Source: Paenibacillus sp. FSL H8-0079 (GTDB lineage Bacteria; Bacillota; Bacilli; Paenibacillales; Paenibacillaceae). Taken from it: DNA of 64,000 nucleotides. Below are positions 1 through 64,000 of this stretch, piece after piece. The stretch covers positions 3,286,001 to 3,350,000 of the forward strand of contig NZ_CP150300.1 in the NCBI RefSeq assembly GCF_037991315.1, given 5' to 3'. Both the position numbers and the translations under genes were made by a program. The stretch's first letter is position 1. The number at the start of each line of letters is the position of its first letter. The notes under the pieces were generated by a model that was given only the letters and a program-made list of their open reading frames with translations, ran no database searches and was not told the DNA's origin.

Positions 1-144
1 GCCAATTTGCTGAAGCGTGACCGTTTCGTAGCCATACTCCATGAATAGTTTTGAAGCGGTTTGAATAATAGTTTGCTGAATCGAGATATCGTCGTTGCCA
101 TGTTTCGGTCTTCCAGGCAAACGTTTGGGTGATTTTTCTGTCAT
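1..144 (-). CDS. TetR/AcrR family transcriptional regulator, N-terminal part (cut by window edge)
   Basis: This is the N-terminal 48 codons of a TetR-type repressor; the rest lies outside the window. The visible part is a basic tail followed by the start of a TetR helix-turn-helix domain (IIQTASKLFMEYGYETVTLQ, then an IG that usually opens the recognition region). ATG at 144-142 is preceded by a good GGAGGGAAG ribosome binding site. It is divergent from an alpha/beta hydrolase gene. A perfect 26-bp palindrome sits between the two genes, so it probably represses both itself and the hydrolase. The effector cannot be predicted from the visible part. Confidence 0.85.
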   Translation of the reverse strand, partial: MTEKSPKRLPGRPKHGNDDISIQQTIIQTASKLFMEYGYETVTLQQIG

Positions 145-198
145 TGGACTTCCCTCCATGAATATTTTATGACAAATAACGATAGTTAGCAAAAGCAC

Positions 199-228
199 TT
201 GTAATTATACTTACCGGTAAGTATAATT
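199..228 (+). promoter_or_regulatory. Promoter with overlapping 26-bp palindromic TetR-type operator
   Basis: Positions 203-228 form a perfect palindrome with 13-bp arms centred on ACCGGT. The -35 TTGTAA (199-204), a 17-bp spacer and a consensus -10 TATAAT (222-227) read towards the hydrolase. A mirror TATAAT (209-204 on the minus strand) lies in the other arm and reads towards the TetR gene. A dimer on this palindrome would cover both -10 boxes, which suggests joint repression of both genes. Confidence 0.85.
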
Positions 229-282
229 TATGAAGAGTAAAAAATGACATAACAATATCCTCATGACAAGGTGGTTTTAGGG

Positions 283-1044
283 TTGAAGACAGCAAAAGGT
301 ACAACCAAATGGAAAAAGATAATCATGTGGACAATCTTGTCCATCGTTATCATCGTGGCCGGCGTTTTCGTATATCTCAATTCGGTAACGTATAGTCCTT
401 CTGAACGAGCTGAAGCGGCAATGACAAGCGATGCTCAGGTTAATGTCACCAAGCTTAAGGACGGTTACCGGTTTGAACCCTTGAGTACAGAGGTAACCGA
501 ACCGAATATTATTTTTTATCCGGGCGGTCTGGTTAAACCTGAAAGTTATTCTCCACTTGCCAGAGAAATGGCAGAACAGGGTCACCGTGTATACATCGCG
601 AACATGCCGATAAACTTGGCGATTTTCGGTCAAAATAAGGCTGATTCCTTTATCGAGGAACATCCTAACGAAGCGTTTGTTATTGGCGGCCATTCATTGG
701 GAGGGTCATTCGCAGCAAGGTATGCTGCGGAGCACAATGAGAAGTTGGAAGGCGTCTTTTTCTTGGCTTCTTATGCAGATGAAGGAGGTAGCTTGAAGAA
801 TACGGACTTGTCTATCTTACAGATTACAGGCTCGGATGACGGAGTGCTTAACTGGGAAGACTGGGAGAACTCCAAAGCAAATCTTCCGGAAGACACGAAA
901 TATGTGAGTATTGAGGGTGGAAATCATGGTCAATTTGGCTCATACGGCATGCAAAAAGGAGATAATCAGCCTGCCATTACGGAAGATAAGCAGTTGGAAG
1001 AGGTTGTTGTAGCACTGGAGAACTGGATGGATACATTCAATTAA
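283..1044 (+). CDS. Membrane-anchored alpha/beta hydrolase
   Basis: A 253-aa serine hydrolase. An N-terminal hydrophobic helix (about residues 14-33) suggests a membrane anchor with the catalytic domain outside. The nucleophile elbow GGHSLGG gives Ser138. A likely acid is in GSDDGVLN, and the catalytic His is in GGNHGQFG near the C terminus. This fits the alpha/beta-hydrolase_5 type (dienelactone-hydrolase-like); the substrate is unknown. TTG at 283 is preferred because AAGGTGG (268-274) is 8 nt upstream; a GTG at 271 would lie inside that site. It is a single-gene unit under a TetR operator, with a terminator just downstream. Confidence 0.85.
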   Translation: MKTAKGTTKWKKIIMWTILSIVIIVAGVFVYLNSVTYSPSERAEAAMTSDAQVNVTKLKDGYRFEPLSTEVTEPNIIFYPGGLVKPESYSPLAREMAEQGHRVYIANMPINLAIFGQNKADSFIEEHPNEAFVIGGHSLGGSFAARYAAEHNEKLEGVFFLASYADEGGSLKNTDLSILQITGSDDGVLNWEDWENSKANLPEDTKYVSIEGGNHGQFGSYGMQKGDNQPAITEDKQLEEVVVALENWMDTFN

Positions 1045-1090
1045 ACTATTAAATGAGTGTATTGAATGGATAATTACCTGGTACGATTAA

Positions 1091-1116
1091 AGTCGCTATT
1101 TTAGCGGCTTTTTTTG
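1091..1116 (+). terminator. Rho-independent terminator after the hydrolase gene
   Basis: An 8-bp stem AGTCGCTA/TAGCGGCT with a 3-nt loop is followed by a run of seven T. The stem is almost identical to the terminator at 54590. Confidence 0.88.
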
Positions 1117-1300
1117 TTGAAGGATAAACATATGCATCAATGGAGCAGGCTTAACTGTTGTTATCGATTGAATTTAACTCAATGATAGGTTTTCATAATT
1201 GCTTTAATTACCACAAGTCGTTAACATTAGAAGCATTGTCATCGAAGCAGCAGCAAAACGAAGGGCAGCAAGAGCAAGAACATCAAAAGGAGAAAAGATT

Positions 1301-1735
1301 ATGTTTTTCAGAAAATTTGCTTACACATTATTGATCATCACCGCTGCATTATTGTTCTCGGGTTGTACTTCACAGTCACTGCTTGATCTCGGATCGCCTC
1401 AAGTTTCGGAGGATATGGGATTTGATGAGGTTGCCGACTATATCTCGGAGCACAATGAACTCCCACCAAATTACATTACCAAGAAAGAGGCAAGGGATCT
1501 GGGATGGGAACCAAGTGAAGGGAACTTACGTGAAGTAGCTCCAGGCAAAAGCATCGGCGGCGACGTGTTCAGGAACCGGGAAGGATTACTCCCCCACAAA
1601 AAAGGCCGGATCTGGTACGAAGCCGATATAAATTACGCAGGAGGACGGCGCGGAAGCGACCGAATCCTATACTCGAATGATGGTTTAATTTACCAAACGA
1701 CAGATCATTATAAGTCATTTGAACAGTTAAAATAA
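1301..1735 (+). CDS. Barnase-type ribonuclease (N1/T1 family) with lipoprotein-like signal
   Basis: A 144-aa guanyl-preferring RNase of the barnase family, expected to cleave RNA to 2',3'-cyclic phosphates. All four key residues align with a constant offset of 34 to mature barnase: Glu107 (Glu73), Arg117 (Arg83), Arg121 (Arg87) and His136 (His102). The motifs LPPNYITK and APGKSIGGD are also characteristic. The N terminus is a signal peptide ending in LLFSGC, which resembles a lipobox with Cys22; classical barnase is released by signal peptidase I. The gene lies 14 bp upstream of the barstar gene, so enzyme and inhibitor are probably co-transcribed. ATG 1301 follows an AAAAGGAGAAAAG ribosome binding site. 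Confidence 0.95.
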   Translation: MFFRKFAYTLLIITAALLFSGCTSQSLLDLGSPQVSEDMGFDEVADYISEHNELPPNYITKKEARDLGWEPSEGNLREVAPGKSIGGDVFRNREGLLPHKKGRIWYEADINYAGGRRGSDRILYSNDGLIYQTTDHYKSFEQLK

Positions 1736-1749
1736 ACGGAGGGAATGCT

Positions 1750-2025
1750 ATGAGCATCATACAGATTAACGGAAACGATTTTCACAGCAAGGAAGAGCTC
1801 CATCAAAGTCTTCAAAACCAGCTTGAGTTAGATGAGAGCTATGGAGGCAATTTGGACGCACTATGGGATGTCTTGACTGGGGCTGTAAGCATGCCGCTTA
1901 CTTTTCAATGGATCGGATTCGAGAAGAGCAAAGAGATTCTTGGAGATTACGCTGACCAAGTCATGGAATTGTTGCGGGAAGTTGAAGCAGAAATCCAAGG
2001 ATTTACGTTAGAACTATATTACTGA
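1750..2025 (+). CDS. Barstar family ribonuclease inhibitor
   Basis: A 91-aa barstar homologue, the cytoplasmic inhibitor that blocks barnase before export. The barnase-contacting helix is conserved: ESYGGNLDALWDVLTG contains Tyr31, Asp36, Trp39 and Asp40 (barstar Tyr29, Asp35, Trp38, Asp39). The Asp that mimics RNA phosphate in the barnase active site is therefore present. It starts 14 bp after the RNase gene with ribosome binding site GGAGGG and ends in a strong terminator, so the pair forms a self-contained enzyme/immunity unit. Confidence 0.95.
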   Translation: MSIIQINGNDFHSKEELHQSLQNQLELDESYGGNLDALWDVLTGAVSMPLTFQWIGFEKSKEILGDYADQVMELLREVEAEIQGFTLELYY

Positions 2026-2044
2026 AAAGTATTAGCGTTATGAG

Positions 2045-2068
2045 GCGATGGGCAACCATCGCTTTTTT
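2045..2068 (+). terminator. Terminator after barnase/barstar
   Basis: A perfect 7-bp GC-rich stem (GCGATGG/CCATCGC) closes a GCAA tetraloop and is followed by six T. Confidence 0.9.
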
Positions 2069-2211
2069 GGTTTATGCAGTTTGACTAAGACTCATGTCTA
2101 GATCATGCTATTTTCATGGCTTAATAATCAAGGTTGGGATTAATAGACTTCCTTATACTTTAAGCATGGAATAGGGTAGGCAGGATTTTAATCATTTGTT
2201 AACGTTTTGTT

Positions 2212-2227
2212 ATGTAAGCGTATACTA
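2212..2227 (+). promoter_or_regulatory. Probable cre (CcpA) site overlapping the -10 region
   Basis: The sequence matches the cre consensus WTGNAARCGNWWWCAW at 15 of 16 positions. It overlaps a TATACT (2221-2226) that is a plausible -10 for the solute-binding protein gene at 2299. A weak -35 (TTGTTA, 2196-2201) gives a long 19-bp spacer. Glucose repression is the expected effect. Confidence 0.65.
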
Positions 2228-2298
2228 TTCCGAAGTGAACCATCCTTATTGTCTGGATTAGTTAACACGAATAACAACATCTAGGGGGCAGAGAAATA

Positions 2299-3993
2299 AT
2301 GAGAGCCGTATCAAAAGTGCTAGGAGCTTGTCTCGTAACAAGTGTTGTGCTAGTTTCCGCTGGTTGCGGAAATGCTGCAGAGAATTCCCAATCGAATACC
2401 AGTGATCCCAACAGTCCGATTACATTTAGCTTTTTCGGCGCAGATGCAAGTCCCAACTGGAACAAAATGCAAGATGCTGTAGGGAAGAAAATTACGGAAG
2501 AAACCGGTGTGACTCTTAACGCAGAATTCGATATTTCAAGTGGAGGCGGAAGCGACCGTATCTCCCTGATGGCTGCCAGCGGCGATTACCCGGATTTGAT
2601 TTTCCCTAAAGATAATTTGACCCGACTTGTTGATGCCGGTGCGATGGTTGATTTGACAGATCTGATCGAAGAACACGCGCCCAATTTGAAAAAGATCTAC
2701 GGTGAGCACTCCAATCGGTTGAAATACAGCAATGATGATCCTTCAATCTATTGGATTCCTACAAACGGCGCAATCGATCAGGTCAGCTTCGATGCCACGA
2801 ATGGCGCAGCCATTCAGCATCGTGTAGTCAAGGAACTCGGGTATCCTGAGATCAAAACCTTAAACGATTTCGAAAATGTGCTACGTGACTTTTACGAGAA
2901 GCATCCGACAACAGAAGACGGTCAGCCAACGATTCCATTAACACTTAGTGCGGATGGCTGGAGACGCATGATTACGGTGACTGACCCCGCTGCCATGTCT
3001 ACGGGTGGCCCCGGAGATGGCGAGTATTTCATCGATCCTGACACATATGAAGCTGTTCTACATTACAAACGGCCAGAGGAAAAGGAATATTTCCGCTGGT
3101 TGAACAAGATGTACAATGAAGGCTTGCTGGACAAGGACAGTTTTGTTCAAAAAGATGACCAGTATAAGTCCAAAATCGCCAGCGGACGCGTGCTTTCTTT
3201 GCTTGATCCGAACTGGGGATTCAGTGATGCGGAAAATGCGCTGAAAAGTGCCGGGAAAGACGACATGACCTACGGATTCTATCCGGTAACACTGGATGAC
3301 AGTTTTCAGCGCAAAGACTTCCAGAATATCGGCTTTGACGGTTATGGCATTGGCATAACGGTCGATTGTGAAGACCCTGTCCGGGCCATCAAATTCCTGG
3401 ATTGGATGTCTTCTGAAGAAGGGCAAGTATTGAGAAACTGGGGCGTTGAAGGCGAGCAATATAACGTGGAAGACGGTGTTCGCAACATCCCGGCAGATGT
3501 GCAGGAACGTAAAAACAAAGACAATAACACATTTACCAAAGAAACCGGCGTAGGTTTGTACTACATTTTTGGTGCCCATTACGGTGATGGTGTTAAAGAT
3601 TCAACGGATAACTACTATACAACCAATTATCCCGAACAGATTCAGCAAAGTTATTCTGATGAGGAAAAAGAAGCATTGAAGGGCTATGGGATTACCACGT
3701 GGAAGGACTTGTTCCCTTCCGAAGAGGAGTTCCCGGTGAAAGAGTGGGGCGCAGCTTACAATATGCCGATTCCATCCGATAGCGGAGATTATAATGTGGT
3801 GTACCAGAAAACGCAGGATATTATTCAGAAACGGATCGCCGAAGCGATTACATCCTCTCCGAGTGCCTTTGAAGACATATACGACAATATGATTGCTGAA
3901 CTTGATAATGCAGGTGCAGTAGGCATGGAACAGCAGTATACAGAGTGGATTAAAGATCGCGTTCGATTGTGGACGGGAAAAGAGATCAATTAA
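2299..3993 (+). CDS. Orphan extracellular solute-binding lipoprotein (LplA-type)
   Basis: A 564-aa type-I extracellular solute-binding protein for carbohydrate import. The N terminus is a lipoprotein signal with lipobox VSAGC (Cys23). It is a paralogue of the protein encoded at 38396: both carry DLIEEHAPNLKK, a YW(I/L)P motif shortly after, and GRVLS(L/M) followed by a Trp. No permease or ATPase gene is next to it. It sits alone between a cre-overlapped promoter and a terminator. It probably delivers a sugar to permeases encoded elsewhere, possibly the LplB/YtcP-type pair at 40164-42044. Substrate unknown; oligosaccharide is inferred from size and family. Confidence 0.9.
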   Translation: MRAVSKVLGACLVTSVVLVSAGCGNAAENSQSNTSDPNSPITFSFFGADASPNWNKMQDAVGKKITEETGVTLNAEFDISSGGGSDRISLMAASGDYPDLIFPKDNLTRLVDAGAMVDLTDLIEEHAPNLKKIYGEHSNRLKYSNDDPSIYWIPTNGAIDQVSFDATNGAAIQHRVVKELGYPEIKTLNDFENVLRDFYEKHPTTEDGQPTIPLTLSADGWRRMITVTDPAAMSTGGPGDGEYFIDPDTYEAVLHYKRPEEKEYFRWLNKMYNEGLLDKDSFVQKDDQYKSKIASGRVLSLLDPNWGFSDAENALKSAGKDDMTYGFYPVTLDDSFQRKDFQNIGFDGYGIGITVDCEDPVRAIKFLDWMSSEEGQVLRNWGVEGEQYNVEDGVRNIPADVQERKNKDNNTFTKETGVGLYYIFGAHYGDGVKDSTDNYYTTNYPEQIQQSYSDEEKEALKGYGITTWKDLFPSEEEFPVKEWGAAYNMPIPSDSGDYNVVYQKTQDIIQKRIAEAITSSPSAFEDIYDNMIAELDNAGAVGMEQQYTEWIKDRVRLWTGKEIN

Positions 3994-4054
3994 CTAGCGT
4001 ATAATTACAATAATGAGTTATTTGCAGATCAGAAAGTATATCAAGAACTAAAAA

Positions 4055-4089
4055 ACATCGAGCCATGCAGGATGGCTTGATGTTTTTTT
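4055..4089 (+). terminator. Terminator after the orphan solute-binding protein
   Basis: A 12-bp stem (ACATCGAGCCAT with ATGGCTTGATGT, one G-T wobble) and a 5-nt loop are followed by seven T. Confidence 0.88.
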
Positions 4090-4112
4090 GCTTTCATTAA
4101 ATGAGCTGGTCA

Positions 4113-4982
4113 CTATCTTGGTAATGCTTCTATTGCATCACGCCGCCGTTTGATATATTTCCCCGGGGAGATGCCGACCATCTTGGTAAAACTACGAATA
4201 AAATTGGCATAATCACTAAATCCCGATTGAAAGCACGCATCCGTAATGCTCATTCCATCCGACAGGTGGAATTTGGCCCGTTCAATACGACGACCCAATA
4301 TGTAGGACCTGATCGTCAACCCAGTATGCTTTTTGAACTGGCGGCTGATATAAGTGCTGTTCATATAGAATGCTTCTTCAAGTTTACGGAGCGTAATGTC
4401 TTGATGTAGATGTGTTTCAATATAATCCATGGTTTCACGAACCATTTCAGGCATAATGTCATGGGGAACAAAGGAATTGTTATGAAACCAAACATTAATC
4501 ATGACCAACAATTGGGCTACGGCTGCATTTATTTTGATGTCGGTGCCATAAGCATCGGAAGCAAGCAATCCTTCCAGTTCGTTCGTGCATTGCAGCATCT
4601 GCTTCAAGCTATGATCGTCTAAATGTACGATGGTGCCTGTTCCTTTGGGGCGATGATCGAAACATGATGATAGATTGGTTGTTGATGTAGACAACTGATA
4701 TAGATATGTTTTTTTGAGATTGATGGTGATTCGCTCATACTCAGATTCATCCAGAATAAAGGCTCGATGCATCTCCTCGGGTGACATCACAAGTAAATCC
4801 CCAGGCTGCACATGATAACATCGATTATCTACATAGAAATGAACGTTGCCACGAAGAAACAGGTAGATCTCATATGCATTATGGCGATGGTAAATTGTAT
4901 CCAGCTTATACGTAGTTACGCGGTGCAGATATAGTAATTCAGGCTGGATGGGATCATAGAAACACTCAGAGGACCCACTCAT
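4113..4982 (-). CDS. AraC family transcriptional regulator (cupin plus HTH_18)
   Basis: A 289-aa one-component AraC regulator. Residues about 20-100 form a cupin-like sugar-sensing domain (YHRHNAYEIYLFLRG, then PGDLLVMSPEEMH). Residues about 185-285 form the double helix-turn-helix, ending FSDYANFIRSFTKMVGISPG and a basic tail. It is divergent from the two GH43 genes at 5146 and 6683. Direct repeats 21 bp apart lie immediately upstream of their promoter, so it is the likely activator of those genes in response to an arabinoxylan-derived sugar. The final step (ligand identity) is inference. Confidence 0.92.
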   Translation of the reverse strand: MSGSSECFYDPIQPELLYLHRVTTYKLDTIYHRHNAYEIYLFLRGNVHFYVDNRCYHVQPGDLLVMSPEEMHRAFILDESEYERITINLKKTYLYQLSTSTTNLSSCFDHRPKGTGTIVHLDDHSLKQMLQCTNELEGLLASDAYGTDIKINAAVAQLLVMINVWFHNNSFVPHDIMPEMVRETMDYIETHLHQDITLRKLEEAFYMNSTYISRQFKKHTGLTIRSYILGRRIERAKFHLSDGMSITDACFQSGFSDYANFIRSFTKMVGISPGKYIKRRRDAIEALPR

Positions 4983-5002
4983 GAAGCACCTCCCGTCATT
5001 TC

Positions 5003-5062
5003 ACGCAATAAATAGAGCGGTTTACGCAATGAAATTGTACTCAGCTTACCTTAAAATGTAAT
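5003..5062 (+). promoter_or_regulatory. GH43 operon promoter with tandem AraC-type sites
   Basis: ACGCAATAAA (5003-5012) and ACGCAATGAA (5024-5033) are direct repeats exactly 21 bp apart, two helical turns. The second ends one base before a -35 TTGTAC (5035-5040), followed by a 16-bp spacer and TGTAAT (5057-5062). This is the layout expected for class II activation by an AraC protein, whose gene starts at 4982 on the other strand. Confidence 0.75.
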
Positions 5063-5086
5063 CATCCTATCATGATACCTTTTGTA

Positions 5087-5102
5087 TTGCAAACGCTTTC
5101 TA
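5087..5102 (+). promoter_or_regulatory. Probable cre (CcpA) site in the GH43 leader
   Basis: It matches the cre consensus at 15 of 16 positions (TTGCAAACGCTTTCTA). It lies about 25 bp downstream of the proposed -10, where CcpA would block elongation. Confidence 0.7.
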
Positions 5103-5145
5103 TCTAATGAGAAAACTAATAACGTTAAGAGGGGGAATTCTTTCG

Positions 5146-6675
5146 ATGAATCATAATTCTACATCACATGCTAATGAGCAAAAGCAAGATCGGTCTGCTG
5201 GTCTGAAGAGTATTACAGGGGAGATTGGAAAGCTTCGTCCCAACGGTAACCCTCTGATGGGCCACAAATTCGGAGCCGATCCCTATGCTTTGGTATTTAA
5301 CAATCGAGTCTACTTATATATGACTAGCGATAAGCTGGAATATGATCAGGACGGTCTTCCTCAGAAAAACAGTTATAGTTCAATCAACCGGATCACGGTG
5401 ATTTCTTCAGATGACCTGGTCAATTGGACAGATCATGGGGAGATCAGAGTTGCTGGACCTCAAGGCGCAGCTACATGGGCTTCACAATCCTGGGCCCCGG
5501 CAGCTGCTCATCGAATTATTGAAGGCGAGGACTGTTTCTTTCTATATTTCGCAAACAATGCCAGTGGAATCGGTGTATTGTCCGCACAAACACCTCTAGG
5601 TCCATGGGCAGACCCTATAGGAAAAGCACTCATTACACGAGAGACTCCGGGAGTAGAAGAGGTAACCTGGTTATTCGATCCTGCTGTGTTTGTAGATGAC
5701 GATCATCAAGCCTACATATACTTCGGTGGTGGTATTCCAGAGGGGAAAGCAGAAAGGCCGGATACGGCAAGAGTGATGCGATTGGGAGACGATATGATCA
5801 GCGTCGTTGGCAAAGCAAAGGTCATCCCGTCGCCATATATGTTTGAAGATTCAGGAATACATAAATATAACAATATATACTACTACACGTATTGCTCCAA
5901 TTTTGACGAGGGTGATCGGCCAGAGGGCGACCCACCACCCGGGGAAATTGCATATATGACCAGCGCTCAGCCCATGGGGCCATGGACATATGAGGGAACG
6001 TTGCTCCAGAATCCAGGCCACTTTTTTGATGTTGGCGGCAACAACCATCATGCTATATTCCAACTGGCCGATCAGTGGTACATTGCCTATCATGCTCAGA
6101 CGTTGTGCCAGGCCATGAATATCCCTGAAGGTTACCGCTCAACGCATCTGAATCGAGTCGAACATGATGAAGCCGCTGGTCGGATCAAGAAGGTTCATGC
6201 AGATTATCAGGGCGTAGATCAGATCAAGTGGTTCGATCCCTATCAACAGGTGGCTGGTTCGACGATTGGATGGAGTAGCGGCGTATCAACAGAGCAGTGT
6301 CTTGACTCGGATGAGATGTATGCTGAGATGTCATCATCAGATTCGAATGTGATTTCCGCTAAGTTGCAAAGTGACAGTTGGATCGCTATATCGAACGTAG
6401 ACTTTGGTAGTGAAGGACCTACAATCTTCAATGCCCGTATTTCGAATCAAGCAACCGAAGGGACGTTGGAGCTTCGGCTTGATTGTGCAGACGGACTGTT
6501 AATTGGAGAAATGATTATTCCGTCCGTGACCGGATCACTTCACTGGGTGGAGCTAACAACTGAAGTTACGGGTGCGCAAGGTGAGCATGACTTGTATATT
6601 ATGTTTAAAGGTTCAACAGATAGCTCAACCATTCTATTAAGAGAATGGAAGTTTAACAGACAAAATGAGGTGTAA
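5146..6675 (+). CDS. Cytoplasmic GH43 arabinoxylan arabinofuranohydrolase (XynD-like) with CBM6-like domain
   Basis: A 509-aa GH43 enzyme closely resembling Bacillus XynD, which removes arabinofuranosyl side chains from arabinoxylan. The five-bladed propeller carries the usual acidic triad: Asp in GADPYALVF (base), Asp in WLFDPAVFVDDD, and Glu in MFEDSGIHKYN (acid). A CBM6-like beta-sandwich follows (about residues 400-509, DSWIAISNVDFG... and HDLYIMFKG). Unlike XynD there is no signal peptide, so it should act on imported arabinoxylo-oligosaccharides. ATG 5146 is chosen because AGAGGGGG (5128-5135) fits it; an in-frame ATG at 5107 lacks a ribosome site. It is co-transcribed with the next GH43 gene (7-bp gap). 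Confidence 0.92.
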   Translation: MNHNSTSHANEQKQDRSAGLKSITGEIGKLRPNGNPLMGHKFGADPYALVFNNRVYLYMTSDKLEYDQDGLPQKNSYSSINRITVISSDDLVNWTDHGEIRVAGPQGAATWASQSWAPAAAHRIIEGEDCFFLYFANNASGIGVLSAQTPLGPWADPIGKALITRETPGVEEVTWLFDPAVFVDDDHQAYIYFGGGIPEGKAERPDTARVMRLGDDMISVVGKAKVIPSPYMFEDSGIHKYNNIYYYTYCSNFDEGDRPEGDPPPGEIAYMTSAQPMGPWTYEGTLLQNPGHFFDVGGNNHHAIFQLADQWYIAYHAQTLCQAMNIPEGYRSTHLNRVEHDEAAGRIKKVHADYQGVDQIKWFDPYQQVAGSTIGWSSGVSTEQCLDSDEMYAEMSSSDSNVISAKLQSDSWIAISNVDFGSEGPTIFNARISNQATEGTLELRLDCADGLLIGEMIIPSVTGSLHWVELTTEVTGAQGEHDLYIMFKGSTDSSTILLREWKFNRQNEV

Positions 6676-6682
6676 TTGAAGC

Positions 6683-8233
6683 ATGTATCCGAATCCAATG
6701 ATTTGGGCCGATTACCCGGATCTTGACGTCATTCGTGTAGAGGACACATATTATATGGTCAGTACAACTATGCACATGATGCCAGGATGTGTCATTCTGC
6801 GTTCATATGATCTGATCCATTGGGAAGTAGCCACCTATGTATACGACAAACTGGATGATACACCAGCCCAGCGGCTGGAGGATGGTCAGCACATATATAG
6901 CAAAGGCATGTGGGCCGCATCCCTTCGTTATCATCAAGGTGTGTTCTATGTGATCTTTGTTGCGAATGATACCCGTAAGACATACTTGTATACGTCGACC
7001 TCCATCTCGGGAGTATGGAAGAAACAGATCGTGGAAGGGTTTTACCATGATTGCTCCTTATTTTTTGACGATGATGAACGAGCATATCTCGTGTACGGTA
7101 ATACCGAGATCTATCTGACCGAATTAAGCTCTGATCTGTCCGGGCCCAAACCTGGTGGAGTGCATCGCTTGATTGTAAAAGACGAGCAGCCTCATCACCT
7201 TGGTTATGAAGGAGCACATTTTTACAAGATCAATGGTAAATATATTGTGTTCCTGATTCATATCACGAAAGCTTCCGGACGTAGAACACAGGCGTTTTAT
7301 ATGGCAGATTCTCTGGAAGATGTCTTCACTGGTGGAGAAGTATTCAATGACGATATGGATTATTTCAATTCAGGTGTTGCTCAGGGCGGTATCGTGGATA
7401 CGCCGGATGGAGACTGGTATGCAATGCTGTTTCAGGATCATGGGGCTGTTGGCCGGGTTCCTGTTTTGGTTCCGCTACACTTTGATCAAGGTATACCGGT
7501 CTTTGCAAACAAAGCGCCGAAGCAGATTGATATCCCGAGCACGAGACCAGAGCACCGTTATAACCCGTTAGTGGGTAGCGACAGTTTCAATTATGAACCT
7601 GAGGAAGATGGAAACATCCGTCTCCGTGATTTTTGGCAATGGAATCATACACCTCACGATGAACTCTGGTCCGTTACAGAGAAACCGGGCGTTTATCGTG
7701 TTCGTACTGGACAGATCAGTCCCAATCTGACGTTTGCCGTAAACACACTAACCCAACGTTCCATGGGACCTGCTTGCGAAGCAACGGTGACGCTCGATGG
7801 CAGTCGTCTGAATGATGGGGATTTTGCGGGACTGTGCTTCCTAATCGGTTCATACGGTATGATCGCTCTTACGAGACAGGAAGGTAAGTTTTACTTGGTT
7901 ATGCATGCTAGAGATAGTGGAGATTCAACGATATTTGGTAATCTGATCGATCAGGAGCCTGCTACTGAACATGCACGTATTCCGGTAGCAGACCCCTTGG
8001 TTAAACTGAAAGCATATGGAAATTTTGAGAACAATCTGGATGAGTGCTCTTTGGCCTACTTCGATGGGATTGAATGGAGAGAGATAGGGATTGCCCATAA
8101 AATGATATATAAACTGGATCATTTTATGGGTTGCCGGATAGGGTTGTTTGCATATTCAACCGAAATGGTTGGAGGAACAGCTGACTTTTCGAGTTTTGAA
8201 TATCGCGTGATTCATCCTGATGGAGCACAATGA
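6683..8233 (+). CDS. GH43 beta-xylosidase/alpha-L-arabinofuranosidase, cytoplasmic
   Basis: A 516-aa GH43 enzyme without a signal peptide. The N-terminal propeller has the base Asp in WADYPDLDVIRV, the pKa-modulating Asp in HDCSLFFDDDERAYLVYG, and the acid Glu in LGYEGAHFYKINGKY. Residues about 320-510 look like the C-terminal concanavalin-like sandwich typical of GH43 beta-xylosidases (DFWQWNHTPHDELWSV, then GSYGMIALTRQEG). It probably removes xylose or arabinose from imported oligosaccharides. It begins 7 bp after the upstream GH43 gene and is followed by a terminator, so the two form a dedicated AraC-controlled pair. Confidence 0.92.
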   Translation: MYPNPMIWADYPDLDVIRVEDTYYMVSTTMHMMPGCVILRSYDLIHWEVATYVYDKLDDTPAQRLEDGQHIYSKGMWAASLRYHQGVFYVIFVANDTRKTYLYTSTSISGVWKKQIVEGFYHDCSLFFDDDERAYLVYGNTEIYLTELSSDLSGPKPGGVHRLIVKDEQPHHLGYEGAHFYKINGKYIVFLIHITKASGRRTQAFYMADSLEDVFTGGEVFNDDMDYFNSGVAQGGIVDTPDGDWYAMLFQDHGAVGRVPVLVPLHFDQGIPVFANKAPKQIDIPSTRPEHRYNPLVGSDSFNYEPEEDGNIRLRDFWQWNHTPHDELWSVTEKPGVYRVRTGQISPNLTFAVNTLTQRSMGPACEATVTLDGSRLNDGDFAGLCFLIGSYGMIALTRQEGKFYLVMHARDSGDSTIFGNLIDQEPATEHARIPVADPLVKLKAYGNFENNLDECSLAYFDGIEWREIGIAHKMIYKLDHFMGCRIGLFAYSTEMVGGTADFSSFEYRVIHPDGAQ

Positions 8234-8241
8234 TAATCCGT

Positions 8242-8265
8242 AAAAGCCGCCCAGCAGCGGCTTTT
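8242..8265 (+). terminator. Terminator after the GH43 pair
   Basis: A perfect 9-bp stem AAAAGCCGC/GCGGCTTTT with a 6-nt loop; the T-run is the 3' end of the stem itself (four T), so it may be leaky. Confidence 0.7.
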
Positions 8266-8358
8266 CGTATTCAATGGATATAAGTTGTTGTACAATGATA
8301 TGGATTCAATTCGACAGAGAGAAGAGCCTTGTTTAAACCGAACTGGGGGCATGTCATC

Positions 8359-10038
8359 ATGTATAAGAGATGTCTGGACATAACAAGATGGACCTTCATT
8401 CTGTTCCTTGCTGTATCTATACCAGCAGGTCATACCGAAGGGAATTCCAAACAACAACATCCGCAGCCAGATGGGCAGCAGATTCAACTTCCCTCTACGA
8501 TCAAGAGGTATTCTCCACCCATAGAGGTCTCTTTTGTCAGGGAAACGGGAGATGACATTGAGCGAATGATTAGCCAGTTGCCTGGTGAGACGATGCTGGA
8601 TAATCGCTGGACTCGTTTGTACGAGAAGGAGCTAGGTATTCAAATTCACTATGACTGGATTGCGAACGGAGATGTGTACAGTCAGAAGCTGGGGGTATCC
8701 CTTGCTGCAGGACGTTTCCCGGATGTGGTCAAAGTGAATCCATATCAACTTAGACAACTTAGCAACGCTGGAATGATCGAAGATTTAACCGATGTGTACC
8801 AAGAGCATGCTTCTCCACTTACGAAGAGAATATTGGAAGCAGAGGGTAGGGGAGCTTTCGACGCGGCAACCATTGAAGGCAAACTTATGGCGATTCCCGA
8901 ATCATCTTCCTCCATTGAGACTGCGCAGTACCTGTGGATTAGAACCGATTGGTTGGAGCAACTGGGTCTGCGGAAGCCTGAAACGATGGAAGACGTGCTT
9001 CAAGTATCGAAAGCGTTTACATATAGAGATCCCGACGGGAACGGAGAGCAGGATACGTACGGACTGGCGCTAACGAATCACTTATGGGATCCCGTCATGG
9101 GAGCTGCAGGATTCATGTCCGGATATGGTGCCTTTCCTAATATATGGGTCAAAGATGCAGACGGCAACCTTACTTATGGAGGCATACAGCCTGAAGTTCG
9201 TGAGGCGCTGCAAGTACTGCAAACGATGTATTTTGACGGACAATTTGATCCGGATTTTGGTTACAAAAATGGCAGCAAGGCTTTTCGTTTGGTTCAGGAT
9301 GGGAGAATAGGGATGCTCTACGGGGAACAGTGGGCATCCTTTATGCTTCAGACTACACGGGCTACAGATACAGATGTAGAATGGCAGGCATATCCCATTG
9401 CTGCGAAGTCAGGCAGAGACCTGAAGGTACCCCTCCGTTCTAACACAGGGCAATATTTTGCTGTAAAAAAAGGGTTCTCTAACCCGGCAGTTGTCGTGAA
9501 GCTCATGAATCTGCATCTGGAAACGAATTGGGGGGATCAGGCAGAGTACGAAACCTATTACAATGATGATTCCCGAGCCGTGTGGATGCTCTCACCAGTT
9601 ACGCCTTTTCCCGGCAATAAAAATATAGATGCATACAAACAAATCCGTGATGCCAGAAGCACTGGAGACTTCTCTGTTCTCCAAAATGAGGCTCTCGCCA
9701 TTCACAAACGGATTGCAGCCTATGAATCGGAAGGTGTGGATAGCGGCTGGGGTTGGAAACAAACCTATGGACCTTCGGGCGCTTTTAGCATTGCAGATTC
9801 TTACGAGAAGAACGGCCAACTCCTCTATGATCAGTTCACGGGCGGTATTACGGACACGATGGTTGATCGACAAATTATTCTCCGGGATCTTCAGCTTGAA
9901 GCTTATATGAACATTATTGTGGGTAGGCCAATAGATGAGTTTGATCAATTTGTAGAGAACTGGCGCAAGTTGGGCGGAGATCAGATTACATCGGAAGTTA
10001 ACGCGTGGTATAAAACCAACAAGCCAAAGGAGCGCTAA
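8359..10038 (+). CDS. Extracellular solute-binding protein lacking the lipobox cysteine
   Basis: A 559-aa family-1 type solute-binding protein. The signal region (WTFILFLAVSIPAGHTEG) has the shape of a lipoprotein signal, but the position of the acylated Cys is His25 (codon CAT). The mature domain has the usual features: GVSLAAGRFPDVVKVNP, AIPESSS, WIRTDWLEQLG, DPDGNGEQDTYGLA. No permease is adjacent; the next genes encode a YesM-type kinase and YesN-type regulator. It may serve the kinase as a periplasm-side sugar sensor rather than a transporter subunit (inference). ATG 8359 has GGGGG 9 nt upstream; a TTG at 8329 is less likely. Confidence 0.88.
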   Translation: MYKRCLDITRWTFILFLAVSIPAGHTEGNSKQQHPQPDGQQIQLPSTIKRYSPPIEVSFVRETGDDIERMISQLPGETMLDNRWTRLYEKELGIQIHYDWIANGDVYSQKLGVSLAAGRFPDVVKVNPYQLRQLSNAGMIEDLTDVYQEHASPLTKRILEAEGRGAFDAATIEGKLMAIPESSSSIETAQYLWIRTDWLEQLGLRKPETMEDVLQVSKAFTYRDPDGNGEQDTYGLALTNHLWDPVMGAAGFMSGYGAFPNIWVKDADGNLTYGGIQPEVREALQVLQTMYFDGQFDPDFGYKNGSKAFRLVQDGRIGMLYGEQWASFMLQTTRATDTDVEWQAYPIAAKSGRDLKVPLRSNTGQYFAVKKGFSNPAVVVKLMNLHLETNWGDQAEYETYYNDDSRAVWMLSPVTPFPGNKNIDAYKQIRDARSTGDFSVLQNEALAIHKRIAAYESEGVDSGWGWKQTYGPSGAFSIADSYEKNGQLLYDQFTGGITDTMVDRQIILRDLQLEAYMNIIVGRPIDEFDQFVENWRKLGGDQITSEVNAWYKTNKPKER

Positions 10039-10101
10039 CGTTCTCACTCATTTCACTCATATAAGAAACTAATCCAGCCTTTGGCATTGGAGGTGGATGC
10101 A

Positions 10102-11859
10102 TTGATCAAGATCCCGGCTAAATCATGGTTTAACAGTATATTTGCGCGATTAATCATCACCTATCTGGTATTCGTGCTTCCCCTTATTCTTCTTGGCGTA
10201 TATCTGTATCATTGGAGTTATGACAATGCAAGCCAGGAAATATCTTTGTCAACGGAGAGACGATTGAACCAATATGTCGTGGAATTGAACAGGGAACTGG
10301 AATGGATGGAGCTACAGCAGTTTGATATCGTCGAGGATCGAAAACTGAATCGTCTGGCCATTCTCTGGGACATGATGGATCAGGTTGAACGACGTGATAC
10401 GTTGAATTATTTATCGGAACGGCTCGCTACTTTCAAAAACAGCACGGCTTACATCAAGAACGTTCATGTACATATCCCTACTGTCGACAAAAGTATATCC
10501 GCGACACAAGGCATCGATGATTTCGATAAGAGTTCATATCAATACTTCAGTTCAGGCATACAAGGAAAAGGTGCACGCTTCACTGTGAAAGAGGACACCC
10601 TGAACTTGAGTGCCGTCCGGTTGACAGGCAAGAGAGGAGAAGCGCCGCTTTTTGTCATTCAAGTGGAGCTGGATACCGAGCATTTTCAAAATGAACTCAC
10701 GCGGCTTAACTTGTACCCGGAGAGTTCAACTTTTCTGATTGAGGACCACACGGGACATGCCATCACAGATAAGCAACAAAGTAGTGTTATTCTGGCGAAT
10801 TACCGTGAGCATAGTGTAAAAGGTACACTTGATGGTTTTCGGATGAAGGTGGGGGACACCATGTATCATGTGAGTCAGTTGCATATGGACTCCCTGGGCC
10901 TGTCCGTAGCTACATATTTGCCTGAGGAAATTGTAACCAGACCACTTAGCAAGTTCTATCATTGGGCTTGGTTATTTGCCATTACATCATTTGTTGCAAT
11001 CACGGCCTATCTCTATTCAAGCTACAAGCTGATCCACATTCCATTGTTATTGTTGGTGAAAAGATTCAAAAAAATGGAGGGAGGCGTGCTTGATGTTCCC
11101 ATCGCTCACAATCGAAAGGACGAGTTTGGCTTCCTTTATACTCGTTTCAATCAGATGATTGAAAATCTTCAATCCCTGATCGACCGAGATTTCAAAAAAA
11201 CAATGATGATGCAACGGGCCGAGTTGAAACAGCTCCAATCCCAAATTAATCCTCATTTTCTGTACAATAGCTTCTTTATTCTAAATTCACTTGCAAGAAC
11301 AGGCGAAACAGAACGTATTGAGCAATTCACTAACATGCTTGGTGAGTATTTCAGGTTCATCACCCGGAATGAAACAGATCATGTCCAGTTGAAAGAGGAA
11401 GTGGAGCATTCACGAATCTATACGGATATTCAACAACTGCGATTTTCCAGACGAATCAAGGTCGATTTCGGGACACTGCCTGCCAAGATGGAACATATTC
11501 ACGTTCCCAGGCTCATCATTCAACCCATTATTGAGAACGCGTATGAACACAGTCTGGAAAAGAATACGGATTCCGGTCTTCTACTCATCCGGTTTAATCT
11601 TGAAGATTCGCATACCGAGATCACGGTGGAGGACAACGGGAATGAGCTAGATGAGGGACACATCCAATCACTTCAACAGCGCATGCACAAGGACGGAGGT
11701 ACGGAAGAAATGACTGGATTAATGAATATACACCGACGTCTGGTCCTGACGTATGGAGAAGGAAGTGGCCTTTTCCTGTCCAAAAGTGAACTTCAGGGAT
11801 TAAAAGTTACGATTCGAATTCAGTGGAAGGAAGGGGAAAGCGAATGTATCGACTGTTAA
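10102..11859 (+). CDS. Sensor histidine kinase, YesM type
   Basis: A 585-aa membrane kinase. TM1 lies near residues 14-34 and TM2 near residues 290-312, flanking a ~255-residue extracytoplasmic sensor. A HAMP linker follows (KRFKKMEGGVLDVPIAHNRKDEFG), then the His_kinase domain with phospho-acceptor His in QINPHFLYNSFF, and an HATPase domain with the N-box IIQPIIENAYEHSLEK. TTG 10102 is preferred since GGAGGTGG (10089-10096) is well placed for it. The downstream regulator gene overlaps its end (11844 versus 11859), so the two are translationally coupled. The upstream solute-binding protein probably belongs to the same signalling unit. Confidence 0.93.
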   Translation: MIKIPAKSWFNSIFARLIITYLVFVLPLILLGVYLYHWSYDNASQEISLSTERRLNQYVVELNRELEWMELQQFDIVEDRKLNRLAILWDMMDQVERRDTLNYLSERLATFKNSTAYIKNVHVHIPTVDKSISATQGIDDFDKSSYQYFSSGIQGKGARFTVKEDTLNLSAVRLTGKRGEAPLFVIQVELDTEHFQNELTRLNLYPESSTFLIEDHTGHAITDKQQSSVILANYREHSVKGTLDGFRMKVGDTMYHVSQLHMDSLGLSVATYLPEEIVTRPLSKFYHWAWLFAITSFVAITAYLYSSYKLIHIPLLLLVKRFKKMEGGVLDVPIAHNRKDEFGFLYTRFNQMIENLQSLIDRDFKKTMMMQRAELKQLQSQINPHFLYNSFFILNSLARTGETERIEQFTNMLGEYFRFITRNETDHVQLKEEVEHSRIYTDIQQLRFSRRIKVDFGTLPAKMEHIHVPRLIIQPIIENAYEHSLEKNTDSGLLLIRFNLEDSHTEITVEDNGNELDEGHIQSLQQRMHKDGGTEEMTGLMNIHRRLVLTYGEGSGLFLSKSELQGLKVTIRIQWKEGESECIDC

Positions 11860-13469
11860 TTGTAGATGACGAGGAGATCATTACGGACAGTCTCTATGAA
11901 ACGTTTGCCAGACATATGCCTGACCGACTTGACGTATGCAAGGCCTATTCCGCGACGGAAGCTTTGTCCTGGATGCGTAGATCAAGAATCGATATCGTTC
12001 TAACGGACATCCGCATGCCGGGGATGAGTGGTCTGGAACTGACCGAGCGGATTCAGAGCAGTTGGCCGAACTGTCGCGTCATTTTTCTGACAGGACATAG
12101 CGATTTTGATTATGCCTATCGAGCTTTTCAGATGTCCAATGTGCGTTATTTGCTCAAAACGGAAGGCTATGACAAGGTGCTGTCTGTTGTCGAAAATGTG
12201 ATGGAAGAGATCCGGCAGAGTCACAGTATGCTTGATTTATTAGAACGATCTCGTGAAGTCAACTCCCAGCTTGCAGTGATTCAGCAAGAGCAATATTTGC
12301 GGAAGCTACTTCAGGATTGCACCGCAATCACATCTTCTCCGCTTGTAATGCAAGATGAATTAACGAAACGAGACATTTGTTTGCAAGTGGACTCGCCAGT
12401 CTATCTCATACTGGGGCGGTTCAATAATCCGCCAGAAACAGGAATGGAGCTCACACAACTCCAGGAATCTGTGCGCATTATTGGCTCCTCGCTAATGCAT
12501 GAGTATACGGTGTACGCTAGTGTAACAGACCACTATGGGGATACGATCTGGCTGATTCAACCGAAGCAGGAGCAAGAGATGGCGAATGATAAGCTTGTGC
12601 GATTTCTGGAGGGCACATTGGAACTGGTACAGGAAGCTTGCATGGAATCCCTTGGCGTATCCGTTGCATTTTCACTAAGTGGGCGAAGCTGCAATTGGTC
12701 TGAATTAACCAAACAATATGAACGTCTGAGGTTGCTCCAGTGGATGAAAATTGGAGACGGTGTATCCATGGTACTCACGGATCGTCGCAATGATCTTCCG
12801 GCTGGTATACCCAAAGAATCCATGCGGATATCAAACCGGATCGAGATAATGTCAGGATATTTGGAAACGGGGCGAATCCAGCCATTTTACGATAGTTTTG
12901 AGGAGCTTGCAGGCGAACTTTTACAACAAGATATTACGATGGAACGTGCGATAGAGACTTACTACCATCTGGCATTATTATTGCATTCGACGATGAGTCG
13001 ATGGGGGCTCCATGATAAAATTCCGGATCAACGAAGTTTGCTTCATTTGGGGGAGTATACCTGTATGAATGATGCTGTACAATATCTCTACCTTGTTGCC
13101 GACGAACTAGTCCGATTCAAGAGATCGAATGAACAAGAACGCGCTAACGTTGTGATTCATGCTTTGTGCAGTTATGTGAAGGAGAACCTGGAGAAAGATC
13201 TCTCTCTGGTGAGACTGGCTGAACTTCATCATTTTAACCCGTCCTATCTGTCGAGATTCTTCAAGCAGGAAATGGGAATTAACGTGTCAGAGTTCATTGA
13301 TGACTGCAGAATACGGAGAGCCAAAGAGTTGCTTCAGAATACGAATCTCATGGTGCGTGAGGTTTCACTTCAAGTGGGGTACGAGGCGGCACATTCGTTT
13401 ACTCGACTTTTCAAGAAACTAACGGGAATGACCCCGCAGGAATACCGAGAATCTATTCTGGTACGTTAG
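11844..13469 (+). CDS. Response regulator with AraC output domain, YesN type
   Basis: A 541-aa regulator. The receiver (1-125) has the acidic pair in LLIVDDEE and phospho-acceptor Asp55 in LTDIRMPG; the conserved Lys is in YLLKTEG. A long linker domain is followed by an AraC double helix-turn-helix (about 440-541; LSLVRLAELHHFNPSYLSRF, then VSLQVGYEAAHSFTRLF and TPQEYRE). ATG 11844 has GGAAGGGGAAAG directly upstream and overlaps the kinase gene by 16 bp. Likely target: the upstream solute-binding protein gene or the nearby long operon; the sequence does not decide. Confidence 0.93.
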   Translation: MYRLLIVDDEEIITDSLYETFARHMPDRLDVCKAYSATEALSWMRRSRIDIVLTDIRMPGMSGLELTERIQSSWPNCRVIFLTGHSDFDYAYRAFQMSNVRYLLKTEGYDKVLSVVENVMEEIRQSHSMLDLLERSREVNSQLAVIQQEQYLRKLLQDCTAITSSPLVMQDELTKRDICLQVDSPVYLILGRFNNPPETGMELTQLQESVRIIGSSLMHEYTVYASVTDHYGDTIWLIQPKQEQEMANDKLVRFLEGTLELVQEACMESLGVSVAFSLSGRSCNWSELTKQYERLRLLQWMKIGDGVSMVLTDRRNDLPAGIPKESMRISNRIEIMSGYLETGRIQPFYDSFEELAGELLQQDITMERAIETYYHLALLLHSTMSRWGLHDKIPDQRSLLHLGEYTCMNDAVQYLYLVADELVRFKRSNEQERANVVIHALCSYVKENLEKDLSLVRLAELHHFNPSYLSRFFKQEMGINVSEFIDDCRIRRAKELLQNTNLMVREVSLQVGYEAAHSFTRLFKKLTGMTPQEYRESILVR

Positions 13470-13520
13470 ATATGGATCATTTGGAAACGATAAAAGCCAC
13501 AGACAATGTAAACAACGCAA

Positions 13521-13554
13521 AAACCGCAAGGATAATGAATCCTGCGGTTTTTTT
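13521..13554 (+). terminator. Terminator between convergent regulators (likely bidirectional)
   Basis: The stem AAACCGCA-GGAT/ATCCTGCGGTTT has one bulged A and a run of T on the plus strand; the minus-strand copy also ends in five T. It separates the convergent genes ending at 13469 and 13601. Confidence 0.85.
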
Positions 13555-13600
13555 GTGCTTCATATCCAATGGCTGAACATTCGGAGTCGGAGATCCAACC

Positions 13601-14368
13601 TTAAGCGGAGTGGATTTTTTGTCGTCTATAGGCGTTTGGACTTGATCCGGCATACATTTTGAACTTTTTATAAAACCAATCGATATCTTTATAGCCTACT
13701 TCTACAGCAATCTCATATATTCGCAGATTGGTGGATGACAGAAGCTGCTGGGCTTTTTCCATACGTTGCTCGAGCATGTAATCATTGAAAGTCATCTTTT
13801 CTTCCAGCTTGAACTTCTGTCCAAGGTACGCGCAGTTAAAATGAAGCATGTCAGAGATCTTCTTCAACGTGATTTCATCACCCAGATGCTCCCGAACATA
13901 GTCTTTGACAATACGAATTACATGACTTGAATGCATGGGCTTGCCGTTCAGTTGAACGGGTGTTTTGAAGAACGACGACGTTGTATGTGCAGGGTCTGTT
14001 TCAAGCTTGGATCTGAGCCCGTGCAGACTGTTGAGCAAAGTGGAGGGACTTACAGGATGCGGTAGATAGTCATTCACTTGATACGTTAGTGCTTTGCGTA
14101 CGAGTCTGAAGTGATCTCTTCCACCCGTCAAAAGAATGGGGATCTGGCTTATCTTCCGAATATCGTTGCACAGCCAGAGACCCGCGGTATCGAATCTCTC
14201 GGTATGGACCATAACAAGGGAATAATCTCGTTCAGACAATGCACTCATAGCCTCAGACGATGAGAACACACAATTTCCAACGGTGTATTGTGATTTACTA
14301 CGTTGCAGTAGCTGTTGCATCTCGCCGCACATACGTTGGCTGAAATCCACAAGTAAAATGTCATACAT
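13601..14368 (-). CDS. AraC family regulator with degenerate receiver domain
   Basis: A 255-aa protein with a YesN-like layout: a receiver-like domain (1-115) and an AraC helix-turn-helix domain (about 155-250; ITLKKISDMLHFNCAYLGQ, then IAVEVGYKDIDWFYKKF). The receiver is degenerate. The acidic pair is reduced to VDF, and the phospho-acceptor position reads VMVHTERFD, with His where Asp is expected. It should not be phosphorylated in the usual way and may bind a ligand or act constitutively. It is divergent from the 14643 operon and has no partner kinase. ATG 14368 fits the AAGGTGAGG site; a GTG five codons upstream is possible. Confidence 0.88.
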   Translation of the reverse strand: MYDILLVDFSQRMCGEMQQLLQRSKSQYTVGNCVFSSSEAMSALSERDYSLVMVHTERFDTAGLWLCNDIRKISQIPILLTGGRDHFRLVRKALTYQVNDYLPHPVSPSTLLNSLHGLRSKLETDPAHTTSSFFKTPVQLNGKPMHSSHVIRIVKDYVREHLGDEITLKKISDMLHFNCAYLGQKFKLEEKMTFNDYMLEQRMEKAQQLLSSTNLRIYEIAVEVGYKDIDWFYKKFKMYAGSSPNAYRRQKIHSA

Positions 14369-14446
14369 GAAGCAATACCTCACCTTCTCCTAAATTTCAA
14401 TCCAATGATCCAACTGAAATATGGCTTGATTTCATTATGCGAATAA

Positions 14447-14462
14447 AAGAAAGCGCATACAA
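14447..14462 (+). promoter_or_regulatory. Probable cre (CcpA) site, regulator side
   Basis: It matches the cre consensus at 15 of 16 positions (second base A instead of T). It lies 79 bp upstream of the minus-strand regulator and could govern that gene. Confidence 0.5.
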
Positions 14463-14541
14463 TGTGCATATTTTTGTAGACAGTGCATTTCTTTACCAAT
14501 TGAAACCGCTACTGTGCGTTACAGGTTGAAAATTACATCAA

Positions 14542-14610
14542 TCTATATTTCGTCAGGGTAAACACCTGCATATCGGCAGGTTGTTTGCGCTTTCATTTGA
14601 ACGATACACT
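14542..14610 (+). promoter_or_regulatory. Promoter of the long transporter operon: tandem dyads, cre, -35/-10
   Basis: A dyad copy ATCT-N10-AGGG (14541-14558) is followed by a perfect ACCT-N10-AGGT copy (14564-14581), 23 bp later. This abuts -35 TTGTTT (14581-14586); with an 18-bp spacer comes -10 TACACT (14605-14610). Positions 14581-14596 match the cre consensus at all 16 positions when read on the minus strand and overlap the -35. The same layout occurs at 30764 and 33574. Confidence 0.75.
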
Positions 14611-14642
14611 GTGATAGCAAACGACAATCAGGGGGGAAGACG

Positions 14643-15998
14643 ATGAGAAAACACAAGTTCATGCTACTGAGCCTGGTATTTGCGGTCTTGTTGGTGATTG
14701 CTGCATGCAGTTCTGCACCTACCGCTCAACCCGAGCCGGAAAAGACAACACCACAGGAGGAACAAAAACCCGCGGAAACCGAGCCAAAGAATGAAAACTC
14801 CACGCCAGAAATGGACTTTGACATGGGTGGCAGAACGATCAAGGTTGTTGCTTGGTGGGACATGGAAATACAGGGGAATAACCCGGACAACATTCAACGT
14901 CTTGAGAATCTCGAAGCGCTGAAGAAAAAACACAACTTTAATATTGAATATGCTTCCATCGATTTTGGCGAATATCAGGAAAAGGTTGTTGCTTCCCTGA
15001 TGGCTGGTGAACCGCTTGGCGATCTGGTGAGACTGGGCAAAAACTATGCCATTCCGGCATTGACCAAACAGGATCTGTTATGGCCGGTGGATGATTATAT
15101 TAAAAACGACAAGGTATTCAACCAGAAAACAACCAAAGAATACATGCAGTATGAAGGCAAAGGTTACGGCTTTACCGAGGACCAGTCCTCGTTTATCAAC
15201 GGAATTTTCTATAATCGCACACTCATGCAAGAGCTCGGCTTGAAGCCACTTCAAGAGTATGTGGATGCCGATGAATGGAACTGGGATACGTTCATCAGTG
15301 TTGCCAAGCAAGCGAACAAGGATCGAAACAATGATGGCAAGCTAGACACTTGGGGACTCGCTCAAACGGGCTTGCTGGAACCGATTCTGTATTCCAACGA
15401 GGCTTCTCTGACCAAAGAAGATAAGCAGAACCTGGAAGATCCAAAAACGAAAGAAGCGTTGAACTTCCTGTCCAAACTGGCTACCGAGAAGGTCGGCAGA
15501 GCTTCTGAGGGCGGCGATTGGACAGAGCCATCCACGTTCTTCCGTCAAGGCAACACCCTGATGTATTCAGGTGCCATGTACGAAGTCGAAGGTATTATGA
15601 CGGATATGCAGGACTACGATATTGGTTTTGTACCGTTTCCAAAAGGTCCAAGTGCAACAGCGTATCACTCCGGTGAGTCACGTTACCAAGCTATAACGAT
15701 TCCAAAAGCGGTAGAGAATCCAGAACAACTGATGTACATCTGGGAGAAAATTAATGAGATCGAGTCGATCTATGAGTATCCAGGACAATCCACACTGGAG
15801 ACACATCTGACCGATGAAGCAGATATCAACAACGCCAGAGAGGTTGCGGAAGGTATGTTGGTTCTCGACCATAACACATTCCCGTCCTTGCCGTTCTGGG
15901 ATTTTGATGGGGAACTCAAAGAAGGGGTATCCGTATCTACGCTGATCGAGAAATACAAGGCTCCTTTCCAGGCTGCGATTGATGAGGTTTACAAATAA
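14643..15998 (+). CDS. Extracellular solute-binding lipoprotein, family 1
   Basis: A 451-aa sugar-binding lipoprotein, first gene of a ~14.7-kb operon. The signal ends in lipobox VIAAC (Cys22), followed by a Pro/Glu/Lys-rich spacer (about 24-55). The mature domain shows family-1 features: EKVVASLMAGEPLGDLVRLG, FYNRTLMQELGL and DRNNDGKLDTWGLAQ. ATG 14643 follows the ribosome site AGGGGGGAAG. A large stem-loop after its stop may protect its mRNA, giving excess binding protein over permeases. The sugar is unknown; the GH5 enzyme at the operon end and the xylan setting suggest a plant-wall oligosaccharide. Confidence 0.92.
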   Translation: MRKHKFMLLSLVFAVLLVIAACSSAPTAQPEPEKTTPQEEQKPAETEPKNENSTPEMDFDMGGRTIKVVAWWDMEIQGNNPDNIQRLENLEALKKKHNFNIEYASIDFGEYQEKVVASLMAGEPLGDLVRLGKNYAIPALTKQDLLWPVDDYIKNDKVFNQKTTKEYMQYEGKGYGFTEDQSSFINGIFYNRTLMQELGLKPLQEYVDADEWNWDTFISVAKQANKDRNNDGKLDTWGLAQTGLLEPILYSNEASLTKEDKQNLEDPKTKEALNFLSKLATEKVGRASEGGDWTEPSTFFRQGNTLMYSGAMYEVEGIMTDMQDYDIGFVPFPKGPSATAYHSGESRYQAITIPKAVENPEQLMYIWEKINEIESIYEYPGQSTLETHLTDEADINNAREVAEGMLVLDHNTFPSLPFWDFDGELKEGVSVSTLIEKYKAPFQAAIDEVYK

Positions 15999-16012
15999 GT
16001 ATCACGTTACAC

Positions 16013-16046
16013 GGGCAGAACGCACCAATGAAGGTGCGGTCTGTCC
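16013..16046 (+). repeat. Intercistronic stem-loop after the solute-binding gene
   Basis: A 14-bp stem with one mismatch and one wobble (GGGCAGAACGCACC with GGTGCGGTCTGTCC) has a 6-nt loop and no T-run. It is better explained as an mRNA-stabilising or processing element than as a terminator, since the operon continues. Confidence 0.7.
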
Positions 16047-16103
16047 GGGTTAGTCAATCGTTCAGTTCTCTCAACGCTTACAGGAAAGGGGATACATTCA
16101 AAC

Positions 16104-19001
16104 ATGCGGTCACGTAAGAAAAAGGGACTAATCCTGGTGCTTGTCCTGGCCTTGGTGCTCTCCATATGGACACTATATCCATCGCGGGATCGTAATCGGG
16201 GAACGGTACATTCGCTTGAGGACTTTGAGGCGGTATCGGGAACCGAGGATTCATTCAGTTATGAGCATTATCTGACTGCTCATGACAATACGGCCAAACC
16301 GGATGAAATTGTACGCATCGAAGGCGAATCTTATGTTCAGGCAGAGGATGGGGAATTTGAGGTTGTGCAAGGGTACGCCGGATTAGACGGAAATGCGGTA
16401 ATTACGCCGGAAACTGGAACCATTCGCTGGGATGTTCCCGTTCAAGTGAGCGGTTTGTACAACATTCGCATTCACTATTATCCCGTAGAAGGTAAAAGCT
16501 CCGGGATCGAACGCAGGCTTGAGCTTAATGGTAAGGTCCCGTTCAGAGGGGCCGATATTCTTCTGTTTGACAGGGTATGGGGGAATCGCGAGGATAACGT
16601 CCGGCAGGACGATCGTGGCAACGAGCTTAGACCAAGACAAGTGGAGCAGCCCGAATGGCAACTGACTTCCTTCAAGGACAGTGCAGGGTACTTTGAGGAA
16701 CCGTTTCAGTTTTATTTTGACAAAGGCAATCAGCAGTTATCGCTCACTTCATTAAGAGAGAGCATGGCGATTGATTATATCGAGTTGTATCAAGAAAGCG
16801 AAGTGCCGTCCTATGCAGAGCTGGAGCAGACCTATGCCTCACTCGGCTTGAAACAAGCCGCTCCTGTCATTCTGAAAGTACAGGGGGAGGAGGCTGTCAG
16901 CAAGTCATCTCCTACACTGGCACCGATCTCGGACCGATCAAGCCCTTCACTGGAGCCTTATAATGTATCGAAAATTCGGATGAACGCCATCGGGGGCATT
17001 AACTGGAAACTGCCGGGCGAATGGATTGAATGGGAAATAGATGTGCCTGAAGGCGGACTGTATCAACTGGCGCTTAAGGTGAAGCAGGATCAATTGCGTG
17101 GCATCTATGCCACCCGCAGTCTGACGATTAACGGTGAAGTTCCGTTTAAGGAATTGAAACGCATTCGATTTAACTACAGCCCGGCCTGGCAAACTCAGGT
17201 GTTGGGTTCGGGAGAGGATAAGCCATATCAGTTTCATCTTGAAAAAGGGAAACACCGAATCCGCATGACAGTTACACTTGGCGACATCGCTCCGCTGCTT
17301 CGGACGGTGGAATCCAGCGTGCTGGAACTGAATGAGATGTATCGCAAAATATTAATGATCACCTCCAACAGTCCGGACCCACTGCGGGATTACCAGCTGG
17401 AACGGCGCATTCCGGAGATGACGGAGGTGTTTGAACGACAAGCTGACACCTTGCGCTCCGTTGCAGATTACCTGGAAAAGGCCACGGGTGAGCAAAGTGA
17501 CAAAGTGGCCGTATTGCACGCCATGGTACTGCAGCTTGAAGATATGGCGGCCAGACCCGAGACGGTTCCCAAACGGCTGGATACGTTCAAAATTAATGTA
17601 GGCGGTCTCGGTACGTGGATTCTATCGGTACGTGAACAGCCGATTACGCTGGACTACCTTGTCGTGTCTCCGCCGGGTGAATCTCTGCCAAAAGCGGAGG
17701 CAAGCACCGTCCAGCAGGTGAAGCACGAACTGGGCGCATATGTTGCCTCGTACACCGAAGATTACGACAGCATTGGTAACGTGGAACAAAAGAAGGATGC
17801 CATCACCGTATGGATCACGACTGGACGGGATCAAGCCCAAGTACTGAAAGGCATGATCGACGATTCGTTTACCCCGGATACGGATGTGTCCGTGCAGTTA
17901 CGTCTCGTACCGCCTAATATTTTGCTGCCCGCAACGCTCTCGGGGGAAGGACCGGATGTAGCCATGCAGATGGGCGAAGACATTCCGGTGAACTATGCAA
18001 TGAGGAATGCGACAGCGGATCTGAGCCAGTTCCCCGATTTCGAGGAAATTTCAGGCAGGTTCCGTGAAAGCGGATTGACACCTTACCGCTACAACGACGG
18101 GGTATATGCCCTTCCGGAGCAGCAGCATTTTCCAATGTTATTTTACCGCAAAGATATTCTGAATGAACTGGGCATTGAACCGCCGAAAACGTGGCAGGAC
18201 GTATATAACACCATCACCGTGCTGCAGAAGCATAACATGGAGTTTTATCTGCCGATTGAGGATACGCTGAACAATGCCAATCTGGTTCCGAATTCAACTT
18301 TTGCCATGTTGTTATATCAGAATGACGGAACGTTCTACACCGAAGACCAGAAGAAAAGTGCACTGGATTCGGAGATTTCGATGGACGCTTTCAAACGATG
18401 GACGCAATTTTATACCAATTACAAGTTTCCACTCAAAGCCGACTTTCCGAATCGCTTCCGTACCGGGGAAATGCCAATCGGGATTGCTGATTACACTACG
18501 TATAACATGCTGACGGTTATGGCACCGGAAATCCGTAATCTCTGGGACTTTACGATTGTTCCGGGTACACAGCTTCCGGATGGCTCCATACGGCACGAAG
18601 TGGCCAGCGCAACAAGCGCGGTGATGATGCTCGAAAATGCCGACGACAAGGAAGCGGCGTGGAAGTTCATGAAGTGGTGGACTGATGAGCAGACCCAGAT
18701 TGAATACGGGAGAGAAATGGAAGGCCTTATGGGAGCGGCTGCCCGTTACCCGACGGCCAATATCGAAGCCTTGAAGCAATTGCCTTGGCCTGTGAAGGAT
18801 TATCAAAATCTCGAGAAACAATGGGAATGGGTACAGGGAATCCCGCAGCTTCCCGGAGGTTACTTCACGGGACGACATCTGGACAACGCTTTCCGCAAGG
18901 TGGTCAATGCTAATGAAAATCCGCGTGAAGCCTTATCGGACTATGTGTTGTACATTGATGATGAAATAGAGTTGAAACGCAAGGAATTTAATCTGAAATA
19001 G
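16104..19001 (+). CDS. Giant membrane-anchored solute-binding protein with two carbohydrate-binding-like modules
   Basis: A 965-aa protein, roughly twice the normal solute-binding protein size. An N-terminal hydrophobic helix (about 6-23) lacks a lipobox Cys and is probably an uncleaved anchor. Two related beta-sandwich-like modules follow, about 65-235 (IRIEGESYVQAEDG, ERRLELNGKVPF, IDYIELYQ) and 285-400 (INWKLPGEWIEWEIDVP, RSLTINGEVPF); they resemble CBM6/35-type folds. A helical stretch (410-490) leads to a family-1 binding domain (about 565-950; ALPEQQHFPMLFYRKDILNE). It may capture a polymer or oligosaccharide at the surface and hand it to the permeases. The fold calls are by eye. Confidence 0.85.
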   Translation: MRSRKKKGLILVLVLALVLSIWTLYPSRDRNRGTVHSLEDFEAVSGTEDSFSYEHYLTAHDNTAKPDEIVRIEGESYVQAEDGEFEVVQGYAGLDGNAVITPETGTIRWDVPVQVSGLYNIRIHYYPVEGKSSGIERRLELNGKVPFRGADILLFDRVWGNREDNVRQDDRGNELRPRQVEQPEWQLTSFKDSAGYFEEPFQFYFDKGNQQLSLTSLRESMAIDYIELYQESEVPSYAELEQTYASLGLKQAAPVILKVQGEEAVSKSSPTLAPISDRSSPSLEPYNVSKIRMNAIGGINWKLPGEWIEWEIDVPEGGLYQLALKVKQDQLRGIYATRSLTINGEVPFKELKRIRFNYSPAWQTQVLGSGEDKPYQFHLEKGKHRIRMTVTLGDIAPLLRTVESSVLELNEMYRKILMITSNSPDPLRDYQLERRIPEMTEVFERQADTLRSVADYLEKATGEQSDKVAVLHAMVLQLEDMAARPETVPKRLDTFKINVGGLGTWILSVREQPITLDYLVVSPPGESLPKAEASTVQQVKHELGAYVASYTEDYDSIGNVEQKKDAITVWITTGRDQAQVLKGMIDDSFTPDTDVSVQLRLVPPNILLPATLSGEGPDVAMQMGEDIPVNYAMRNATADLSQFPDFEEISGRFRESGLTPYRYNDGVYALPEQQHFPMLFYRKDILNELGIEPPKTWQDVYNTITVLQKHNMEFYLPIEDTLNNANLVPNSTFAMLLYQNDGTFYTEDQKKSALDSEISMDAFKRWTQFYTNYKFPLKADFPNRFRTGEMPIGIADYTTYNMLTVMAPEIRNLWDFTIVPGTQLPDGSIRHEVASATSAVMMLENADDKEAAWKFMKWWTDEQTQIEYGREMEGLMGAAARYPTANIEALKQLPWPVKDYQNLEKQWEWVQGIPQLPGGYFTGRHLDNAFRKVVNANENPREALSDYVLYIDDEIELKRKEFNLK

Positions 19002-19020
19002 AGGAAAGGGAGGGTAAAGG

Positions 19021-19977
19021 TTGCAAGTAAAAACAACCAAGACATCCGCCGCTCCTGCAATCCATGCGCGGCCGGTCAGCTGGTGGTCTCTCTTGAAGAG
19101 GGATCTGTACCTGAGCAGGCACTATTACATTTTGATGGCACCGTTCATGCTGATTTTCTTCATGTTTACGGTCATTCCGGTGGCGATCTCGCTGGGACTC
19201 AGCTTTTTTCACTTCAATATGCTGGAGCTGCCGCGATTTGTCGGCTGGCAGAACTATTCCCGGCTTTTCCTGAACGATGACGTATTTCTGATCGCGCTCA
19301 AAAACACGCTGCTTTTTGCCGTAATTACAGGCCCTCTCAGTTATATAGCCTGCTTTTTGTTTGCGTGGATCATCAATGAGCTGTCTCCTAAAATTCGGGC
19401 GGTCATGACGCTGGTTTTCTATGCCCCATCCATATCGGGCAACGTCTTTTTCATCTGGCTGATCATCTTCTCGGGTGACAGCTACGGGTATATGAATGGC
19501 TTCCTGATGCGCCTTGGCGTCGTACTGGAACCGATCCAATGGCTCGCAGACGAGAAGTATGTACTGGCAATCGTCATTATTGTACAGCTGTGGCTGAGCC
19601 TCGGAACCAGCTTCCTGGCCTTTATTGCAGGACTGCAAACCATTGATCGTTCTCTGGTTGAAGCAGGAACCGTAGACGGGATCAAAAACCGCTGGCAGGA
19701 GCTCTGGTACATCACCTTGCCTTCGATGAGACCGCAGCTGATGTTTGGTGCGGTAATGCAGATTACTGCTTCCTTCGCCGTAGCTGAGATCTCCATCGCA
19801 CTGGCAGGTTTCCCGAGCGTGAACTATGCGGCGCACACCGTTGTCACGCATCTGATGGACTTTGGAACCATTCGTTTCGAGATGGGGTATGCCTCGGCCA
19901 TCGCAACGGTCCTGTTTGCCCTGATGCTGGGTACAAACGTTTTCACGCAAAAAATGCTTAGAAAGATAGGTGAATGA
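19021..19977 (+). CDS. Carbohydrate ABC transporter permease (MalF/UgpA type), pair 1
   Basis: A 318-aa inner-membrane permease with about six transmembrane segments. The ATPase-docking EAA loop reads EAGTVDGIKNRWQELWYITLP, typical of carbohydrate permeases except for Gly in the EAA position. TTG 19021 is used; GAGGGTAAAGG is directly upstream. It pairs with the next gene (4-bp ATGA overlap). No ATPase gene is present, as usual for Firmicute sugar importers that share an MsmX-like subunit. Confidence 0.93.
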   Translation: MQVKTTKTSAAPAIHARPVSWWSLLKRDLYLSRHYYILMAPFMLIFFMFTVIPVAISLGLSFFHFNMLELPRFVGWQNYSRLFLNDDVFLIALKNTLLFAVITGPLSYIACFLFAWIINELSPKIRAVMTLVFYAPSISGNVFFIWLIIFSGDSYGYMNGFLMRLGVVLEPIQWLADEKYVLAIVIIVQLWLSLGTSFLAFIAGLQTIDRSLVEAGTVDGIKNRWQELWYITLPSMRPQLMFGAVMQITASFAVAEISIALAGFPSVNYAAHTVVTHLMDFGTIRFEMGYASAIATVLFALMLGTNVFTQKMLRKIGE

Positions 19978-20855
19978 CGATGACCAGCAAAGTACGTGCC
20001 GTGTTTGGCATGCCAAAAAGGCTTAATCGGTCATTTACCGTCAGCCTGATGTTATTTGCATTGCTGGGTGTGTTCGGCTCCTTTATGGTGCTTCCGCTCA
20101 TCTATGCTGTCAACAATGCATTCAAGCCGCTGGATGAGCTGTTTATTTTTCCGCCGCGCTTCTGGGTGAACAATCCGACAACGGAGAATTTTGCCGATCT
20201 GATCAACCTCATGGGCAATTCGTGGGTGCCGTTATCCCGCTATATTGCCAACACATTGCTCATTACGATACTTGGCACAGCGGGACATATTCTTTTTGCA
20301 TCTGCAGCAGCTTACCCGCTGGCGAAATATCGTTTTCCGGGTTCCAAAGTGTTGTTCACCATTGTCATTTTGTCCCTGATGTTCTCGCCGCATGTCACGG
20401 CGATTCCGAACTACATGGTCATGTCCTGGCTTGGCTGGATTAACACTCATGCGTCCATTATTGTGCCATCACTTGCGTTCTCACTGGGACTTTTCCTGAT
20501 GAAACAGTTCATGGAGCAGATTCCCGATGCTTTGCTGGAGGCAGCCAAAATCGACGGAGCCAATGAATACCGGATATTCTGGAGCATCGTGATGCCCAAT
20601 GTGAAGCCGGCATGGCTCACGCTCATGATCCTGCAGTTTCCAGCGTTATGGGGAACGGATGGCGGGAGCTTCATTTACAGTGAAAATCTCAAAACACTGC
20701 ATTATGCGCTCAGTCAGATTGTGCAGGGAGGGATTGCAAGAGCCGGTGTAGGTGCGGCTGTTGCCTTGCTGCTGATGATCGTACCGATCACTCTGTTTAT
20801 CATCTCTCAGAGCAGTGTTATGCAGACGATGGCCACTTCGGGCATGAAAGAGTAG
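19974..20855 (+). CDS. Carbohydrate ABC transporter permease (MalG type), pair 1
   Basis: A 293-aa permease of the MalG class. The EAA loop reads EAAKIDGANEYRIFWSIVMP, followed by a further transmembrane segment. The start overlaps the stop of the previous permease (ATGA at 19974), so the two are translationally coupled. Segments near residues 20-40, 85-110, 120-140 and 255-280 are hydrophobic. It forms the heterodimeric pore with the gene at 19021. Confidence 0.93.
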   Translation: MTMTSKVRAVFGMPKRLNRSFTVSLMLFALLGVFGSFMVLPLIYAVNNAFKPLDELFIFPPRFWVNNPTTENFADLINLMGNSWVPLSRYIANTLLITILGTAGHILFASAAAYPLAKYRFPGSKVLFTIVILSLMFSPHVTAIPNYMVMSWLGWINTHASIIVPSLAFSLGLFLMKQFMEQIPDALLEAAKIDGANEYRIFWSIVMPNVKPAWLTLMILQFPALWGTDGGSFIYSENLKTLHYALSQIVQGGIARAGVGAAVALLLMIVPITLFIISQSSVMQTMATSGMKE

Positions 20856-20870
20856 AAAGGAGGCAGCGAG

Positions 20871-22334
20871 GTGCGGAGAAGCACATGGAAAAAACGTAAA
20901 TCGATCATCATGGGCATGATCTGCCTCCTGTTGTTCGTTCAAGAGGCGCCCTATGTGAGTGCAGACGGTAAAACGGATGCGTATCATTATTCCTTCTGGG
21001 GTGACGCAGTTCCTTCACCAGCGGCATATGAGGCAACAACCATTATCACCGGCAAGAAGCTGAACACAACTCCTATGAAAGAGCCAAGTGACATGCATGT
21101 TACCGCCAATCAGCACGTCTTTGTGCTCGATTCGGGCAATGGCCGCATCATTGAGATGGATCGCAACTTCAAGCTGGTACGGACGATTGATTCATTTGAG
21201 CAGGAAGGTAAGGAAGATCATTTTAAAAATCCACAGGGATTGTACGTCACGGAAAAAGGCCATCTGCTGGTTGCTGATTCGGATAATCAACGGGTGGTGC
21301 ATCTGGATGAACAGGGGAAGCTGGTCAAGATCGTGTCTGAACCAAAATCGGATCTGCTTAAAGAAGACTTCCAGTTTAAACCGATGCGGATTGTTATGGA
21401 CAAAGGGGAGCGTATCTACGTCATGGCTGAAGGCGTATTTGATGGATTCATGGAGTTCAGCGCCGATGGGACGTTCTCTTCCTTCATTGGAGCGAACAGA
21501 GTTCAGGTGGACCCGGTGGAATATCTGTGGAAACGGTTTGCAACACGGGAGCAGCGCAGCCAGATGGTCATGTTCACTCCGACAGAATTTACCAATCTGG
21601 ATATGGATGAAGAGGGCTTTATCTACGCCACAAGCGGGGATCGCGGCAAAGATCCGGTCAAAAAGCTGAATGCTCAGGGGACAGACATCCTGCGCAGAGA
21701 AGGCTATCAGACGCCGCAAGGTGACTTGATGTATACGCAGGAAGCCGGCCCATCTCGCCTGATTGATGTGGATGTGGGGGACAGTGACATGTATTCCGTA
21801 CTGGATTCCAGCAAGGGCCGAATCTTCACCTACAATGGAGACGGATATCTGCTCCATATTTTCGGCGGCATCGGGAATCGCCTCGGCCTGTTTAATACAC
21901 CTGTTGCCCTGGAACGTGCGGGAGACCGGATGTTAGTTCTGGATAAAGCGCTTGGTGAAATCACCGTCTTTCAAACAACTGAATACGGACGTACGCTCCA
22001 CGAAGCGGTTCGCAGCTACTATAACGGTGATGAAGATCAATCTTCGGTGCTGTTTGCCCAAGCAGCCGAGATGAACGCTAACTTGGAATATGCGTATGCG
22101 GGAATTGGCAAAGCATTGCTTCGTCAGAAGGAATACGCCGATTCTGCGAAATATTTCAAGCGCAGCATGGAGCCCAAAGGGTATTCCAAAGCTTTTCTTT
22201 TGTACCGCAAAGAGCTGATGCGTGAGCATTTTTCATGGATGATGTCCGGTATATTCCTGGCTGTTGCTGCGATTGTCACCGTCATCATCGTTCGCAGGCA
22301 GAAAAGGAGGACTACGAATGCAGGCATTAAGTAA
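20871..22334 (+). CDS. Membrane-anchored NHL-repeat beta-propeller with TPR-like domain
   Basis: A 487-aa extracytoplasmic protein. A signal peptide (about 1-32, ending VSADG) precedes NHL-type repeats (about 65-365; VFVLDSGNGRIIEMD, LLVADSDNQRVVHLD, YSVLDSSKGRIFTYN). Two TPR-like helical pairs follow (about 385-440; YAYAGIGKALLRQKEYADSAKYF), then one transmembrane helix near 455-475 and a short basic tail (RRQKRR). The topology suggests the propeller outside and the tail in the cytosol. In a sugar import operon this may be an assembly or scaffold factor (inference). GTG 20871 follows AAAGGAGG. Confidence 0.88.
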   Translation: MRRSTWKKRKSIIMGMICLLLFVQEAPYVSADGKTDAYHYSFWGDAVPSPAAYEATTIITGKKLNTTPMKEPSDMHVTANQHVFVLDSGNGRIIEMDRNFKLVRTIDSFEQEGKEDHFKNPQGLYVTEKGHLLVADSDNQRVVHLDEQGKLVKIVSEPKSDLLKEDFQFKPMRIVMDKGERIYVMAEGVFDGFMEFSADGTFSSFIGANRVQVDPVEYLWKRFATREQRSQMVMFTPTEFTNLDMDEEGFIYATSGDRGKDPVKKLNAQGTDILRREGYQTPQGDLMYTQEAGPSRLIDVDVGDSDMYSVLDSSKGRIFTYNGDGYLLHIFGGIGNRLGLFNTPVALERAGDRMLVLDKALGEITVFQTTEYGRTLHEAVRSYYNGDEDQSSVLFAQAAEMNANLEYAYAGIGKALLRQKEYADSAKYFKRSMEPKGYSKAFLLYRKELMREHFSWMMSGIFLAVAAIVTVIIVRRQKRRTTNAGIK

Positions 22335-22953
22335 GCAACTATATCAGTACCCGCTGCATCTGATTTTTCATCCGTTTGACGGATACTGGGAACTGAAATA
22401 TGAACGGAACCAGAGAAACTCACTGCTGATTGCTTTCATGATCCTGGTGCTTCTGGTCATCACCAAAATTTTGCATGCCCAGTACAGCGGTTTTCTCATT
22501 AATCTCAGTAATCCAAAGTACCTGAACAGTCTGCTCGAAATGGTATATGTCATTATACCGGTACTGTTTTGGTGTGTGGCTAACTGGTCGTTAACCACAT
22601 TGATGGACGGGGAAGGCAAGTTCTCCGAAATTTTCATGTCAACGTGTTTTGCACTGGTACCATTGTTACTCATTCATTTTCCATGGATCTGGCTGAGTCT
22701 TGTGATCTCTGCGCAGGAAACTGCCTTTTATTATTTCTCCAATGCACTCGCCGTTGCATGGACGGTATATCTGTTATTTGTGGGGAATATGACGGTTCAT
22801 CAGTACACACCAGCCAAAACGGTGCTCACGATGCTGCTGACACTTGTAGCGATGGCGTTTATGGCATTTCTGTGCCTGTTATTCTTCAGTCTTGTACAGC
22901 AGATTGTATCGTTTGTTGTAACCATCTATCAGGAATTAGTGCTTCGGGGCTAA
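22318..22953 (+). CDS. Yip1-like multi-pass membrane protein
   Basis: A 211-aa integral membrane protein resembling the YIP1 domain family. About five hydrophobic segments are visible (near residues 40-60, 78-95, 105-125, 135-155, 165-190). The segment VIIPVLFWCVANWSLTTLMDG, with an N-W-x3-T pattern, is typical of bacterial Yip1-like proteins. ATG 22318 is used because AAAAGGAGG lies just upstream; it overlaps the NHL gene by 17 bp, indicating translational coupling. Function unknown; the fixed position between the NHL protein and the DUF5696-type lipoprotein suggests a membrane complex. Confidence 0.85.
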   Translation: MQALSKQLYQYPLHLIFHPFDGYWELKYERNQRNSLLIAFMILVLLVITKILHAQYSGFLINLSNPKYLNSLLEMVYVIIPVLFWCVANWSLTTLMDGEGKFSEIFMSTCFALVPLLLIHFPWIWLSLVISAQETAFYYFSNALAVAWTVYLLFVGNMTVHQYTPAKTVLTMLLTLVAMAFMAFLCLLFFSLVQQIVSFVVTIYQELVLRG

Positions 22954-22970
22954 GGGAGGAGGAAATTGTT

Positions 22971-25547
22971 ATGAATTATACCGTAGCCAAAAAAATAACA
23001 GGAATGCTGCTCGCGGGAAGTCTGCTTCTTGGCGGTTGTCAATTCTCGCCAACACCGCTCGCTCACGAGACAGTGACTGCCGCAGATCCGACGGACTTTC
23101 CCTCCCTGCCTCCCGGAGAGAATCTGAAATCATCGTTCAGCGATGTCCGCCTTCCCGGCATGGTAGGCATTGCGCAGAATGCTGCGCTGCAGTTGTTCAT
23201 TAACGAAGAGACTGCCGAAATTGCAGTGATTCACACGCAGAGTGGCCAGATCTGGCGCAGCAATCCTGCAGATCGTGAGCAGGATGGGGTTGCAGCCGGG
23301 ATAAACAAAGACCTTTTGTCATCACAAACGAAGCTCAGCTTTTTCAACAGCCTCGGACAGAGCAGCACCGTGAATTCCTTCACGGATAGTGTTGCACACA
23401 AGCAAATAAGCTACGAGGTGCTGCCAAGCGGCATGCGGGTCCACTACCAGTTTGGAAGCACTGAGCGATCCATAGAAGACTTGCCGATGAAGATCAGCAA
23501 GGAGCGATTTGAACAAAAGCTGCTTGCACAGCTAGACAAGGCCGGGCAACGGGCCTTGAAGGTCGGCTATGCGGAAGACAAGGATGAAGGCGCTTACGTC
23601 CGGATTGATAAGGCGATGCAAGGATTGCAATTGTCCCGGGCCTTGAAGGCTTTTGACACAGCCGGTTACACATCGGAGGATCTGGCTCAGGATCATGCCG
23701 AGTTTGGCATTGAAGAGGAACGAAGTGGACCACGGCTGTTTATGCTTACGATGGAATATGAGCTGGATGGAAAGGATCTGCTTGTACGTGTTCCGTCCTC
23801 AGGCATTCATTTTCCGGAGGAATATCCGATCAACAGCATATCTGTAATGGATTATTTCGGGGCTGGGGGTTCAGAAGAAGAGGGATCCCTACTGGTGCCG
23901 GACGGTTCGGGAGCGCTGATCCATTTTAACAATGGCAAGCTGCAGTATCCTGCCTATCAACAAGATATATACGGACCGGATATGACCATGAAACTACGGG
24001 AAGCAAGTTCGAATGAAGCCAGAGCCAGGTTGCCGGTATTTGGACTGATTCGGAAAGAGGGGGCTTTCCTGGGCATTATTGAAGAAGGGGATGCCGTTGC
24101 AGTTGTGAATGCCGATATCAGCGGCAAACTGAACAGTTACAACAACGTATATCCAAGCTTCTATGTAGTGAACAAGAGCGATGTGACGCTTCAGGCAAGT
24201 GATATGGTTCGTACACTTCCCAAATTCCAGAAGAACCCGACTGTGTCTGATTTCGTCGTTCGATATGCTTTTGTCGGGGCGGATAAAGCCTCGTACTCGG
24301 GACTTGCATCACTCTATCGGGATTATCTGGTGCAAAACGGCGGACTTCCCGAGCTGAATGCCAGCAAGGAGCAGAGTAACGTTCCCTTTTATCTGCAATT
24401 GTTCGGTGGCATGACAACAAGGCAGCATATGCTGGGCATACCGTATGATTCAACGGAGGCTTTGACCACATTTGATGAAGCCAAAAACATTCTCTCCGCC
24501 TTGACGGAGAAAAAGGTATCCAATATTCAGGTTCGCTATGCGGGATGGCTTAACGGCGGACTTCATCATCGACTGCCAGATTCCATCCAAGTAGACGGCG
24601 CGGTAGGCGGGAAAAAGGGATTGCGGGAATTCAGCGCATATACACAAGAAGCGGGCATCGGTTTCTATCCCGATATCGCTCTGCTGAATGTGCAATCCAA
24701 AAAAGGGTTTAAACCGTCCAAAGAAGCTTCACGCACATTAACTCAGGAACCGGCGGTCTTATATCCGATGAACCAGGCCATCCAGCGGCGGGACCGGGAT
24801 CGTTCACCATCCTATGTGCTTTCGCCCAACATGCTGGAGGACGTGACGGCAGACATGTTAGATGAGTTGAGGTCCCTTCAAAAGGATGGACTGTCACTAA
24901 GCCTGAATGATCTGGCAGCTCAGTTAAACAGCGATATGAATCCGAAAAAGCTGGTGGACCGAACCCAAGCGCTTGGCTCCGTGAAGAAGGCACTTGAACA
25001 GATCGGACAGCAGTCTGGCTCGCTTGTTGCTGAAGGTGGGAACGCTTATGCCCTGCCGTATGTAACTGGTCTGACAGATGCGCCAATGACCAGCAGTCGT
25101 TTCAAGCTGGAGGATGAAGAGATTCCGTTCTATCAGCTCGTTGTACACGGCAGCATCGGTTATACGGGGACGCCATACAATCTCTCCACATATACCAATG
25201 CAAGGCAATATGTGTTGAAGCTGATTGAATATGGAGCCAGTCCTTACTTTGCATGGTTCAATGCGCCAAACCATGTTGTGAAAGAAACGGATTATGATGA
25301 TCTCTACGCGGCGAATTATGAACAATGGATCGATCTGGCTGCCGAGATTTACAACGAGGTGAACCAGGTGAACCAGCCGTTTGCCGGACGTTCCATGATG
25401 TCCCATGAATCCCTGGAGGAGGGCGTCTTCCGGACAACATATGAAGGTGGCGGGTTCGTAATCGTCAATTATAACGACTTCCCTGTAGAAGTTAACAACG
25501 ATACAGTGGAAGCCCAAAGCTATGTGACTGGTGGTGAGCAGCTCTGA
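22971..25547 (+). CDS. Large DUF5696-type lipoprotein with putative TIM-barrel hydrolase domain
   Basis: An 858-aa lipoprotein: signal with lipobox LLGGC (Cys23), a beta-rich N-terminal region (about 60-330), then a region that looks like an (alpha/beta)8 barrel (about 490-790; NIQVRYAGWLNGGLHH, GIGFYPDIALLN, LSLNDLAAQL, LVAEGGNAYALPYVTG). Asp in SLNDLA and Glu in VAEGGNA are candidate catalytic residues. I believe it matches the DUF5696 family found in Paenibacillus, and the barrel recalls glycosidase clan folds, but no activity can be assigned. ATG 22971 follows GGGAGGAGG. Its stop overlaps a CTG that may start the next gene. Confidence 0.82.
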   Translation: MNYTVAKKITGMLLAGSLLLGGCQFSPTPLAHETVTAADPTDFPSLPPGENLKSSFSDVRLPGMVGIAQNAALQLFINEETAEIAVIHTQSGQIWRSNPADREQDGVAAGINKDLLSSQTKLSFFNSLGQSSTVNSFTDSVAHKQISYEVLPSGMRVHYQFGSTERSIEDLPMKISKERFEQKLLAQLDKAGQRALKVGYAEDKDEGAYVRIDKAMQGLQLSRALKAFDTAGYTSEDLAQDHAEFGIEEERSGPRLFMLTMEYELDGKDLLVRVPSSGIHFPEEYPINSISVMDYFGAGGSEEEGSLLVPDGSGALIHFNNGKLQYPAYQQDIYGPDMTMKLREASSNEARARLPVFGLIRKEGAFLGIIEEGDAVAVVNADISGKLNSYNNVYPSFYVVNKSDVTLQASDMVRTLPKFQKNPTVSDFVVRYAFVGADKASYSGLASLYRDYLVQNGGLPELNASKEQSNVPFYLQLFGGMTTRQHMLGIPYDSTEALTTFDEAKNILSALTEKKVSNIQVRYAGWLNGGLHHRLPDSIQVDGAVGGKKGLREFSAYTQEAGIGFYPDIALLNVQSKKGFKPSKEASRTLTQEPAVLYPMNQAIQRRDRDRSPSYVLSPNMLEDVTADMLDELRSLQKDGLSLSLNDLAAQLNSDMNPKKLVDRTQALGSVKKALEQIGQQSGSLVAEGGNAYALPYVTGLTDAPMTSSRFKLEDEEIPFYQLVVHGSIGYTGTPYNLSTYTNARQYVLKLIEYGASPYFAWFNAPNHVVKETDYDDLYAANYEQWIDLAAEIYNEVNQVNQPFAGRSMMSHESLEEGVFRTTYEGGGFVIVNYNDFPVEVNNDTVEAQSYVTGGEQL

Positions 25548-26446
25548 AGACGCTCCTGAAATGGAAATGGGGAAGTCGTACGTATGCTCAGCAGAAAGCC
25601 ATGTGGGGCGTAATCTACGTGCTTCCCTGGCTCATTGGTTTTGTGTTGTTTTTCTTCATTCCGCTGTTAGCCTCTCTGCGATACAGCATGAGTACAATTC
25701 AGGCTAACGCGGAAGGCATAGCAATTCAGTTCAACGGTGTTGCCAATTATATTCAGGCGCTGACCGTCAATACAAGCTTTAACCGTGCGTTAATTGAGGC
25801 GATCACAGACGTGCTCATCAACGTACCGCTTATCGTTATATTCAGTCTGTTCCTTGCCGTCATCCTGAATCAGAAGTTCAGGGGCCGGGCTGTAGCGCGG
25901 TCGATCTTTTTCCTGCCCGTTATTCTGGCATCGGGAGTGATTATGACACTGGAGAGCACCAGCTTGATTGAAGCGGTTAATCAGAGCAGCACAGGTGGAA
26001 GCTCACTCGGGACATTTGAACTCGAAAATCTGATGGTTAACGCCGGAGTGAGCGATTGGATCGTTACGTATCTGAGCAGCGCCGTAGATCGGATCTATCA
26101 GATCGTCAGTCAATCCGGTGTACAGATTTTGATCTTTTTGGCAGGGATCCAGACGATTTCCCCTCAACTGTATGAGGCTTCGAAGATGGAAGGGGCAACG
26201 GGTTATGAAGCCTTTTGGAAAATTACGTTCCCAATGGTCAGCCCGCTTATTTTTGTCAATGCGATCTATACAATCATTGATTCGTTTGCCAATAACGCCA
26301 TGACGGAACTGATCCGGGATACCGGCTTCGTCAAATTTGACTTTGGATTAAGTTCTGCCATGGCATGGGTCTACTTTCTGGCCATTGCCATCATTCTGGT
26401 TATCGTAAACATCATTTTCTCGAAGCGAGTCTTCTATCAAGATTAG
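25544..26446 (+). CDS. Carbohydrate ABC transporter permease, pair 2 (probable CTG start)
   Basis: A permease of about 300 aa with an EAA loop EASKMEGATGYEAFWKITFP and the typical opening VLPWLIGFVLFFFIPL. The first in-frame ATG (25601) leaves only about seven residues before TM1 and has no ribosome site. The frame is open upstream to a CTG at 25544, which overlaps the preceding stop as CTGA and has GGTGGTGAG 5 nt ahead. From there the protein gains a basic 19-residue N tail like its relatives. CTG initiation is inferred; the conservative start is 25601. Confidence 0.85.
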   Translation: MKTLLKWKWGSRTYAQQKAMWGVIYVLPWLIGFVLFFFIPLLASLRYSMSTIQANAEGIAIQFNGVANYIQALTVNTSFNRALIEAITDVLINVPLIVIFSLFLAVILNQKFRGRAVARSIFFLPVILASGVIMTLESTSLIEAVNQSSTGGSSLGTFELENLMVNAGVSDWIVTYLSSAVDRIYQIVSQSGVQILIFLAGIQTISPQLYEASKMEGATGYEAFWKITFPMVSPLIFVNAIYTIIDSFANNAMTELIRDTGFVKFDFGLSSAMAWVYFLAIAIILVIVNIIFSKRVFYQD

Positions 26447-26463
26447 AAAGGAGGGTGTCCCAC

Positions 26464-27411
26464 GTGACAACATCACGATTATTATCGCTGGAGCATTGGA
26501 AAGGCTGGCTGTGGGCCATGATCCGATTCGTTCTGATTACCGGGCTTTCCTTCGTTATCCTGTTTCCCATATTTCAGAAGGTTTCCACATCCATCAAAGC
26601 TAAAGGTGATCTGTATTCGGCAGTGGTGGTGTGGATTCCACAGAACTTCTCCATCGACAATTTCAAAGAGGCGATACGCGTAATGGATTACTGGGCAACG
26701 CTGTTTAATACGTTTGCCCTGTCTGCAACGACTACACTGTTGACTACAGCATCCTGTGCACTTGCAGGATACGGATTCGCCAGACTGAAATTCAGGGGAA
26801 GCAACTGGTTGTTTGCAGGTGTAATTCTGACGATTCTTGTACCGCCAACGACCATTCTCATTCCGGTATACCTGAATCTGAAAAGCTTTGATCTCATGGG
26901 GCTTATGACGCTTATAGCCGGCAAACCTGTTAATTTGCTTAATACCTATTGGCCGTTTATTCTGACGGCGATTACGGCCAATTCACTTAAGGCCGGCTTG
27001 TACATCTTTATCTTCCGGCAATTCTTCAGAGGTATTCCGAAGGAAGTGGAGGAAGCGGCCTATGTGGACGGCGCGGGCATCGGACGAACATTTTCAAGAA
27101 TCATGCTGCCCAATGCCATTCCGTCCATGGTAACAGTCATGCTGTTTTCCTTCGTATGGCAGTGGAACGACAGCTTTTATACGACGACTTATCTGACTTC
27201 AAGTAAAGTCATGTCGACTCAGTTATCGTCCCTTCCGTATAATCTGGCCCAGCAGGTTACTGACGGTGCAGCTTCCCAGGCCGATCCGTTCTATTTGAGC
27301 ATGATCCAAGATACAGGAATTCTTCTTGCCATTCTGCCTTTGATCATCATCTATTTGTTTGTGCAACGATATTTCGTAGAGAGTGTAGAGCGTACGGGAA
27401 TCGTCGGTTAA
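26464..27411 (+). CDS. Carbohydrate ABC transporter permease (MalG type), pair 2
   Basis: A 315-aa permease with EAA loop EAAYVDGAGIGRTFSRIMLP and six expected transmembrane segments. GTG 26464 has an excellent ribosome site (AAAGGAGGGTG) and begins 17 bp after the previous permease gene. With the gene at 25544 it forms a second complete permease heterodimer in the same operon, which is unusual. Confidence 0.93.
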   Translation: MTTSRLLSLEHWKGWLWAMIRFVLITGLSFVILFPIFQKVSTSIKAKGDLYSAVVVWIPQNFSIDNFKEAIRVMDYWATLFNTFALSATTTLLTTASCALAGYGFARLKFRGSNWLFAGVILTILVPPTTILIPVYLNLKSFDLMGLMTLIAGKPVNLLNTYWPFILTAITANSLKAGLYIFIFRQFFRGIPKEVEEAAYVDGAGIGRTFSRIMLPNAIPSMVTVMLFSFVWQWNDSFYTTTYLTSSKVMSTQLSSLPYNLAQQVTDGAASQADPFYLSMIQDTGILLAILPLIIIYLFVQRYFVESVERTGIVG

Positions 27412-27469
27412 GTTAAGTTCTTCTGTACGTTTGGAGTGGGATCAGACTGGAAGAGGGAGGAGGAACTTC

Positions 27470-27688
27470 ATGCAATATTCCATCTGTGAAAAGGGGGCAT
27501 GTAACGATCTCATGAACGTCTGCTCACAGCAGGGGGATCCTTCCCTGCGCAGGATCCCCCTGCTGGTGTGGAACGGGCTGCGGGAGCGGGCGCCGACCCT
27601 GAGCGATCTGTTTGATCAGAGATACTCTGACGGAGCTTACCTCGCATTATTGCAAGGCAATATATCAGATCAGGAGGAATTAAAGTGA
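27470..27688 (+). CDS. Small protein of unknown function (72 aa)
   Basis: A possible 72-aa protein with a strong ribosome site (GGGAGGAGG) 6 nt before ATG 27470. Its stop overlaps the GTG start of the GH5 gene (GTGA), which favours real translation and coupling. It has four Cys in the first 31 residues (Cys5, Cys10, Cys17 counted from MQYSICEKGAC) and no signal peptide. A 14-bp perfect inverted repeat lies in its middle. I recognise no family. It could instead be an untranslated spacer. Confidence 0.45.
   Translation: MQYSICEKGACNDLMNVCSQQGDPSLRRIPLLVWNGLRERAPTLSDLFDQRYSDGAYLALLQGNISDQEELK
27527..27565 (+). repeat. Perfect 14-bp inverted repeat (hairpin) between transporter and GH5 genes
   Basis: CAGCAGGGGGATCC (27527-27540) and its exact complement (27552-27565) flank an 11-nt loop. 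No T-run follows. The RNA hairpin would be very stable and may be a processing or stability boundary separating membrane protein genes from the secreted enzyme. Confidence 0.85.
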
Positions 27689-29391
27689 AGAAGTTCATGA
27701 CATCTTGTAAACTTGTACTCATTCTGGCTTTATTGATCACAATTGCTCCATGGGGCGGCAGCCGTGCCGAAGCATGGGTGGGCATGCCTATGGGCAAGCT
27801 GCACGTAAACGGCAAAAACCTGGTGAACAGCAACAACCAGCCTGTGCTACTGAACGGTTGGCATCAACCCTCAGGTGCCTACTGGACATATCAGGACAGC
27901 AATTATTATCTCAATCTGCACGGCAATAACCGTCATGCAGCTACACTGGCTTATCTGAAAGACATTACCGATACTTTTGCTGACACCAGCGCGAAGTACG
28001 GAAGCAATCATGGCTGGAATATGAATCAGGTACGTCTGTTCATCGATCGTCAGGACATGGGAGATGTGGCTGCTGGTACATATAACTTTGCCGGTGTGCA
28101 GACCGTTACGCAAAATGTAATTATTCCGTACATTCAATATGCCAAAACAAAAGGTGTCTATGTTGTCCTGGGACTGGACTTCACATTGAAGGATGATCAG
28201 GCAACAACACCTGCCAACCTGCAAAAATTCAACGAAATCTGGGGTTATCTCGCTTCACGCCCGGAGATCAAAAGTGCAGACAACGTTCACTTCGAACTGA
28301 TCAACGAACCGGTGAAATCCTATGCCAATGGACATTGGGGTGGATACAACGGGGAAAATGACTTTGTGGATCACTGGAATGACTTGCGTAATTTCCAAAA
28401 TTCCATGATTTCAACAATTCGTAGCAAAGGTGCGGACAACGTCATCTGGGCGGCAGGTCTGGGATACAACCAATTTTACAGCTTGACGGCAAGCCATCCA
28501 TTGACTGATCCGCTCAATAACTATGGATATGCGGTTCACTGGTACCCTGGTTATGGCGCATATGACAACTTCTCTATCCTGCAAGACCAGTGGAATACCA
28601 ACGTGAAGGCAGCTGCTGACAAATATCCGATTAATATTACCGAGGTAACCTGGTTCAAAAACAAACCTGGCGATTCGGCCTATTGGAACTTGTTTAATGG
28701 TAGCAATGAAGGTTTTGGCACCAATACCAAAACGATTTTCAACGCATCAGGCAATGTCAGCATTGCAGCTCATATGAACGGATTCATTCTAAGTGAAGGA
28801 CCACGAAGCTCCTTTGCCGACCCAACGGCTGGACTGAAATGGGATGGAGATGCTTCACGGAGTGCCATGGGACGATTCCTGTTCAACTGGTACCATGAAC
28901 GTGCCCAGACTTATCCGGGCAGTGGACAAGGTGGCGGACCGACAACGGGTCTTGTATCCGGTGCAACTTATAAAATCGTAGCCCGGCATTCCAACAAAGT
29001 TGTTGATGTTCCTGGTGGTCAAAATGAAAATAATCTTCAGCTCCAGCAGTGGAGCGATCTGGGCGGTAACCCTCAGAAGTGGGTGTTGAATCAACTCGCT
29101 GGTGGGAATTACACTTTGACAAGTGTGAACTCGCCAGACAAAGTTATCGACATTCGGAACGGTACGAATAACAACGGTGAAGTGGTTCAGCTCATGAGTA
29201 ATCTGAATACCACTGCACAGCACTTCAAAGTCAATGATCTGGGCAATGGATATTGGAGCATTATCAATGTAAGCAGCAACAAGGCGGTGGAGGTAACAGC
29301 GTCCTCTACGACAGATGGCGCGAAATTGCAACAAAACGATTTTACGAATGCAACCAACCAGCAATGGAAGTTCATAGCTGTCAATAACTAA
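27685..29391 (+). CDS. Secreted GH5 glycoside hydrolase with ricin B-type lectin (CBM13-like) domain
   Basis: A 568-aa secreted enzyme. The signal peptide (1-30) ends SRAEA. The GH5 TIM barrel (about 32-410) has the acid/base Glu208 in FELINEPV and the nucleophile Glu320 in ITEVTWF; AVHWYPG supplies the usual His/Tyr. A Gly/Pro linker (GSGQGGGPTTG) leads to a ricin-type trefoil (about 425-568) with repeated Q-W motifs (LQLQQWSDLGGNPQKW, NQQWKFI). GH5 spans many specificities (glucan, mannan, xylan), so the substrate is open. GTG 27685 has AGGAGG upstream. It is the last gene of the long operon. Confidence 0.93.
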   Translation: MKKFMTSCKLVLILALLITIAPWGGSRAEAWVGMPMGKLHVNGKNLVNSNNQPVLLNGWHQPSGAYWTYQDSNYYLNLHGNNRHAATLAYLKDITDTFADTSAKYGSNHGWNMNQVRLFIDRQDMGDVAAGTYNFAGVQTVTQNVIIPYIQYAKTKGVYVVLGLDFTLKDDQATTPANLQKFNEIWGYLASRPEIKSADNVHFELINEPVKSYANGHWGGYNGENDFVDHWNDLRNFQNSMISTIRSKGADNVIWAAGLGYNQFYSLTASHPLTDPLNNYGYAVHWYPGYGAYDNFSILQDQWNTNVKAAADKYPINITEVTWFKNKPGDSAYWNLFNGSNEGFGTNTKTIFNASGNVSIAAHMNGFILSEGPRSSFADPTAGLKWDGDASRSAMGRFLFNWYHERAQTYPGSGQGGGPTTGLVSGATYKIVARHSNKVVDVPGGQNENNLQLQQWSDLGGNPQKWVLNQLAGGNYTLTSVNSPDKVIDIRNGTNNNGEVVQLMSNLNTTAQHFKVNDLGNGYWSIINVSSNKAVEVTASSTTDGAKLQQNDFTNATNQQWKFIAVNN

Positions 29392-29402
29392 ATCAACGAT
29401 AG

Positions 29403-29446
29403 AAAACGGACCCCATTTGCATGTTCTGCGAGTGGAGTCCGTTTTT
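29403..29446 (+). terminator. Bidirectional terminator between convergent GH5 and GH8 genes
   Basis: A stem of nine pairs with one mismatch (ACGGACCCCA/TGGAGTCCGT) has a 17-nt loop. Runs of A before and T after allow termination on both strands. Confidence 0.82.
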
Positions 29447-29478
29447 GCGTATAGAAATATTCGTATATAGAATTGATG

Positions 29479-30621
29479 TTAGTAGATACGATATCGGCCG
29501 CTCAGTGCGAGCAGGCTGAAGAAATACAGGCAGTTATCATAATAGCGACGTTCACCTTGTCGCAAAGGTGTGTTCCAGAACTGGTGAACATATTGGGCGC
29601 GATATGGACCGTCTGCAGCGAGTGAAGCCATTGCGTTGGTAGCGAGAAGACCTATAGGGTGAAGGGAGGGCTCATCGAAGGGCTGACCCTCGATCGTATA
29701 ACGTCGATAATCCGATACTTCAATGTCACTAAAGAAAGCCTGGATTCGATTCGATTGCTCGACTTGCCAACGATCCTTCCGGAACCACTCCCAGTCCAGC
29801 GCAATGTTGGCCGCTACCCGGTATGCATCACTGTAGAAATGTCTGAAATCACCATGAGGCTGAAGGGGTGCAGGTGTGCCAACAAAGTTGGCATATTCGG
29901 GTGAAAGTCCTGTTACTGGATGACAGGCTGCATGCAGGTAAGCCCGGCTTGCTGCCGCAGCCTCTGTCCAGAAGCTCTGATCAGCTTCATCCGCATATAT
30001 AGCGAACAATTCATAAAAATGGGGAAGGTGGTAGGAGGGATCGCTGAACGGTGTCTCGGGTATGAATTTGATCAGCTTCGTTTCCAGGTCCCACATCGGA
30101 TCACCCTCGCCATGTTCGCCTTGATGCACACAGGCATGAAGGATCGCACTTGCTTGTGCAGCATAATTATATGGCGCTGCTCCATCACCCCAACGATTGG
30201 AAGCAAATATCAGAGCCATGGCAAAGAACTCTTCACCGTCCGGCGCAGGTCCTTGCGACAAGCGTGTTCCGTCAGGCTTGCAATGCCAAGCAAAGTAATC
30301 TTTGTAACGCCCCTCAGTATGCTGCATGTATGTTTTCGAAAAATTCCATAGCCGGTCAAATTCTTCTTTTTTGTCCATTTGCACTGCCATCATCATGCCA
30401 TAAGACATACCTTCAGAGCGAATATCGAGATTACCGGTATCCAGCAAATATCCTTTGTCCTCACCCATGGGATAATATATTCGAGTATTCTCATTGCCAT
30501 AAAACAGCTCGTTCCATGTGTCTTGCAATCTGGTGGTAATTTCATTCTCATCGTAGCCTAATTCCAAAAACAGATTCGTATAGGTCCCCGTATGCAAGGC
30601 ACCCTGACCCGTGATATTCAT
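29479..30621 (-). CDS. GH8 reducing-end xylose-releasing exo-oligoxylanase
   Basis: A 380-aa GH8 enzyme matching the reducing-end exo-oligoxylanase type described from Bacillus halodurans (EC 3.2.1.156). It releases xylose from the reducing end of xylo-oligosaccharides. Motifs: acid Glu70 in IRSEGMSYGMM, Asp128 in GPAPDGEEFF, base Asp265 in FYSDAYRVAAN. There is no signal peptide, so it works on imported oligosaccharides. ATG 30621 follows AAGGAGGA. It is divergent from the esterase/xylanase operon and convergent with GH5. A cre-like site lies upstream. Confidence 0.95.
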   Translation of the reverse strand: MNITGQGALHTGTYTNLFLELGYDENEITTRLQDTWNELFYGNENTRIYYPMGEDKGYLLDTGNLDIRSEGMSYGMMMAVQMDKKEEFDRLWNFSKTYMQHTEGRYKDYFAWHCKPDGTRLSQGPAPDGEEFFAMALIFASNRWGDGAAPYNYAAQASAILHACVHQGEHGEGDPMWDLETKLIKFIPETPFSDPSYHLPHFYELFAIYADEADQSFWTEAAAASRAYLHAACHPVTGLSPEYANFVGTPAPLQPHGDFRHFYSDAYRVAANIALDWEWFRKDRWQVEQSNRIQAFFSDIEVSDYRRYTIEGQPFDEPSLHPIGLLATNAMASLAADGPYRAQYVHQFWNTPLRQGERRYYDNCLYFFSLLALSGRYRIY

Positions 30622-30681
30622 GGGTATCCTCCTTCGTCAAATGTGGTTTTTCAAAAATTATAACATGGAAATAGTATACAA

Positions 30682-30697
30682 ATTAAAGCGTTTACAT
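30682..30697 (-). promoter_or_regulatory. Probable cre (CcpA) site upstream of the GH8 gene
   Basis: Read on the minus strand, it matches the cre consensus at 15 of 16 positions. It lies 61 bp upstream of the GH8 start, near TATACT and TATAAT boxes (minus strand, about 30656-30680). Confidence 0.6.
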
Positions 30698-30763
30698 GAA
30701 GAATTATAGGTGTTCGATTTTACGTGTCATTCTACTCAAGTTGAAATGATATAGTGATTAAAA

Positions 30764-30809
30764 TCCTATACTTTGTCAGGTTGTTGTAAAATTATGTAAG
30801 CGCTACACT
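30764..30809 (+). promoter_or_regulatory. Promoter of the esterase/xylanase operon with conserved dyad
   Basis: TCCT-N10-AGGT (30764-30781) abuts -35 TTGTTG (30781-30786); a 17-bp spacer leads to -10 TACACT (30804-30809). The spacer end has cre-like TGTAAGCGCTACA. The element is nearly identical to the one at 33596-33641. A second upstream dyad is not clear here. Confidence 0.78.
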
Positions 30810-30816
30810 TTGGGAG

Positions 30817-30862
30817 AAGGATCATACCTCACCTAATCATAACGCAAGCTGTGATCCTTCCC
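30817..30862 (+). other. Predicted 5'-terminal stem-loop and long leader of the esterase/xylanase mRNA
   Basis: AAGGATCA (30817-30824) pairs with TGATCCTT (30852-30859). The expected transcription start lies about 7 nt after the -10, so this hairpin would sit at the very 5' end of the mRNA, where it could slow decay. The leader then runs about 220 nt to the esterase start; the rest (30863-31087) holds only one weak small ORF. Confidence 0.5.
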
Positions 30863-30913
30863 ATGTTGTTCGAGGATGATCAGAATCTAACGGAAAGGAT
30901 GTGATGGCGTGTT

Positions 30914-31033
30914 ATGCTCCAAGATTCAGGAGATACGGGTGGAAACACGGGATTCACTACATCGCGCGATCCAGTGGCAGAAGGGCATGAACATAAATGC
31001 TTCACCATTCTGGGCTTTGGCTATCTAGATTAA
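30914..31033 (+). CDS. Possible small leader ORF (39 aa)
   Basis: A 39-codon ORF (begins MLQDSGDTGGNTGF) lies inside the esterase/xylanase leader. The ribosome site is weak (GGATGTGATGG about 10 nt upstream). No family is recognised. It could be a leader peptide or chance. Confidence 0.2.
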   Translation: MLQDSGDTGGNTGFTTSRDPVAEGHEHKCFTILGFGYLD

Positions 31034-31072
31034 CTGAGGGTTGATAGTCACTCATAACGATATGTTCGGTGA

Positions 31073-31855
<783 letters not shown>

Positions 31856-31925
31856 ATCGGCTGGGGAATCTCATATCGGTTGGCGTTTCACCCAGATCTA
31901 TTAAAATATCAGGAGGTATCATCCT

Positions 31926-32561
31926 ATGTTCAAATTCAGCAAAAAATTAATGACTGTTGTTCTTGCAGCTTCCATGAGTTTTGGCGTCTTCGCAGCAACA
32001 TCCAGCGCTGCAACAGATTATTGGCAAAATTGGACAGATGGCGGAGGAACGGTCAACGCCGTGAATGGATCGGGCGGAAATTACAGCGTGAATTGGCAGA
32101 ATGTAGGTAACTTTGTTGTCGGGAAAGGGTGGACATCTGGCACGCCGAATCGGGTAGTCAATTACAATGCAGGTGTATTCTCTCCATCGGGTAACGGATA
32201 CCTGACCTTCTATGGCTGGACAAGAAACGCTCTAATTGAATACTACGTGGTGGATAGCTGGGGAACGTATCGTCCAACCGGAACGTACAAGGGCTCTATG
32301 ACTAGTGATGGCGGCACATACGACATCTATAGGACGATGAGATACAATGCACCTTCCATTGATGGTACGCAGACTTTCCCTCAGTATTGGAGTGTTAGAC
32401 AGTCCAAGAAACCAATCGGAGTCAACTCTACCATTACGTTCAGCAATCATGTGAATGCTTGGGCGAGCAAAGGGATGTACTTAGGCAACAGCTGGTCCTA
32501 TCAGGTGATGGCAACGGAAGGTTATCAGAGCAGCGGAAGCGCAAACGTGACTGTTTGGTAA
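31926..32561 (+). CDS. xynA: Secreted GH11 endo-1,4-beta-xylanase
   Basis: A 211-aa GH11 xylanase very close to Bacillus XynA (213 aa). Signal peptide 1-28 (cleavage near SSA/AATDYW). The mature beta-jelly roll has the nucleophile Glu105 ([13 protein letters not shown]) and acid/base Glu198 ([10 protein letters not shown]); the thumb is [17 protein letters not shown]. It cuts xylan backbones outside the cell. The ribosome site AGGAGG lies 8-9 nt before ATG 31926. The gene sits 70 bp after the esterase gene and is followed by two stem-loops. Confidence 0.98.
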
Positions 32562-32573
32562 AAATGACGATGT

Positions 32574-32662
32574 GATGCAGATGAACGTCTGCATTGGCAG
32601 TTGGAATTAATGTATTCCGGAAGCGTTGAGGACCGCTATTCACCAAACTAACGGCCCTCGAC
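32574..32662 (+). repeat. Two stem-loops between xynA and the SUMF1-like gene
   Basis: First: ATGCAGA (32575-32581) with TCTGCAT (32588-32594), 6-nt loop. Second: GTTGAGGACCG (32625-32635) with CGGCCCTCGAC (32652-32662), ten pairs and a 16-nt loop. Neither has a T-run. They may stabilise xynA mRNA or attenuate read-through. Confidence 0.65.
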
Positions 32663-32699
32663 ATTCCTGGACTCAAGCTTAGCAAAGGAGGATAGTTGA

Positions 32700-33539
32700 A
32701 TGAGAAAGCTGGTATGGTTAACGTTAATCGCCATAGTTGTTAGTCTAAGTGCCTGTTCAGCCAGTAACTCTGAATTAAATGATGATATGGTATTCGTCGA
32801 AGGAGGGGCCTTGAAGAGCAGTACATCTAGTCAAATTGAACGAGATGAAGCTCTGGATTCCTTCTATGTTGGCAAATACGAAGTGACTCAACAAGAATGG
32901 ACGGAGGTCATGGGGGAGAACCCATCTGGCTTCAAGGGAGATGACCTGCCCGTTGAGATGGTGAGCTGGTATGACGCCGTGGAATACTGTAATCAAAAGA
33001 GCATCAAAGAGAACCTGAAACCTTATTACAATATAGACAAAGACAATCAGGACACGAATAATCACAATGAAAATGACAATATAAAATGGAATGTAACGAT
33101 TAATGAGGATGCTAACGGCTACCGTTTACCAACAGAAGCAGAATGGGAGTACGCTGCAAGCGGAGGTCAAAAGAGCTTAGATTACACCTACAGTGGAAGT
33201 AATAATCCCGATGAAGTGGCTTGGTACTGGAAAAATGCTGGTGACAACGTACTGACTGGTGACTGGAGCTGGCCCGCTATTGAGAGCAATCGTAATCAAA
33301 CCCAAAAGGTCGGTACCCAGAAGCCAAATGAGTTAGGAATCTATGATATGTCTGGAAACGTGAGAGAATGGTGCTGGGACTGGTACAGTGATTCAGAGCG
33401 TGCAGATCATTCCTGGCGAGTAGTAAAAGGCGGTGGCTGGATTGGCGGCGTCAATAACAATGAAATCTCATTCCGAGGTAAATTTGATGCGAATGGTTAT
33501 GGTCCTGATCAAGGATTTCGAATCGTGCGTGGAGAATAA
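32700..33539 (+). CDS. SUMF1/FGE-fold lipoprotein, probably non-catalytic
   Basis: A 279-aa lipoprotein (lipobox SLSAC, Cys19) with a formylglycine-generating-enzyme fold: MVFVEGGAL, YEVTQQEWTEVMG, GYRLPTEAEWEYAASGG, LGIYDMSGNVREWCWDWY and DQGFRIVR. The copper-binding Cys pair of true FGE is missing; the matching stretch reads VVKGGGWIGGVNNNEISFRG. So it is unlikely to mature sulfatases, and none is encoded nearby. As an exported lipoprotein in a xylanase operon it may bind sugar or peptidoglycan (inference). ATG 32700 follows AAAGGAGG. Confidence 0.9.
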   Translation: MRKLVWLTLIAIVVSLSACSASNSELNDDMVFVEGGALKSSTSSQIERDEALDSFYVGKYEVTQQEWTEVMGENPSGFKGDDLPVEMVSWYDAVEYCNQKSIKENLKPYYNIDKDNQDTNNHNENDNIKWNVTINEDANGYRLPTEAEWEYAASGGQKSLDYTYSGSNNPDEVAWYWKNAGDNVLTGDWSWPAIESNRNQTQKVGTQKPNELGIYDMSGNVREWCWDWYSDSERADHSWRVVKGGGWIGGVNNNEISFRGKFDANGYGPDQGFRIVRGE

Positions 33540-33573
33540 CCTTCTTTTCCGAAAGGGGTCAGCCCACAGTTCA

Positions 33574-33641
33574 ACCTATACTTCATCGGGTAAAAACCTA
33601 TACTTTCTCAGGTTGTTGTGTGCAATTGTAAGCGTTACACT
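33574..33641 (+). promoter_or_regulatory. Promoter of the regulator/importer operon with two tandem dyads
   Basis: ACCT-N10-GGGT (33574-33591) and ACCT-N10-AGGT (33596-33613) are direct copies 22 bp apart. The second abuts -35 TTGTTG (33613-33618); after 17 bp comes -10 TACACT (33636-33641), with cre-like TGTAAGCGTTACA across the spacer and -10. It is the clearest copy of the motif shared with 14542 and 30764. Confidence 0.8.
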
Positions 33642-33800
33642 TGAATTGCATATGATGAACGTTGGGTTCTTCGAGTTGGGCGAGCAGACAACAATCCTGC
33701 TGTTGTTCTGCTGTTTAGCGTGTTCGAGAACGACTGGAATCTACTATTCCATGTAGACGAGTTTCATGTAACTGATCACGGAGAAATGGCAGGTGAGGTA

Positions 33801-34913
33801 ATGTACAAGGTTATTGTCGCGGATGATGAACCGTTTATGCTAGAAGGATGGAGAACCATGATCGACTGGCAAGCTTGTGGGTATGAACTCTGTGGAACAG
33901 CAACGGATGGAGAAGAAGCACTTTCTTTATTCAATGCTGTTGGACCGGATCTTGTGGTCACTGATATTCAAATGCCTGTTATGGATGGTCTGGGTTTGAT
34001 CCATACCTTGCGAGAGGATCTCGCCTACACTTCGAAAATTGTTATTGTTACAGGATACTCCGATTTCAATTATGCCAAGCAAGCCATACGGTATCAGGTC
34101 GATCAATATGTGCTTAAACCTCTTGTCCCCGAGGAAATTCATCAAATTCTTATGGAAATGATTGACCCTCTGGACAAACGTAGAGAAGAGCTTAAACAGC
34201 AGGATGAAGTCATGTTTACAGATGATGCTCATGTAGATCATCTTGATGAACGACGCATAAGCGAAGAATATGATTTAGAGCAAATGATGAATATTTCTAA
34301 AGACATATTGACATTAATTGAAGCGGGGGACACAGAACCGATTGATAATGCCGTGAGTAAATTGCTGCTGATGACTGAGAACGCAGAGGTTTCATTGGAA
34401 TGGATACACCATGTCATCCGATATATCCATGGCGAGCTGCTACGAAAATATGGCAAAAGGGAGGATTGCAGAGAAATATTATGCGAGAAGGAATGGCATG
34501 AGACTGCAAGTTGGTCTTCCGGCACATTGCAAAAGCTGTGTGTTCGGATATCTGAGCAACTATCCCATTCTGATCTGAAAAAGTTGGGTACAGGGGGCCT
34601 TGTTGCGGAAGCAGTCTATGAACTGAAGCAACATTACCGAAGTAAAATTAAATTGCAAGATGTGGCTAATCGCATTCATGTTAATTCTGCCTATCTGGGC
34701 CAGCAGTTCAAGCGGGAGATGGGAGTCAGTTTCAGCGACTATGTGCACCAGCTTCGAGTTGAGGAGGCACGTAAACTTCTGCGACGTACCAACATGAAAA
34801 TCACTGACATTGCATTCAAGCTAGGGTATCATGATGCCGAGTATTTTACTCAAAAATTCAGAGCGCATACGGGGGAGCTTCCATCCGTCTATAAAAACAA
34901 AAACCAAGGGTGA
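33801..34913 (+). CDS. Response regulator with AraC output, YesN type (first of two)
   Basis: A 370-aa regulator. Receiver 1-125 with DDE acidic cluster, phospho-acceptor Asp55 in VTDIQMPV and Lys in YVLKPL; AraC domain about 265-370 (IKLQDVANRIHVNSAYLGQQ, then IAFKLGYHDAEYFTQKF). The linker is shorter than in the second regulator at 36716. ATG 33801 has AGGTGAGG 4 nt upstream. The kinase gene starts 5 bp after its stop. It is the leading candidate to bind the tandem dyads in its own promoter (autoregulation; inference). Confidence 0.93.
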   Translation: MYKVIVADDEPFMLEGWRTMIDWQACGYELCGTATDGEEALSLFNAVGPDLVVTDIQMPVMDGLGLIHTLREDLAYTSKIVIVTGYSDFNYAKQAIRYQVDQYVLKPLVPEEIHQILMEMIDPLDKRREELKQQDEVMFTDDAHVDHLDERRISEEYDLEQMMNISKDILTLIEAGDTEPIDNAVSKLLLMTENAEVSLEWIHHVIRYIHGELLRKYGKREDCREILCEKEWHETASWSSGTLQKLCVRISEQLSHSDLKKLGTGGLVAEAVYELKQHYRSKIKLQDVANRIHVNSAYLGQQFKREMGVSFSDYVHQLRVEEARKLLRRTNMKITDIAFKLGYHDAEYFTQKFRAHTGELPSVYKNKNQG

Positions 34914-34917
34914 TCAC

Positions 34918-36702
34918 ATGCGCCATAAATTCTGGATGTTCCGTAACGTTAATGATATTCCTCTCCGATCCAAATTTCTGCTTATTTATGTACTTAGCAT
35001 CCTCCTTCCGGTAATAACGATTAATATCTTCTTCTATCAACGAACCTCTGCTGACATCAAGATTCGAGAACAGGAAAATCTGCGAAAATCTATCGACAGG
35101 GCTGCCGGGGAACTGCTGGGCATGATTGATGAGAGCGTAGCTCTGAGCCGAATCATCGCAGCAGACGATTCACTCTATGAGCTACTTGATCGAACTTATC
35201 GTTCCCCTGTGGATTATTACAACGAGTACCATGCATTTCTGCGAGATAAATTAACACGTTATATGTCGGCCAATATTTTGGAGGTGCGCATCTATACCAA
35301 GAACGATACCATTCAGACCGGCAGCCATTATATCGTGATGAATGACAAGAATATTCTTCCCGGATTAAAACAGCTGAAATCTACCAGCGGCGGCATTCTG
35401 GTCGTGGACTATATTGAACCATCCGGATTTAACGCCGGAAGAAGGATCAGTGTGATTGGCAAAATGGATACCTATACCTCGTATGCGAATTATGCGAAGT
35501 ATTCCAAGATTGATCTGGAAGTTAGCCGGATATATAGCATTTTAAATCGTGAATCAGACAGTCTTCAGCTGCGCCTGGTGGACAGCAACAATCGTACTGT
35601 CGTTTCAAGCGGAGAGTTCGGTGACTCCGACTTGTCCCAAACTATTGACGACGATTCGATAACCAAGGCAAGTGGAAATTCTGCTTATGCACTCGAAAAA
35701 TCGTTGGGTAATCTAGCCTACCTGAAGGGCTGGAAGTTGATTGGAGTTGCCGATACGCGTCACCTTGACCATTTGCTGCAAGAAGCCCGTAATTCAATTC
35801 TGGGGTTACTCGCCATAAGCATCGTGGTTCCGTCTGTGTTAATCTACATTATTTTGCGTTCCTACCACTACCGGATACGCAAGCTCTCCAGACATATGGA
35901 GAAGGTTCGCAATGAACGTTTCGACCTGATTGAAATTCAGGAGGGCCGCGACGAAATTGGCGGACTTATTCGTACGTTCAACATCATGATTGGTAAAATC
36001 CATACGCTAATCAATGATGTGTATAAACTGGAAATCCGTCAAAAAGATTTGGAACTGGATCAGGTGAGGACCGAATTGTCCATGCTCCAAAGTCAGATGA
36101 ATCCGCATTTCTTGTTTAACACATTGAATGCGCTGCTGGTCGTTAGTACGAAGAATGGATACACGGAAGTCATTGAGATTATTAAAAGTCTGTCCAAGCT
36201 GATGAGACAACTGCTCAGTCATTCTGACAATCTGATTCCGTTGCAAGAAGAGCTTCAATTTACGAACCTGTACCTCCAGATTGAGAAGTTTCGCTTTGGA
36301 GAACTGTTTGATTACACCTTCGAGGTTGATCCTGATGCAGCTTCGTTGCTCATTCCCCGCATGAGTATTCAACCTCTTGTCGAAAATGCATGCAAACACG
36401 GATTGCAAGCGCGCAAAGATGGAAGACAGATCAAGGTGACGGCGAGACAAAACGCTTCTGAGTTGGTTATTCAGGTGATCGATAATGGAATCGGTATGGA
36501 TGCGGTGAGACTAAGCGAGCTCCTGAGAGATATTCGTTCTGAAAGACCCGGAAATGGCGAGCATGTAGGACTTCGAAATGTATATCGTCGATTGGAACTC
36601 TTTTATGAAGGGAATGCGATCTTCGATCTAAGCAGTGTACCGGGTAAAGAGACCATCGCGGGATACCGCATCCCGATCTCCAGACTGCAACAGAAGAAAT
36701 AG
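34918..36702 (+). CDS. Sensor histidine kinase, YesM type
   Basis: A 594-aa kinase. TM1 near 20-38 and TM2 near 298-316 flank an extracytoplasmic sensor of about 260 residues. A HAMP linker follows, then the phospho-acceptor His in QMNPHFLFNTLN, the N-box IQPLVENACKHGL and a G-box DNGIGMD. ATG 34918 fits AAGGGTGATC, which overlaps the stop of the regulator gene. It stands between two regulator genes and so may phosphorylate both. Confidence 0.94.
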   Translation: MRHKFWMFRNVNDIPLRSKFLLIYVLSILLPVITINIFFYQRTSADIKIREQENLRKSIDRAAGELLGMIDESVALSRIIAADDSLYELLDRTYRSPVDYYNEYHAFLRDKLTRYMSANILEVRIYTKNDTIQTGSHYIVMNDKNILPGLKQLKSTSGGILVVDYIEPSGFNAGRRISVIGKMDTYTSYANYAKYSKIDLEVSRIYSILNRESDSLQLRLVDSNNRTVVSSGEFGDSDLSQTIDDDSITKASGNSAYALEKSLGNLAYLKGWKLIGVADTRHLDHLLQEARNSILGLLAISIVVPSVLIYIILRSYHYRIRKLSRHMEKVRNERFDLIEIQEGRDEIGGLIRTFNIMIGKIHTLINDVYKLEIRQKDLELDQVRTELSMLQSQMNPHFLFNTLNALLVVSTKNGYTEVIEIIKSLSKLMRQLLSHSDNLIPLQEELQFTNLYLQIEKFRFGELFDYTFEVDPDAASLLIPRMSIQPLVENACKHGLQARKDGRQIKVTARQNASELVIQVIDNGIGMDAVRLSELLRDIRSERPGNGEHVGLRNVYRRLELFYEGNAIFDLSSVPGKETIAGYRIPISRLQQKK

Positions 36703-36715
36703 GAGGTAAACTCTC

Positions 36716-38257
36716 ATGTATAAAGTGCTGTTAGTCGATGATGAACCGTATGCCATTGAAGGGTTACAGCTTCTGATCAACTGGGAAAAGCATGGTTTTG
36801 AGATCAGAGGTGTATGTGCCAACGGGGAGGAAGCCATCCACATGATGCAACAAGACCGACCTGATCTCGTGGTGACAGATATTCGTATGCCTGTCATGAA
36901 TGGGCTGGAGCTGGTCGAAGAAGCACGACGTTTGGAACATGAATCCGTGCTGTTTGTCATCACGAGTGGATACAGTGACTTTAATTATGCCAGACAAGCT
37001 ATTCGATTAGGTGTTTCCAACTATTTAACCAAGCCGGTTGACAGTACAGAAGCAGAGGAGATGTTGGAACGCCTCCGTCTACAGTTGCAGGAACGTGAAA
37101 AGAAGGAGCGTATTCGGGAACATGCAAAGGTGCAAAAGATCAAAGCATTTATGTCCACACTGATCAGGGATAAACAAAATATATCGGAGCAGGAGATCTC
37201 TGAGATCGTTCCTCATTTAAATAAGTCCCATTGGACTTATCTGCGGGTTACTTTACAGGGAGATATTCAGGAGGCCTGTTCAGTTGCGGAACAAACGGCT
37301 GAAGGAACAACCTGTTGTTATGTAATAGACAAAACAAGAGACTCATTAGGACTTGTATGGGGGGAGGAGGCTCCTAACAGAACCGGGAGATCTGAAGCAA
37401 TTAAAGCTTTTACCCAGCGCTTATTAATCAACTTGCAAAATAACGGCTGCGAAGATATTCATATCGCTGCCGGATTAACGGTCAGCAATCTGGAACATTT
37501 GTCTGAATCCTTTTACTCCGCACAGGAAGTTGGGCGTTATTTGTTTTTTAATCAAGAGTGTCTTTTGTTTGCCGAAGATATCGAGCTGCAGAAGTGGCAG
37601 TTTGATCCGGAAACCATGTCAGAGGTTGATCGTATTACCGATCTGCTTGAGAACGGATCAGTAGATGAACTCTCAAGATCCATTCGTGATGTCTTTGAAC
37701 TGTTACTGCAGATGAAGGCTGCGCCAGAGATTGTACATATTTTCTGCACACACATTATGTTCCGCGGACTATCCCTATGTAAGGAATTGGGAGGAGAGCC
37801 TAATGTACTGATGAACGAATCAGCGAGCCGCATTCTGGAGAAGAGCCATCGGAATATAGAAGAGGTTGCTAGCAATCTGGAACATTTCTGTTTGCAGTGC
37901 AAATCGGAACTGTTTATTCTCCGTGAGAGGCAAGTTGGGGGCATTCAGGCCAAGGTAGCTGAATATGTGCAGATGAATTACAGGGATACCTTTACGATCC
38001 AGGAGCTCGCAGAACGATTCTACATGAATCCGGTCCACTTAGGTCAATCCTTCTTGCGCAAGTACGGCAAGGGCGTAATAGAGGTGGTGCATGACCTGCG
38101 AATGGAAGAAGCGAGGCGTCTGCTTCAGGAGACGAATCAGACATCGAGTGCGATTGCAGAACAGGTAGGGTATCGCAGTTACCAACATTTTCTCAGACAC
38201 TTTGAAAAACGAACAGCCATGAAACCTTTGGAATACAGGCAAAAATTCGCGACGTGA
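36716..38257 (+). CDS. Response regulator with AraC output, YesN type (second)
   Basis: A 513-aa regulator. Receiver 1-125 with Asp55 in VTDIRMPV and Lys in YLTKPV; a long middle domain (about 130-400); AraC domain about 410-513 (FTIQELAERFYMNPVHLGQS, then IAEQVGYRSYQHFLRHF). ATG 36716 follows AGGAGG. It likely controls the lipoprotein/permease genes just downstream, as in other YesN-LplABC clusters of Paenibacillus. Confidence 0.93.
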   Translation: MYKVLLVDDEPYAIEGLQLLINWEKHGFEIRGVCANGEEAIHMMQQDRPDLVVTDIRMPVMNGLELVEEARRLEHESVLFVITSGYSDFNYARQAIRLGVSNYLTKPVDSTEAEEMLERLRLQLQEREKKERIREHAKVQKIKAFMSTLIRDKQNISEQEISEIVPHLNKSHWTYLRVTLQGDIQEACSVAEQTAEGTTCCYVIDKTRDSLGLVWGEEAPNRTGRSEAIKAFTQRLLINLQNNGCEDIHIAAGLTVSNLEHLSESFYSAQEVGRYLFFNQECLLFAEDIELQKWQFDPETMSEVDRITDLLENGSVDELSRSIRDVFELLLQMKAAPEIVHIFCTHIMFRGLSLCKELGGEPNVLMNESASRILEKSHRNIEEVASNLEHFCLQCKSELFILRERQVGGIQAKVAEYVQMNYRDTFTIQELAERFYMNPVHLGQSFLRKYGKGVIEVVHDLRMEEARRLLQETNQTSSAIAEQVGYRSYQHFLRHFEKRTAMKPLEYRQKFAT

Positions 38258-38274
38258 TCTGCGCAAGAAAAGAA

Positions 38275-38306
38275 CCCCCTTGAATAAGACCTGCAATTAA
38301 AGGGGG
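38275..38306 (+). other. Stem-loop that can hide an upstream ribosome binding site
   Basis: CCCCCTT (38275-38281) pairs with AAGGGGG (38300-38306), overlapping the GGGGGGAGG site that precedes an in-frame ATG at 38318. Loop 18 nt, no T-run. Confidence 0.5.
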
Positions 38307-38395
38307 GAGGACCTTAAATGTATATATTTTGTAACCGCATACATTTATTCATACTAAAAACAGTAAGACATACCACTTCCAAGGAGGGCAAGTAC

Positions 38396-40051
38396 ATGGG
38401 GGGACTGAAGAAAAAGAAGCTTTGGGGTTCCGTATCACTCGTTCTGGCTTTAAGTTTGGCACTGGCAGGATGCAGTGGTGACAATGAGAAAGCGACTACA
38501 CCGGATGGTAAAGAGGTATTGAACATCTCGGCCTTTATCGGAACGCCAAATCAGGCGCCAGCTAAAGATAACCGAATCTACAAGAAGATCCAGGATGAAC
38601 TCGGCGTCAATCTTGAGATGGAGTTTCTGGTAGGTGATCTTCAACAGAAGCTCGGCGTTATGATTGCCGGGGGTGATTTCCCTGACTTGATCACAGCAGA
38701 CACCAAATTGGTCTCAGCCGGAGCGGTCATTCCGCTGGAAGATCTGATCGAGGAGCACGCACCCAATCTGAAAAAGCATTTCGGTAAAGATTGGAACCGG
38801 ATGAAAGACTCCAGTGACGGACATATTTACTGGTTGCCTAACTATGGTGTGTACACAGGAGAGTTCATTAGTAACTACTATTCTGGCCCTGCCTTCTGGA
38901 TTCAGAAGTCCGTACTGAAGGATGCCGGGTATCCGACTCCTAAAACGCTGGATGAATTCACACAGTTGATCCGTGACTACGCAGCGAAGAATCCGACTAT
39001 TGATGGTCAACCGACGATTGGCTTTACTACACTGGCTTCTGACTGGCGGACGTTCCCATTGCTTAATCCACCAGAGCATCTTACGGGCCATCCCAATGAT
39101 GGCGGTGTAGTTGTAGACGAGAATGGAGTGGCGAGTGTCTTTGCCGACAAGGACATCTCCAAACGGTATTATAAGGAACTGAACACATTGTATAATGATG
39201 GATTGCTGGATAAAGAAGCTTTTGTTCAGAACTACGATCAATACTTGGCCAAAATCTCATCAGGACGTGTGCTTAGTATGTTCGACCAGCACTGGAATTT
39301 CCAAGCCGGCGAAGACCCACTCGTAGCACAGGGGAAAATTGGCCAGACATACGTAGGCTTCCCGCTTGTCTATGATACAAGTATCACAGATCATTATCTG
39401 GATCGTCCGGTCATTAACTTGAACAATGGTTTTGGTATCAGTAAAGATGCCGAAGACCCTGTCGCACTCATCAAATTCCTCGATAAGCTTATGGACGAGA
39501 AGTACCAGAAGCTCCTGTCATGGGGTGAAGAGGGTGTAGATTATCAGGTAAATGAAGAGGGAAGATTCTATCGTACCCCAGAGCAACGGACAGAGCAGGA
39601 AGATCCGGCATGGAGACTGGTTAACAAAGCAGAAGGTTTCTATGCTGCGGCACCGAAGCTGGAAGGAACATTTGAAGATGGCAATGCGATTGGAGCGATC
39701 AACCAACCTGAGGAATTCTATGACAACCTCAAACCGGAAGATAAAGAACTTCTGGACGCATACGGCTTCAAAACATGGAGTGACTTCTTCTCTCCTGCAC
39801 CAGAGAATCCGGTGTACTATCCAGCATGGCAGGTCGATCTGAAAGAAGGCTCTGATGCTGCGGTAGCGAACAAGCAAATGACAGACACTTCCTTGAAATT
39901 CTTGCCTAAAGCGATCATGTCAAAACCGGATGAGTTTGATAACATTTGGACCGAATATGTAGACGCTTACAAGAAGATTAATGTGAAATCGTATGAAGAT
40001 CGAATAAATGAACAATTGAAATGGAGAATCGAGAACTGGTCTGTTAAATAA
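38396..40051 (+). CDS. Extracellular solute-binding lipoprotein (LplA type)
   Basis: A 551-aa sugar-binding lipoprotein: signal with lipobox ALAGC (Cys26), then the LplA-type domain (LGVMIAGGDFPDLI, LEDLIEEHAPNLKK, YWLPNYG). It is followed by two permease genes and preceded by its two-component system. That layout matches Paenibacillus clusters that import xylan-derived aldouronates, although no GH67 glucuronidase gene is in the window. ATG 38396 has AAGGAGGG; an in-frame ATG at 38318 also has a strong site and would add 26 residues. It is a paralogue of the orphan protein at 2299. Confidence 0.93.
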   Translation: MGGLKKKKLWGSVSLVLALSLALAGCSGDNEKATTPDGKEVLNISAFIGTPNQAPAKDNRIYKKIQDELGVNLEMEFLVGDLQQKLGVMIAGGDFPDLITADTKLVSAGAVIPLEDLIEEHAPNLKKHFGKDWNRMKDSSDGHIYWLPNYGVYTGEFISNYYSGPAFWIQKSVLKDAGYPTPKTLDEFTQLIRDYAAKNPTIDGQPTIGFTTLASDWRTFPLLNPPEHLTGHPNDGGVVVDENGVASVFADKDISKRYYKELNTLYNDGLLDKEAFVQNYDQYLAKISSGRVLSMFDQHWNFQAGEDPLVAQGKIGQTYVGFPLVYDTSITDHYLDRPVINLNNGFGISKDAEDPVALIKFLDKLMDEKYQKLLSWGEEGVDYQVNEEGRFYRTPEQRTEQEDPAWRLVNKAEGFYAAAPKLEGTFEDGNAIGAINQPEEFYDNLKPEDKELLDAYGFKTWSDFFSPAPENPVYYPAWQVDLKEGSDAAVANKQMTDTSLKFLPKAIMSKPDEFDNIWTEYVDAYKKINVKSYEDRINEQLKWRIENWSVK

Positions 40052-40063
40052 AAAAATGCGGCA

Positions 40064-40126
40064 ATGATTCTCTCGGAAGGTATCAACCAAAGGATTACTC
40101 AGGCGAGTGCCTTCCGAGGACATCAT
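40064..40126 (+). repeat. Large intercistronic stem-loop between binding protein and permease genes
   Basis: ATGAT-tct-CTCGGAAGG (40064-40080) pairs with CCTTCCGAG-gac-ATCAT (40110-40126) around an internal loop; terminal loop 29 nt; no T-run. It probably protects the upstream lipoprotein mRNA from decay. Confidence 0.72.
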
Positions 40127-40163
40127 GCTTAAAGTCGCTGCAAGCCAATAGGAGGAGTGAAAG

Positions 40164-41129
40164 ATGGCGAACACGCCTGGAGCCATACCAGAGCAAACCA
40201 CCCGTACAGTCGTTCCCAAAGCACCACTGTTAAAACGAATGCGTGGACAAAGACAACTCATGTTCATGTCATTGCCCATCGTTGCGTACATTCTCGTATT
40301 CTCGTATTATCCCATTTGGGGCTGGGTTATGGCCTTTCAGAATTACAGTCCTGCGAAGAGTTTCACGCAGCAGGAATGGGTCGGGCTCAAACACTTTAAG
40401 TTTTTGCTAACAGACGATGCATTTCTTAACGTGCTTCGTAATACCATTGCGATGAGCGTCATCAATATGGTGCTCGGATTTGCGACAGCAATTATATTTG
40501 CCATTTTACTTAATGAGATCAAACATAAGTTATATAAACGAACCATTCAAACGATATCGTATTTGCCTCACTTTCTCTCATGGATCATTGTGACAGGCAT
40601 CGTGGCAAGCTCCTTGTCTGTAGACGGCGGGATTGTCAATGTGGTGCTCATGAAGCTGCATATCATTCAAGAACCTATCATGTGGCTTAGCGTTCCGGAA
40701 TACTTCTGGGGCATTGTAGGCGCATCCCATGTATGGAAAGAAGTTGGCTGGAATGCCATTATTTATTTGGCGGCCATCACGTCTATCGATCCATCCCTCT
40801 ATGAAGCGGCAGAGATTGATGGTGCGAACCGATATAAGAAAATGCTGTATGTGACCTTACCCGGAATCAAATCCATTGTTATCATCTTGCTGATCATGAA
40901 TATGGGCTGGATTTTGGAAGCTGGATTCGAAGTTCAGTATCTGTTGGGTAATGGTGTGGTTGTGGACTGGTCACAGACGATAGATATATTTGTCCTGAAA
41001 TACGGACTACAGATCGGGAACTATTCTTTGGCTACTGCGGCAGGTATCTTCAAAACAGTAGTTAGTATCACGCTGATCTTTGCGGCGAATTCAATTTCCA
41101 AACGACTCGGGGAAGACCGATTAATATAA
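40164..41129 (+). CDS. Carbohydrate ABC transporter permease (LplB type)
   Basis: A 321-aa permease. The opening MSLPIVAYILVFSYYPIWGW and EAA loop EAAEIDGANRYKKMLYVTLPG are typical of LplB proteins. ATG 40164 follows AGGAG. It pairs with the gene at 41142 and receives substrate from the lipoprotein at 38396. No ATPase gene follows. Confidence 0.94.
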   Translation: MANTPGAIPEQTTRTVVPKAPLLKRMRGQRQLMFMSLPIVAYILVFSYYPIWGWVMAFQNYSPAKSFTQQEWVGLKHFKFLLTDDAFLNVLRNTIAMSVINMVLGFATAIIFAILLNEIKHKLYKRTIQTISYLPHFLSWIIVTGIVASSLSVDGGIVNVVLMKLHIIQEPIMWLSVPEYFWGIVGASHVWKEVGWNAIIYLAAITSIDPSLYEAAEIDGANRYKKMLYVTLPGIKSIVIILLIMNMGWILEAGFEVQYLLGNGVVVDWSQTIDIFVLKYGLQIGNYSLATAAGIFKTVVSITLIFAANSISKRLGEDRLI

Positions 41130-41141
41130 GGGGGACTAGAG

Positions 41142-42044
41142 ATGGGAATCAATAAATCTCGGCTTGAACCGATTGTCTTCCATACGTTAAATGGTATACT
41201 GATGATCGCAATCGCGATTGTTACCCTGTATCCGTTTGTGAATACACTCGCCGTATCGTTCAATGCTGGTAATGACACCATCCGGGGTGGGATATATCTG
41301 TGGCCTCGGGTATGGACAGATCAAAACTACAGAGCAGTATTTGCAGGAGGGACCATCTTCAGCGCCTTTGGCATCTCGGTGGCGAGAACGGTTTTAGGAA
41401 CAGTCTTAAGTCTGTTTCTGACCTCCATGCTAGCATACACACTAAGTCGGAAAGATTATATATTACGTAAACCAATCACCATCTTCGTTGTACTTACGAT
41501 GTATTTCAGTGCAGGACTTATTCCAACGTATTTCTTGATGAAAGATTTACATTTGTTAAACAACTTCCTGGTGTACATTATTCCTGGACTGATCAGTGCC
41601 TTCAATATGATTGTTATTCGGACCTATATCCAGACCCTACCCGAGGGACTGATCGAATCAGCCAAAATTGATGGTGCTGGAGATTTCAGAACATTCATAT
41701 CCATTATTCTACCGCTGTGCCAACCAGTTCTGGCTACTGTTGCACTGTTTATTGCAGTCGGTCAATGGAACTCTTGGTTTGATACGTTTCTGTATGCATC
41801 TTCCAAGCAAAATCTGAGCACGCTGCAATATGAGTTGATGAAATTACTTTCTTCTTCCATGAACTCCAACAGTAGTGCAGCTGTTGCCAATGGTGCAGAT
41901 CTCGGCGCTGCGCGTAACATGGTCACACCCGTATCTATCCGGGCTGCGATTACGATTGTAGCTGCATTGCCAATCTTGGTCGTATATCCATTTTTACAAA
42001 AGTATTTTGTTCATGGCTTGCAGCTTGGCGGGGTAAAAGAGTAA
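41142..42044 (+). CDS. Carbohydrate ABC transporter permease (LplC/YtcP type)
   Basis: A 300-aa permease with EAA loop ESAKIDGAGDFRTFISIILP and the YtcP-type C terminus (PVSIRAAITIVAALPILVVYP, then KYFVHGLQLGGVKE). It starts 12 bp after LplB and is the last gene before a strong terminator. Confidence 0.94.
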   Translation: MGINKSRLEPIVFHTLNGILMIAIAIVTLYPFVNTLAVSFNAGNDTIRGGIYLWPRVWTDQNYRAVFAGGTIFSAFGISVARTVLGTVLSLFLTSMLAYTLSRKDYILRKPITIFVVLTMYFSAGLIPTYFLMKDLHLLNNFLVYIIPGLISAFNMIVIRTYIQTLPEGLIESAKIDGAGDFRTFISIILPLCQPVLATVALFIAVGQWNSWFDTFLYASSKQNLSTLQYELMKLLSSSMNSNSSAAVANGADLGAARNMVTPVSIRAAITIVAALPILVVYPFLQKYFVHGLQLGGVKE

Positions 42045-42072
42045 ACTTAGAGGCAGTTGCAAATAACTGATC

Positions 42073-42103
42073 AAAAACGGTCACGATGGTGACCGTTTTT
42101 TTT
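42073..42103 (+). terminator. Terminator of the importer operon
   Basis: A perfect 12-bp stem (AAAAACGGTCAC/GTGACCGTTTTT) with a GATG loop and a run of eight T. Confidence 0.93.
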
Positions 42104-42169
42104 ATGTTTTTCAAGCTGTAGAGCATGCCATATCCATTGTACACGAATCTAATCTATTCAATAATGTTG

Positions 42170-42197
42170 TTGACAATTAATTTAAACTTACTATAAT
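42170..42197 (+). promoter_or_regulatory. Near-consensus sigma-A promoter of the CheY-CheC-GGDEF operon
   Basis: Both hexamers are perfect, TTGACA (42170-42175) and TATAAT (42192-42197), with a 16-bp spacer in an AT-rich stretch. The start codon is 100 bp further on, leaving a leader of about 90 nt. It should be strong and not need an activator. Confidence 0.85.
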
Positions 42198-42296
42198 TTA
42201 TATTTTAATTGATTCACCAGTCAGTCTCTCAAGAACTGTGAAAAGCGCCTGACAATCCCGAACTCTTACCATTTTATTGAGGAGATTGAAGAGAAA

Positions 42297-42671
42297 ATGA
42301 AAGTATTAATTGTGGAAGACTCCATATTCGTACAGAAATTGCTTCGAAAGCTGATTGTTGATCATATTCCAGAATGCGAGATTCAGATTGCTAGCAATGG
42401 AGAGCAAGGATATAACCTATTTCAGGAGTTCCGACCTGATTTTATAACGACAGACCTGCTGATGCCTGGCTTGAACGGACAAGAAATGCTGCGAATGATC
42501 CGGGAAACGGATAACAAAGTCAAGATTATTATCTTATCTGCAGATATTCAGAAGACGACTCGGGATGAAGTAGAGAATCTGGGGATCTCCGGATTTTTGA
42601 ATAAACCGTTAACAGCGGAAAAAGCAACTACATTAATTCAAATGATTCGGACGGCCTATTATGCTGAATGA
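42297..42671 (+). CDS. Single-domain response regulator (CheY-like)
   Basis: A 124-aa stand-alone receiver. Acidic cluster in VEDS, phospho-acceptor Asp53 in TTDLLMPG, Ser/Thr in IILSAD and Lys in FLNKPL are all present. It is the first gene of a three-gene set with a CheC-type phosphatase and a GGDEF enzyme. The CheC-like neighbour probably dephosphorylates it; the kinase is not encoded here. ATG 42297 follows GAGGAGATTGAAGAG. Confidence 0.94.
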   Translation: MKVLIVEDSIFVQKLLRKLIVDHIPECEIQIASNGEQGYNLFQEFRPDFITTDLLMPGLNGQEMLRMIRETDNKVKIIILSADIQKTTRDEVENLGISGFLNKPLTAEKATTLIQMIRTAYYAE

Positions 42672-43296
42672 TATGCAGAAGGATCTGCTTACCGAACTTG
42701 TGAACGTTTACGTGGGACAAGCGGCTAACATGTTGTCAGAGATTGTAGACAAACGTATCGTTTTGAATATTCCGGAAGTGGAACTGATCTCTATATCAGA
42801 TGTTGATCCTGGAGATCGAAGATACAACATTTTCTTCAGTGAAGGTCACCTGTTCAGGTCGTCTTTACAGTTTGGCTACGAATTTCAGGGAAAAGCATTT
42901 CTGATGTTTCCTGTTGAGCAGGCTAAAGTGTTGGCCAATATCTGCCTTGGAGAACTGGGTGAGACCATTATACCGGATGATCCGAGCTTGATGGATACCG
43001 ATCTGGACGTGCTAAAAGAAGTTAGTAATGTGCTGCTTAATGCCATTATTGGAGAATTCGGAAATTTCCTGGAGATCAAACTGGAATATGTACTGCCTGA
43101 TATTGAGCTAATCTATGTTACCAATTCAGATCAACAAATACTGTTGCAGAATGAAGTGTATGTGCTGGTGCTGCACACATCGTTTTTACTTGCCGATACC
43201 GATGTGACAGGCATTATTGTTATAGCGCTAAGTATGAACTCCATATCGAGCCTGTTGGCCAAAATGGACGCTTTGCTGGAGGCAGACCATGGGTAA
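42661..43296 (+). CDS. CheC-like receiver phosphatase
   Basis: A 211-aa protein of the CheC/CheX/FliY class. It has two complete catalytic signatures of the D/S-x3-E-x2-N type, DLLTELVN (near 8-15) and DVLKEVSN (near 118-125), so both active sites look intact. Its start overlaps the CheY-like gene by 11 bp and its end overlaps the GGDEF gene by 8 bp, implying coupled translation. No other chemotaxis gene (CheA, CheW, CheD, MCP) is nearby. Confidence 0.92.
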   Translation: MLNDMQKDLLTELVNVYVGQAANMLSEIVDKRIVLNIPEVELISISDVDPGDRRYNIFFSEGHLFRSSLQFGYEFQGKAFLMFPVEQAKVLANICLGELGETIIPDDPSLMDTDLDVLKEVSNVLLNAIIGEFGNFLEIKLEYVLPDIELIYVTNSDQQILLQNEVYVLVLHTSFLLADTDVTGIIVIALSMNSISSLLAKMDALLEADHG

Positions 43297-44254
43297 TCTC
43301 GTATCCCAAGCTTTGAACAAAGCTAATATGGGAATTATGATTGTCGATAGACACCTGAAAGTTGTGGTGTGGAATGGCTGGTTGGAACGCCTTACTGGCA
43401 AGAGTAGGGAAGAAGTCGTTGGCCAGAATCTGCTTGAAGTGTGTCCACGCTTTAAGTCCAATGTTTACCTGAATATTTTGCAAAATGCGCTGTATCATGG
43501 TCAGAGCAGATTTTGCTCAAGCGCTTTACATAAAGCGTTTATTCTCCCTAATGAAGGCGAGGATGAACATTTAATCAGACAAAATATGCATGTTGAACCG
43601 CTTTATCAGGAAGATCGCTGTTATGCCCTAATTCAGATTACTGATATGACAAACATGAACACCCGGGTATATAAACTTAAAAACCTGATTAAGGAGCTTG
43701 AGACCGAGTACACCAAAATCAAAATTTCCGAGAAGATCAGCAAGCATATGTCCCTGCATGATCCACTTACCGGTCTGCCTAATCGTCTTGCTTATAATGA
43801 CCGTCTTGCATGGGCCATCAGCAATGCTCAAAGAAGTGATAGCAAACTTGCTGTCATGTTTGTGGATGCTGACGGATTCAAGCAAGTGAATGATACATAT
43901 GGACACGATGTTGGTGATCAAGTGTTGCTGGAGATGGCCAAGCGATTAAGCGAAACGATTCCAACGACAGACACTGTGGCACGTCTTGGCGGGGATGAAT
44001 TCATCATATTAAGCCACCTGAAGGAAGATCACGATGCTGAAATCATCGCCAAACAATTGGAAGCGGCATTCAGCACCCATTTCAAGATTGCCGGAAATTA
44101 TATCAACCTTTCGATCAGTATTGGCATAAGCCTTTTTCCAAAGCATGGACAGGAACCTTCCGAACTTTTGAGACATGCGGATCGAGCCATGTACAAGATT
44201 AAGAAGAACGGAAAGAACGGATACGGAATCTTTGAACCAGAAAGTGATGAATAA
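43289..44254 (+). CDS. Diguanylate cyclase with N-terminal PAS domain
   Basis: A 321-aa soluble enzyme making cyclic-di-GMP. A PAS-type sensor (about 5-120; GIMIVDRHLKVVVWNGWLER) and a coiled linker lead to a GGDEF domain (about 150-318) with DPLTGLPNR, FVDADGFKQVND and an intact GGDEF active site. The product-inhibition I-site (RxxD just upstream) is absent; the Arg position is Pro. ATG 43289 has GGAGG and overlaps the CheC-like gene. The PAS domain may sense redox or a small ligand. Confidence 0.94.
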   Translation: MGNLVSQALNKANMGIMIVDRHLKVVVWNGWLERLTGKSREEVVGQNLLEVCPRFKSNVYLNILQNALYHGQSRFCSSALHKAFILPNEGEDEHLIRQNMHVEPLYQEDRCYALIQITDMTNMNTRVYKLKNLIKELETEYTKIKISEKISKHMSLHDPLTGLPNRLAYNDRLAWAISNAQRSDSKLAVMFVDADGFKQVNDTYGHDVGDQVLLEMAKRLSETIPTTDTVARLGGDEFIILSHLKEDHDAEIIAKQLEAAFSTHFKIAGNYINLSISIGISLFPKHGQEPSELLRHADRAMYKIKKNGKNGYGIFEPESDE

Positions 44255-44274
44255 ACATAAATATGTCATTTCTT

Positions 44275-44388
44275 AAAGTTGCTGCATAGCAACTTTATTT
44301 GTCTATACAATTAACATAAGGAAAAATACGTTTTCTCCTAAACGGTGAACGCCTGGTTACTTCATATTTGGAAGGGCAGGCGTTTTTT
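44275..44388 (+). terminator. Two terminator-like hairpins after the GGDEF gene
   Basis: Hairpin 1: AAAGTTGC/GCAACTTT (44275-44296), followed by ATTT. Hairpin 2: AACGCCTG/CAGGCGTT (44348-44384) with 21-nt loop and six T to 44388. The second is the main terminator; the next gene is on the opposite strand. Confidence 0.75.
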
Positions 44389-44412
44389 ATATAAGATTTG
44401 AATCATTTATTT

Positions 44413-45084
44413 TTAGAAATCGGTTGAATATCGATGTAACTGCTCCATATCCAACACCTTTATTGTTCTATTTTCCTTAATGATGATCTGCTCCTGGGCC
44501 AAATCGCTTAACAATCTTCTAATATGTCGATCGGAGATTCCCATCATGCTTGAAATATCTTTCATGACAAAAGGAATCGTTGCTGATTCAAATTTCTCCG
44601 AGGTTTGCAGAATATATTTACACAGCTTATTTTTTGCAGGATATAACAATGACCTTGCATTTTTTATTGAAGACTTCATGAGTTTATCCGTGAGAACCGT
44701 ACACATATGCGATAAAAAAGTGACTGATTTGGTCAAATGCGAATGTACAATCTGCAAAGGGATCAGTAGAATGGTTGACGGTACAACAGCGACAGCAGTA
44801 TGAAGATAATTGCATTGTTGAAAAAATTCCAAGTCACCCAACACTCCATTTTTTTCTACATAATCGACAACGGCTACGTTTCCTTGATCAGAATAATTGT
44901 GAATGGCAACCCTGCCTTCAATTACGATATAAAAGTACTGCAATTCGTTGCCTGAGACGACAACCGTCTCGTTTTTCTTATACATTTTCACTTGCAGATT
45001 GGTCAAAGCTTCATCGGTAATGATTTCCTGTAAATTTGCTTTGAGGACCGCTGCTGTGATATCAGGGTTGACTTTTATGGGCAT
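44413..45084 (-). CDS. Crp/Fnr family transcriptional regulator
   Basis: A 223-aa regulator with a cyclic-nucleotide-binding-like domain (about 20-130; YFYIVIEGRVAIHNYSD, VLGDLEFFQQ) and a C-terminal winged helix (about 150-215; VMKDISSMMGISDRHIRRLL). The cAMP-contact Arg-Ser of Crp and the Fnr Cys cluster are not evident, so the signal is unknown. It is divergent from the SAH-hydrolase-like gene and a dyad lies between them. Ribosome site AAAGGAGT on the minus strand. Confidence 0.9.
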   Translation of the reverse strand: MPIKVNPDITAAVLKANLQEIITDEALTNLQVKMYKKNETVVVSGNELQYFYIVIEGRVAIHNYSDQGNVAVVDYVEKNGVLGDLEFFQQCNYLHTAVAVVPSTILLIPLQIVHSHLTKSVTFLSHMCTVLTDKLMKSSIKNARSLLYPAKNKLCKYILQTSEKFESATIPFVMKDISSMMGISDRHIRRLLSDLAQEQIIIKENRTIKVLDMEQLHRYSTDF

Positions 45085-45179
45085 AACACGTGAGGACTCC
45101 TTTACTAACTATTTTAGATCAACCATTTTCTCCCGATCATCATACACAAAGTAATTATTTGATGTACTCTCCAAAAGGC

Positions 45180-45221
45180 GGACATTTGTCCTTATTGACA
45201 GTCCTTTTTAAATATTATACT
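45180..45221 (+). promoter_or_regulatory. Promoter of the SAH-hydrolase-like gene with adjacent dyad
   Basis: The dyad GGACA-TT-TGTCC (45180-45191) lies 3 bp upstream of a perfect -35 TTGACA (45195-45200); the best -10 is TATACT (45216-45221), spacer 15 bp. The dyad is a candidate site for the divergent Crp/Fnr protein. Confidence 0.55.
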
Positions 45222-45265
45222 TACCTCGAATTATAAAACAACGGATTGGTACATAGGGGGAACTT

Positions 45266-46447
45266 ATGATGAACAGTATTATTGATGATCAAAGTTTGGC
45301 TAGTGCGGGGTTAGTGAGAATGCAGTGGTTTAGAGAGAGAATGCCTTTGATCACAGAAGTGAATCAATTGTTTCAAGAGCAGCAAGTCCTTAAAGGAATG
45401 ACTATCGCGATCAGTATGCATATTGAGCCCAAAACGGGATTCTGGGTAGAGGGTCTTCTAGCGAGTGGGGCTGCACATATCTATTTGGTCGGGTGTCTTG
45501 GAACAACGAAGAAGGATACCGCAGCATACCTGGCATCACTACCTAATGTCACGGTTTTAGCGAAAGAAGGAGATCGTTATGACGATCACAAACGTTACCT
45601 ACAGATGGTCATGGAACATAAAATCGATCTCTTCCTCGACAATGGTGCAAGCCTGATTCTTGCTCACGATGAACTGAAACCTGATTGGAACCCAATTGGT
45701 GCAAACGAAGAGACACGTACAGGAAGGTTGCTGATTGAGAAGAGTGGGGTACAGCCTGATTATCCCGTTATCGTGATTGATGACTCGCCCTTGAAGCAGA
45801 CTTTTGAGAACGCGCTGGGTGTTGGACAGTCTGTTGTAGATGGTTTCATGCGCACAACCAGTCTTCTCGTTGGAGGGAAAAAGGTTCTTGTTGTGGGATA
45901 CGGATATTGCGGTAGCGGCATTGCTAAAAAGTTCCGGGGATTAGGTGCGATTACGTTAGTCTATGACATGAATCCTGTTAATCTCTTAAATGCAAAAACA
46001 GACGGGCATTGGGTTGGGGAACTGCACGAATTAATCCCCGAAGCGGATGTGATCATTACGGCAACTGGATCTTTTAATGTCATAACCGAGCAGCATATCC
46101 CTTACTTCAAAGAAAAAGTTATTCTTGCAAACTCAGGGCACTACGGTTTTGAAATCAATGTGGAAGAAATCAAGCAAGCTTCTCAATCCGTTGAAGTCGT
46201 GAAAGAAGGTATCGAACGAATCACGTTTGCAGAGAAAAGTATCTATTTGCTTCATCATGCAAACCCTCTTAATTTGGCAGGAGCTGACGGTAATCCCATT
46301 GAGATTATGGACATGGGATTTGCACTGATATCCTATTCTGCCTATCGCATTATTACGAATGCGGAATCACTGCAACATGGGTTGCAACCCGTCCCGAAAG
46401 ATATTGATAGTCAAGTTGGTAAGTTATTTATGAACTCTATTCAATAG
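45266..46447 (+). CDS. S-adenosylhomocysteine hydrolase-like protein (divergent)
   Basis: A 393-aa protein with the S-adenosylhomocysteinase layout. Substrate region: FLDNGASLI and GANEETRTG. Hinge: DDSPLKQTFENALGVG (keeps the catalytic Lys and Asn; the canonical Asp is Glu). The NAD-binding Rossmann domain is VLVVGYGYCGSGIAKKFRGL (about 205-330), followed by ITATGSFNVI. It is shorter than the usual 420-470 aa. Most Firmicutes use Pfs/LuxS instead, so this may act on a different thioether nucleoside or be non-canonical. ATG 45266 follows AGGGGG; ATG 45269 is also possible. Confidence 0.85.
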   Translation: MMNSIIDDQSLASAGLVRMQWFRERMPLITEVNQLFQEQQVLKGMTIAISMHIEPKTGFWVEGLLASGAAHIYLVGCLGTTKKDTAAYLASLPNVTVLAKEGDRYDDHKRYLQMVMEHKIDLFLDNGASLILAHDELKPDWNPIGANEETRTGRLLIEKSGVQPDYPVIVIDDSPLKQTFENALGVGQSVVDGFMRTTSLLVGGKKVLVVGYGYCGSGIAKKFRGLGAITLVYDMNPVNLLNAKTDGHWVGELHELIPEADVIITATGSFNVITEQHIPYFKEKVILANSGHYGFEINVEEIKQASQSVEVVKEGIERITFAEKSIYLLHHANPLNLAGADGNPIEIMDMGFALISYSAYRIITNAESLQHGLQPVPKDIDSQVGKLFMNSIQ

Positions 46448-46613
46448 AGTTAGTATGTTAATTTTATTTTTGGTGTTGTTTTACTATGAAGCGCAGGGGT
46501 GTGAAGACGAGCGATAAGTCGGTGGCTCCTGATGGGAAGCAAGCTAATATTAAACCATAGGATTAGTGTTGGTAGCACAATATTGAGAGAGACCAGAGTA
46601 TGGCCCAATTGAG

Positions 46614-46638
46614 AGCCGCTAAATTAGCGGCTTTTTTG
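46614..46638 (+). terminator. Terminator downstream of the SAH-hydrolase-like gene
   Basis: AGCCGCTAA (46614-46622) pairs with TTAGCGGCT (46624-46632), effective 8-bp stem, followed by six T. The stretch 46448-46613 before it holds no supported gene. Confidence 0.82.
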
Positions 46639-46746
46639 GATTTTATTAAATAAGGAGAAAAACATATCGTCCCCCTTAACAAATATATCTAATATGGAAC
46701 CCTATTGAGCATATTGATTTGCTTATGCTGGCTGAGAATGCAAACT

Positions 46747-47205
46747 TTATGAAGGGTTACGTGTTTTGAACACTTTGAAGAAAATTGAACTGTATAGGTA
46801 TGCCATCACCATAGGGATCAGATATGAAACGTAAGACCAGAAGATATTCCATCCATTAAAATACCACACTTTTCCGTACTCTTTGGCGATCCACTCAACA
46901 ATAGTCAACATGAGAGCTGATACAAATACGGCTATCCATGGATGTGCTCGATGTCTGTTAATAAAGTATATCATGAGACATCCAGCCATAGGGAAGAGAC
47001 CCACATCAAAAGGAAGAGCTGCAAAGGAGCGATTCGTGAATTCCGGAGCAAGATGCCAAAAGTAATTAAAACCAATATTATTGAATACGGTGGAAGTTGC
47101 GACACCAAATGGAAAAAAAATCAGGAGCAAGTTTAGGCTTTTTCTTAATATCCAGCAACCCACAACAATAGGGATCACAAAGCCCAATATCACATTCAAC
47201 AACAT
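46747..47205 (-). CDS. CBO0543-like small multi-pass membrane protein
   Basis: A 152-aa membrane protein with about five hydrophobic segments (near 3-20, 28-45, 65-83, 92-108, 122-142). Pattern WHLAPEF and VEWIAKEYGKVWYFNGWN recall the CBO0543 family of Firmicutes, which has no known function. It has its own ribosome site (AAGGGAG) and stands alone between convergent and same-strand neighbours. Confidence 0.8.
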   Translation of the reverse strand: MLLNVILGFVIPIVVGCWILRKSLNLLLIFFPFGVATSTVFNNIGFNYFWHLAPEFTNRSFAALPFDVGLFPMAGCLMIYFINRHRAHPWIAVFVSALMLTIVEWIAKEYGKVWYFNGWNIFWSYVSYLIPMVMAYLYSSIFFKVFKTRNPS

Positions 47206-47281
47206 AAAATCACTCCCTTGTAGATGATTTCACTATTGTTGACTGAATTCCTTCTTATAAACATGTCTTACACGTTGTATT

Positions 47282-47641
47282 CTAAGCTTGCGTTGTCTCA
47301 CCGTATTCTCTACCGTAGTCCGCCATCTTTTCAAGGATCGGAAGTAATTTGATTCCCTTGTCTGTTAATGAGTACTCGACGCGTGGAGGAACTTCCGGAT
47401 AGACATCCCGTTGAATAACGCCATCATTCTCCAATTCTTTAAGCTGCTTTGTAAGAGAGCCTTGAGAGAGATCTCCAAGGAATTTTTTGATATCCGTATA
47501 ACGGCGTGTTTCGTCTTTTAGATACCATAATATAAAATATTTCCATCGTCCGGAAAGGACATTCTGAGTAAACGCTATGGCGTACATGTCACTTTTTCCA
47601 TCTATAAAGTCTTGATCAAATCCTTCGTTGCATACTCTCAT
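47282..47641 (-). CDS. HxlR (DUF24) family transcriptional regulator
   Basis: A 119-aa winged-helix regulator. Typical features are GRWKYFILWYLKDETRRYTD, GSLTKQLKELENDGVI and the wing VPPRVEYSLTDKG. It has Cys4 near the N terminus (MRVCNEG), the position used by redox-sensing relatives such as YodB and CatR. It is divergent from the oxidoreductase operon at 47956, so it may sense electrophiles or disulfide stress and control that operon (inference). Ribosome site AGGAGTG on the minus strand. Confidence 0.92.
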   Translation of the reverse strand: MRVCNEGFDQDFIDGKSDMYAIAFTQNVLSGRWKYFILWYLKDETRRYTDIKKFLGDLSQGSLTKQLKELENDGVIQRDVYPEVPPRVEYSLTDKGIKLLPILEKMADYGREYGETTQA

Positions 47642-47749
47642 TCATATCACTCCTGATCCAAAGGTACAAAAAGATGTACTATGTTCATTTAAATTGCCCT
47701 CTTTGCAAACAAAAAGAATACACCTATGATGTTGTCAACACCAAAACAA

Positions 47750-47813
47750 TTTTAGCTTACCTAAAATGTGAAAGATTAATAACGATATCTTGATTTTATA
47801 GTTAGCAAGCTAA
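47750..47813 (+). promoter_or_regulatory. Two palindromic operators in the HxlR/oxidoreductase intergenic region
   Basis: TTTTAG-N5-CTAAAA (47750-47766) and TTAGCAAGCTAA (47802-47813) share the half-site TTAG with sites at 51275 and 51769. The second lies just after a likely -35 TTGATT (47790-47795), so binding should block transcription of the 47956 operon. The rest of the 314-bp gap 47642-47955 shows no gene. Confidence 0.7.
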
Positions 47814-47955
47814 ATAAATATACCATAGAAAGGAGTGACTGATAAGGGCATATAGCAAGTAGAAGGAAATAGGGATGCGTCTTCTAGATTTACATGGTTG
47901 GAGACAAACTGATATTCGATCATACCGTGAACTATAACAAGGGAGTTGTTTAATA

Positions 47956-49059
47956 ATGAGCAAAAAAATTCGTACAGGAATCATAGGAGCTTCAATTAAT
48001 AACGGATGGGCAAGTGGCACACATATTCCAGCTATTCAGCATTTGGATGAATTCGAGCTTACAGCGGTTGGGACAAGTAATATGGTAAGTGCAAAGAAAA
48101 GCGCAGAAGCTTTCCGCACAGATCACGGATTTGATAACAGCGAGGAGTTGGCTCATCATACCGATGTTGATATGGTGGTTGTTAGCATTAACGTTAGGGA
48201 GCATTATAATGCAGTCAAGGCCATCGCTCCTGCTGGCAAACCAATCTATTGTGAATGGCCACTAGGGTCGAATACAGATGAAGCCTTGGAAATGCAGGAA
48301 TGGATAGCTTCCGCACAACTGCCAAATGCGATTGGATTACAGGCCAGACAAGCTCCGGCCGTTCAATATGTAAAAGATTTATTGGCAGAGGGTTATGTTG
48401 GGAAAGTTTTGTCTGCCAACCTGAAGATCTCTATAGATGGCATGGGTGGCGTTGGTGACAAGTCGAGTGCGTACTTGTTTGACCGGAAAGTTGGAGGGAA
48501 TTTGCTGACCATTGTAGGTGGACACAATCTGGATGCATTTACCTATATGCTTGGGGACTTTACAGAATTATCTGCCACCACAGCTCAACAGTTTCCAGAA
48601 GTTGAATTGGTTGATATTCAGAAAGTCATCAAGAAAACAACGGATGATCAGATCATGATTACAGGAAAATTGACTAATGGTGCAGCAGCCAGCGTTCATA
48701 TTCAAGGTGGAGTTAAACATCAGACAGGACTCACACTTGAAATTTTCGGAGACAAAGGAACCATCGTGCTGAGTGCACCTGCATCCATTCAATTCGGATC
48801 ACACCAATTACGCGGTGCGGGATCAATGGACAACGAACTTCGTGAACTACGTATTCCTGATTCCTATTACTATGCTCCTGATTCACTTAAATCCGACTCT
48901 GGATTTGTTCTGAATATAGCTCAAGCTTATCGCAAGTTCGCGCAAGATATTCAAGAAGGCACTACCTTAGCACCTACTTTCGCGGATGCGGTGATACTTC
49001 ATCAGTTACTGGATGCCGTCGAGAAATCAGCACAGACCGGTGAACGTCAATATCTATAA
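47956..49059 (+). CDS. Gfo/Idh/MocA family oxidoreductase
   Basis: A 367-aa NAD(P)-dependent dehydrogenase. The Rossmann N terminus reads RTGIIGASINNGWASGTHIPAI; the motif KPIYCEWPLG stands where the family has EKP. The C-terminal alpha/beta domain runs from about 130 to 360 (GGNLLTIVGGHNLDAFTYMLG). The Lys of the usual EKP is replaced by Trp-Pro, as in Gal80-like members, so it may be regulatory or have altered catalysis. First gene of a three-gene operon with a flavin monooxygenase and a nitroreductase. Confidence 0.9.
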   Translation: MSKKIRTGIIGASINNGWASGTHIPAIQHLDEFELTAVGTSNMVSAKKSAEAFRTDHGFDNSEELAHHTDVDMVVVSINVREHYNAVKAIAPAGKPIYCEWPLGSNTDEALEMQEWIASAQLPNAIGLQARQAPAVQYVKDLLAEGYVGKVLSANLKISIDGMGGVGDKSSAYLFDRKVGGNLLTIVGGHNLDAFTYMLGDFTELSATTAQQFPEVELVDIQKVIKKTTDDQIMITGKLTNGAAASVHIQGGVKHQTGLTLEIFGDKGTIVLSAPASIQFGSHQLRGAGSMDNELRELRIPDSYYYAPDSLKSDSGFVLNIAQAYRKFAQDIQEGTTLAPTFADAVILHQLLDAVEKSAQTGERQYL

Positions 49060-49079
49060 TCTTCAAGGAGAAAAACGTT

Positions 49080-50426
49080 ATGAATAAAAGAAGAGAAATG
49101 CAACTGGCTTTACAGATGGTTTCGGGTTATGGAGCCGAATTTAGCGCATGGAGAATGCCTGGCACGGATCCTGCAGCTTACACCAATATGGATAGTTATG
49201 TAGAACGGGCTAAATTAGCTGAACAAGGAAAATTTCAAATGATTTTCATTGCTGACACTCCAGGATTATCCAATAATTTAGGCCCACAGACACCTATGTT
49301 TCCTATGGACCCCCTGCTGGCACTGATGGCCGTGGCAAGAGAGACCACGCACATCGGATTAGTTGCTACGCTGTCTACGACATTTAATTATCCCTACAAC
49401 ATTGCACGTCAGTTCAAAGCATTGGATGTAATCAGTCATGGACGTGTGGGATGGAATGCGGTTACCACATCCGATCCTGCAGCAGCGGCAAACTTTGGGG
49501 CACGTGTGGCAAGTCGCCAGGAACGTTATGCCAGAGCACATGAAAGCATTCAGATGGTTCAGTCCTTATGGGGAAGTTGGGAATCCGATGCTTGGACGTT
49601 AGATGTGGATGGAGGGGAATTTGCGGATATGAACAAAATCCGGCCTATTAACCTTCAAGGTCAATATTATGCATCTCGTGGTCCTCTACCGATTCCTCCA
49701 TCCGAGCAAGGACAGCCGGTTATTTTCCAAGCTGGAGGAGGAAGTGAGGGACTTGAGTTGGCGGGGAAATACGCTTCAGGTGTATATGCTAATCCATATG
49801 ACATAGAGTCCGCTCGTGAACAGAGACTAGCTATTCAACAAAGTGCTATTCGTTTCGGTCGAAACCCAGATGATATCAAAATGTTTGCAGGGTTTATGTT
49901 TTCTCTGGCTGCTACGGAAGAAGAAGCGCTGGAACGTCGAAAACAACTCATGAGTTTTAATCCTGAGGAGATACCCAATCGGGTAAGTTACCTTGGTTCC
50001 ATGATCGGTATACCGCTCTCGGTAAACTCGGTAGATATTGATAAACCATTAGAACCAAACTTGTTGAGAAATGCATATGCCAACCCAATGGACCCCCGTT
50101 CCGCAAGGGCTTTGAAGTTACTTTTAGAAGGATTAACGATTCGCGATGTTCTGGCTCATGGCGTTATTAACTATCACCCAGTGGTTGCGGGTACTCCCGT
50201 ACAAGTTGCTGATTTCTTGGAAGAATGGTTTTTGGAAGGTGCATGTGATGGATTCTCAGTCGTGCCCGATGTATCTTTTGATGGCGTTGCAGATTTTGTA
50301 AATCAGGTAGTACCTATCTTGCAGGAGCGCGGTTTGTTCCATAGAGAATATGAAGGGAAAACACTACGAGAGAATATGGGTGTTCCTTATGAATATGGAA
50401 TGCGGGAAAATGAAATAACTAGATAG
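49080..50426 (+). CDS. LLM-class FMN-dependent monooxygenase (NtaA/DszA type)
   Basis: A 448-aa bacterial luciferase-like oxygenase of the NtaA/SnaA/DszA group, which uses FMNH2 and O2. Motifs are MDPLLALMAVARETTHIGL, STTFNYPYNIARQFKALDVI, GRVGWNAVT and GQPVIFQAGGG. It needs a flavin reductase; the nitroreductase next to it may fill that role. Start 20 bp after the previous gene, ribosome site AAGGAG. Substrate unknown (the family acts on nitrilotriacetate, sulfonates and thiophenes). Confidence 0.92.
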   Translation: MNKRREMQLALQMVSGYGAEFSAWRMPGTDPAAYTNMDSYVERAKLAEQGKFQMIFIADTPGLSNNLGPQTPMFPMDPLLALMAVARETTHIGLVATLSTTFNYPYNIARQFKALDVISHGRVGWNAVTTSDPAAAANFGARVASRQERYARAHESIQMVQSLWGSWESDAWTLDVDGGEFADMNKIRPINLQGQYYASRGPLPIPPSEQGQPVIFQAGGGSEGLELAGKYASGVYANPYDIESAREQRLAIQQSAIRFGRNPDDIKMFAGFMFSLAATEEEALERRKQLMSFNPEEIPNRVSYLGSMIGIPLSVNSVDIDKPLEPNLLRNAYANPMDPRSARALKLLLEGLTIRDVLAHGVINYHPVVAGTPVQVADFLEEWFLEGACDGFSVVPDVSFDGVADFVNQVVPILQERGLFHREYEGKTLRENMGVPYEYGMRENEITR

Positions 50427-50440
50427 AGGAGAGAGTTTTT

Positions 50441-51181
50441 ATGAATAACACACTTGAATTGCTTCATAACCATACATCGTATCGATCTTACACATCTCAA
50501 CCTCTGACAGCAGAGCAACGAGATGCAATCTTTCAGGCAGCTAATCAAACTTCATCGTTCAGTCTTCTGCAGGCTGTATCCATTATTCGCATCACAGATC
50601 CAGTTCTTCGAGAAAAAGTTAGACATCTCTGTGTCGATCAACCCTATATTGAAGAAGCGGCAGAATTCTGGATCTTCTGTGCAGATTTCAACCGAAATCA
50701 TGAAATCGCTCCGTATGTGGATATTGAATATATTGAATTTCTATTGATTGGTTCATTCGATGCCGGCCTGATGGCACAAAATGCGTTAACCGCGGCCGAA
50801 TCGATGGGACTTGGCGGAGTGTTCATTGGTGGGGTCAGAGCCAATATTAGCGAGCTATCTGACGTATTAAATCTACCGAAATATGTTATCCCTCTGGTGG
50901 GATTATGTATCGGTAATCCAGCTGGAGATAAGCCGGAACTGAAACCTCGGCTCCCTCAATCCATGGTATTACTTGATAATCAATACCAACCAATGGATCA
51001 AGAGAAATTAGCAATCTATGATGAGACCATGCTGAAGTATTATGAAAATCGTCCGACAAGAGCTCCTTTCACTGTGAAAAAAGTAAAAGGATGGAGTGAC
51101 CATATCCAAGATCACCTCGAGAGAAGTATTCAGCCGCAAATGATGGCCTATTTGAACAAGCAAGGTTTTGCCAAAAAATAA
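50441..51181 (+). CDS. NfsA-type NAD(P)H-dependent nitroreductase/flavin reductase
   Basis: A 246-aa FMN oxidoreductase of the NfsA type. The N-terminal LLHNHTSYRSYTSQPL is the phosphate-binding signature, QAANQTSSFSLLQAVSII is the FMN motif, and AESMGLGGVFIGGVRANI matches the family. It reduces quinones, nitro compounds or free flavin. It lies 14 bp after the LLM monooxygenase and so likely supplies reduced flavin to it. Ribosome site GAGGAGAG. Confidence 0.93.
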   Translation: MNNTLELLHNHTSYRSYTSQPLTAEQRDAIFQAANQTSSFSLLQAVSIIRITDPVLREKVRHLCVDQPYIEEAAEFWIFCADFNRNHEIAPYVDIEYIEFLLIGSFDAGLMAQNALTAAESMGLGGVFIGGVRANISELSDVLNLPKYVIPLVGLCIGNPAGDKPELKPRLPQSMVLLDNQYQPMDQEKLAIYDETMLKYYENRPTRAPFTVKKVKGWSDHIQDHLERSIQPQMMAYLNKQGFAKK

Positions 51182-51211
51182 GCTTTACGATAAATCCAAT
51201 CTTTTTGAACT

Positions 51212-51242
51212 TTAGAGTTGCCGCCAATAGGCGGTGCTCTAA
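51212..51242 (+). repeat. Stem-loop after the nitroreductase gene
   Basis: TTAGAG and GCCGCC pair with GGCGGT and CTCTAA around an AATA loop with one bulge. There is no T-run, so termination is uncertain. Confidence 0.55.
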
Positions 51243-51274
51243 GGTAAATTGACAACTGTAATTTTTCGTGATAC

Positions 51275-51290
51275 ATTTAGTGCACTAAAT
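51275..51290 (+). promoter_or_regulatory. Perfect 16-bp palindrome upstream of the MarR gene
   Basis: ATTTAGTGCACTAAAT is fully palindromic, contains TTAG-N4-CTAA and lies 29 bp before the MarR start. It fits an autoregulatory MarR operator. Confidence 0.75.
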
Positions 51291-51319
51291 ATCATTCAGA
51301 TGACAGGAGGGGATAATTC

Positions 51320-51745
51320 ATGACAGATGCAGTAGATTGTGATATTCGACAGTCGTTAGATCGAATTTCTTCCCAAATGCGTCGGAATTATAGTGAGTCT
51401 CTTAGGGAACTAAATCTCTATGTAGGGCAAGATAAATTGTTGTATCATTTGTGGTTGGGAGATGGGGTAACCCAGATGCAACTGTGTGAACACTTGAAAT
51501 GTGAACCGCCAACGGTAACGAACATGGTTAAATCACTGGAGCAGAACGGATTTATATATCGTAAACGTGATGTACAAGATGCACGGATCATGCGTATTTA
51601 TCTAACGGACAAAGGAAAAGCATTAGAAAAGCCGGTGGATATTAAATGGAGGGAACAGCAGGCGAAATTGCTTCAATCCATTTCGACGGAAGATCGGTTG
51701 ATATTAAGACAACTAATGCAACAAATGGAGAGGAATATAGTGTAA
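51320..51745 (+). CDS. MarR family transcriptional regulator
   Basis: A 141-aa winged-helix regulator. DNA-binding part is VTQMQLCEHLKCEPPTVTNM, and the wing is RKRDVQDARIMRIYLTDKG. Cys residues at 7, about 57 and 62 could be a thiol switch. It is just downstream of the nitroreductase operon with its own palindrome; related TTAG/CTAA sites lie in the operon promoter and after its own gene. ATG 51320 follows AGGAGGGG. Confidence 0.92.
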   Translation: MTDAVDCDIRQSLDRISSQMRRNYSESLRELNLYVGQDKLLYHLWLGDGVTQMQLCEHLKCEPPTVTNMVKSLEQNGFIYRKRDVQDARIMRIYLTDKGKALEKPVDIKWREQQAKLLQSISTEDRLILRQLMQQMERNIV

Positions 51746-51768
51746 ATCTGTATTTCTTCGATTAATAC

Positions 51769-51780
51769 TTAGCTTGCTAA
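51769..51780 (+). promoter_or_regulatory. TTAGCTTGCTAA operator between MarR and Hfq-like genes
   Basis: This 12-bp palindrome is the exact reverse complement of the one at 47802-47813. It precedes the Hfq-like gene by 112 bp, so that gene may belong to the same regulon. Confidence 0.65.
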
Positions 51781-51892
51781 ATATAATTTCCGAATGTAGT
51801 CAAGCTTGTTTCTGCAAATAAAAACATAGAAGCGTAGTTGATTGATAAAAAGAAGATCCATTCCAATACCAGTGAGAGAGAGGGATAACAAT

Positions 51893-52114
51893 ATGTCTAA
51901 TAAACAATTTGAGATAGAAGACAACACACAAGATGATTTATTGCAAAATCTCCAGAATCACCGCCAGATGTGCACTGTTATAACGACTAACGGAGTTCAT
52001 CTGAAAGGCATAATCGAAGGTTTTGATCGGTATGATATTATTATAATTTCAACAGCAGGAAGAAAAAGTTTGTTAAGTAAAAAAGCAATATCTACCATTA
52101 TTACAGAAGAATGA
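51893..52114 (+). CDS. Divergent Hfq-like (Sm fold) RNA-binding protein
   Basis: A 73-aa protein with the length and fold of Bacillus Hfq. The N-terminal helix LLQNLQNH is followed by the Sm1 strands (TVITTNGVHLKGIIEGFDRY) and an Sm2 motif LLSKKAISTI. In classical Hfq the Sm2 is (Y/F)KHAIST; here Tyr is Ser and His is Lys. The U-binding pocket on the proximal face is thus altered, which suggests a paralogue with another RNA preference. ATG 51893 has GAGAGAGGGATAAC; an upstream TTG (51842) lacks a site. It stands alone. Confidence 0.88.
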   Translation: MSNKQFEIEDNTQDDLLQNLQNHRQMCTVITTNGVHLKGIIEGFDRYDIIIISTAGRKSLLSKKAISTIITEE

Positions 52115-52253
52115 TAAGTATATCTGGGAATGAGTTTGTATCCATTCTTGCACCAGAATCTATGCTTTTCATATTTATACCGTTATAAAAGCGCAACAAA
52201 CGATATCGCAGTAGCGTCTATTCATCCATAGAATAGCAACAGGAGTGAAATAG

Positions 52254-54515
52254 ATGCATGTTAAATGGATGACGATTATAGGTGGCGTTCTCGGATCTAT
52301 GCTTATAGGTGCGTCGAGTGCAGCTGCGGAAGAACGTTTTGTCGATCTGCAGCACTCAAAGTGGGCAGAAGATGGCATTGAATACATGGCGAAGCGTGGA
52401 ACAGTAGCGGGATATGGCAATAGAATATTCAAACCGGAGGCACAGGTGACAAGGGCACAAGCCGTTACTTTTATGGTTCGGGAGCTATATCCAGAGCAGC
52501 TTCAAAAAGAAGTAGTAGGCACGACATATTCGGATGTTCCAACTACACACCCCTTCCATCGAGAGATCACAATAGCAGCCAAAAATGGACTTGCGAGCGG
52601 TTTCCCTAACGGGACCTTTCGACCGGACGCACCGCTAAGCCGCGCAGAGACTGCGGCGTTCCTTACACGGGCATATTCACTTGCAGAAGGTAATGAACCC
52701 GCAAGATGGACAGATACGGACAGGCATTGGGCAGCAGCACCTATTCTTATCATGAGTTCCAATGGTCTGGTCGGCGGATATTCGGATGCTACTTTTCGTC
52801 CAAATCAATCTGTCACGCGCGCTGAATATGCCGTATTTATGGCGCGTGTGATTCGGTTTGAACGCGAAGTCGCCATCCGGACACAAGATTGGGATAAGCT
52901 GATCTCCTATATGACGGTAAGTGAGCAAGTTGGCCAGATGCTTATGCCTGACATCAGGCAGTGGAATGGTAAAGCGACGACGACCGTTAATGAAGGACTG
53001 AAACGCAGTATCCATGATCAGGACCTGGGAGGACTCATTCTTTTCGATAAAAATATTGTAGACGTGAAGCAGCTTACAACGTTCACACACCATCTGCAAA
53101 GGGAAGCCGGTGATATTCCTCTGTTTCTTAGTATCGACCAAGAAGGAGGCGTTATTAAGCGCATTCCAGGCGGGACGAATCTGCCGGGTCAAATGGCGCT
53201 TGGCGCAACGGGAGACACTGTACTGGCTCAAGCCGCCGGGCAGCTGACAGGGGAGGAGCTGAAGGCACTGGGACTGCAGATTAACTTTGCGCCAGTGCTA
53301 GACATCAACAGCAATCCGGACAACCCCATCATTGGCATCCGATCTTTTGGCTCGAATGCAGATTTGGTGACGCGGCTTGGTCTCGCCACAATACAGGGCT
53401 TACAGCAATCCGGGGTGATGGCGGCAGTGAAGCATTTTCCGGGGCATGGAGATACGCAGGTAGACTCCCATCTCGGAATGCCGGTATTAACTCATAATCG
53501 GGAGCGTCTTGATGCGGTAGAGTTAAAACCGTTTCGGGCTGCAATCGAGAATGGGGTAGAGATGATTATGACCGCACATATTGCTTTCCCTGCCATAGAT
53601 AACGAGCATGTCACTTCACTCAAAGACGGAGAGCGTGTGCCGATCCCGGCCACCTTATCGAAAAAGGTACTGACCGGACTGCTTCGCGGAGAGCTAGGAT
53701 ATGAAGGTCTTATCATTTCAGATGCGTTTACCATGAATGCAATTGCGGAGCATTTTGGGGAGAATACATCGGTAGAACGCGCCGTTTCCGCAGGTGTTGA
53801 TATCATCCTTATGCCGAAAGATTCAGCAGCCGCCCATCAAACGCTGGTGAATGCAGTGAACAATGGCATTTTAGCGGATGAAACCATACATGCATCCGTC
53901 AAGAGAATCTTGGAGATGAAATCGAAATATGGTTTGTTTGAACGCAGCGAATCGCTTGAACAAAAGCTAGCTCAGCTTAACGGGATTATCGGATCGAAGG
54001 CGCATCGGGAAATTGAGCGGGAAATCGCAGAGCGAGCAGTCACTGTACTCAGTAGCCGCGAAGGTGTGCTTCCTGATCCAATTAAGCAAGGCGATCGGGT
54101 TGTTATTGTCGCAGCCGAGCAGGAACAGGCAAAACAGCTTGAGAAGCAGCTATTGCAAGCCGCTAATAACCTGTCATTAAAGACAGAAATATCAGTTGTT
54201 GGTCAAGGTAAAATGAACGAAACGCTCCAGGCGATTGGCAAAGCAGATTACGTCATTCTTGCTTCTTACCAATTCCGTAATGTGGCCAGCCAGTTTGGAT
54301 GGAGCGATTATCAAACCTTGATTAATGCGATGAACAAGAATGATCAGCGATACACGCTGTTGTCTCTTGGTAACCCTTACGAAATGATTTATTTGCAGGA
54401 CGTGCGCTCAGGGATTGCTGTGTATGGAAAGCAGGAGACTAATACGTCTGCTGGAATCAAAGTATTGCTTGGCCAACTGAAAGCTGGAGGAAAGTTACCC
54501 GTACAAACGGATTAA
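52254..54515 (+). CDS. Surface-anchored GH3 beta-N-acetylhexosaminidase with three SLH domains
   Basis: A 753-aa exported enzyme. Signal peptide 1-25 (ASSAAAEE). Three SLH domains (about 27-205; each with a TRAxA-type motif: VTRAQAVTF, LSRAETAAF, VTRAEYAVF) bind cell wall polymer. The GH3 domain (about 215-570) has the NagZ features DQEGG, KHFPGHGDTQVDSH (the His/Asp acid-base loop) and the nucleophile Asp in IISDAFTMNAI; a C-terminal domain follows (600-753). It likely removes GlcNAc from wall fragments at the cell surface. Ribosome site AGGAGTG. Confidence 0.94.
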   Translation: MHVKWMTIIGGVLGSMLIGASSAAAEERFVDLQHSKWAEDGIEYMAKRGTVAGYGNRIFKPEAQVTRAQAVTFMVRELYPEQLQKEVVGTTYSDVPTTHPFHREITIAAKNGLASGFPNGTFRPDAPLSRAETAAFLTRAYSLAEGNEPARWTDTDRHWAAAPILIMSSNGLVGGYSDATFRPNQSVTRAEYAVFMARVIRFEREVAIRTQDWDKLISYMTVSEQVGQMLMPDIRQWNGKATTTVNEGLKRSIHDQDLGGLILFDKNIVDVKQLTTFTHHLQREAGDIPLFLSIDQEGGVIKRIPGGTNLPGQMALGATGDTVLAQAAGQLTGEELKALGLQINFAPVLDINSNPDNPIIGIRSFGSNADLVTRLGLATIQGLQQSGVMAAVKHFPGHGDTQVDSHLGMPVLTHNRERLDAVELKPFRAAIENGVEMIMTAHIAFPAIDNEHVTSLKDGERVPIPATLSKKVLTGLLRGELGYEGLIISDAFTMNAIAEHFGENTSVERAVSAGVDIILMPKDSAAAHQTLVNAVNNGILADETIHASVKRILEMKSKYGLFERSESLEQKLAQLNGIIGSKAHREIEREIAERAVTVLSSREGVLPDPIKQGDRVVIVAAEQEQAKQLEKQLLQAANNLSLKTEISVVGQGKMNETLQAIGKADYVILASYQFRNVASQFGWSDYQTLINAMNKNDQRYTLLSLGNPYEMIYLQDVRSGIAVYGKQETNTSAGIKVLLGQLKAGGKLPVQTD

Positions 54516-54589
54516 ATGATACTTTATAGAACATTAATGTAAACAAGTGAAAAAGAGAAACTGTGTTGTCCCGTCAAAATACCCCCTTA

Positions 54590-54615
54590 AGTCGCTATTA
54601 TAGCGGCTTTTTTTG
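54590..54615 (+). terminator. Terminator after the SLH-GH3 gene
   Basis: AGTCGCTA (54590-54597), TTA loop, TAGCGGCT (54601-54608) and seven T. Nearly the same as the terminator at 1091. Confidence 0.9.
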
Positions 54616-54724
54616 ATTTGCAGGTCATTATTCTTATATAGAATAACTTGACCCATCTCAGATGGCATACGAGAACGTATCGCACTCTTGGTGTTAAAAA
54701 AAGATTGCACAATTTTAACCACAA

Positions 54725-54740
54725 TTGAAAGCGAATACAT
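54725..54740 (+). promoter_or_regulatory. cre (CcpA) site upstream of the beta-glucoside PTS gene
   Basis: TTGAAAGCGAATACAT matches the cre consensus at all 16 positions. The 54616-54886 gap also has TTTGAA-N8-TTCAAA (about 54830-54850), a possible operator. No clear antiterminator (RAT) site and no other gene is seen. Confidence 0.8.
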
Positions 54741-54886
54741 TGTTTAATCAAAATTGTACGTAAAGGATGTATGATTTGAGCAATCTATATACACGAAAAG
54801 TCAATAAAATAACGAATGTAACCGCTTATTTGAAAACGAACGTTCAAAAAATGCTGTGGTTAATAACCGAGTAGAGGTGAAGTGAT

Positions 54887-56353
54887 ATGGATTATAAAGA
54901 ACTGTCCAAACAAATCGTGAAAAACATTGGTGGGGAGAAGAACGTGACTTCTTTGATGCACTGTGCAACACGATTAAGATTTGTTTTGAAGGACCCGGAC
55001 AAGGCAAACAAAAACAAATTGATGGAGCTAGACGGGGTGATTCAGGCCTTGGAGGCAACCGGTCAGTATCATGTGGTCATCGGTAGTCAAGTATCAAAGG
55101 TCTTTGATGACATACAGCGTCTTTACTCATTTAACAGTGATTCCGGAGACGACGAAGAAGCAACATCCACGCCGCAGGAAAAGCAATCAAATGAAAGCAA
55201 ACCTGCAAAAAAGAAAAATCCGATCAGTAAACTGCTGGAGACGGTCATCAGCATTATGGGACCTTTGATTGGAGTTATGGCAGCAACGGGTATTGTCAAA
55301 GGATTCTTGGCTTTGTTCCTGTCACTAGGATGGATTGTGGATTCAAGTGGAACTTACAAAGTTTTGTATGTCGTCGCGGACGTAATCTTCTACTTTATGC
55401 CAGTCTTTGTCGGCTTCTCCGCAGCTAAACGTTTCAAAATGAACGAACTGGTGGGTATGGCGATCGGTGCTGCATTATTCTATCCAACGCTGGCAGAATT
55501 GCTTAAGGCTGACCCAATCAGCGTACTGATGTCAGGCTCGCTACTAGAGGCACCCGTGTATACGACATTTGCAGGAATTCCTGTTTTGTTAGCCAGTTAC
55601 TCAGCGACAATTATTCCTGCGATTCTTGCGGTGTATTTTGCATCCAAGGTCGAACGTGTTGCCAAGAAATATATACCTTCGGTCATTTCAAGCTTCGGAG
55701 TTCCACTGGTGGTGCTGTTAATCTCTATTCCAGTTACACTGATTGTAATTGGACCACTAGCCATGCTGTTAAGCCAGATGATTGCTAAAGGGATTCTCAG
55801 TGTGTACGGCTTGAGTCCAACATTAATCAGCGCCCTTTTAGGTGGGTTGTGGATTCCGATGGTTGCCGTGGGCCTGCATGGTGCTATTGTGCCGATCGCT
55901 CTGACGAACTTCTTCACGAACGGTTATGATGTCATCTTCCCAATGATTACAGGCCACTCGTTCGCGATTGCTGGTGCAATTGTAGCTATGGGCATGAAAA
56001 ACGCCAACAAAAAACAAAAAGGGCTTGCTTATTCCGCTGGTTTTAACTCGGGGCTTATGGGGGTCATTGAACCAGCCTTGTACGGATTCTTGCTGGCGGA
56101 GAAGAAAATTTTAACGATGGTATGTATTGTGTCAGGTATTGGTGGAGGAGCCATTGGATATTTTGGAGCCAAACTTTTGCAACTGACACCGGGTGGAATC
56201 TTCGCTCTGCCAGGATTTATTGATACTCAAAATTCTGGAACACAGGTAGGTTTTATCGTAGTACTGGTTGTTATGATCCTGTCATTTGTTATACCTTTTG
56301 GTCTTACGTTACTGATGTATCGCGGTAAAAAAGAAGATACTTCAAACAAATAA
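54887..56353 (+). CDS. PTS beta-glucoside-type transporter, EIIBC subunit
   Basis: A 488-aa membrane transporter that imports and phosphorylates a beta-glucoside. The EIIB domain (1-85) has the phospho-Cys in MHCATRLRF. A charged linker (about 90-120) leads to EIIC (about 125-480), with roughly ten transmembrane segments and the conserved GLHGAI and G(V/I)IEPALYG motifs. No EIIA domain is attached, so it needs EIIA from another gene. ATG 54887 follows GAGGTGA. It is the first gene of the GH1/GH3 set and has a perfect cre upstream. Confidence 0.94.
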   Translation: MDYKELSKQIVKNIGGEKNVTSLMHCATRLRFVLKDPDKANKNKLMELDGVIQALEATGQYHVVIGSQVSKVFDDIQRLYSFNSDSGDDEEATSTPQEKQSNESKPAKKKNPISKLLETVISIMGPLIGVMAATGIVKGFLALFLSLGWIVDSSGTYKVLYVVADVIFYFMPVFVGFSAAKRFKMNELVGMAIGAALFYPTLAELLKADPISVLMSGSLLEAPVYTTFAGIPVLLASYSATIIPAILAVYFASKVERVAKKYIPSVISSFGVPLVVLLISIPVTLIVIGPLAMLLSQMIAKGILSVYGLSPTLISALLGGLWIPMVAVGLHGAIVPIALTNFFTNGYDVIFPMITGHSFAIAGAIVAMGMKNANKKQKGLAYSAGFNSGLMGVIEPALYGFLLAEKKILTMVCIVSGIGGGAIGYFGAKLLQLTPGGIFALPGFIDTQNSGTQVGFIVVLVVMILSFVIPFGLTLLMYRGKKEDTSNK

Positions 56354-56362
56354 ACGGATTAG

Positions 56363-57823
<1,461 letters not shown>

Positions 57824-57850
57824 GGTGATTTCTGTAATTTAATCTCGTCT

Positions 57851-57878
57851 GGTCGTCTCGTAAAAGGGACGACCTTTT
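57851..57878 (+). terminator. Weak terminator or attenuator between GH1 and GH3 genes
   Basis: A perfect 7-bp stem GGTCGTC/GACGACC with a 10-nt loop is followed by four T only. The GH3 gene starts 33 bp further on, so partial read-through is likely. Confidence 0.6.
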
Positions 57879-57910
57879 AAATATAATCATTGATACGAAG
57901 GAGAATGTTT

Positions 57911-60115
57911 ATGATCGATTTGGCTCAACAACAACGTAATCACATACAGGACTTAATCAGCCAAATGACGCTTGAAGAAAAGGTAGGGCAAATGAATCAG
58001 GCATCCGTTTCCATTGTAGGCGGGTTCGATGTCTCGTTCGAAGAACTCATTGAAATGCTCACAGATGGTCGGTTGAGTCAGGGTGAATTCAGTAAAATAA
58101 TGGAAACGGCTGAGCAGGATTATCATGAGGATGAGATTCGGGCAGGAAAGATCGGATCCATCATGCTTCAAAATGCAGAGAAAGCAAATGAGTTGCAAAA
58201 AATTGCATTGGAAGAAAGCCGTCTTGGCATACCTCTCATTATTGGTCTGGATGTAATCCATGGATTTCGCACCGTATTCCCAATCGCGTTGGCAGAGGCA
58301 TGTTCCTTCGACAATGATCTGTTCTTAAGAACGGCCCGAATGGCTGCGAGAGAATCAAGAATGGAGGGTATTAACTGGCATTTTGCTCCTATGATTGATG
58401 TATCGAGAGATGCAAGATGGGGAAGAGTATCCGAAGGTCCAGGTGAAGATCCTTACCTCGTATCTGAGTTTGCCAGAGCAAAGGTCAAGGGCCTTCAAGG
58501 TGATACGTCCAATCCAGCAAATTACGTAGCTGCTTGCCTGAAGCACTTTGTCGCTTATGGAGCGGCAGAATCAGGTCGAGATTACAATACAACGAGCATG
58601 TCTAATTCTCTGTTACACAATGTCTACTTGCCACCGTTCAAAGCGGCTGTAGAAGAAGGAGCAACTACGGTCATGGCTGCGTTCAATGATCTTAACGGTG
58701 TTCCTTGTACGGTAAATGGAAAGCTTCTCAACGAAGTATTAAAAGAAAGATACGGGTTTGACGGTTTTGTCGTCAGTGATGCGAACGGAATCAGGGAATG
58801 TGTTACCCATGGATCAGCTGAAGATGAGAAAGCAGCAGGGTTACAGGCGGCACGTGCCGGTATCGATATGGATATGGGAACTAGCATTTTCAGCAACCAC
58901 TTGCCCCAACTTGTAAAGTCTGGTGAACTGGAGGAAGACATTCTAAATCAAGCAGTAGAACGAATTCTATCCGTCAAGATGTGGCTTGGCTTGTTTGATA
59001 GTCCTTACGTCAATATTGAGGATCGTATGGTTACAATTCCTCATGAACATCGGGAACTAGCGCAGGAAGCGGCTGCCAAATCAATCGTACTTCTAAAAAA
59101 TAATGAACATCTCTTGCCTCTTAACAAGGATCAAAAGATTAGTATCATTGGTGAATTGGCTGACAAAGCATCCGAAGTTGTAGGTGCTTGGTCCATCAGT
59201 TGGAAAGAGGAAGATTGCGTATCTGTGTTGAACGGTTTACAGCAACAGAGCGATAAGGTTAGATATTTTGAAACGGGCGGACTTACCGAAGAAATCAATG
59301 AAGATGAGCTGCAAAAAGCGATTGATTACGGTGATATCGTCATCGCGGTGGTAGGAGAACAAGTTTCGATGTCGGGAGAAGCGGCATCTCGGGCGAATAT
59401 TGGACTCCCCGGTCAGCAGCAGGAATTATTAAGGATGATCAAAGCCGCTGGCAAACCGGTTGTAGCTATTTTGATGAACGGTCGGCCTCTTGCATTGGAA
59501 TGGGAAGCTGAGAACCTTGACGCATTGTTAGAAACATGGCATCTTGGTATTGAGATGGGGAGCGCCATCGCAGACGTGGTCTTCGGTATCACAAACCCAA
59601 GCGGGAAACTTTCAGTATCGATTCCTAGGGTTACGGGCCAATGCCCCGTGTATTACAATCATCCTAGTACTGGTAGACCAGCAGGTAAAAGCAAATTCAC
59701 TTCAAGGTATCTCGATGTGGATAACGACGCTCTGTACCCATTTGGTTTCGGGCTATCGTATACTGAATTTGCATATAGTAATCTTGAAGTTATCGAAGAA
59801 AGCCATGAACTGCTCATTTCTGTTGAAGTAGCCAATATAGGCAGTCGAAACGGTGAGGAAGTTGTTCAACTATACACTCGCGACAAGGTCGCTTCTATTG
59901 TTCGCCCTGTGAAGGAGCTAAAAAGCTATCAACGTATCTCTCTTGAAGCTGGTTCCTCTCACAACGTCCAGTTCCACTTGCCAAAAGATCAGCTTGGCTT
60001 CTACGATAATGATGGAAAGTACCAACTTGAGAATGGTGCATTTACAATCTTTGTTGGTGGAAGTAGCAGGGAATGCCTAAGTCAAGACGTGCACATTCAA
60101 TTTTCACTACATTGA
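57911..60115 (+). CDS. bglX: GH3 beta-glucosidase (BglX type), cytoplasmic
   Basis: A 734-aa GH3 enzyme without a signal peptide. Domain 1 has MTLEEKVGQMNQ, RWGRVSEGPGEDPYL, CLKHFVAYGAAESGRDYN and the nucleophile Asp in FVVSDANGIREC; domain 2 (about 380-580) ends in NPSGKLSVS; a fibronectin-III-like domain closes the protein (about 640-734). It removes glucose, or xylose in some relatives, from non-reducing ends. ATG 57911 has AAGGAG 7 nt upstream; a TTG at 57890 lacks a site. Confidence 0.93.
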   Translation: MIDLAQQQRNHIQDLISQMTLEEKVGQMNQASVSIVGGFDVSFEELIEMLTDGRLSQGEFSKIMETAEQDYHEDEIRAGKIGSIMLQNAEKANELQKIALEESRLGIPLIIGLDVIHGFRTVFPIALAEACSFDNDLFLRTARMAARESRMEGINWHFAPMIDVSRDARWGRVSEGPGEDPYLVSEFARAKVKGLQGDTSNPANYVAACLKHFVAYGAAESGRDYNTTSMSNSLLHNVYLPPFKAAVEEGATTVMAAFNDLNGVPCTVNGKLLNEVLKERYGFDGFVVSDANGIRECVTHGSAEDEKAAGLQAARAGIDMDMGTSIFSNHLPQLVKSGELEEDILNQAVERILSVKMWLGLFDSPYVNIEDRMVTIPHEHRELAQEAAAKSIVLLKNNEHLLPLNKDQKISIIGELADKASEVVGAWSISWKEEDCVSVLNGLQQQSDKVRYFETGGLTEEINEDELQKAIDYGDIVIAVVGEQVSMSGEAASRANIGLPGQQQELLRMIKAAGKPVVAILMNGRPLALEWEAENLDALLETWHLGIEMGSAIADVVFGITNPSGKLSVSIPRVTGQCPVYYNHPSTGRPAGKSKFTSRYLDVDNDALYPFGFGLSYTEFAYSNLEVIEESHELLISVEVANIGSRNGEEVVQLYTRDKVASIVRPVKELKSYQRISLEAGSSHNVQFHLPKDQLGFYDNDGKYQLENGAFTIFVGGSSRECLSQDVHIQFSLH

Positions 60116-60137
60116 TCTAAAAATAAGAATTGAAATC

Positions 60138-60177
60138 AGCCATGAACGCGAAATGTTTTTGCGTTTGTGGCTTTTTT
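60138..60177 (+). terminator. Terminator/attenuator directly before the AraC-GH39 gene
   Basis: AGCCATGAACGC (60138-60149) pairs with GCGTTTGTGGCT (60161-60172), two G-T wobbles, then six T. The AraC ribosome site (GGAGGATCG) starts at 60178, immediately after, so the downstream gene has no room for its own promoter. Confidence 0.82.
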
Positions 60178-60188
60178 GGAGGATCGTT

Positions 60189-62600
60189 ATGAAACTTGTA
60201 AACCCGTGGGAGAATATCGCGATTCAACAAATCAGACCTGGAAGCAGCATCCATAATTTTGATGGGAAAGTTCATATCCTCTATGTGTTGAAGGGCTCTA
60301 TTGAAGTTGAAAGTGAAGAGGAATCGATCAAGGTCGAGTCGCCAGGGTTTTATATTTTACCGAGATCCGAATCCTTTCATTTGACGTCACCCCAGACTCT
60401 TTCCTATGATATCGCTCTCTATTATAACTATGATAAGAATCAAGGGGACAATGGGTACCAGTTCGAGTTTCGTGGCGATTCGAGAAAAGGCGGGAATGGT
60501 AGTGACGAGGAGATGAATCATCTTGCCAATAAGCTGCTCTCCGGATTTTATTTGGAGAAAAGCAGCATATCTGACGTCGAGGTATTTAACCTGTACTTCT
60601 CAATGTTGAGCTTGCTGGAGAGAAAGTATTATAAGGAAGTTCCCATACGAAGCAATAAAAGTATGCGTAGCCGAATCGAAGAAATTAAATTCTACCTGGG
60701 TAACAACTTCGAGAAAGATATCAAGTTGAAGGATATCGCCAAGAAGTTCTTCGTATCAGAACAGTATCTGTCGCGGACATTCTCTGAAATTGTCGGACAA
60801 TCGCTAAGCGATTATCTGCTGGAGCATCGAATGCGCAATGTGGAACGACAACTGGTCGAGACAAACGATCCGGTAACCTCTATTGGATACGAGGCGGGGT
60901 TTACGAATATCAATTCCTTCAACCGACTCTTCAAAAAGAGACATGGTATTAGTCCGAGCACATTCCGTAAAACGAAGACCTCTATTCAGGTTCATCAGAG
61001 TATTGAAACACAGGAATGCGATCAAAAAGAATTAGAAGCCGTTCTGCAGCATGTGAATCAGGAGAAGAAGCGTAAAATTCGAATAGAAGCACAGAATAGC
61101 GAAAAGATAAGGCTCTCGTCCGCAATCTTGAATGTAGGACAAGCTTCGAAACTGCTGGTGACTGAGTTGAACGATCAACTTGCGGCATTTGAAAAGCACA
61201 ACATATTTGAGTTCTCAAGAGTAAGTGGACTTCTGAACAGAAGCATGTTTCGTGTGGATGGAAATACTCCTGATTATGCTCTAGTTGTAAAAGCAATTGG
61301 AAAGCTTGTGGCCAGAGGTTGGAAGCCGTTTATTGTGCTTAATCCTCCCGAAGCCGCCGAAGTCGTTACGAGTGTTGGTCATAACCATAGAACATACTCC
61401 TGGGAAAACTGGCTAAAGGAAATTCAAGAATTGTTCCGACTGCTACTCAATCATTACGGAAAATCAGTGATGGCCCAATGGAAAATCGAAGTGGTCCGTT
61501 CCAGCCCCTGGTATTATGAGACGGGTGTTAATCATGGTTCTAATCGATTCAAAGGAAAACTTCGCAATTATGACTTATCTTTGGATGAAGACTTTGTTAA
61601 ATACTACGATGAAGTTCGGAAAGTACTAAAAAAGGTGGAACCCGGTTTACAGGTAGGCATCGGAGGCATTGTGTTAGAGGTTAAGGAAATGCATCGAGAT
61701 GGCTTTGTGGCTCAGCTCGTGCAGGAGGGTATGGAACCAGACTTCTGTGGAATTTCTGCACTACCTTATTCCAAAAAGAACAGCACCAGTAACGGTAAAT
61801 CTGCAATCGTCAAGTCAACCAAAGAAAATTATATATTGATGATGACTCAAAGCCTGTTTACGTACCTGGAAGATTATCTGAACGTTCCGGACCTCTATCT
61901 CACCGAATTTAACATTACGTCATCGAGTCGGGATCAGTTGAACGATATGGCATTCAAAGGATTATATATACTTCACCATCATCTGGGTCTCAGTGACTTC
62001 TACAAAGGCATTGGTTATTGGTTGATGTCAGATTTAGCTTATTCTAATGAAACTGCGGCGGAAACCATCGAGTTTAGTGGTGGTCCTGGACTCCTAACCG
62101 TGAGTGGTATTCCCAAAATCGGCTTTTATGCCTACGAATTCCTGAACAAACTTGGCAAAACATTGCTTTATCGGGATTCATCCTTATTCATCACCAAAAA
62201 CGAAGATGAGAATATTACAATTTTGGCTTATTTGTACGCTCCGGTGGACCCGTCATATTTCAGTTCGTTCGAAAAATACGATATGAACAGTAACAAACTC
62301 ATCTTCCATAACCCTGTATCCAAAAATATGATATTACAACTCTCCAATCTGCCTGCTGACTGCCGTAACTACAGAGCTATCGTTAAAAAAATGAGCTTTA
62401 ACGATGGAAATGCATTAGATGAGGCTTTGAAGATGACCAGTCTAAATTCATTCGACATGGAAACTATTGATTACTTGAAAGTCCGGAGTATTCCGGTAAC
62501 TTACATGAGACATATCCATACCCGTGGGGGAACACTGGAAATGGATATTAAGATTGAGCCTCAACAGATACTCTGTATTACATTGGAGCGAATGTATTGA
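60189..62600 (+). CDS. AraC family regulator fused to a degenerate GH39 xylosidase-like domain
   Basis: An 803-aa one-component regulator. A cupin-like domain (1-90; HNFDGKVHILYVLKGSIEVES) precedes the AraC helix-turn-helix (about 165-262; LKDIAKKFFVSEQYLSRTF, IGYEAGFTNINSFNRLFKKR) and a TIM-barrel-like region (about 300-800) resembling GH39. The GH39 nucleophile motif is kept (Glu573 in LTEFNIT). The acid/base NEP motif is lost (WKIEVVRSSP near 431-440). The domain thus looks like a sugar sensor derived from an enzyme. Targets probably include the upstream PTS/GH1/GH3 genes. ATG 60189 has GGAGGATCG. Confidence 0.9.
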   Translation: MKLVNPWENIAIQQIRPGSSIHNFDGKVHILYVLKGSIEVESEEESIKVESPGFYILPRSESFHLTSPQTLSYDIALYYNYDKNQGDNGYQFEFRGDSRKGGNGSDEEMNHLANKLLSGFYLEKSSISDVEVFNLYFSMLSLLERKYYKEVPIRSNKSMRSRIEEIKFYLGNNFEKDIKLKDIAKKFFVSEQYLSRTFSEIVGQSLSDYLLEHRMRNVERQLVETNDPVTSIGYEAGFTNINSFNRLFKKRHGISPSTFRKTKTSIQVHQSIETQECDQKELEAVLQHVNQEKKRKIRIEAQNSEKIRLSSAILNVGQASKLLVTELNDQLAAFEKHNIFEFSRVSGLLNRSMFRVDGNTPDYALVVKAIGKLVARGWKPFIVLNPPEAAEVVTSVGHNHRTYSWENWLKEIQELFRLLLNHYGKSVMAQWKIEVVRSSPWYYETGVNHGSNRFKGKLRNYDLSLDEDFVKYYDEVRKVLKKVEPGLQVGIGGIVLEVKEMHRDGFVAQLVQEGMEPDFCGISALPYSKKNSTSNGKSAIVKSTKENYILMMTQSLFTYLEDYLNVPDLYLTEFNITSSSRDQLNDMAFKGLYILHHHLGLSDFYKGIGYWLMSDLAYSNETAAETIEFSGGPGLLTVSGIPKIGFYAYEFLNKLGKTLLYRDSSLFITKNEDENITILAYLYAPVDPSYFSSFEKYDMNSNKLIFHNPVSKNMILQLSNLPADCRNYRAIVKKMSFNDGNALDEALKMTSLNSFDMETIDYLKVRSIPVTYMRHIHTRGGTLEMDIKIEPQQILCITLERMY

Positions 62601-62683
62601 GACTATATTTTCTAATTGAAAAACGAATATAAAAAATATCTGCGATCAAATCCTTCAACTGCATCCCGAAGGCAGAGAAGATG

Positions 62684-62719
62684 CAAAAGACTGATCCATC
62701 TGCTGGAATCAGTCTTTTG
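62684..62719 (+). terminator. Bidirectional terminator between AraC-GH39 and TetR genes
   Basis: CAAAAGACTGAT (62684-62695) pairs perfectly with ATCAGTCTTTTG (62708-62719); the stem extends by CCA/TGG. The flanking A and T runs allow termination on both strands. Confidence 0.88.
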
Positions 62720-62737
62720 TACTTTCTGAATATGTCC

Positions 62738-63382
62738 TCACTCCGGTATTTCCTCGCTACAGACAAAATGGAGCAGCATCTTCACAAACTGCTCCGTCAT
62801 CCGCGTATCCATTGTATTAGTCTTTGACGGATCGATCTTAACAATCCGTTGAAGCATGCCCATTAGCGTTGTGAAGATAAACTGAGCAAGTTCCAGTGGA
62901 GGCGACGGATTCTTGATACTGCCGTCCGCAATGCCTGTAGATAAAGCATCCATCAGGAAATGCTTTTCTTTCCCGTTCTGGTTGAACTTATCATACTGTT
63001 CTCTCAATTCAGGACTAAAATCATACATCTCATAGTTAATATCAAATAATTGAATAAATCGGATGTAGTCTGGATGATCCTGGGCAAACACAACCCATGC
63101 ATTCAACATGACTGTGAGTTGTTCTCGCCCATTCATATCCTTCGTTGATGTATGGCTAACCTCATCCGTTAAATGTTCAATTAAGTGCATCTGAATGGCA
63201 AGAAGAAGCTCATCCATAGACTGAAAATGTTTATAAAAGGTCACTCTGCTAAGTTCAGCTTTAGTGCACACATCCTTAATCTTCACCTGGAGCAATCCAT
63301 ATTTCAAAAAGAGCTCCTTACCTGCTGCAATCAAATCATCACGATGTTTATTTCTCAATTGTTGATGCCAGTTTTCATTCAC
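62738..63382 (-). CDS. TetR/AcrR family transcriptional regulator
   Basis: A 214-aa repressor. The N-terminal helix-turn-helix is typical (AAGKELFLKYGLLQVKIKDV, then AELSRVTFYKHFQSMDELL). The ligand domain runs from about 70 to 210. Its start overlaps the stop of the MFS transporter gene by 8 bp, so it is co-transcribed with the transporter and probably controls it. Ribosome site AAAGGAC on the minus strand is weak, so coupling is expected. Confidence 0.92.
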   Translation of the reverse strand: MNENWHQQLRNKHRDDLIAAGKELFLKYGLLQVKIKDVCTKAELSRVTFYKHFQSMDELLLAIQMHLIEHLTDEVSHTSTKDMNGREQLTVMLNAWVVFAQDHPDYIRFIQLFDINYEMYDFSPELREQYDKFNQNGKEKHFLMDALSTGIADGSIKNPSPPLELAQFIFTTLMGMLQRIVKIDPSKTNTMDTRMTEQFVKMLLHFVCSEEIPE

Positions 63383-64000
63383 TTGTATACAATTGTCCTT
63401 TCTTCGAACGAAATGCGTTCAAGGTCAGTCCGAGAGAAGCGAGCAGCATAATTGCACCAAAAATATACGGGAAGTTTATGTTTTTGTCAAACAATAGCCC
63501 TGCGATCAGCGGACCAATCACCGTTCCGAGACTGGAGAATGTGGTGTTCAGACCCGATGCATAGCCTTGCCGATCTCCTGCATTCTTGGATATTAACGTG
63601 CTGACCGAAGGTCGCAAAAACGAATTAAAGGCAAAGAATAACGCAGAAGCGAACAACAGAAACACAAGGTTGACCTTAATTAACATTAACAATAAAGCTA
63701 TGGGTGTGACTATTAAGGAGAGGCGGATCAGCTTAACTTCTCCGATTCTCTGAACGAACCAATCCAAAAGCCAGATTTGTACAATGATACCGATAATCGC
63801 GCCCAAGGTAATAATGATGGAGATCGTCGCAGCGTTGAATCCGTATTTTTGCTCTGCAAAAAGAGCGAATACCGTCTCATAACTCATGAGGCCAAAGGTC
63901 ATGACGAGAAGCACAATCAAGTATTTGAAATAGGGTACTTTAAAAGAACTCCAGATTTTCTTGCCCAAGTGATCACCTTTTTGATGACGGATGGAGACGG
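63375..64000 (-). CDS. MFS transporter, C-terminal half (continues beyond the window)
   Basis: The visible part has six hydrophobic segments and looks like TM7-TM12 of a major facilitator protein (KYLIVLLVMTFGLMSYETVF, GTVIGPLIAGLLFD), ending at 63375. The reading frame stays open to the window edge; a TTG at 63968 with an AAGGTG site would give only a 197-aa half-transporter and is less likely as the true start. With the TetR gene it forms a drug-efflux-like pair. Confidence 0.82.
   Translation of the reverse strand, partial: VSIRHQKGDHLGKKIWSSFKVPYFKYLIVLLVMTFGLMSYETVFALFAEQKYGFNAATISIIITLGAIIGIIVQIWLLDWFVQRIGEVKLIRLSLIVTPIALLLMLIKVNLVFLLFASALFFAFNSFLRPSVSTLISKNAGDRQGYASGLNTTFSSLGTVIGPLIAGLLFDKNINFPYIFGAIMLLASLGLTLNAFRSKKGQLYTSE

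What the first reader, a model, noticed from the sequence alone, without database searches (positions are those of the whole stretch)
14643..27688. Operon with two permease pairs, a modular giant binding protein, NHL/TPR and Yip1-like membrane proteins and a DUF5696-type lipoprotein
Ordinary sugar importers have one binding protein and two permeases. Here a single run of closely spaced or overlapping genes holds two binding proteins (one 965 aa with two carbohydrate-binding-like modules), two permease pairs, an anchored beta-propeller/TPR protein, a Yip1-like protein and an 858-aa lipoprotein with a barrel that may be catalytic, ending in a secreted GH5. No ATPase is present. My inference is a surface-to-membrane machine that binds, trims and imports a large or branched glycan, a Gram-positive analogue of an outer-membrane utilisation system. 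The gene order and overlaps are seen; the joint function is not.
Basis: partly seen in the sequence, partly recalled or inferred. Interest (0 to 1): 0.88.

Follow-up and report, generated by a model that had tools for sequence, protein, structure and literature searches.

The report
Conserved two-transporter glycan-uptake gene block
Many Gram-positive bacteria that live on plant fibre share a fixed set of eight or nine genes that joins two sugar-import pumps to sugar-catching surface proteins, a membrane scaffold and an enzyme-like protein that may have lost its activity; this window carries one of the two copies in its genome, and how the parts work together is still unknown.

The parts
14643..15998 (+). 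SBP1: lipoprotein solute-binding protein (451 aa), the variable, substrate-specific receptor; placed after permease B2 in a number of relatives
   Evidence: Pfam SBP_bac_1 2.3e-20; nearest solved chain an arabino-oligosaccharide-binding protein 6rjy, E 5e-13; median pairwise identity 31%; position in relatives
16104..19001 (+). BIGSBP: membrane-anchored 965-aa protein: hydrophobic N-terminus, two beta-rich (jelly-roll) domains, helical bundle, MBP-fold SBP
19021..19977 (+). Permease A1 (TTG start)
   Evidence: Pfam BPD_transp_1; EAA columns E, A, D, G, P at 98-100% in 95 sequences; median identity 70%
19974..20855 (+). Permease A2, overlaps A1 by 4 nt
   Evidence: Pfam; EAA columns at 94-100% in 95 sequences; median identity 71%
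20871..22334 (+). NHL beta-propeller + TPR protein with signal sequence and C-terminal TM helix (propeller probably outside, tail inside)
   Evidence: Pfam NHL 7e-11; TPR in relatives; hydropathy TM 11-31 and 453-478
22318..22953 (+). Yip1-domain multi-pass membrane protein, overlaps the NHL gene by 17 nt
   Evidence: Pfam Yip1 4.2e-13; fused to NHL in 16 loci
22971..25547 (+). DUF5696 lipoprotein (858 aa, lipobox LLGG-C), GH129-fold barrel, possibly non-catalytic
25544..26446 (+). Permease B1 (start uncertain: first ATG at 25601; the paralogue starts where it overlaps DUF5696 by 4 nt)
   Evidence: Pfam; EAA columns at 89-100% in 101 sequences; paralogue
26365..27411 (+). Permease B2 (ORF from first ATG; true start may lie further in)
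   Evidence: Pfam; EAA columns at 96-100% in 101 sequences
27685..29391 (+). Neighbour, not core: secreted GH5-like enzyme with RicinB lectin
   Evidence: Pfam RicinB 2e-27, no GH family hit; weak GH5-type PDB hits
10081..13469 (+). Neighbour: histidine kinase and AraC-type response regulator, probable control
   Evidence: Pfam
5107..8233 (+). Neighbours: two GH43 enzymes (xylan/arabinoxylan context, with GH8 at 29479 on the - strand and GH11 at 31926)
   Evidence: Pfam

Best explanation
A membrane machine for taking up oligosaccharides cut from polysaccharides. Shown: fixed gene order, genome-level co-occurrence, NHL-Yip1 fusions, EAA motifs in both permease pairs, predicted folds. Inferred: how the parts work together. 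The unit has two modules. Module A (BIGSBP with permeases A1/A2) is a nearly constant chassis; BIGSBP is tethered to the membrane and presents two jelly-roll domains and an SBP domain. Module B (NHL-Yip1, DUF5696, permeases B1/B2, SBP1) is the exchangeable, substrate-specific part. SBP1 and DUF5696 see the particular glycan; DUF5696 acts as a mainly non-catalytic, GH129-like glycan receptor on the membrane face; the NHL/TPR propeller joined to Yip1 is the scaffold that ties surface proteins to the permeases. Both permease pairs are driven by a shared UgpC/MsmX-type ATPase made elsewhere in the genome. In the window the cargo is most likely arabinoxylan-derived oligosaccharide.
For: 90 of 102 loci hold all nine genes, 5 lack only SBP1. 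Of 398 genomes, 37 have strong DUF5696, BIGSBP-N and NHL hits together and none has strong DUF5696 without the others; of three single-gene extras, two BIGSBP hits sit on contigs of 3.8 and 4.3 kb and one NHL hit at the end of an 8.5-kb contig. NHL-Yip1 is one polypeptide in 16 loci, Pfam-confirmed in 4 of 4 fused proteins scanned. The two modules swap places as units in L124, L128, L131. EAA motif columns at 89-100% in 95 to 101 sequences of each permease. One UgpC-type ATPase over cut-off in the genome, and a UgpC gene directly before the block on a P. cellulosilyticus plasmid. Median pairwise identity over 56 loci: A1 70, A2 71, BIGSBP SBP domain 64, B1 56, B2 55, DUF5696 39, SBP1 31. Mirror-tree partial r: SBP1-B2 0.59, A1-A2 0.43, NHL-DUF5696 0.43. 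Eight multi-copy genomes outside the genus hold 60 DUF5696 against 34 BIGSBP: more DUF5696 in five, equal in three. Gene behind the block: GH10 19 and GH30_2 8 of 67; further flanking genes: GH43 13 of 75.
Against: No binding, transport or expression data. A physical complex is inferred from fusion (NHL-Yip1 only; no other fusion among the nine was found) and co-occurrence. L116, L120, L121 and L138 carry NHL-Yip1-DUF5696-pair B without BIGSBP or pair A, and no BIGSBP hit lies anywhere on their contigs G062:C7, G082:C89 and G040:C29, so the modules need not be co-transcribed. In the four genomes of the window's own genus the numbers are equal (2/2, 2/2, 3/3, 2/2), which also fits plain co-inheritance. 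Mirror-tree also gives BIGSBP-B1 0.43, which cuts across the module split, and its pairs are not independent. The P. cellulosilyticus plasmid block sits among flavin oxidoreductases, not glycosidases, and the first gene after L110, L127, L130 and L132 is no carbohydrate enzyme, so not every block need serve glycans. Asp stands at the end of barrel strand 4 of DUF5696 in 45 of 59 sequences and Asp/Glu at strand 5 in 28, the window copy having both, so some or many members may be active enzymes.
Confidence: 0.47

Rival explanations
1. Two ordinary, independent ABC importers plus accessory proteins that share an operon: BIGSBP+A1/A2 takes one class of oligosaccharide and SBP1+B1/B2 another, with no shared complex.
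For: Each pair has its own SBP and EAA motif; the modules can lie apart; the SBP fold of BIGSBP is plain MBP-like.
Against: Genome-level co-occurrence without a counter-example among 37 genomes; the BIGSBP SBP domain is nearly as conserved as permeases A (64% against 70%) and twice as conserved as SBP1, which a free substrate receptor would not need; NHL-Yip1-DUF5696 has no role in this reading.
Confidence: 0.22
2. Module A is a sensor rather than a pump: BIGSBP and A1/A2 read a common signal (glycan occupancy or flux) and pass it to a two-component system, while SBP1+B1/B2 does the import.
For: High conservation of A1/A2 and of the BIGSBP SBP domain in loci with differing neighbour enzymes; histidine kinase and response regulator next door in the window and in Butyrivibrio; 34 module A to 60 DUF5696 in eight multi-copy genomes.
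Against: The EAA coupling motif stands at 94-100% in A1 and A2, as expected of working importers. Two-component genes were not scored in the synteny maps, so their linkage to the block is not measured.
Confidence: 0.13
3. DUF5696 is an active membrane-bound glycosidase of a GH129-related family that trims glycans before import.
Against: No acidic residue of the protein is invariant in 59 sequences; the strand-4 and strand-5 positions are lost in 13 and 31 of 59; at the Asp of the NagBb HLDGW stretch, changed in the 5wzq mutant, the aligned residue is T, S, A, V, L and others, acidic in 2 of 59. The place of NagBb Asp435 in DUF5696 could not be fixed: no residue-by-residue superposition was made.
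Confidence: 0.2

Closest known systems
CUT1-type ABC oligosaccharide importers with a shared MsmX/UgpC ATPase (named from general knowledge)
   Same: SBP lipoprotein, two-permease heterodimer with EAA motif, ATPase encoded elsewhere
   Different: Two permease pairs in one conserved unit, a membrane-anchored SBP with two jelly-roll domains, and three extra surface or membrane proteins that go with it at genome level (Yip1 not counted genome-wide)
Gram-positive polysaccharide utilisation loci (gpPUL; PMC5320581 seen in a search listing only, term also in a PMC12827396 passage)
   Same: Transporter genes beside glycosidases and regulators
   Different: gpPULs as I recall them carry one ordinary importer; this fixed block is not described in the passages read
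Bacteroidetes SusC/SusD system (recalled, not tested)
   Same: Works like it in outline: surface glycan receptors plus a conserved membrane core, specificity carried by variable parts
   Different: No homologous part known to me; a single membrane with ABC permeases instead of an outer-membrane channel
GH129 / GH101 glycosidases (NagBb 5wzn; Zobellia GH129-like 5opq)
   Different: 16-17% identity, acids at expected catalytic positions not kept throughout, membrane lipoprotein in a transporter unit

Membership tests
CUT1 ABC importer | Two BPD_transp_1 permeases with EAA coupling motif per pair | tested here: met
   E, A, D/E, G and P of the motif at 89-100% in each of the four permeases
CUT1 ABC importer | Solute-binding protein of the SBP_bac_1/8 type | tested here: met
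CUT1 ABC importer | UgpC/MsmX-type ATPase available | tested here: met
   One hit over cut-off in the genome, 481 bits, next 313.5 (that NF008653/PRK11650 is UgpC is recalled); UgpC gene beside the block in L142. Pairing with these permeases not shown
CUT1 ABC importer | ATP-driven uptake of a sugar | not testable with these tools
   Needs transport assay
GH129 glycoside hydrolase (for DUF5696) | Fold: beta-sandwich, TIM barrel, C-terminal beta domain | tested here: met
   domain order of the Zobellia enzyme from PMC5698469 passages
GH129 glycoside hydrolase (for DUF5696) | Conserved catalytic acidic residues in the barrel | tested here: inconclusive
   No invariant acid in 59 sequences; strand 4 end acidic in 46 of 59, strand 5 in 28 of 59. 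Assignment of strands is by sequence and DSSP, not by superposition
GH129 glycoside hydrolase (for DUF5696) | Match to the Pfam GH129 model PF11308 | tested here: inconclusive
   PF11308 not among the hits of the window DUF5696 at 0.001; no match in 149 genomes nor in any control genome
CBM35/CBM6 (BIGSBP jelly rolls) | Match over the family cut-off | tested here: inconclusive
   CBM_35 in 23 of 27 members at E<=1, best 2.7e-8, window copy 0.14 and below the cut-off; Golvesin_C in 27 of 27, best 2.2e-6; 5x7g E 7.7e-9
Yip1 domain family | Pfam PF04893 over cut-off | tested here: met
   50.0 bits against cut-off 28.6
SusCD-type system | TonB-dependent SusC and SusD homologues | not tested
   No such Pfam match among the proteins scanned; not searched for as such

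The most novel reading that the evidence does not exclude
A categorically new uptake machine of Bacillota: a four-permease, double-ABC complex in which one constant importer (BIGSBP + A1/A2) is a shared engine or docking base for several exchangeable importers, each with its own enzyme-like glycan receptor (DUF5696) and a propeller-Yip1 scaffold. It would be the Gram-positive functional counterpart of SusCD, multiplexed within one cell.
Probability: 0.3. Interest if true: 0.9.

Novelty: new variant of a known kind. Interest (0 to 1): 0.77.

Why it matters
How Gram-positive fibre degraders in soil, rumen and gut take in large or branched glycan fragments is, as far as I know, poorly understood beyond the importer with one SBP and two permeases. 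Here is a fixed multi-protein unit present in about 9% of sampled Bacillota genomes (37 of 398), with up to 15 DUF5696 hits in one genome (G082, a fragmented assembly), built around families with no transport role that I know of. If it works as proposed it gives a concrete, testable parts list for glycan uptake, a function for DUF5696 and for bacterial Yip1 proteins, and a reason for enzyme-like receptors at the membrane.

Tried and rejected
Chance clustering: rejected by the in-genome paralogue and the phylum-wide order. Window-only oddity: rejected. GH5-like enzyme as a member of the unit: rejected, the downstream gene varies. Missing ATPase as a special feature: rejected. A UgpC-like ATPase beside other blocks: with the L142 protein as query none at E<=1e-60 in the ORFs of the 102 loci and L135-L142 except L142 itself. 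Promoter and terminator scan: 13 promoter-like sites against 19.3 in shuffles, and 23 terminator-like sites against 13.9, many of them inside genes, so it does not settle the transcription units. GH129 relatives for a profile-profile test: none in 149 phylum genomes or in plasmids, so the catalytic-residue argument rests on the alignment and strand order. The jelly rolls could not be searched by fold alone: the rows shown are filled by SBP matches. The viral collection and the padloc and phrogs libraries were not used.

Papers: ten searches. DUF5696 occurs in no paper of the library. Passages read: PMC4765114, PMC12827396, PMC6484121, PMC8106489, PMC5698469, PMC10318527, PMC8990778, PMC6344614, PMC13206771. 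None of these passages describes the block. Subscription papers are mostly not in the library.

Rows dropped: one search took 67 proteins by hand from the 79 diverse loci, one a locus: mostly the nearest same-strand gene downstream, some on the other strand or further along; 12 loci left out. One search took 75 further flanking genes by hand. One search used 56 of 79 diverse loci, those with all nine genes picked as separate ORFs, so fused NHL-Yip1 loci are left out. One search counts only strong hits (DUF5696 E<1e-100, BIGSBP-N E<=1e-33, NHL E<=1e-37); weaker DUF5696 hits in 9 more genomes (short matches in two of them, G302 and G325, just over the Pfam cut-off), weaker BIGSBP-N hits in 8 more and weaker NHL hits in 38 more are not counted. 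Those runs scored at most three first-look candidates a genome for nearly all genomes. One search counts hits covering at least 60% of the query; one weak BIGSBP hit that long, in G082:C4 (E 3e-18), was left out, with it the count is 35. The assemblies are fragmented, so one gene may count twice or be missed.

For this the odds of an active DUF5696 went from 0.15 to 0.20 and of the best explanation from 0.50 to 0.47.
Full report
What is there. The window is bases 3286001-3350000 of a 6.7-Mb single-contig genome; the nearest named matches of its DUF5696 protein are two Paenibacillus xylanexedens records and Paenibacillus sp. OVF10 at 99%. From 14643 to 27411 nine genes run close-packed on the + strand: SBP1, a 965-aa membrane-anchored protein (BIGSBP), permeases A1 and A2, an NHL/TPR protein, a Yip1 protein, a DUF5696 lipoprotein, permeases B1 and B2. 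Pfam supports each (TPR). Upstream lie two GH43 enzymes, a further SBP, a histidine kinase and two AraC-type response regulators; downstream a GH5-like/RicinB enzyme, GH8, an esterase and GH11: a xylan/arabinoxylan locus.

It is a conserved unit. The same genome holds a second full copy in the same order (L003), followed by a GH26 enzyme (GH26 points to mannan, general knowledge). The genome's only two DUF5696 and only two Yip1 hits are in these blocks. Of the seven, L048 and L100 start at a contig end, L077 is a 3.3-kb contig, L123 is cut inside its NHL-Yip1 gene, and L116, L120 and L121 lack BIGSBP-A1-A2 on the stretch held; no BIGSBP hit lies elsewhere on their contigs either.

Co-occurrence. 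Over one sample of 398 genomes, strong DUF5696 hits occur in 37, strong BIGSBP N-terminus hits in the same 37 plus two, strong NHL hits in the same 37 plus one (Fisher p about 1e-48 to 1e-51, uncorrected for kinship). The three extras lie on contigs of 3.8 and 4.3 kb and at the end of an 8.5-kb contig, where the rest cannot be seen. In most genomes only three candidates were scored in these runs, and weaker hits were set aside as told under Tried and rejected.

Fusion. In 16 loci NHL and Yip1 are one polypeptide, and also in L138 and L142; Pfam finds NHL, Yip1 and TPR (weak in L109, clear in the others) in each of four fused proteins scanned. No other pair of the nine is fused. The topology fits: the NHL protein has one C-terminal TM helix followed by a basic tail, so its C-terminus should lie inside, where the Yip1 N-terminus would be joined. 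That orientation is inference.

Two pumps, one ATPase. The EAA motif is kept in all four permeases, its key columns at 89-100%. The genome has one hit over the NF008653 (UgpC, recalled name) cut-off. On a Paenibacillus cellulosilyticus plasmid a UgpC gene stands directly before the block. A Butyrivibrio fibrisolvens plasmid carries the block with its record's own names: SBP, two permeases, NHL, YIP1, DUF5696, two permeases, SBP, SBP, beside GH43 and a two-component system.

Is DUF5696 an enzyme? PMC5698469 (passages) states that Asp435 of NagBb equals Asp486 of the Zobellia enzyme and that four acids are needed there. In 59 DUF5696 sequences no acid is invariant; D633, D693 and E731 are kept in 56 to 58. 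The ends of strands 4 and 5, where GH101/GH129 catalytic acids lie (recalled), hold an acid in 46 and 28 of 59; the window copy has D625 and E666 there. I lean to a mainly non-catalytic receptor, but the test is inconclusive: no superposition was made, and the Zobellia enzyme shows that relatives can move catalytic residues.

Constant and variable modules. Over 56 loci with nine separate genes, median pairwise identity is A1 70, A2 71, B1 56, B2 55, BIGSBP 55 (its SBP domain 64), Yip1 53, NHL 44, DUF5696 39, SBP1 31; between the two copies in this genome it is A1 72, A2 70, SBP domain 59, DUF5696 35, SBP1 34. In eight multi-copy genomes outside the genus there are 60 full DUF5696 and 34 BIGSBP: more DUF5696 in five, equal in three, fewer in none; in the four genomes of the genus they are equal. 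Modules swap order as units in three loci. SBP1 partners best with B2 in mirror-tree partial correlation (0.59); BIGSBP-B1 at 0.43 does not fit a clean split. Hence the model: a shared constant module A and exchangeable modules B.

Cargo. Next-gene tally: GH10 19, GH30_2 8, RicinB (GH5-like group) 7, GH5 3, GH26 2, GH28 2, GH43 2 of 67; single cases of GH95, GH38, GH9, GH20, pectic acid lyase and alginate lyase. So xylan enzymes are commonest, several glycans are served, and some blocks (L142, L110, L127, L130, L132) have other neighbours.

What is not shown. Transport, binding, complex formation, co-transcription and cargo size. The literature search covers open-licence PMC papers only.

Verdict.

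Noticed in passing
L142 (P. cellulosilyticus plasmid NZ_CP054609.1), 5534-28581: The block with its own UgpC ATPase gene in front and an NHL-Yip1 fusion, set among four LLM flavin oxidoreductases, aldo/keto reductases and two SBPs rather than glycosidases; cargo there may not be a glycan.
   Followed up: partly
L115:10498-18000: A row of several SBP1-like genes behind permease B2, as if one importer took turns with many receptors.
   Followed up: no
G135:C118:73201, G062:C11:16560, G165:C3:119328, G101:C77:14512: Short weak matches (E 2e-5 to 9e-4) to the second jelly roll of BIGSBP in small ORFs (179-332 aa) some 4 to 9 kb from DUF5696 copies; perhaps stand-alone jelly-roll subunits.
   Followed up: no
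window 38318-40048: 577-aa protein with a lipoprotein-like start that looks like an SBP, next to a permease pair, but with no Pfam hit at 0.001.
   Followed up: no
window 32700-33539: FGE-sulfatase-domain protein between a GH11 xylanase and a response regulator.
   Followed up: no
window 52254-54515: GH3 enzyme with three S-layer homology stretches, i.e. probably a cell-surface glycosidase.
   Followed up: no
L047 (Paenibacillus sp. OVF10): Several block genes read as broken into two or more frames in this record, possibly sequencing errors.
   Followed up: no
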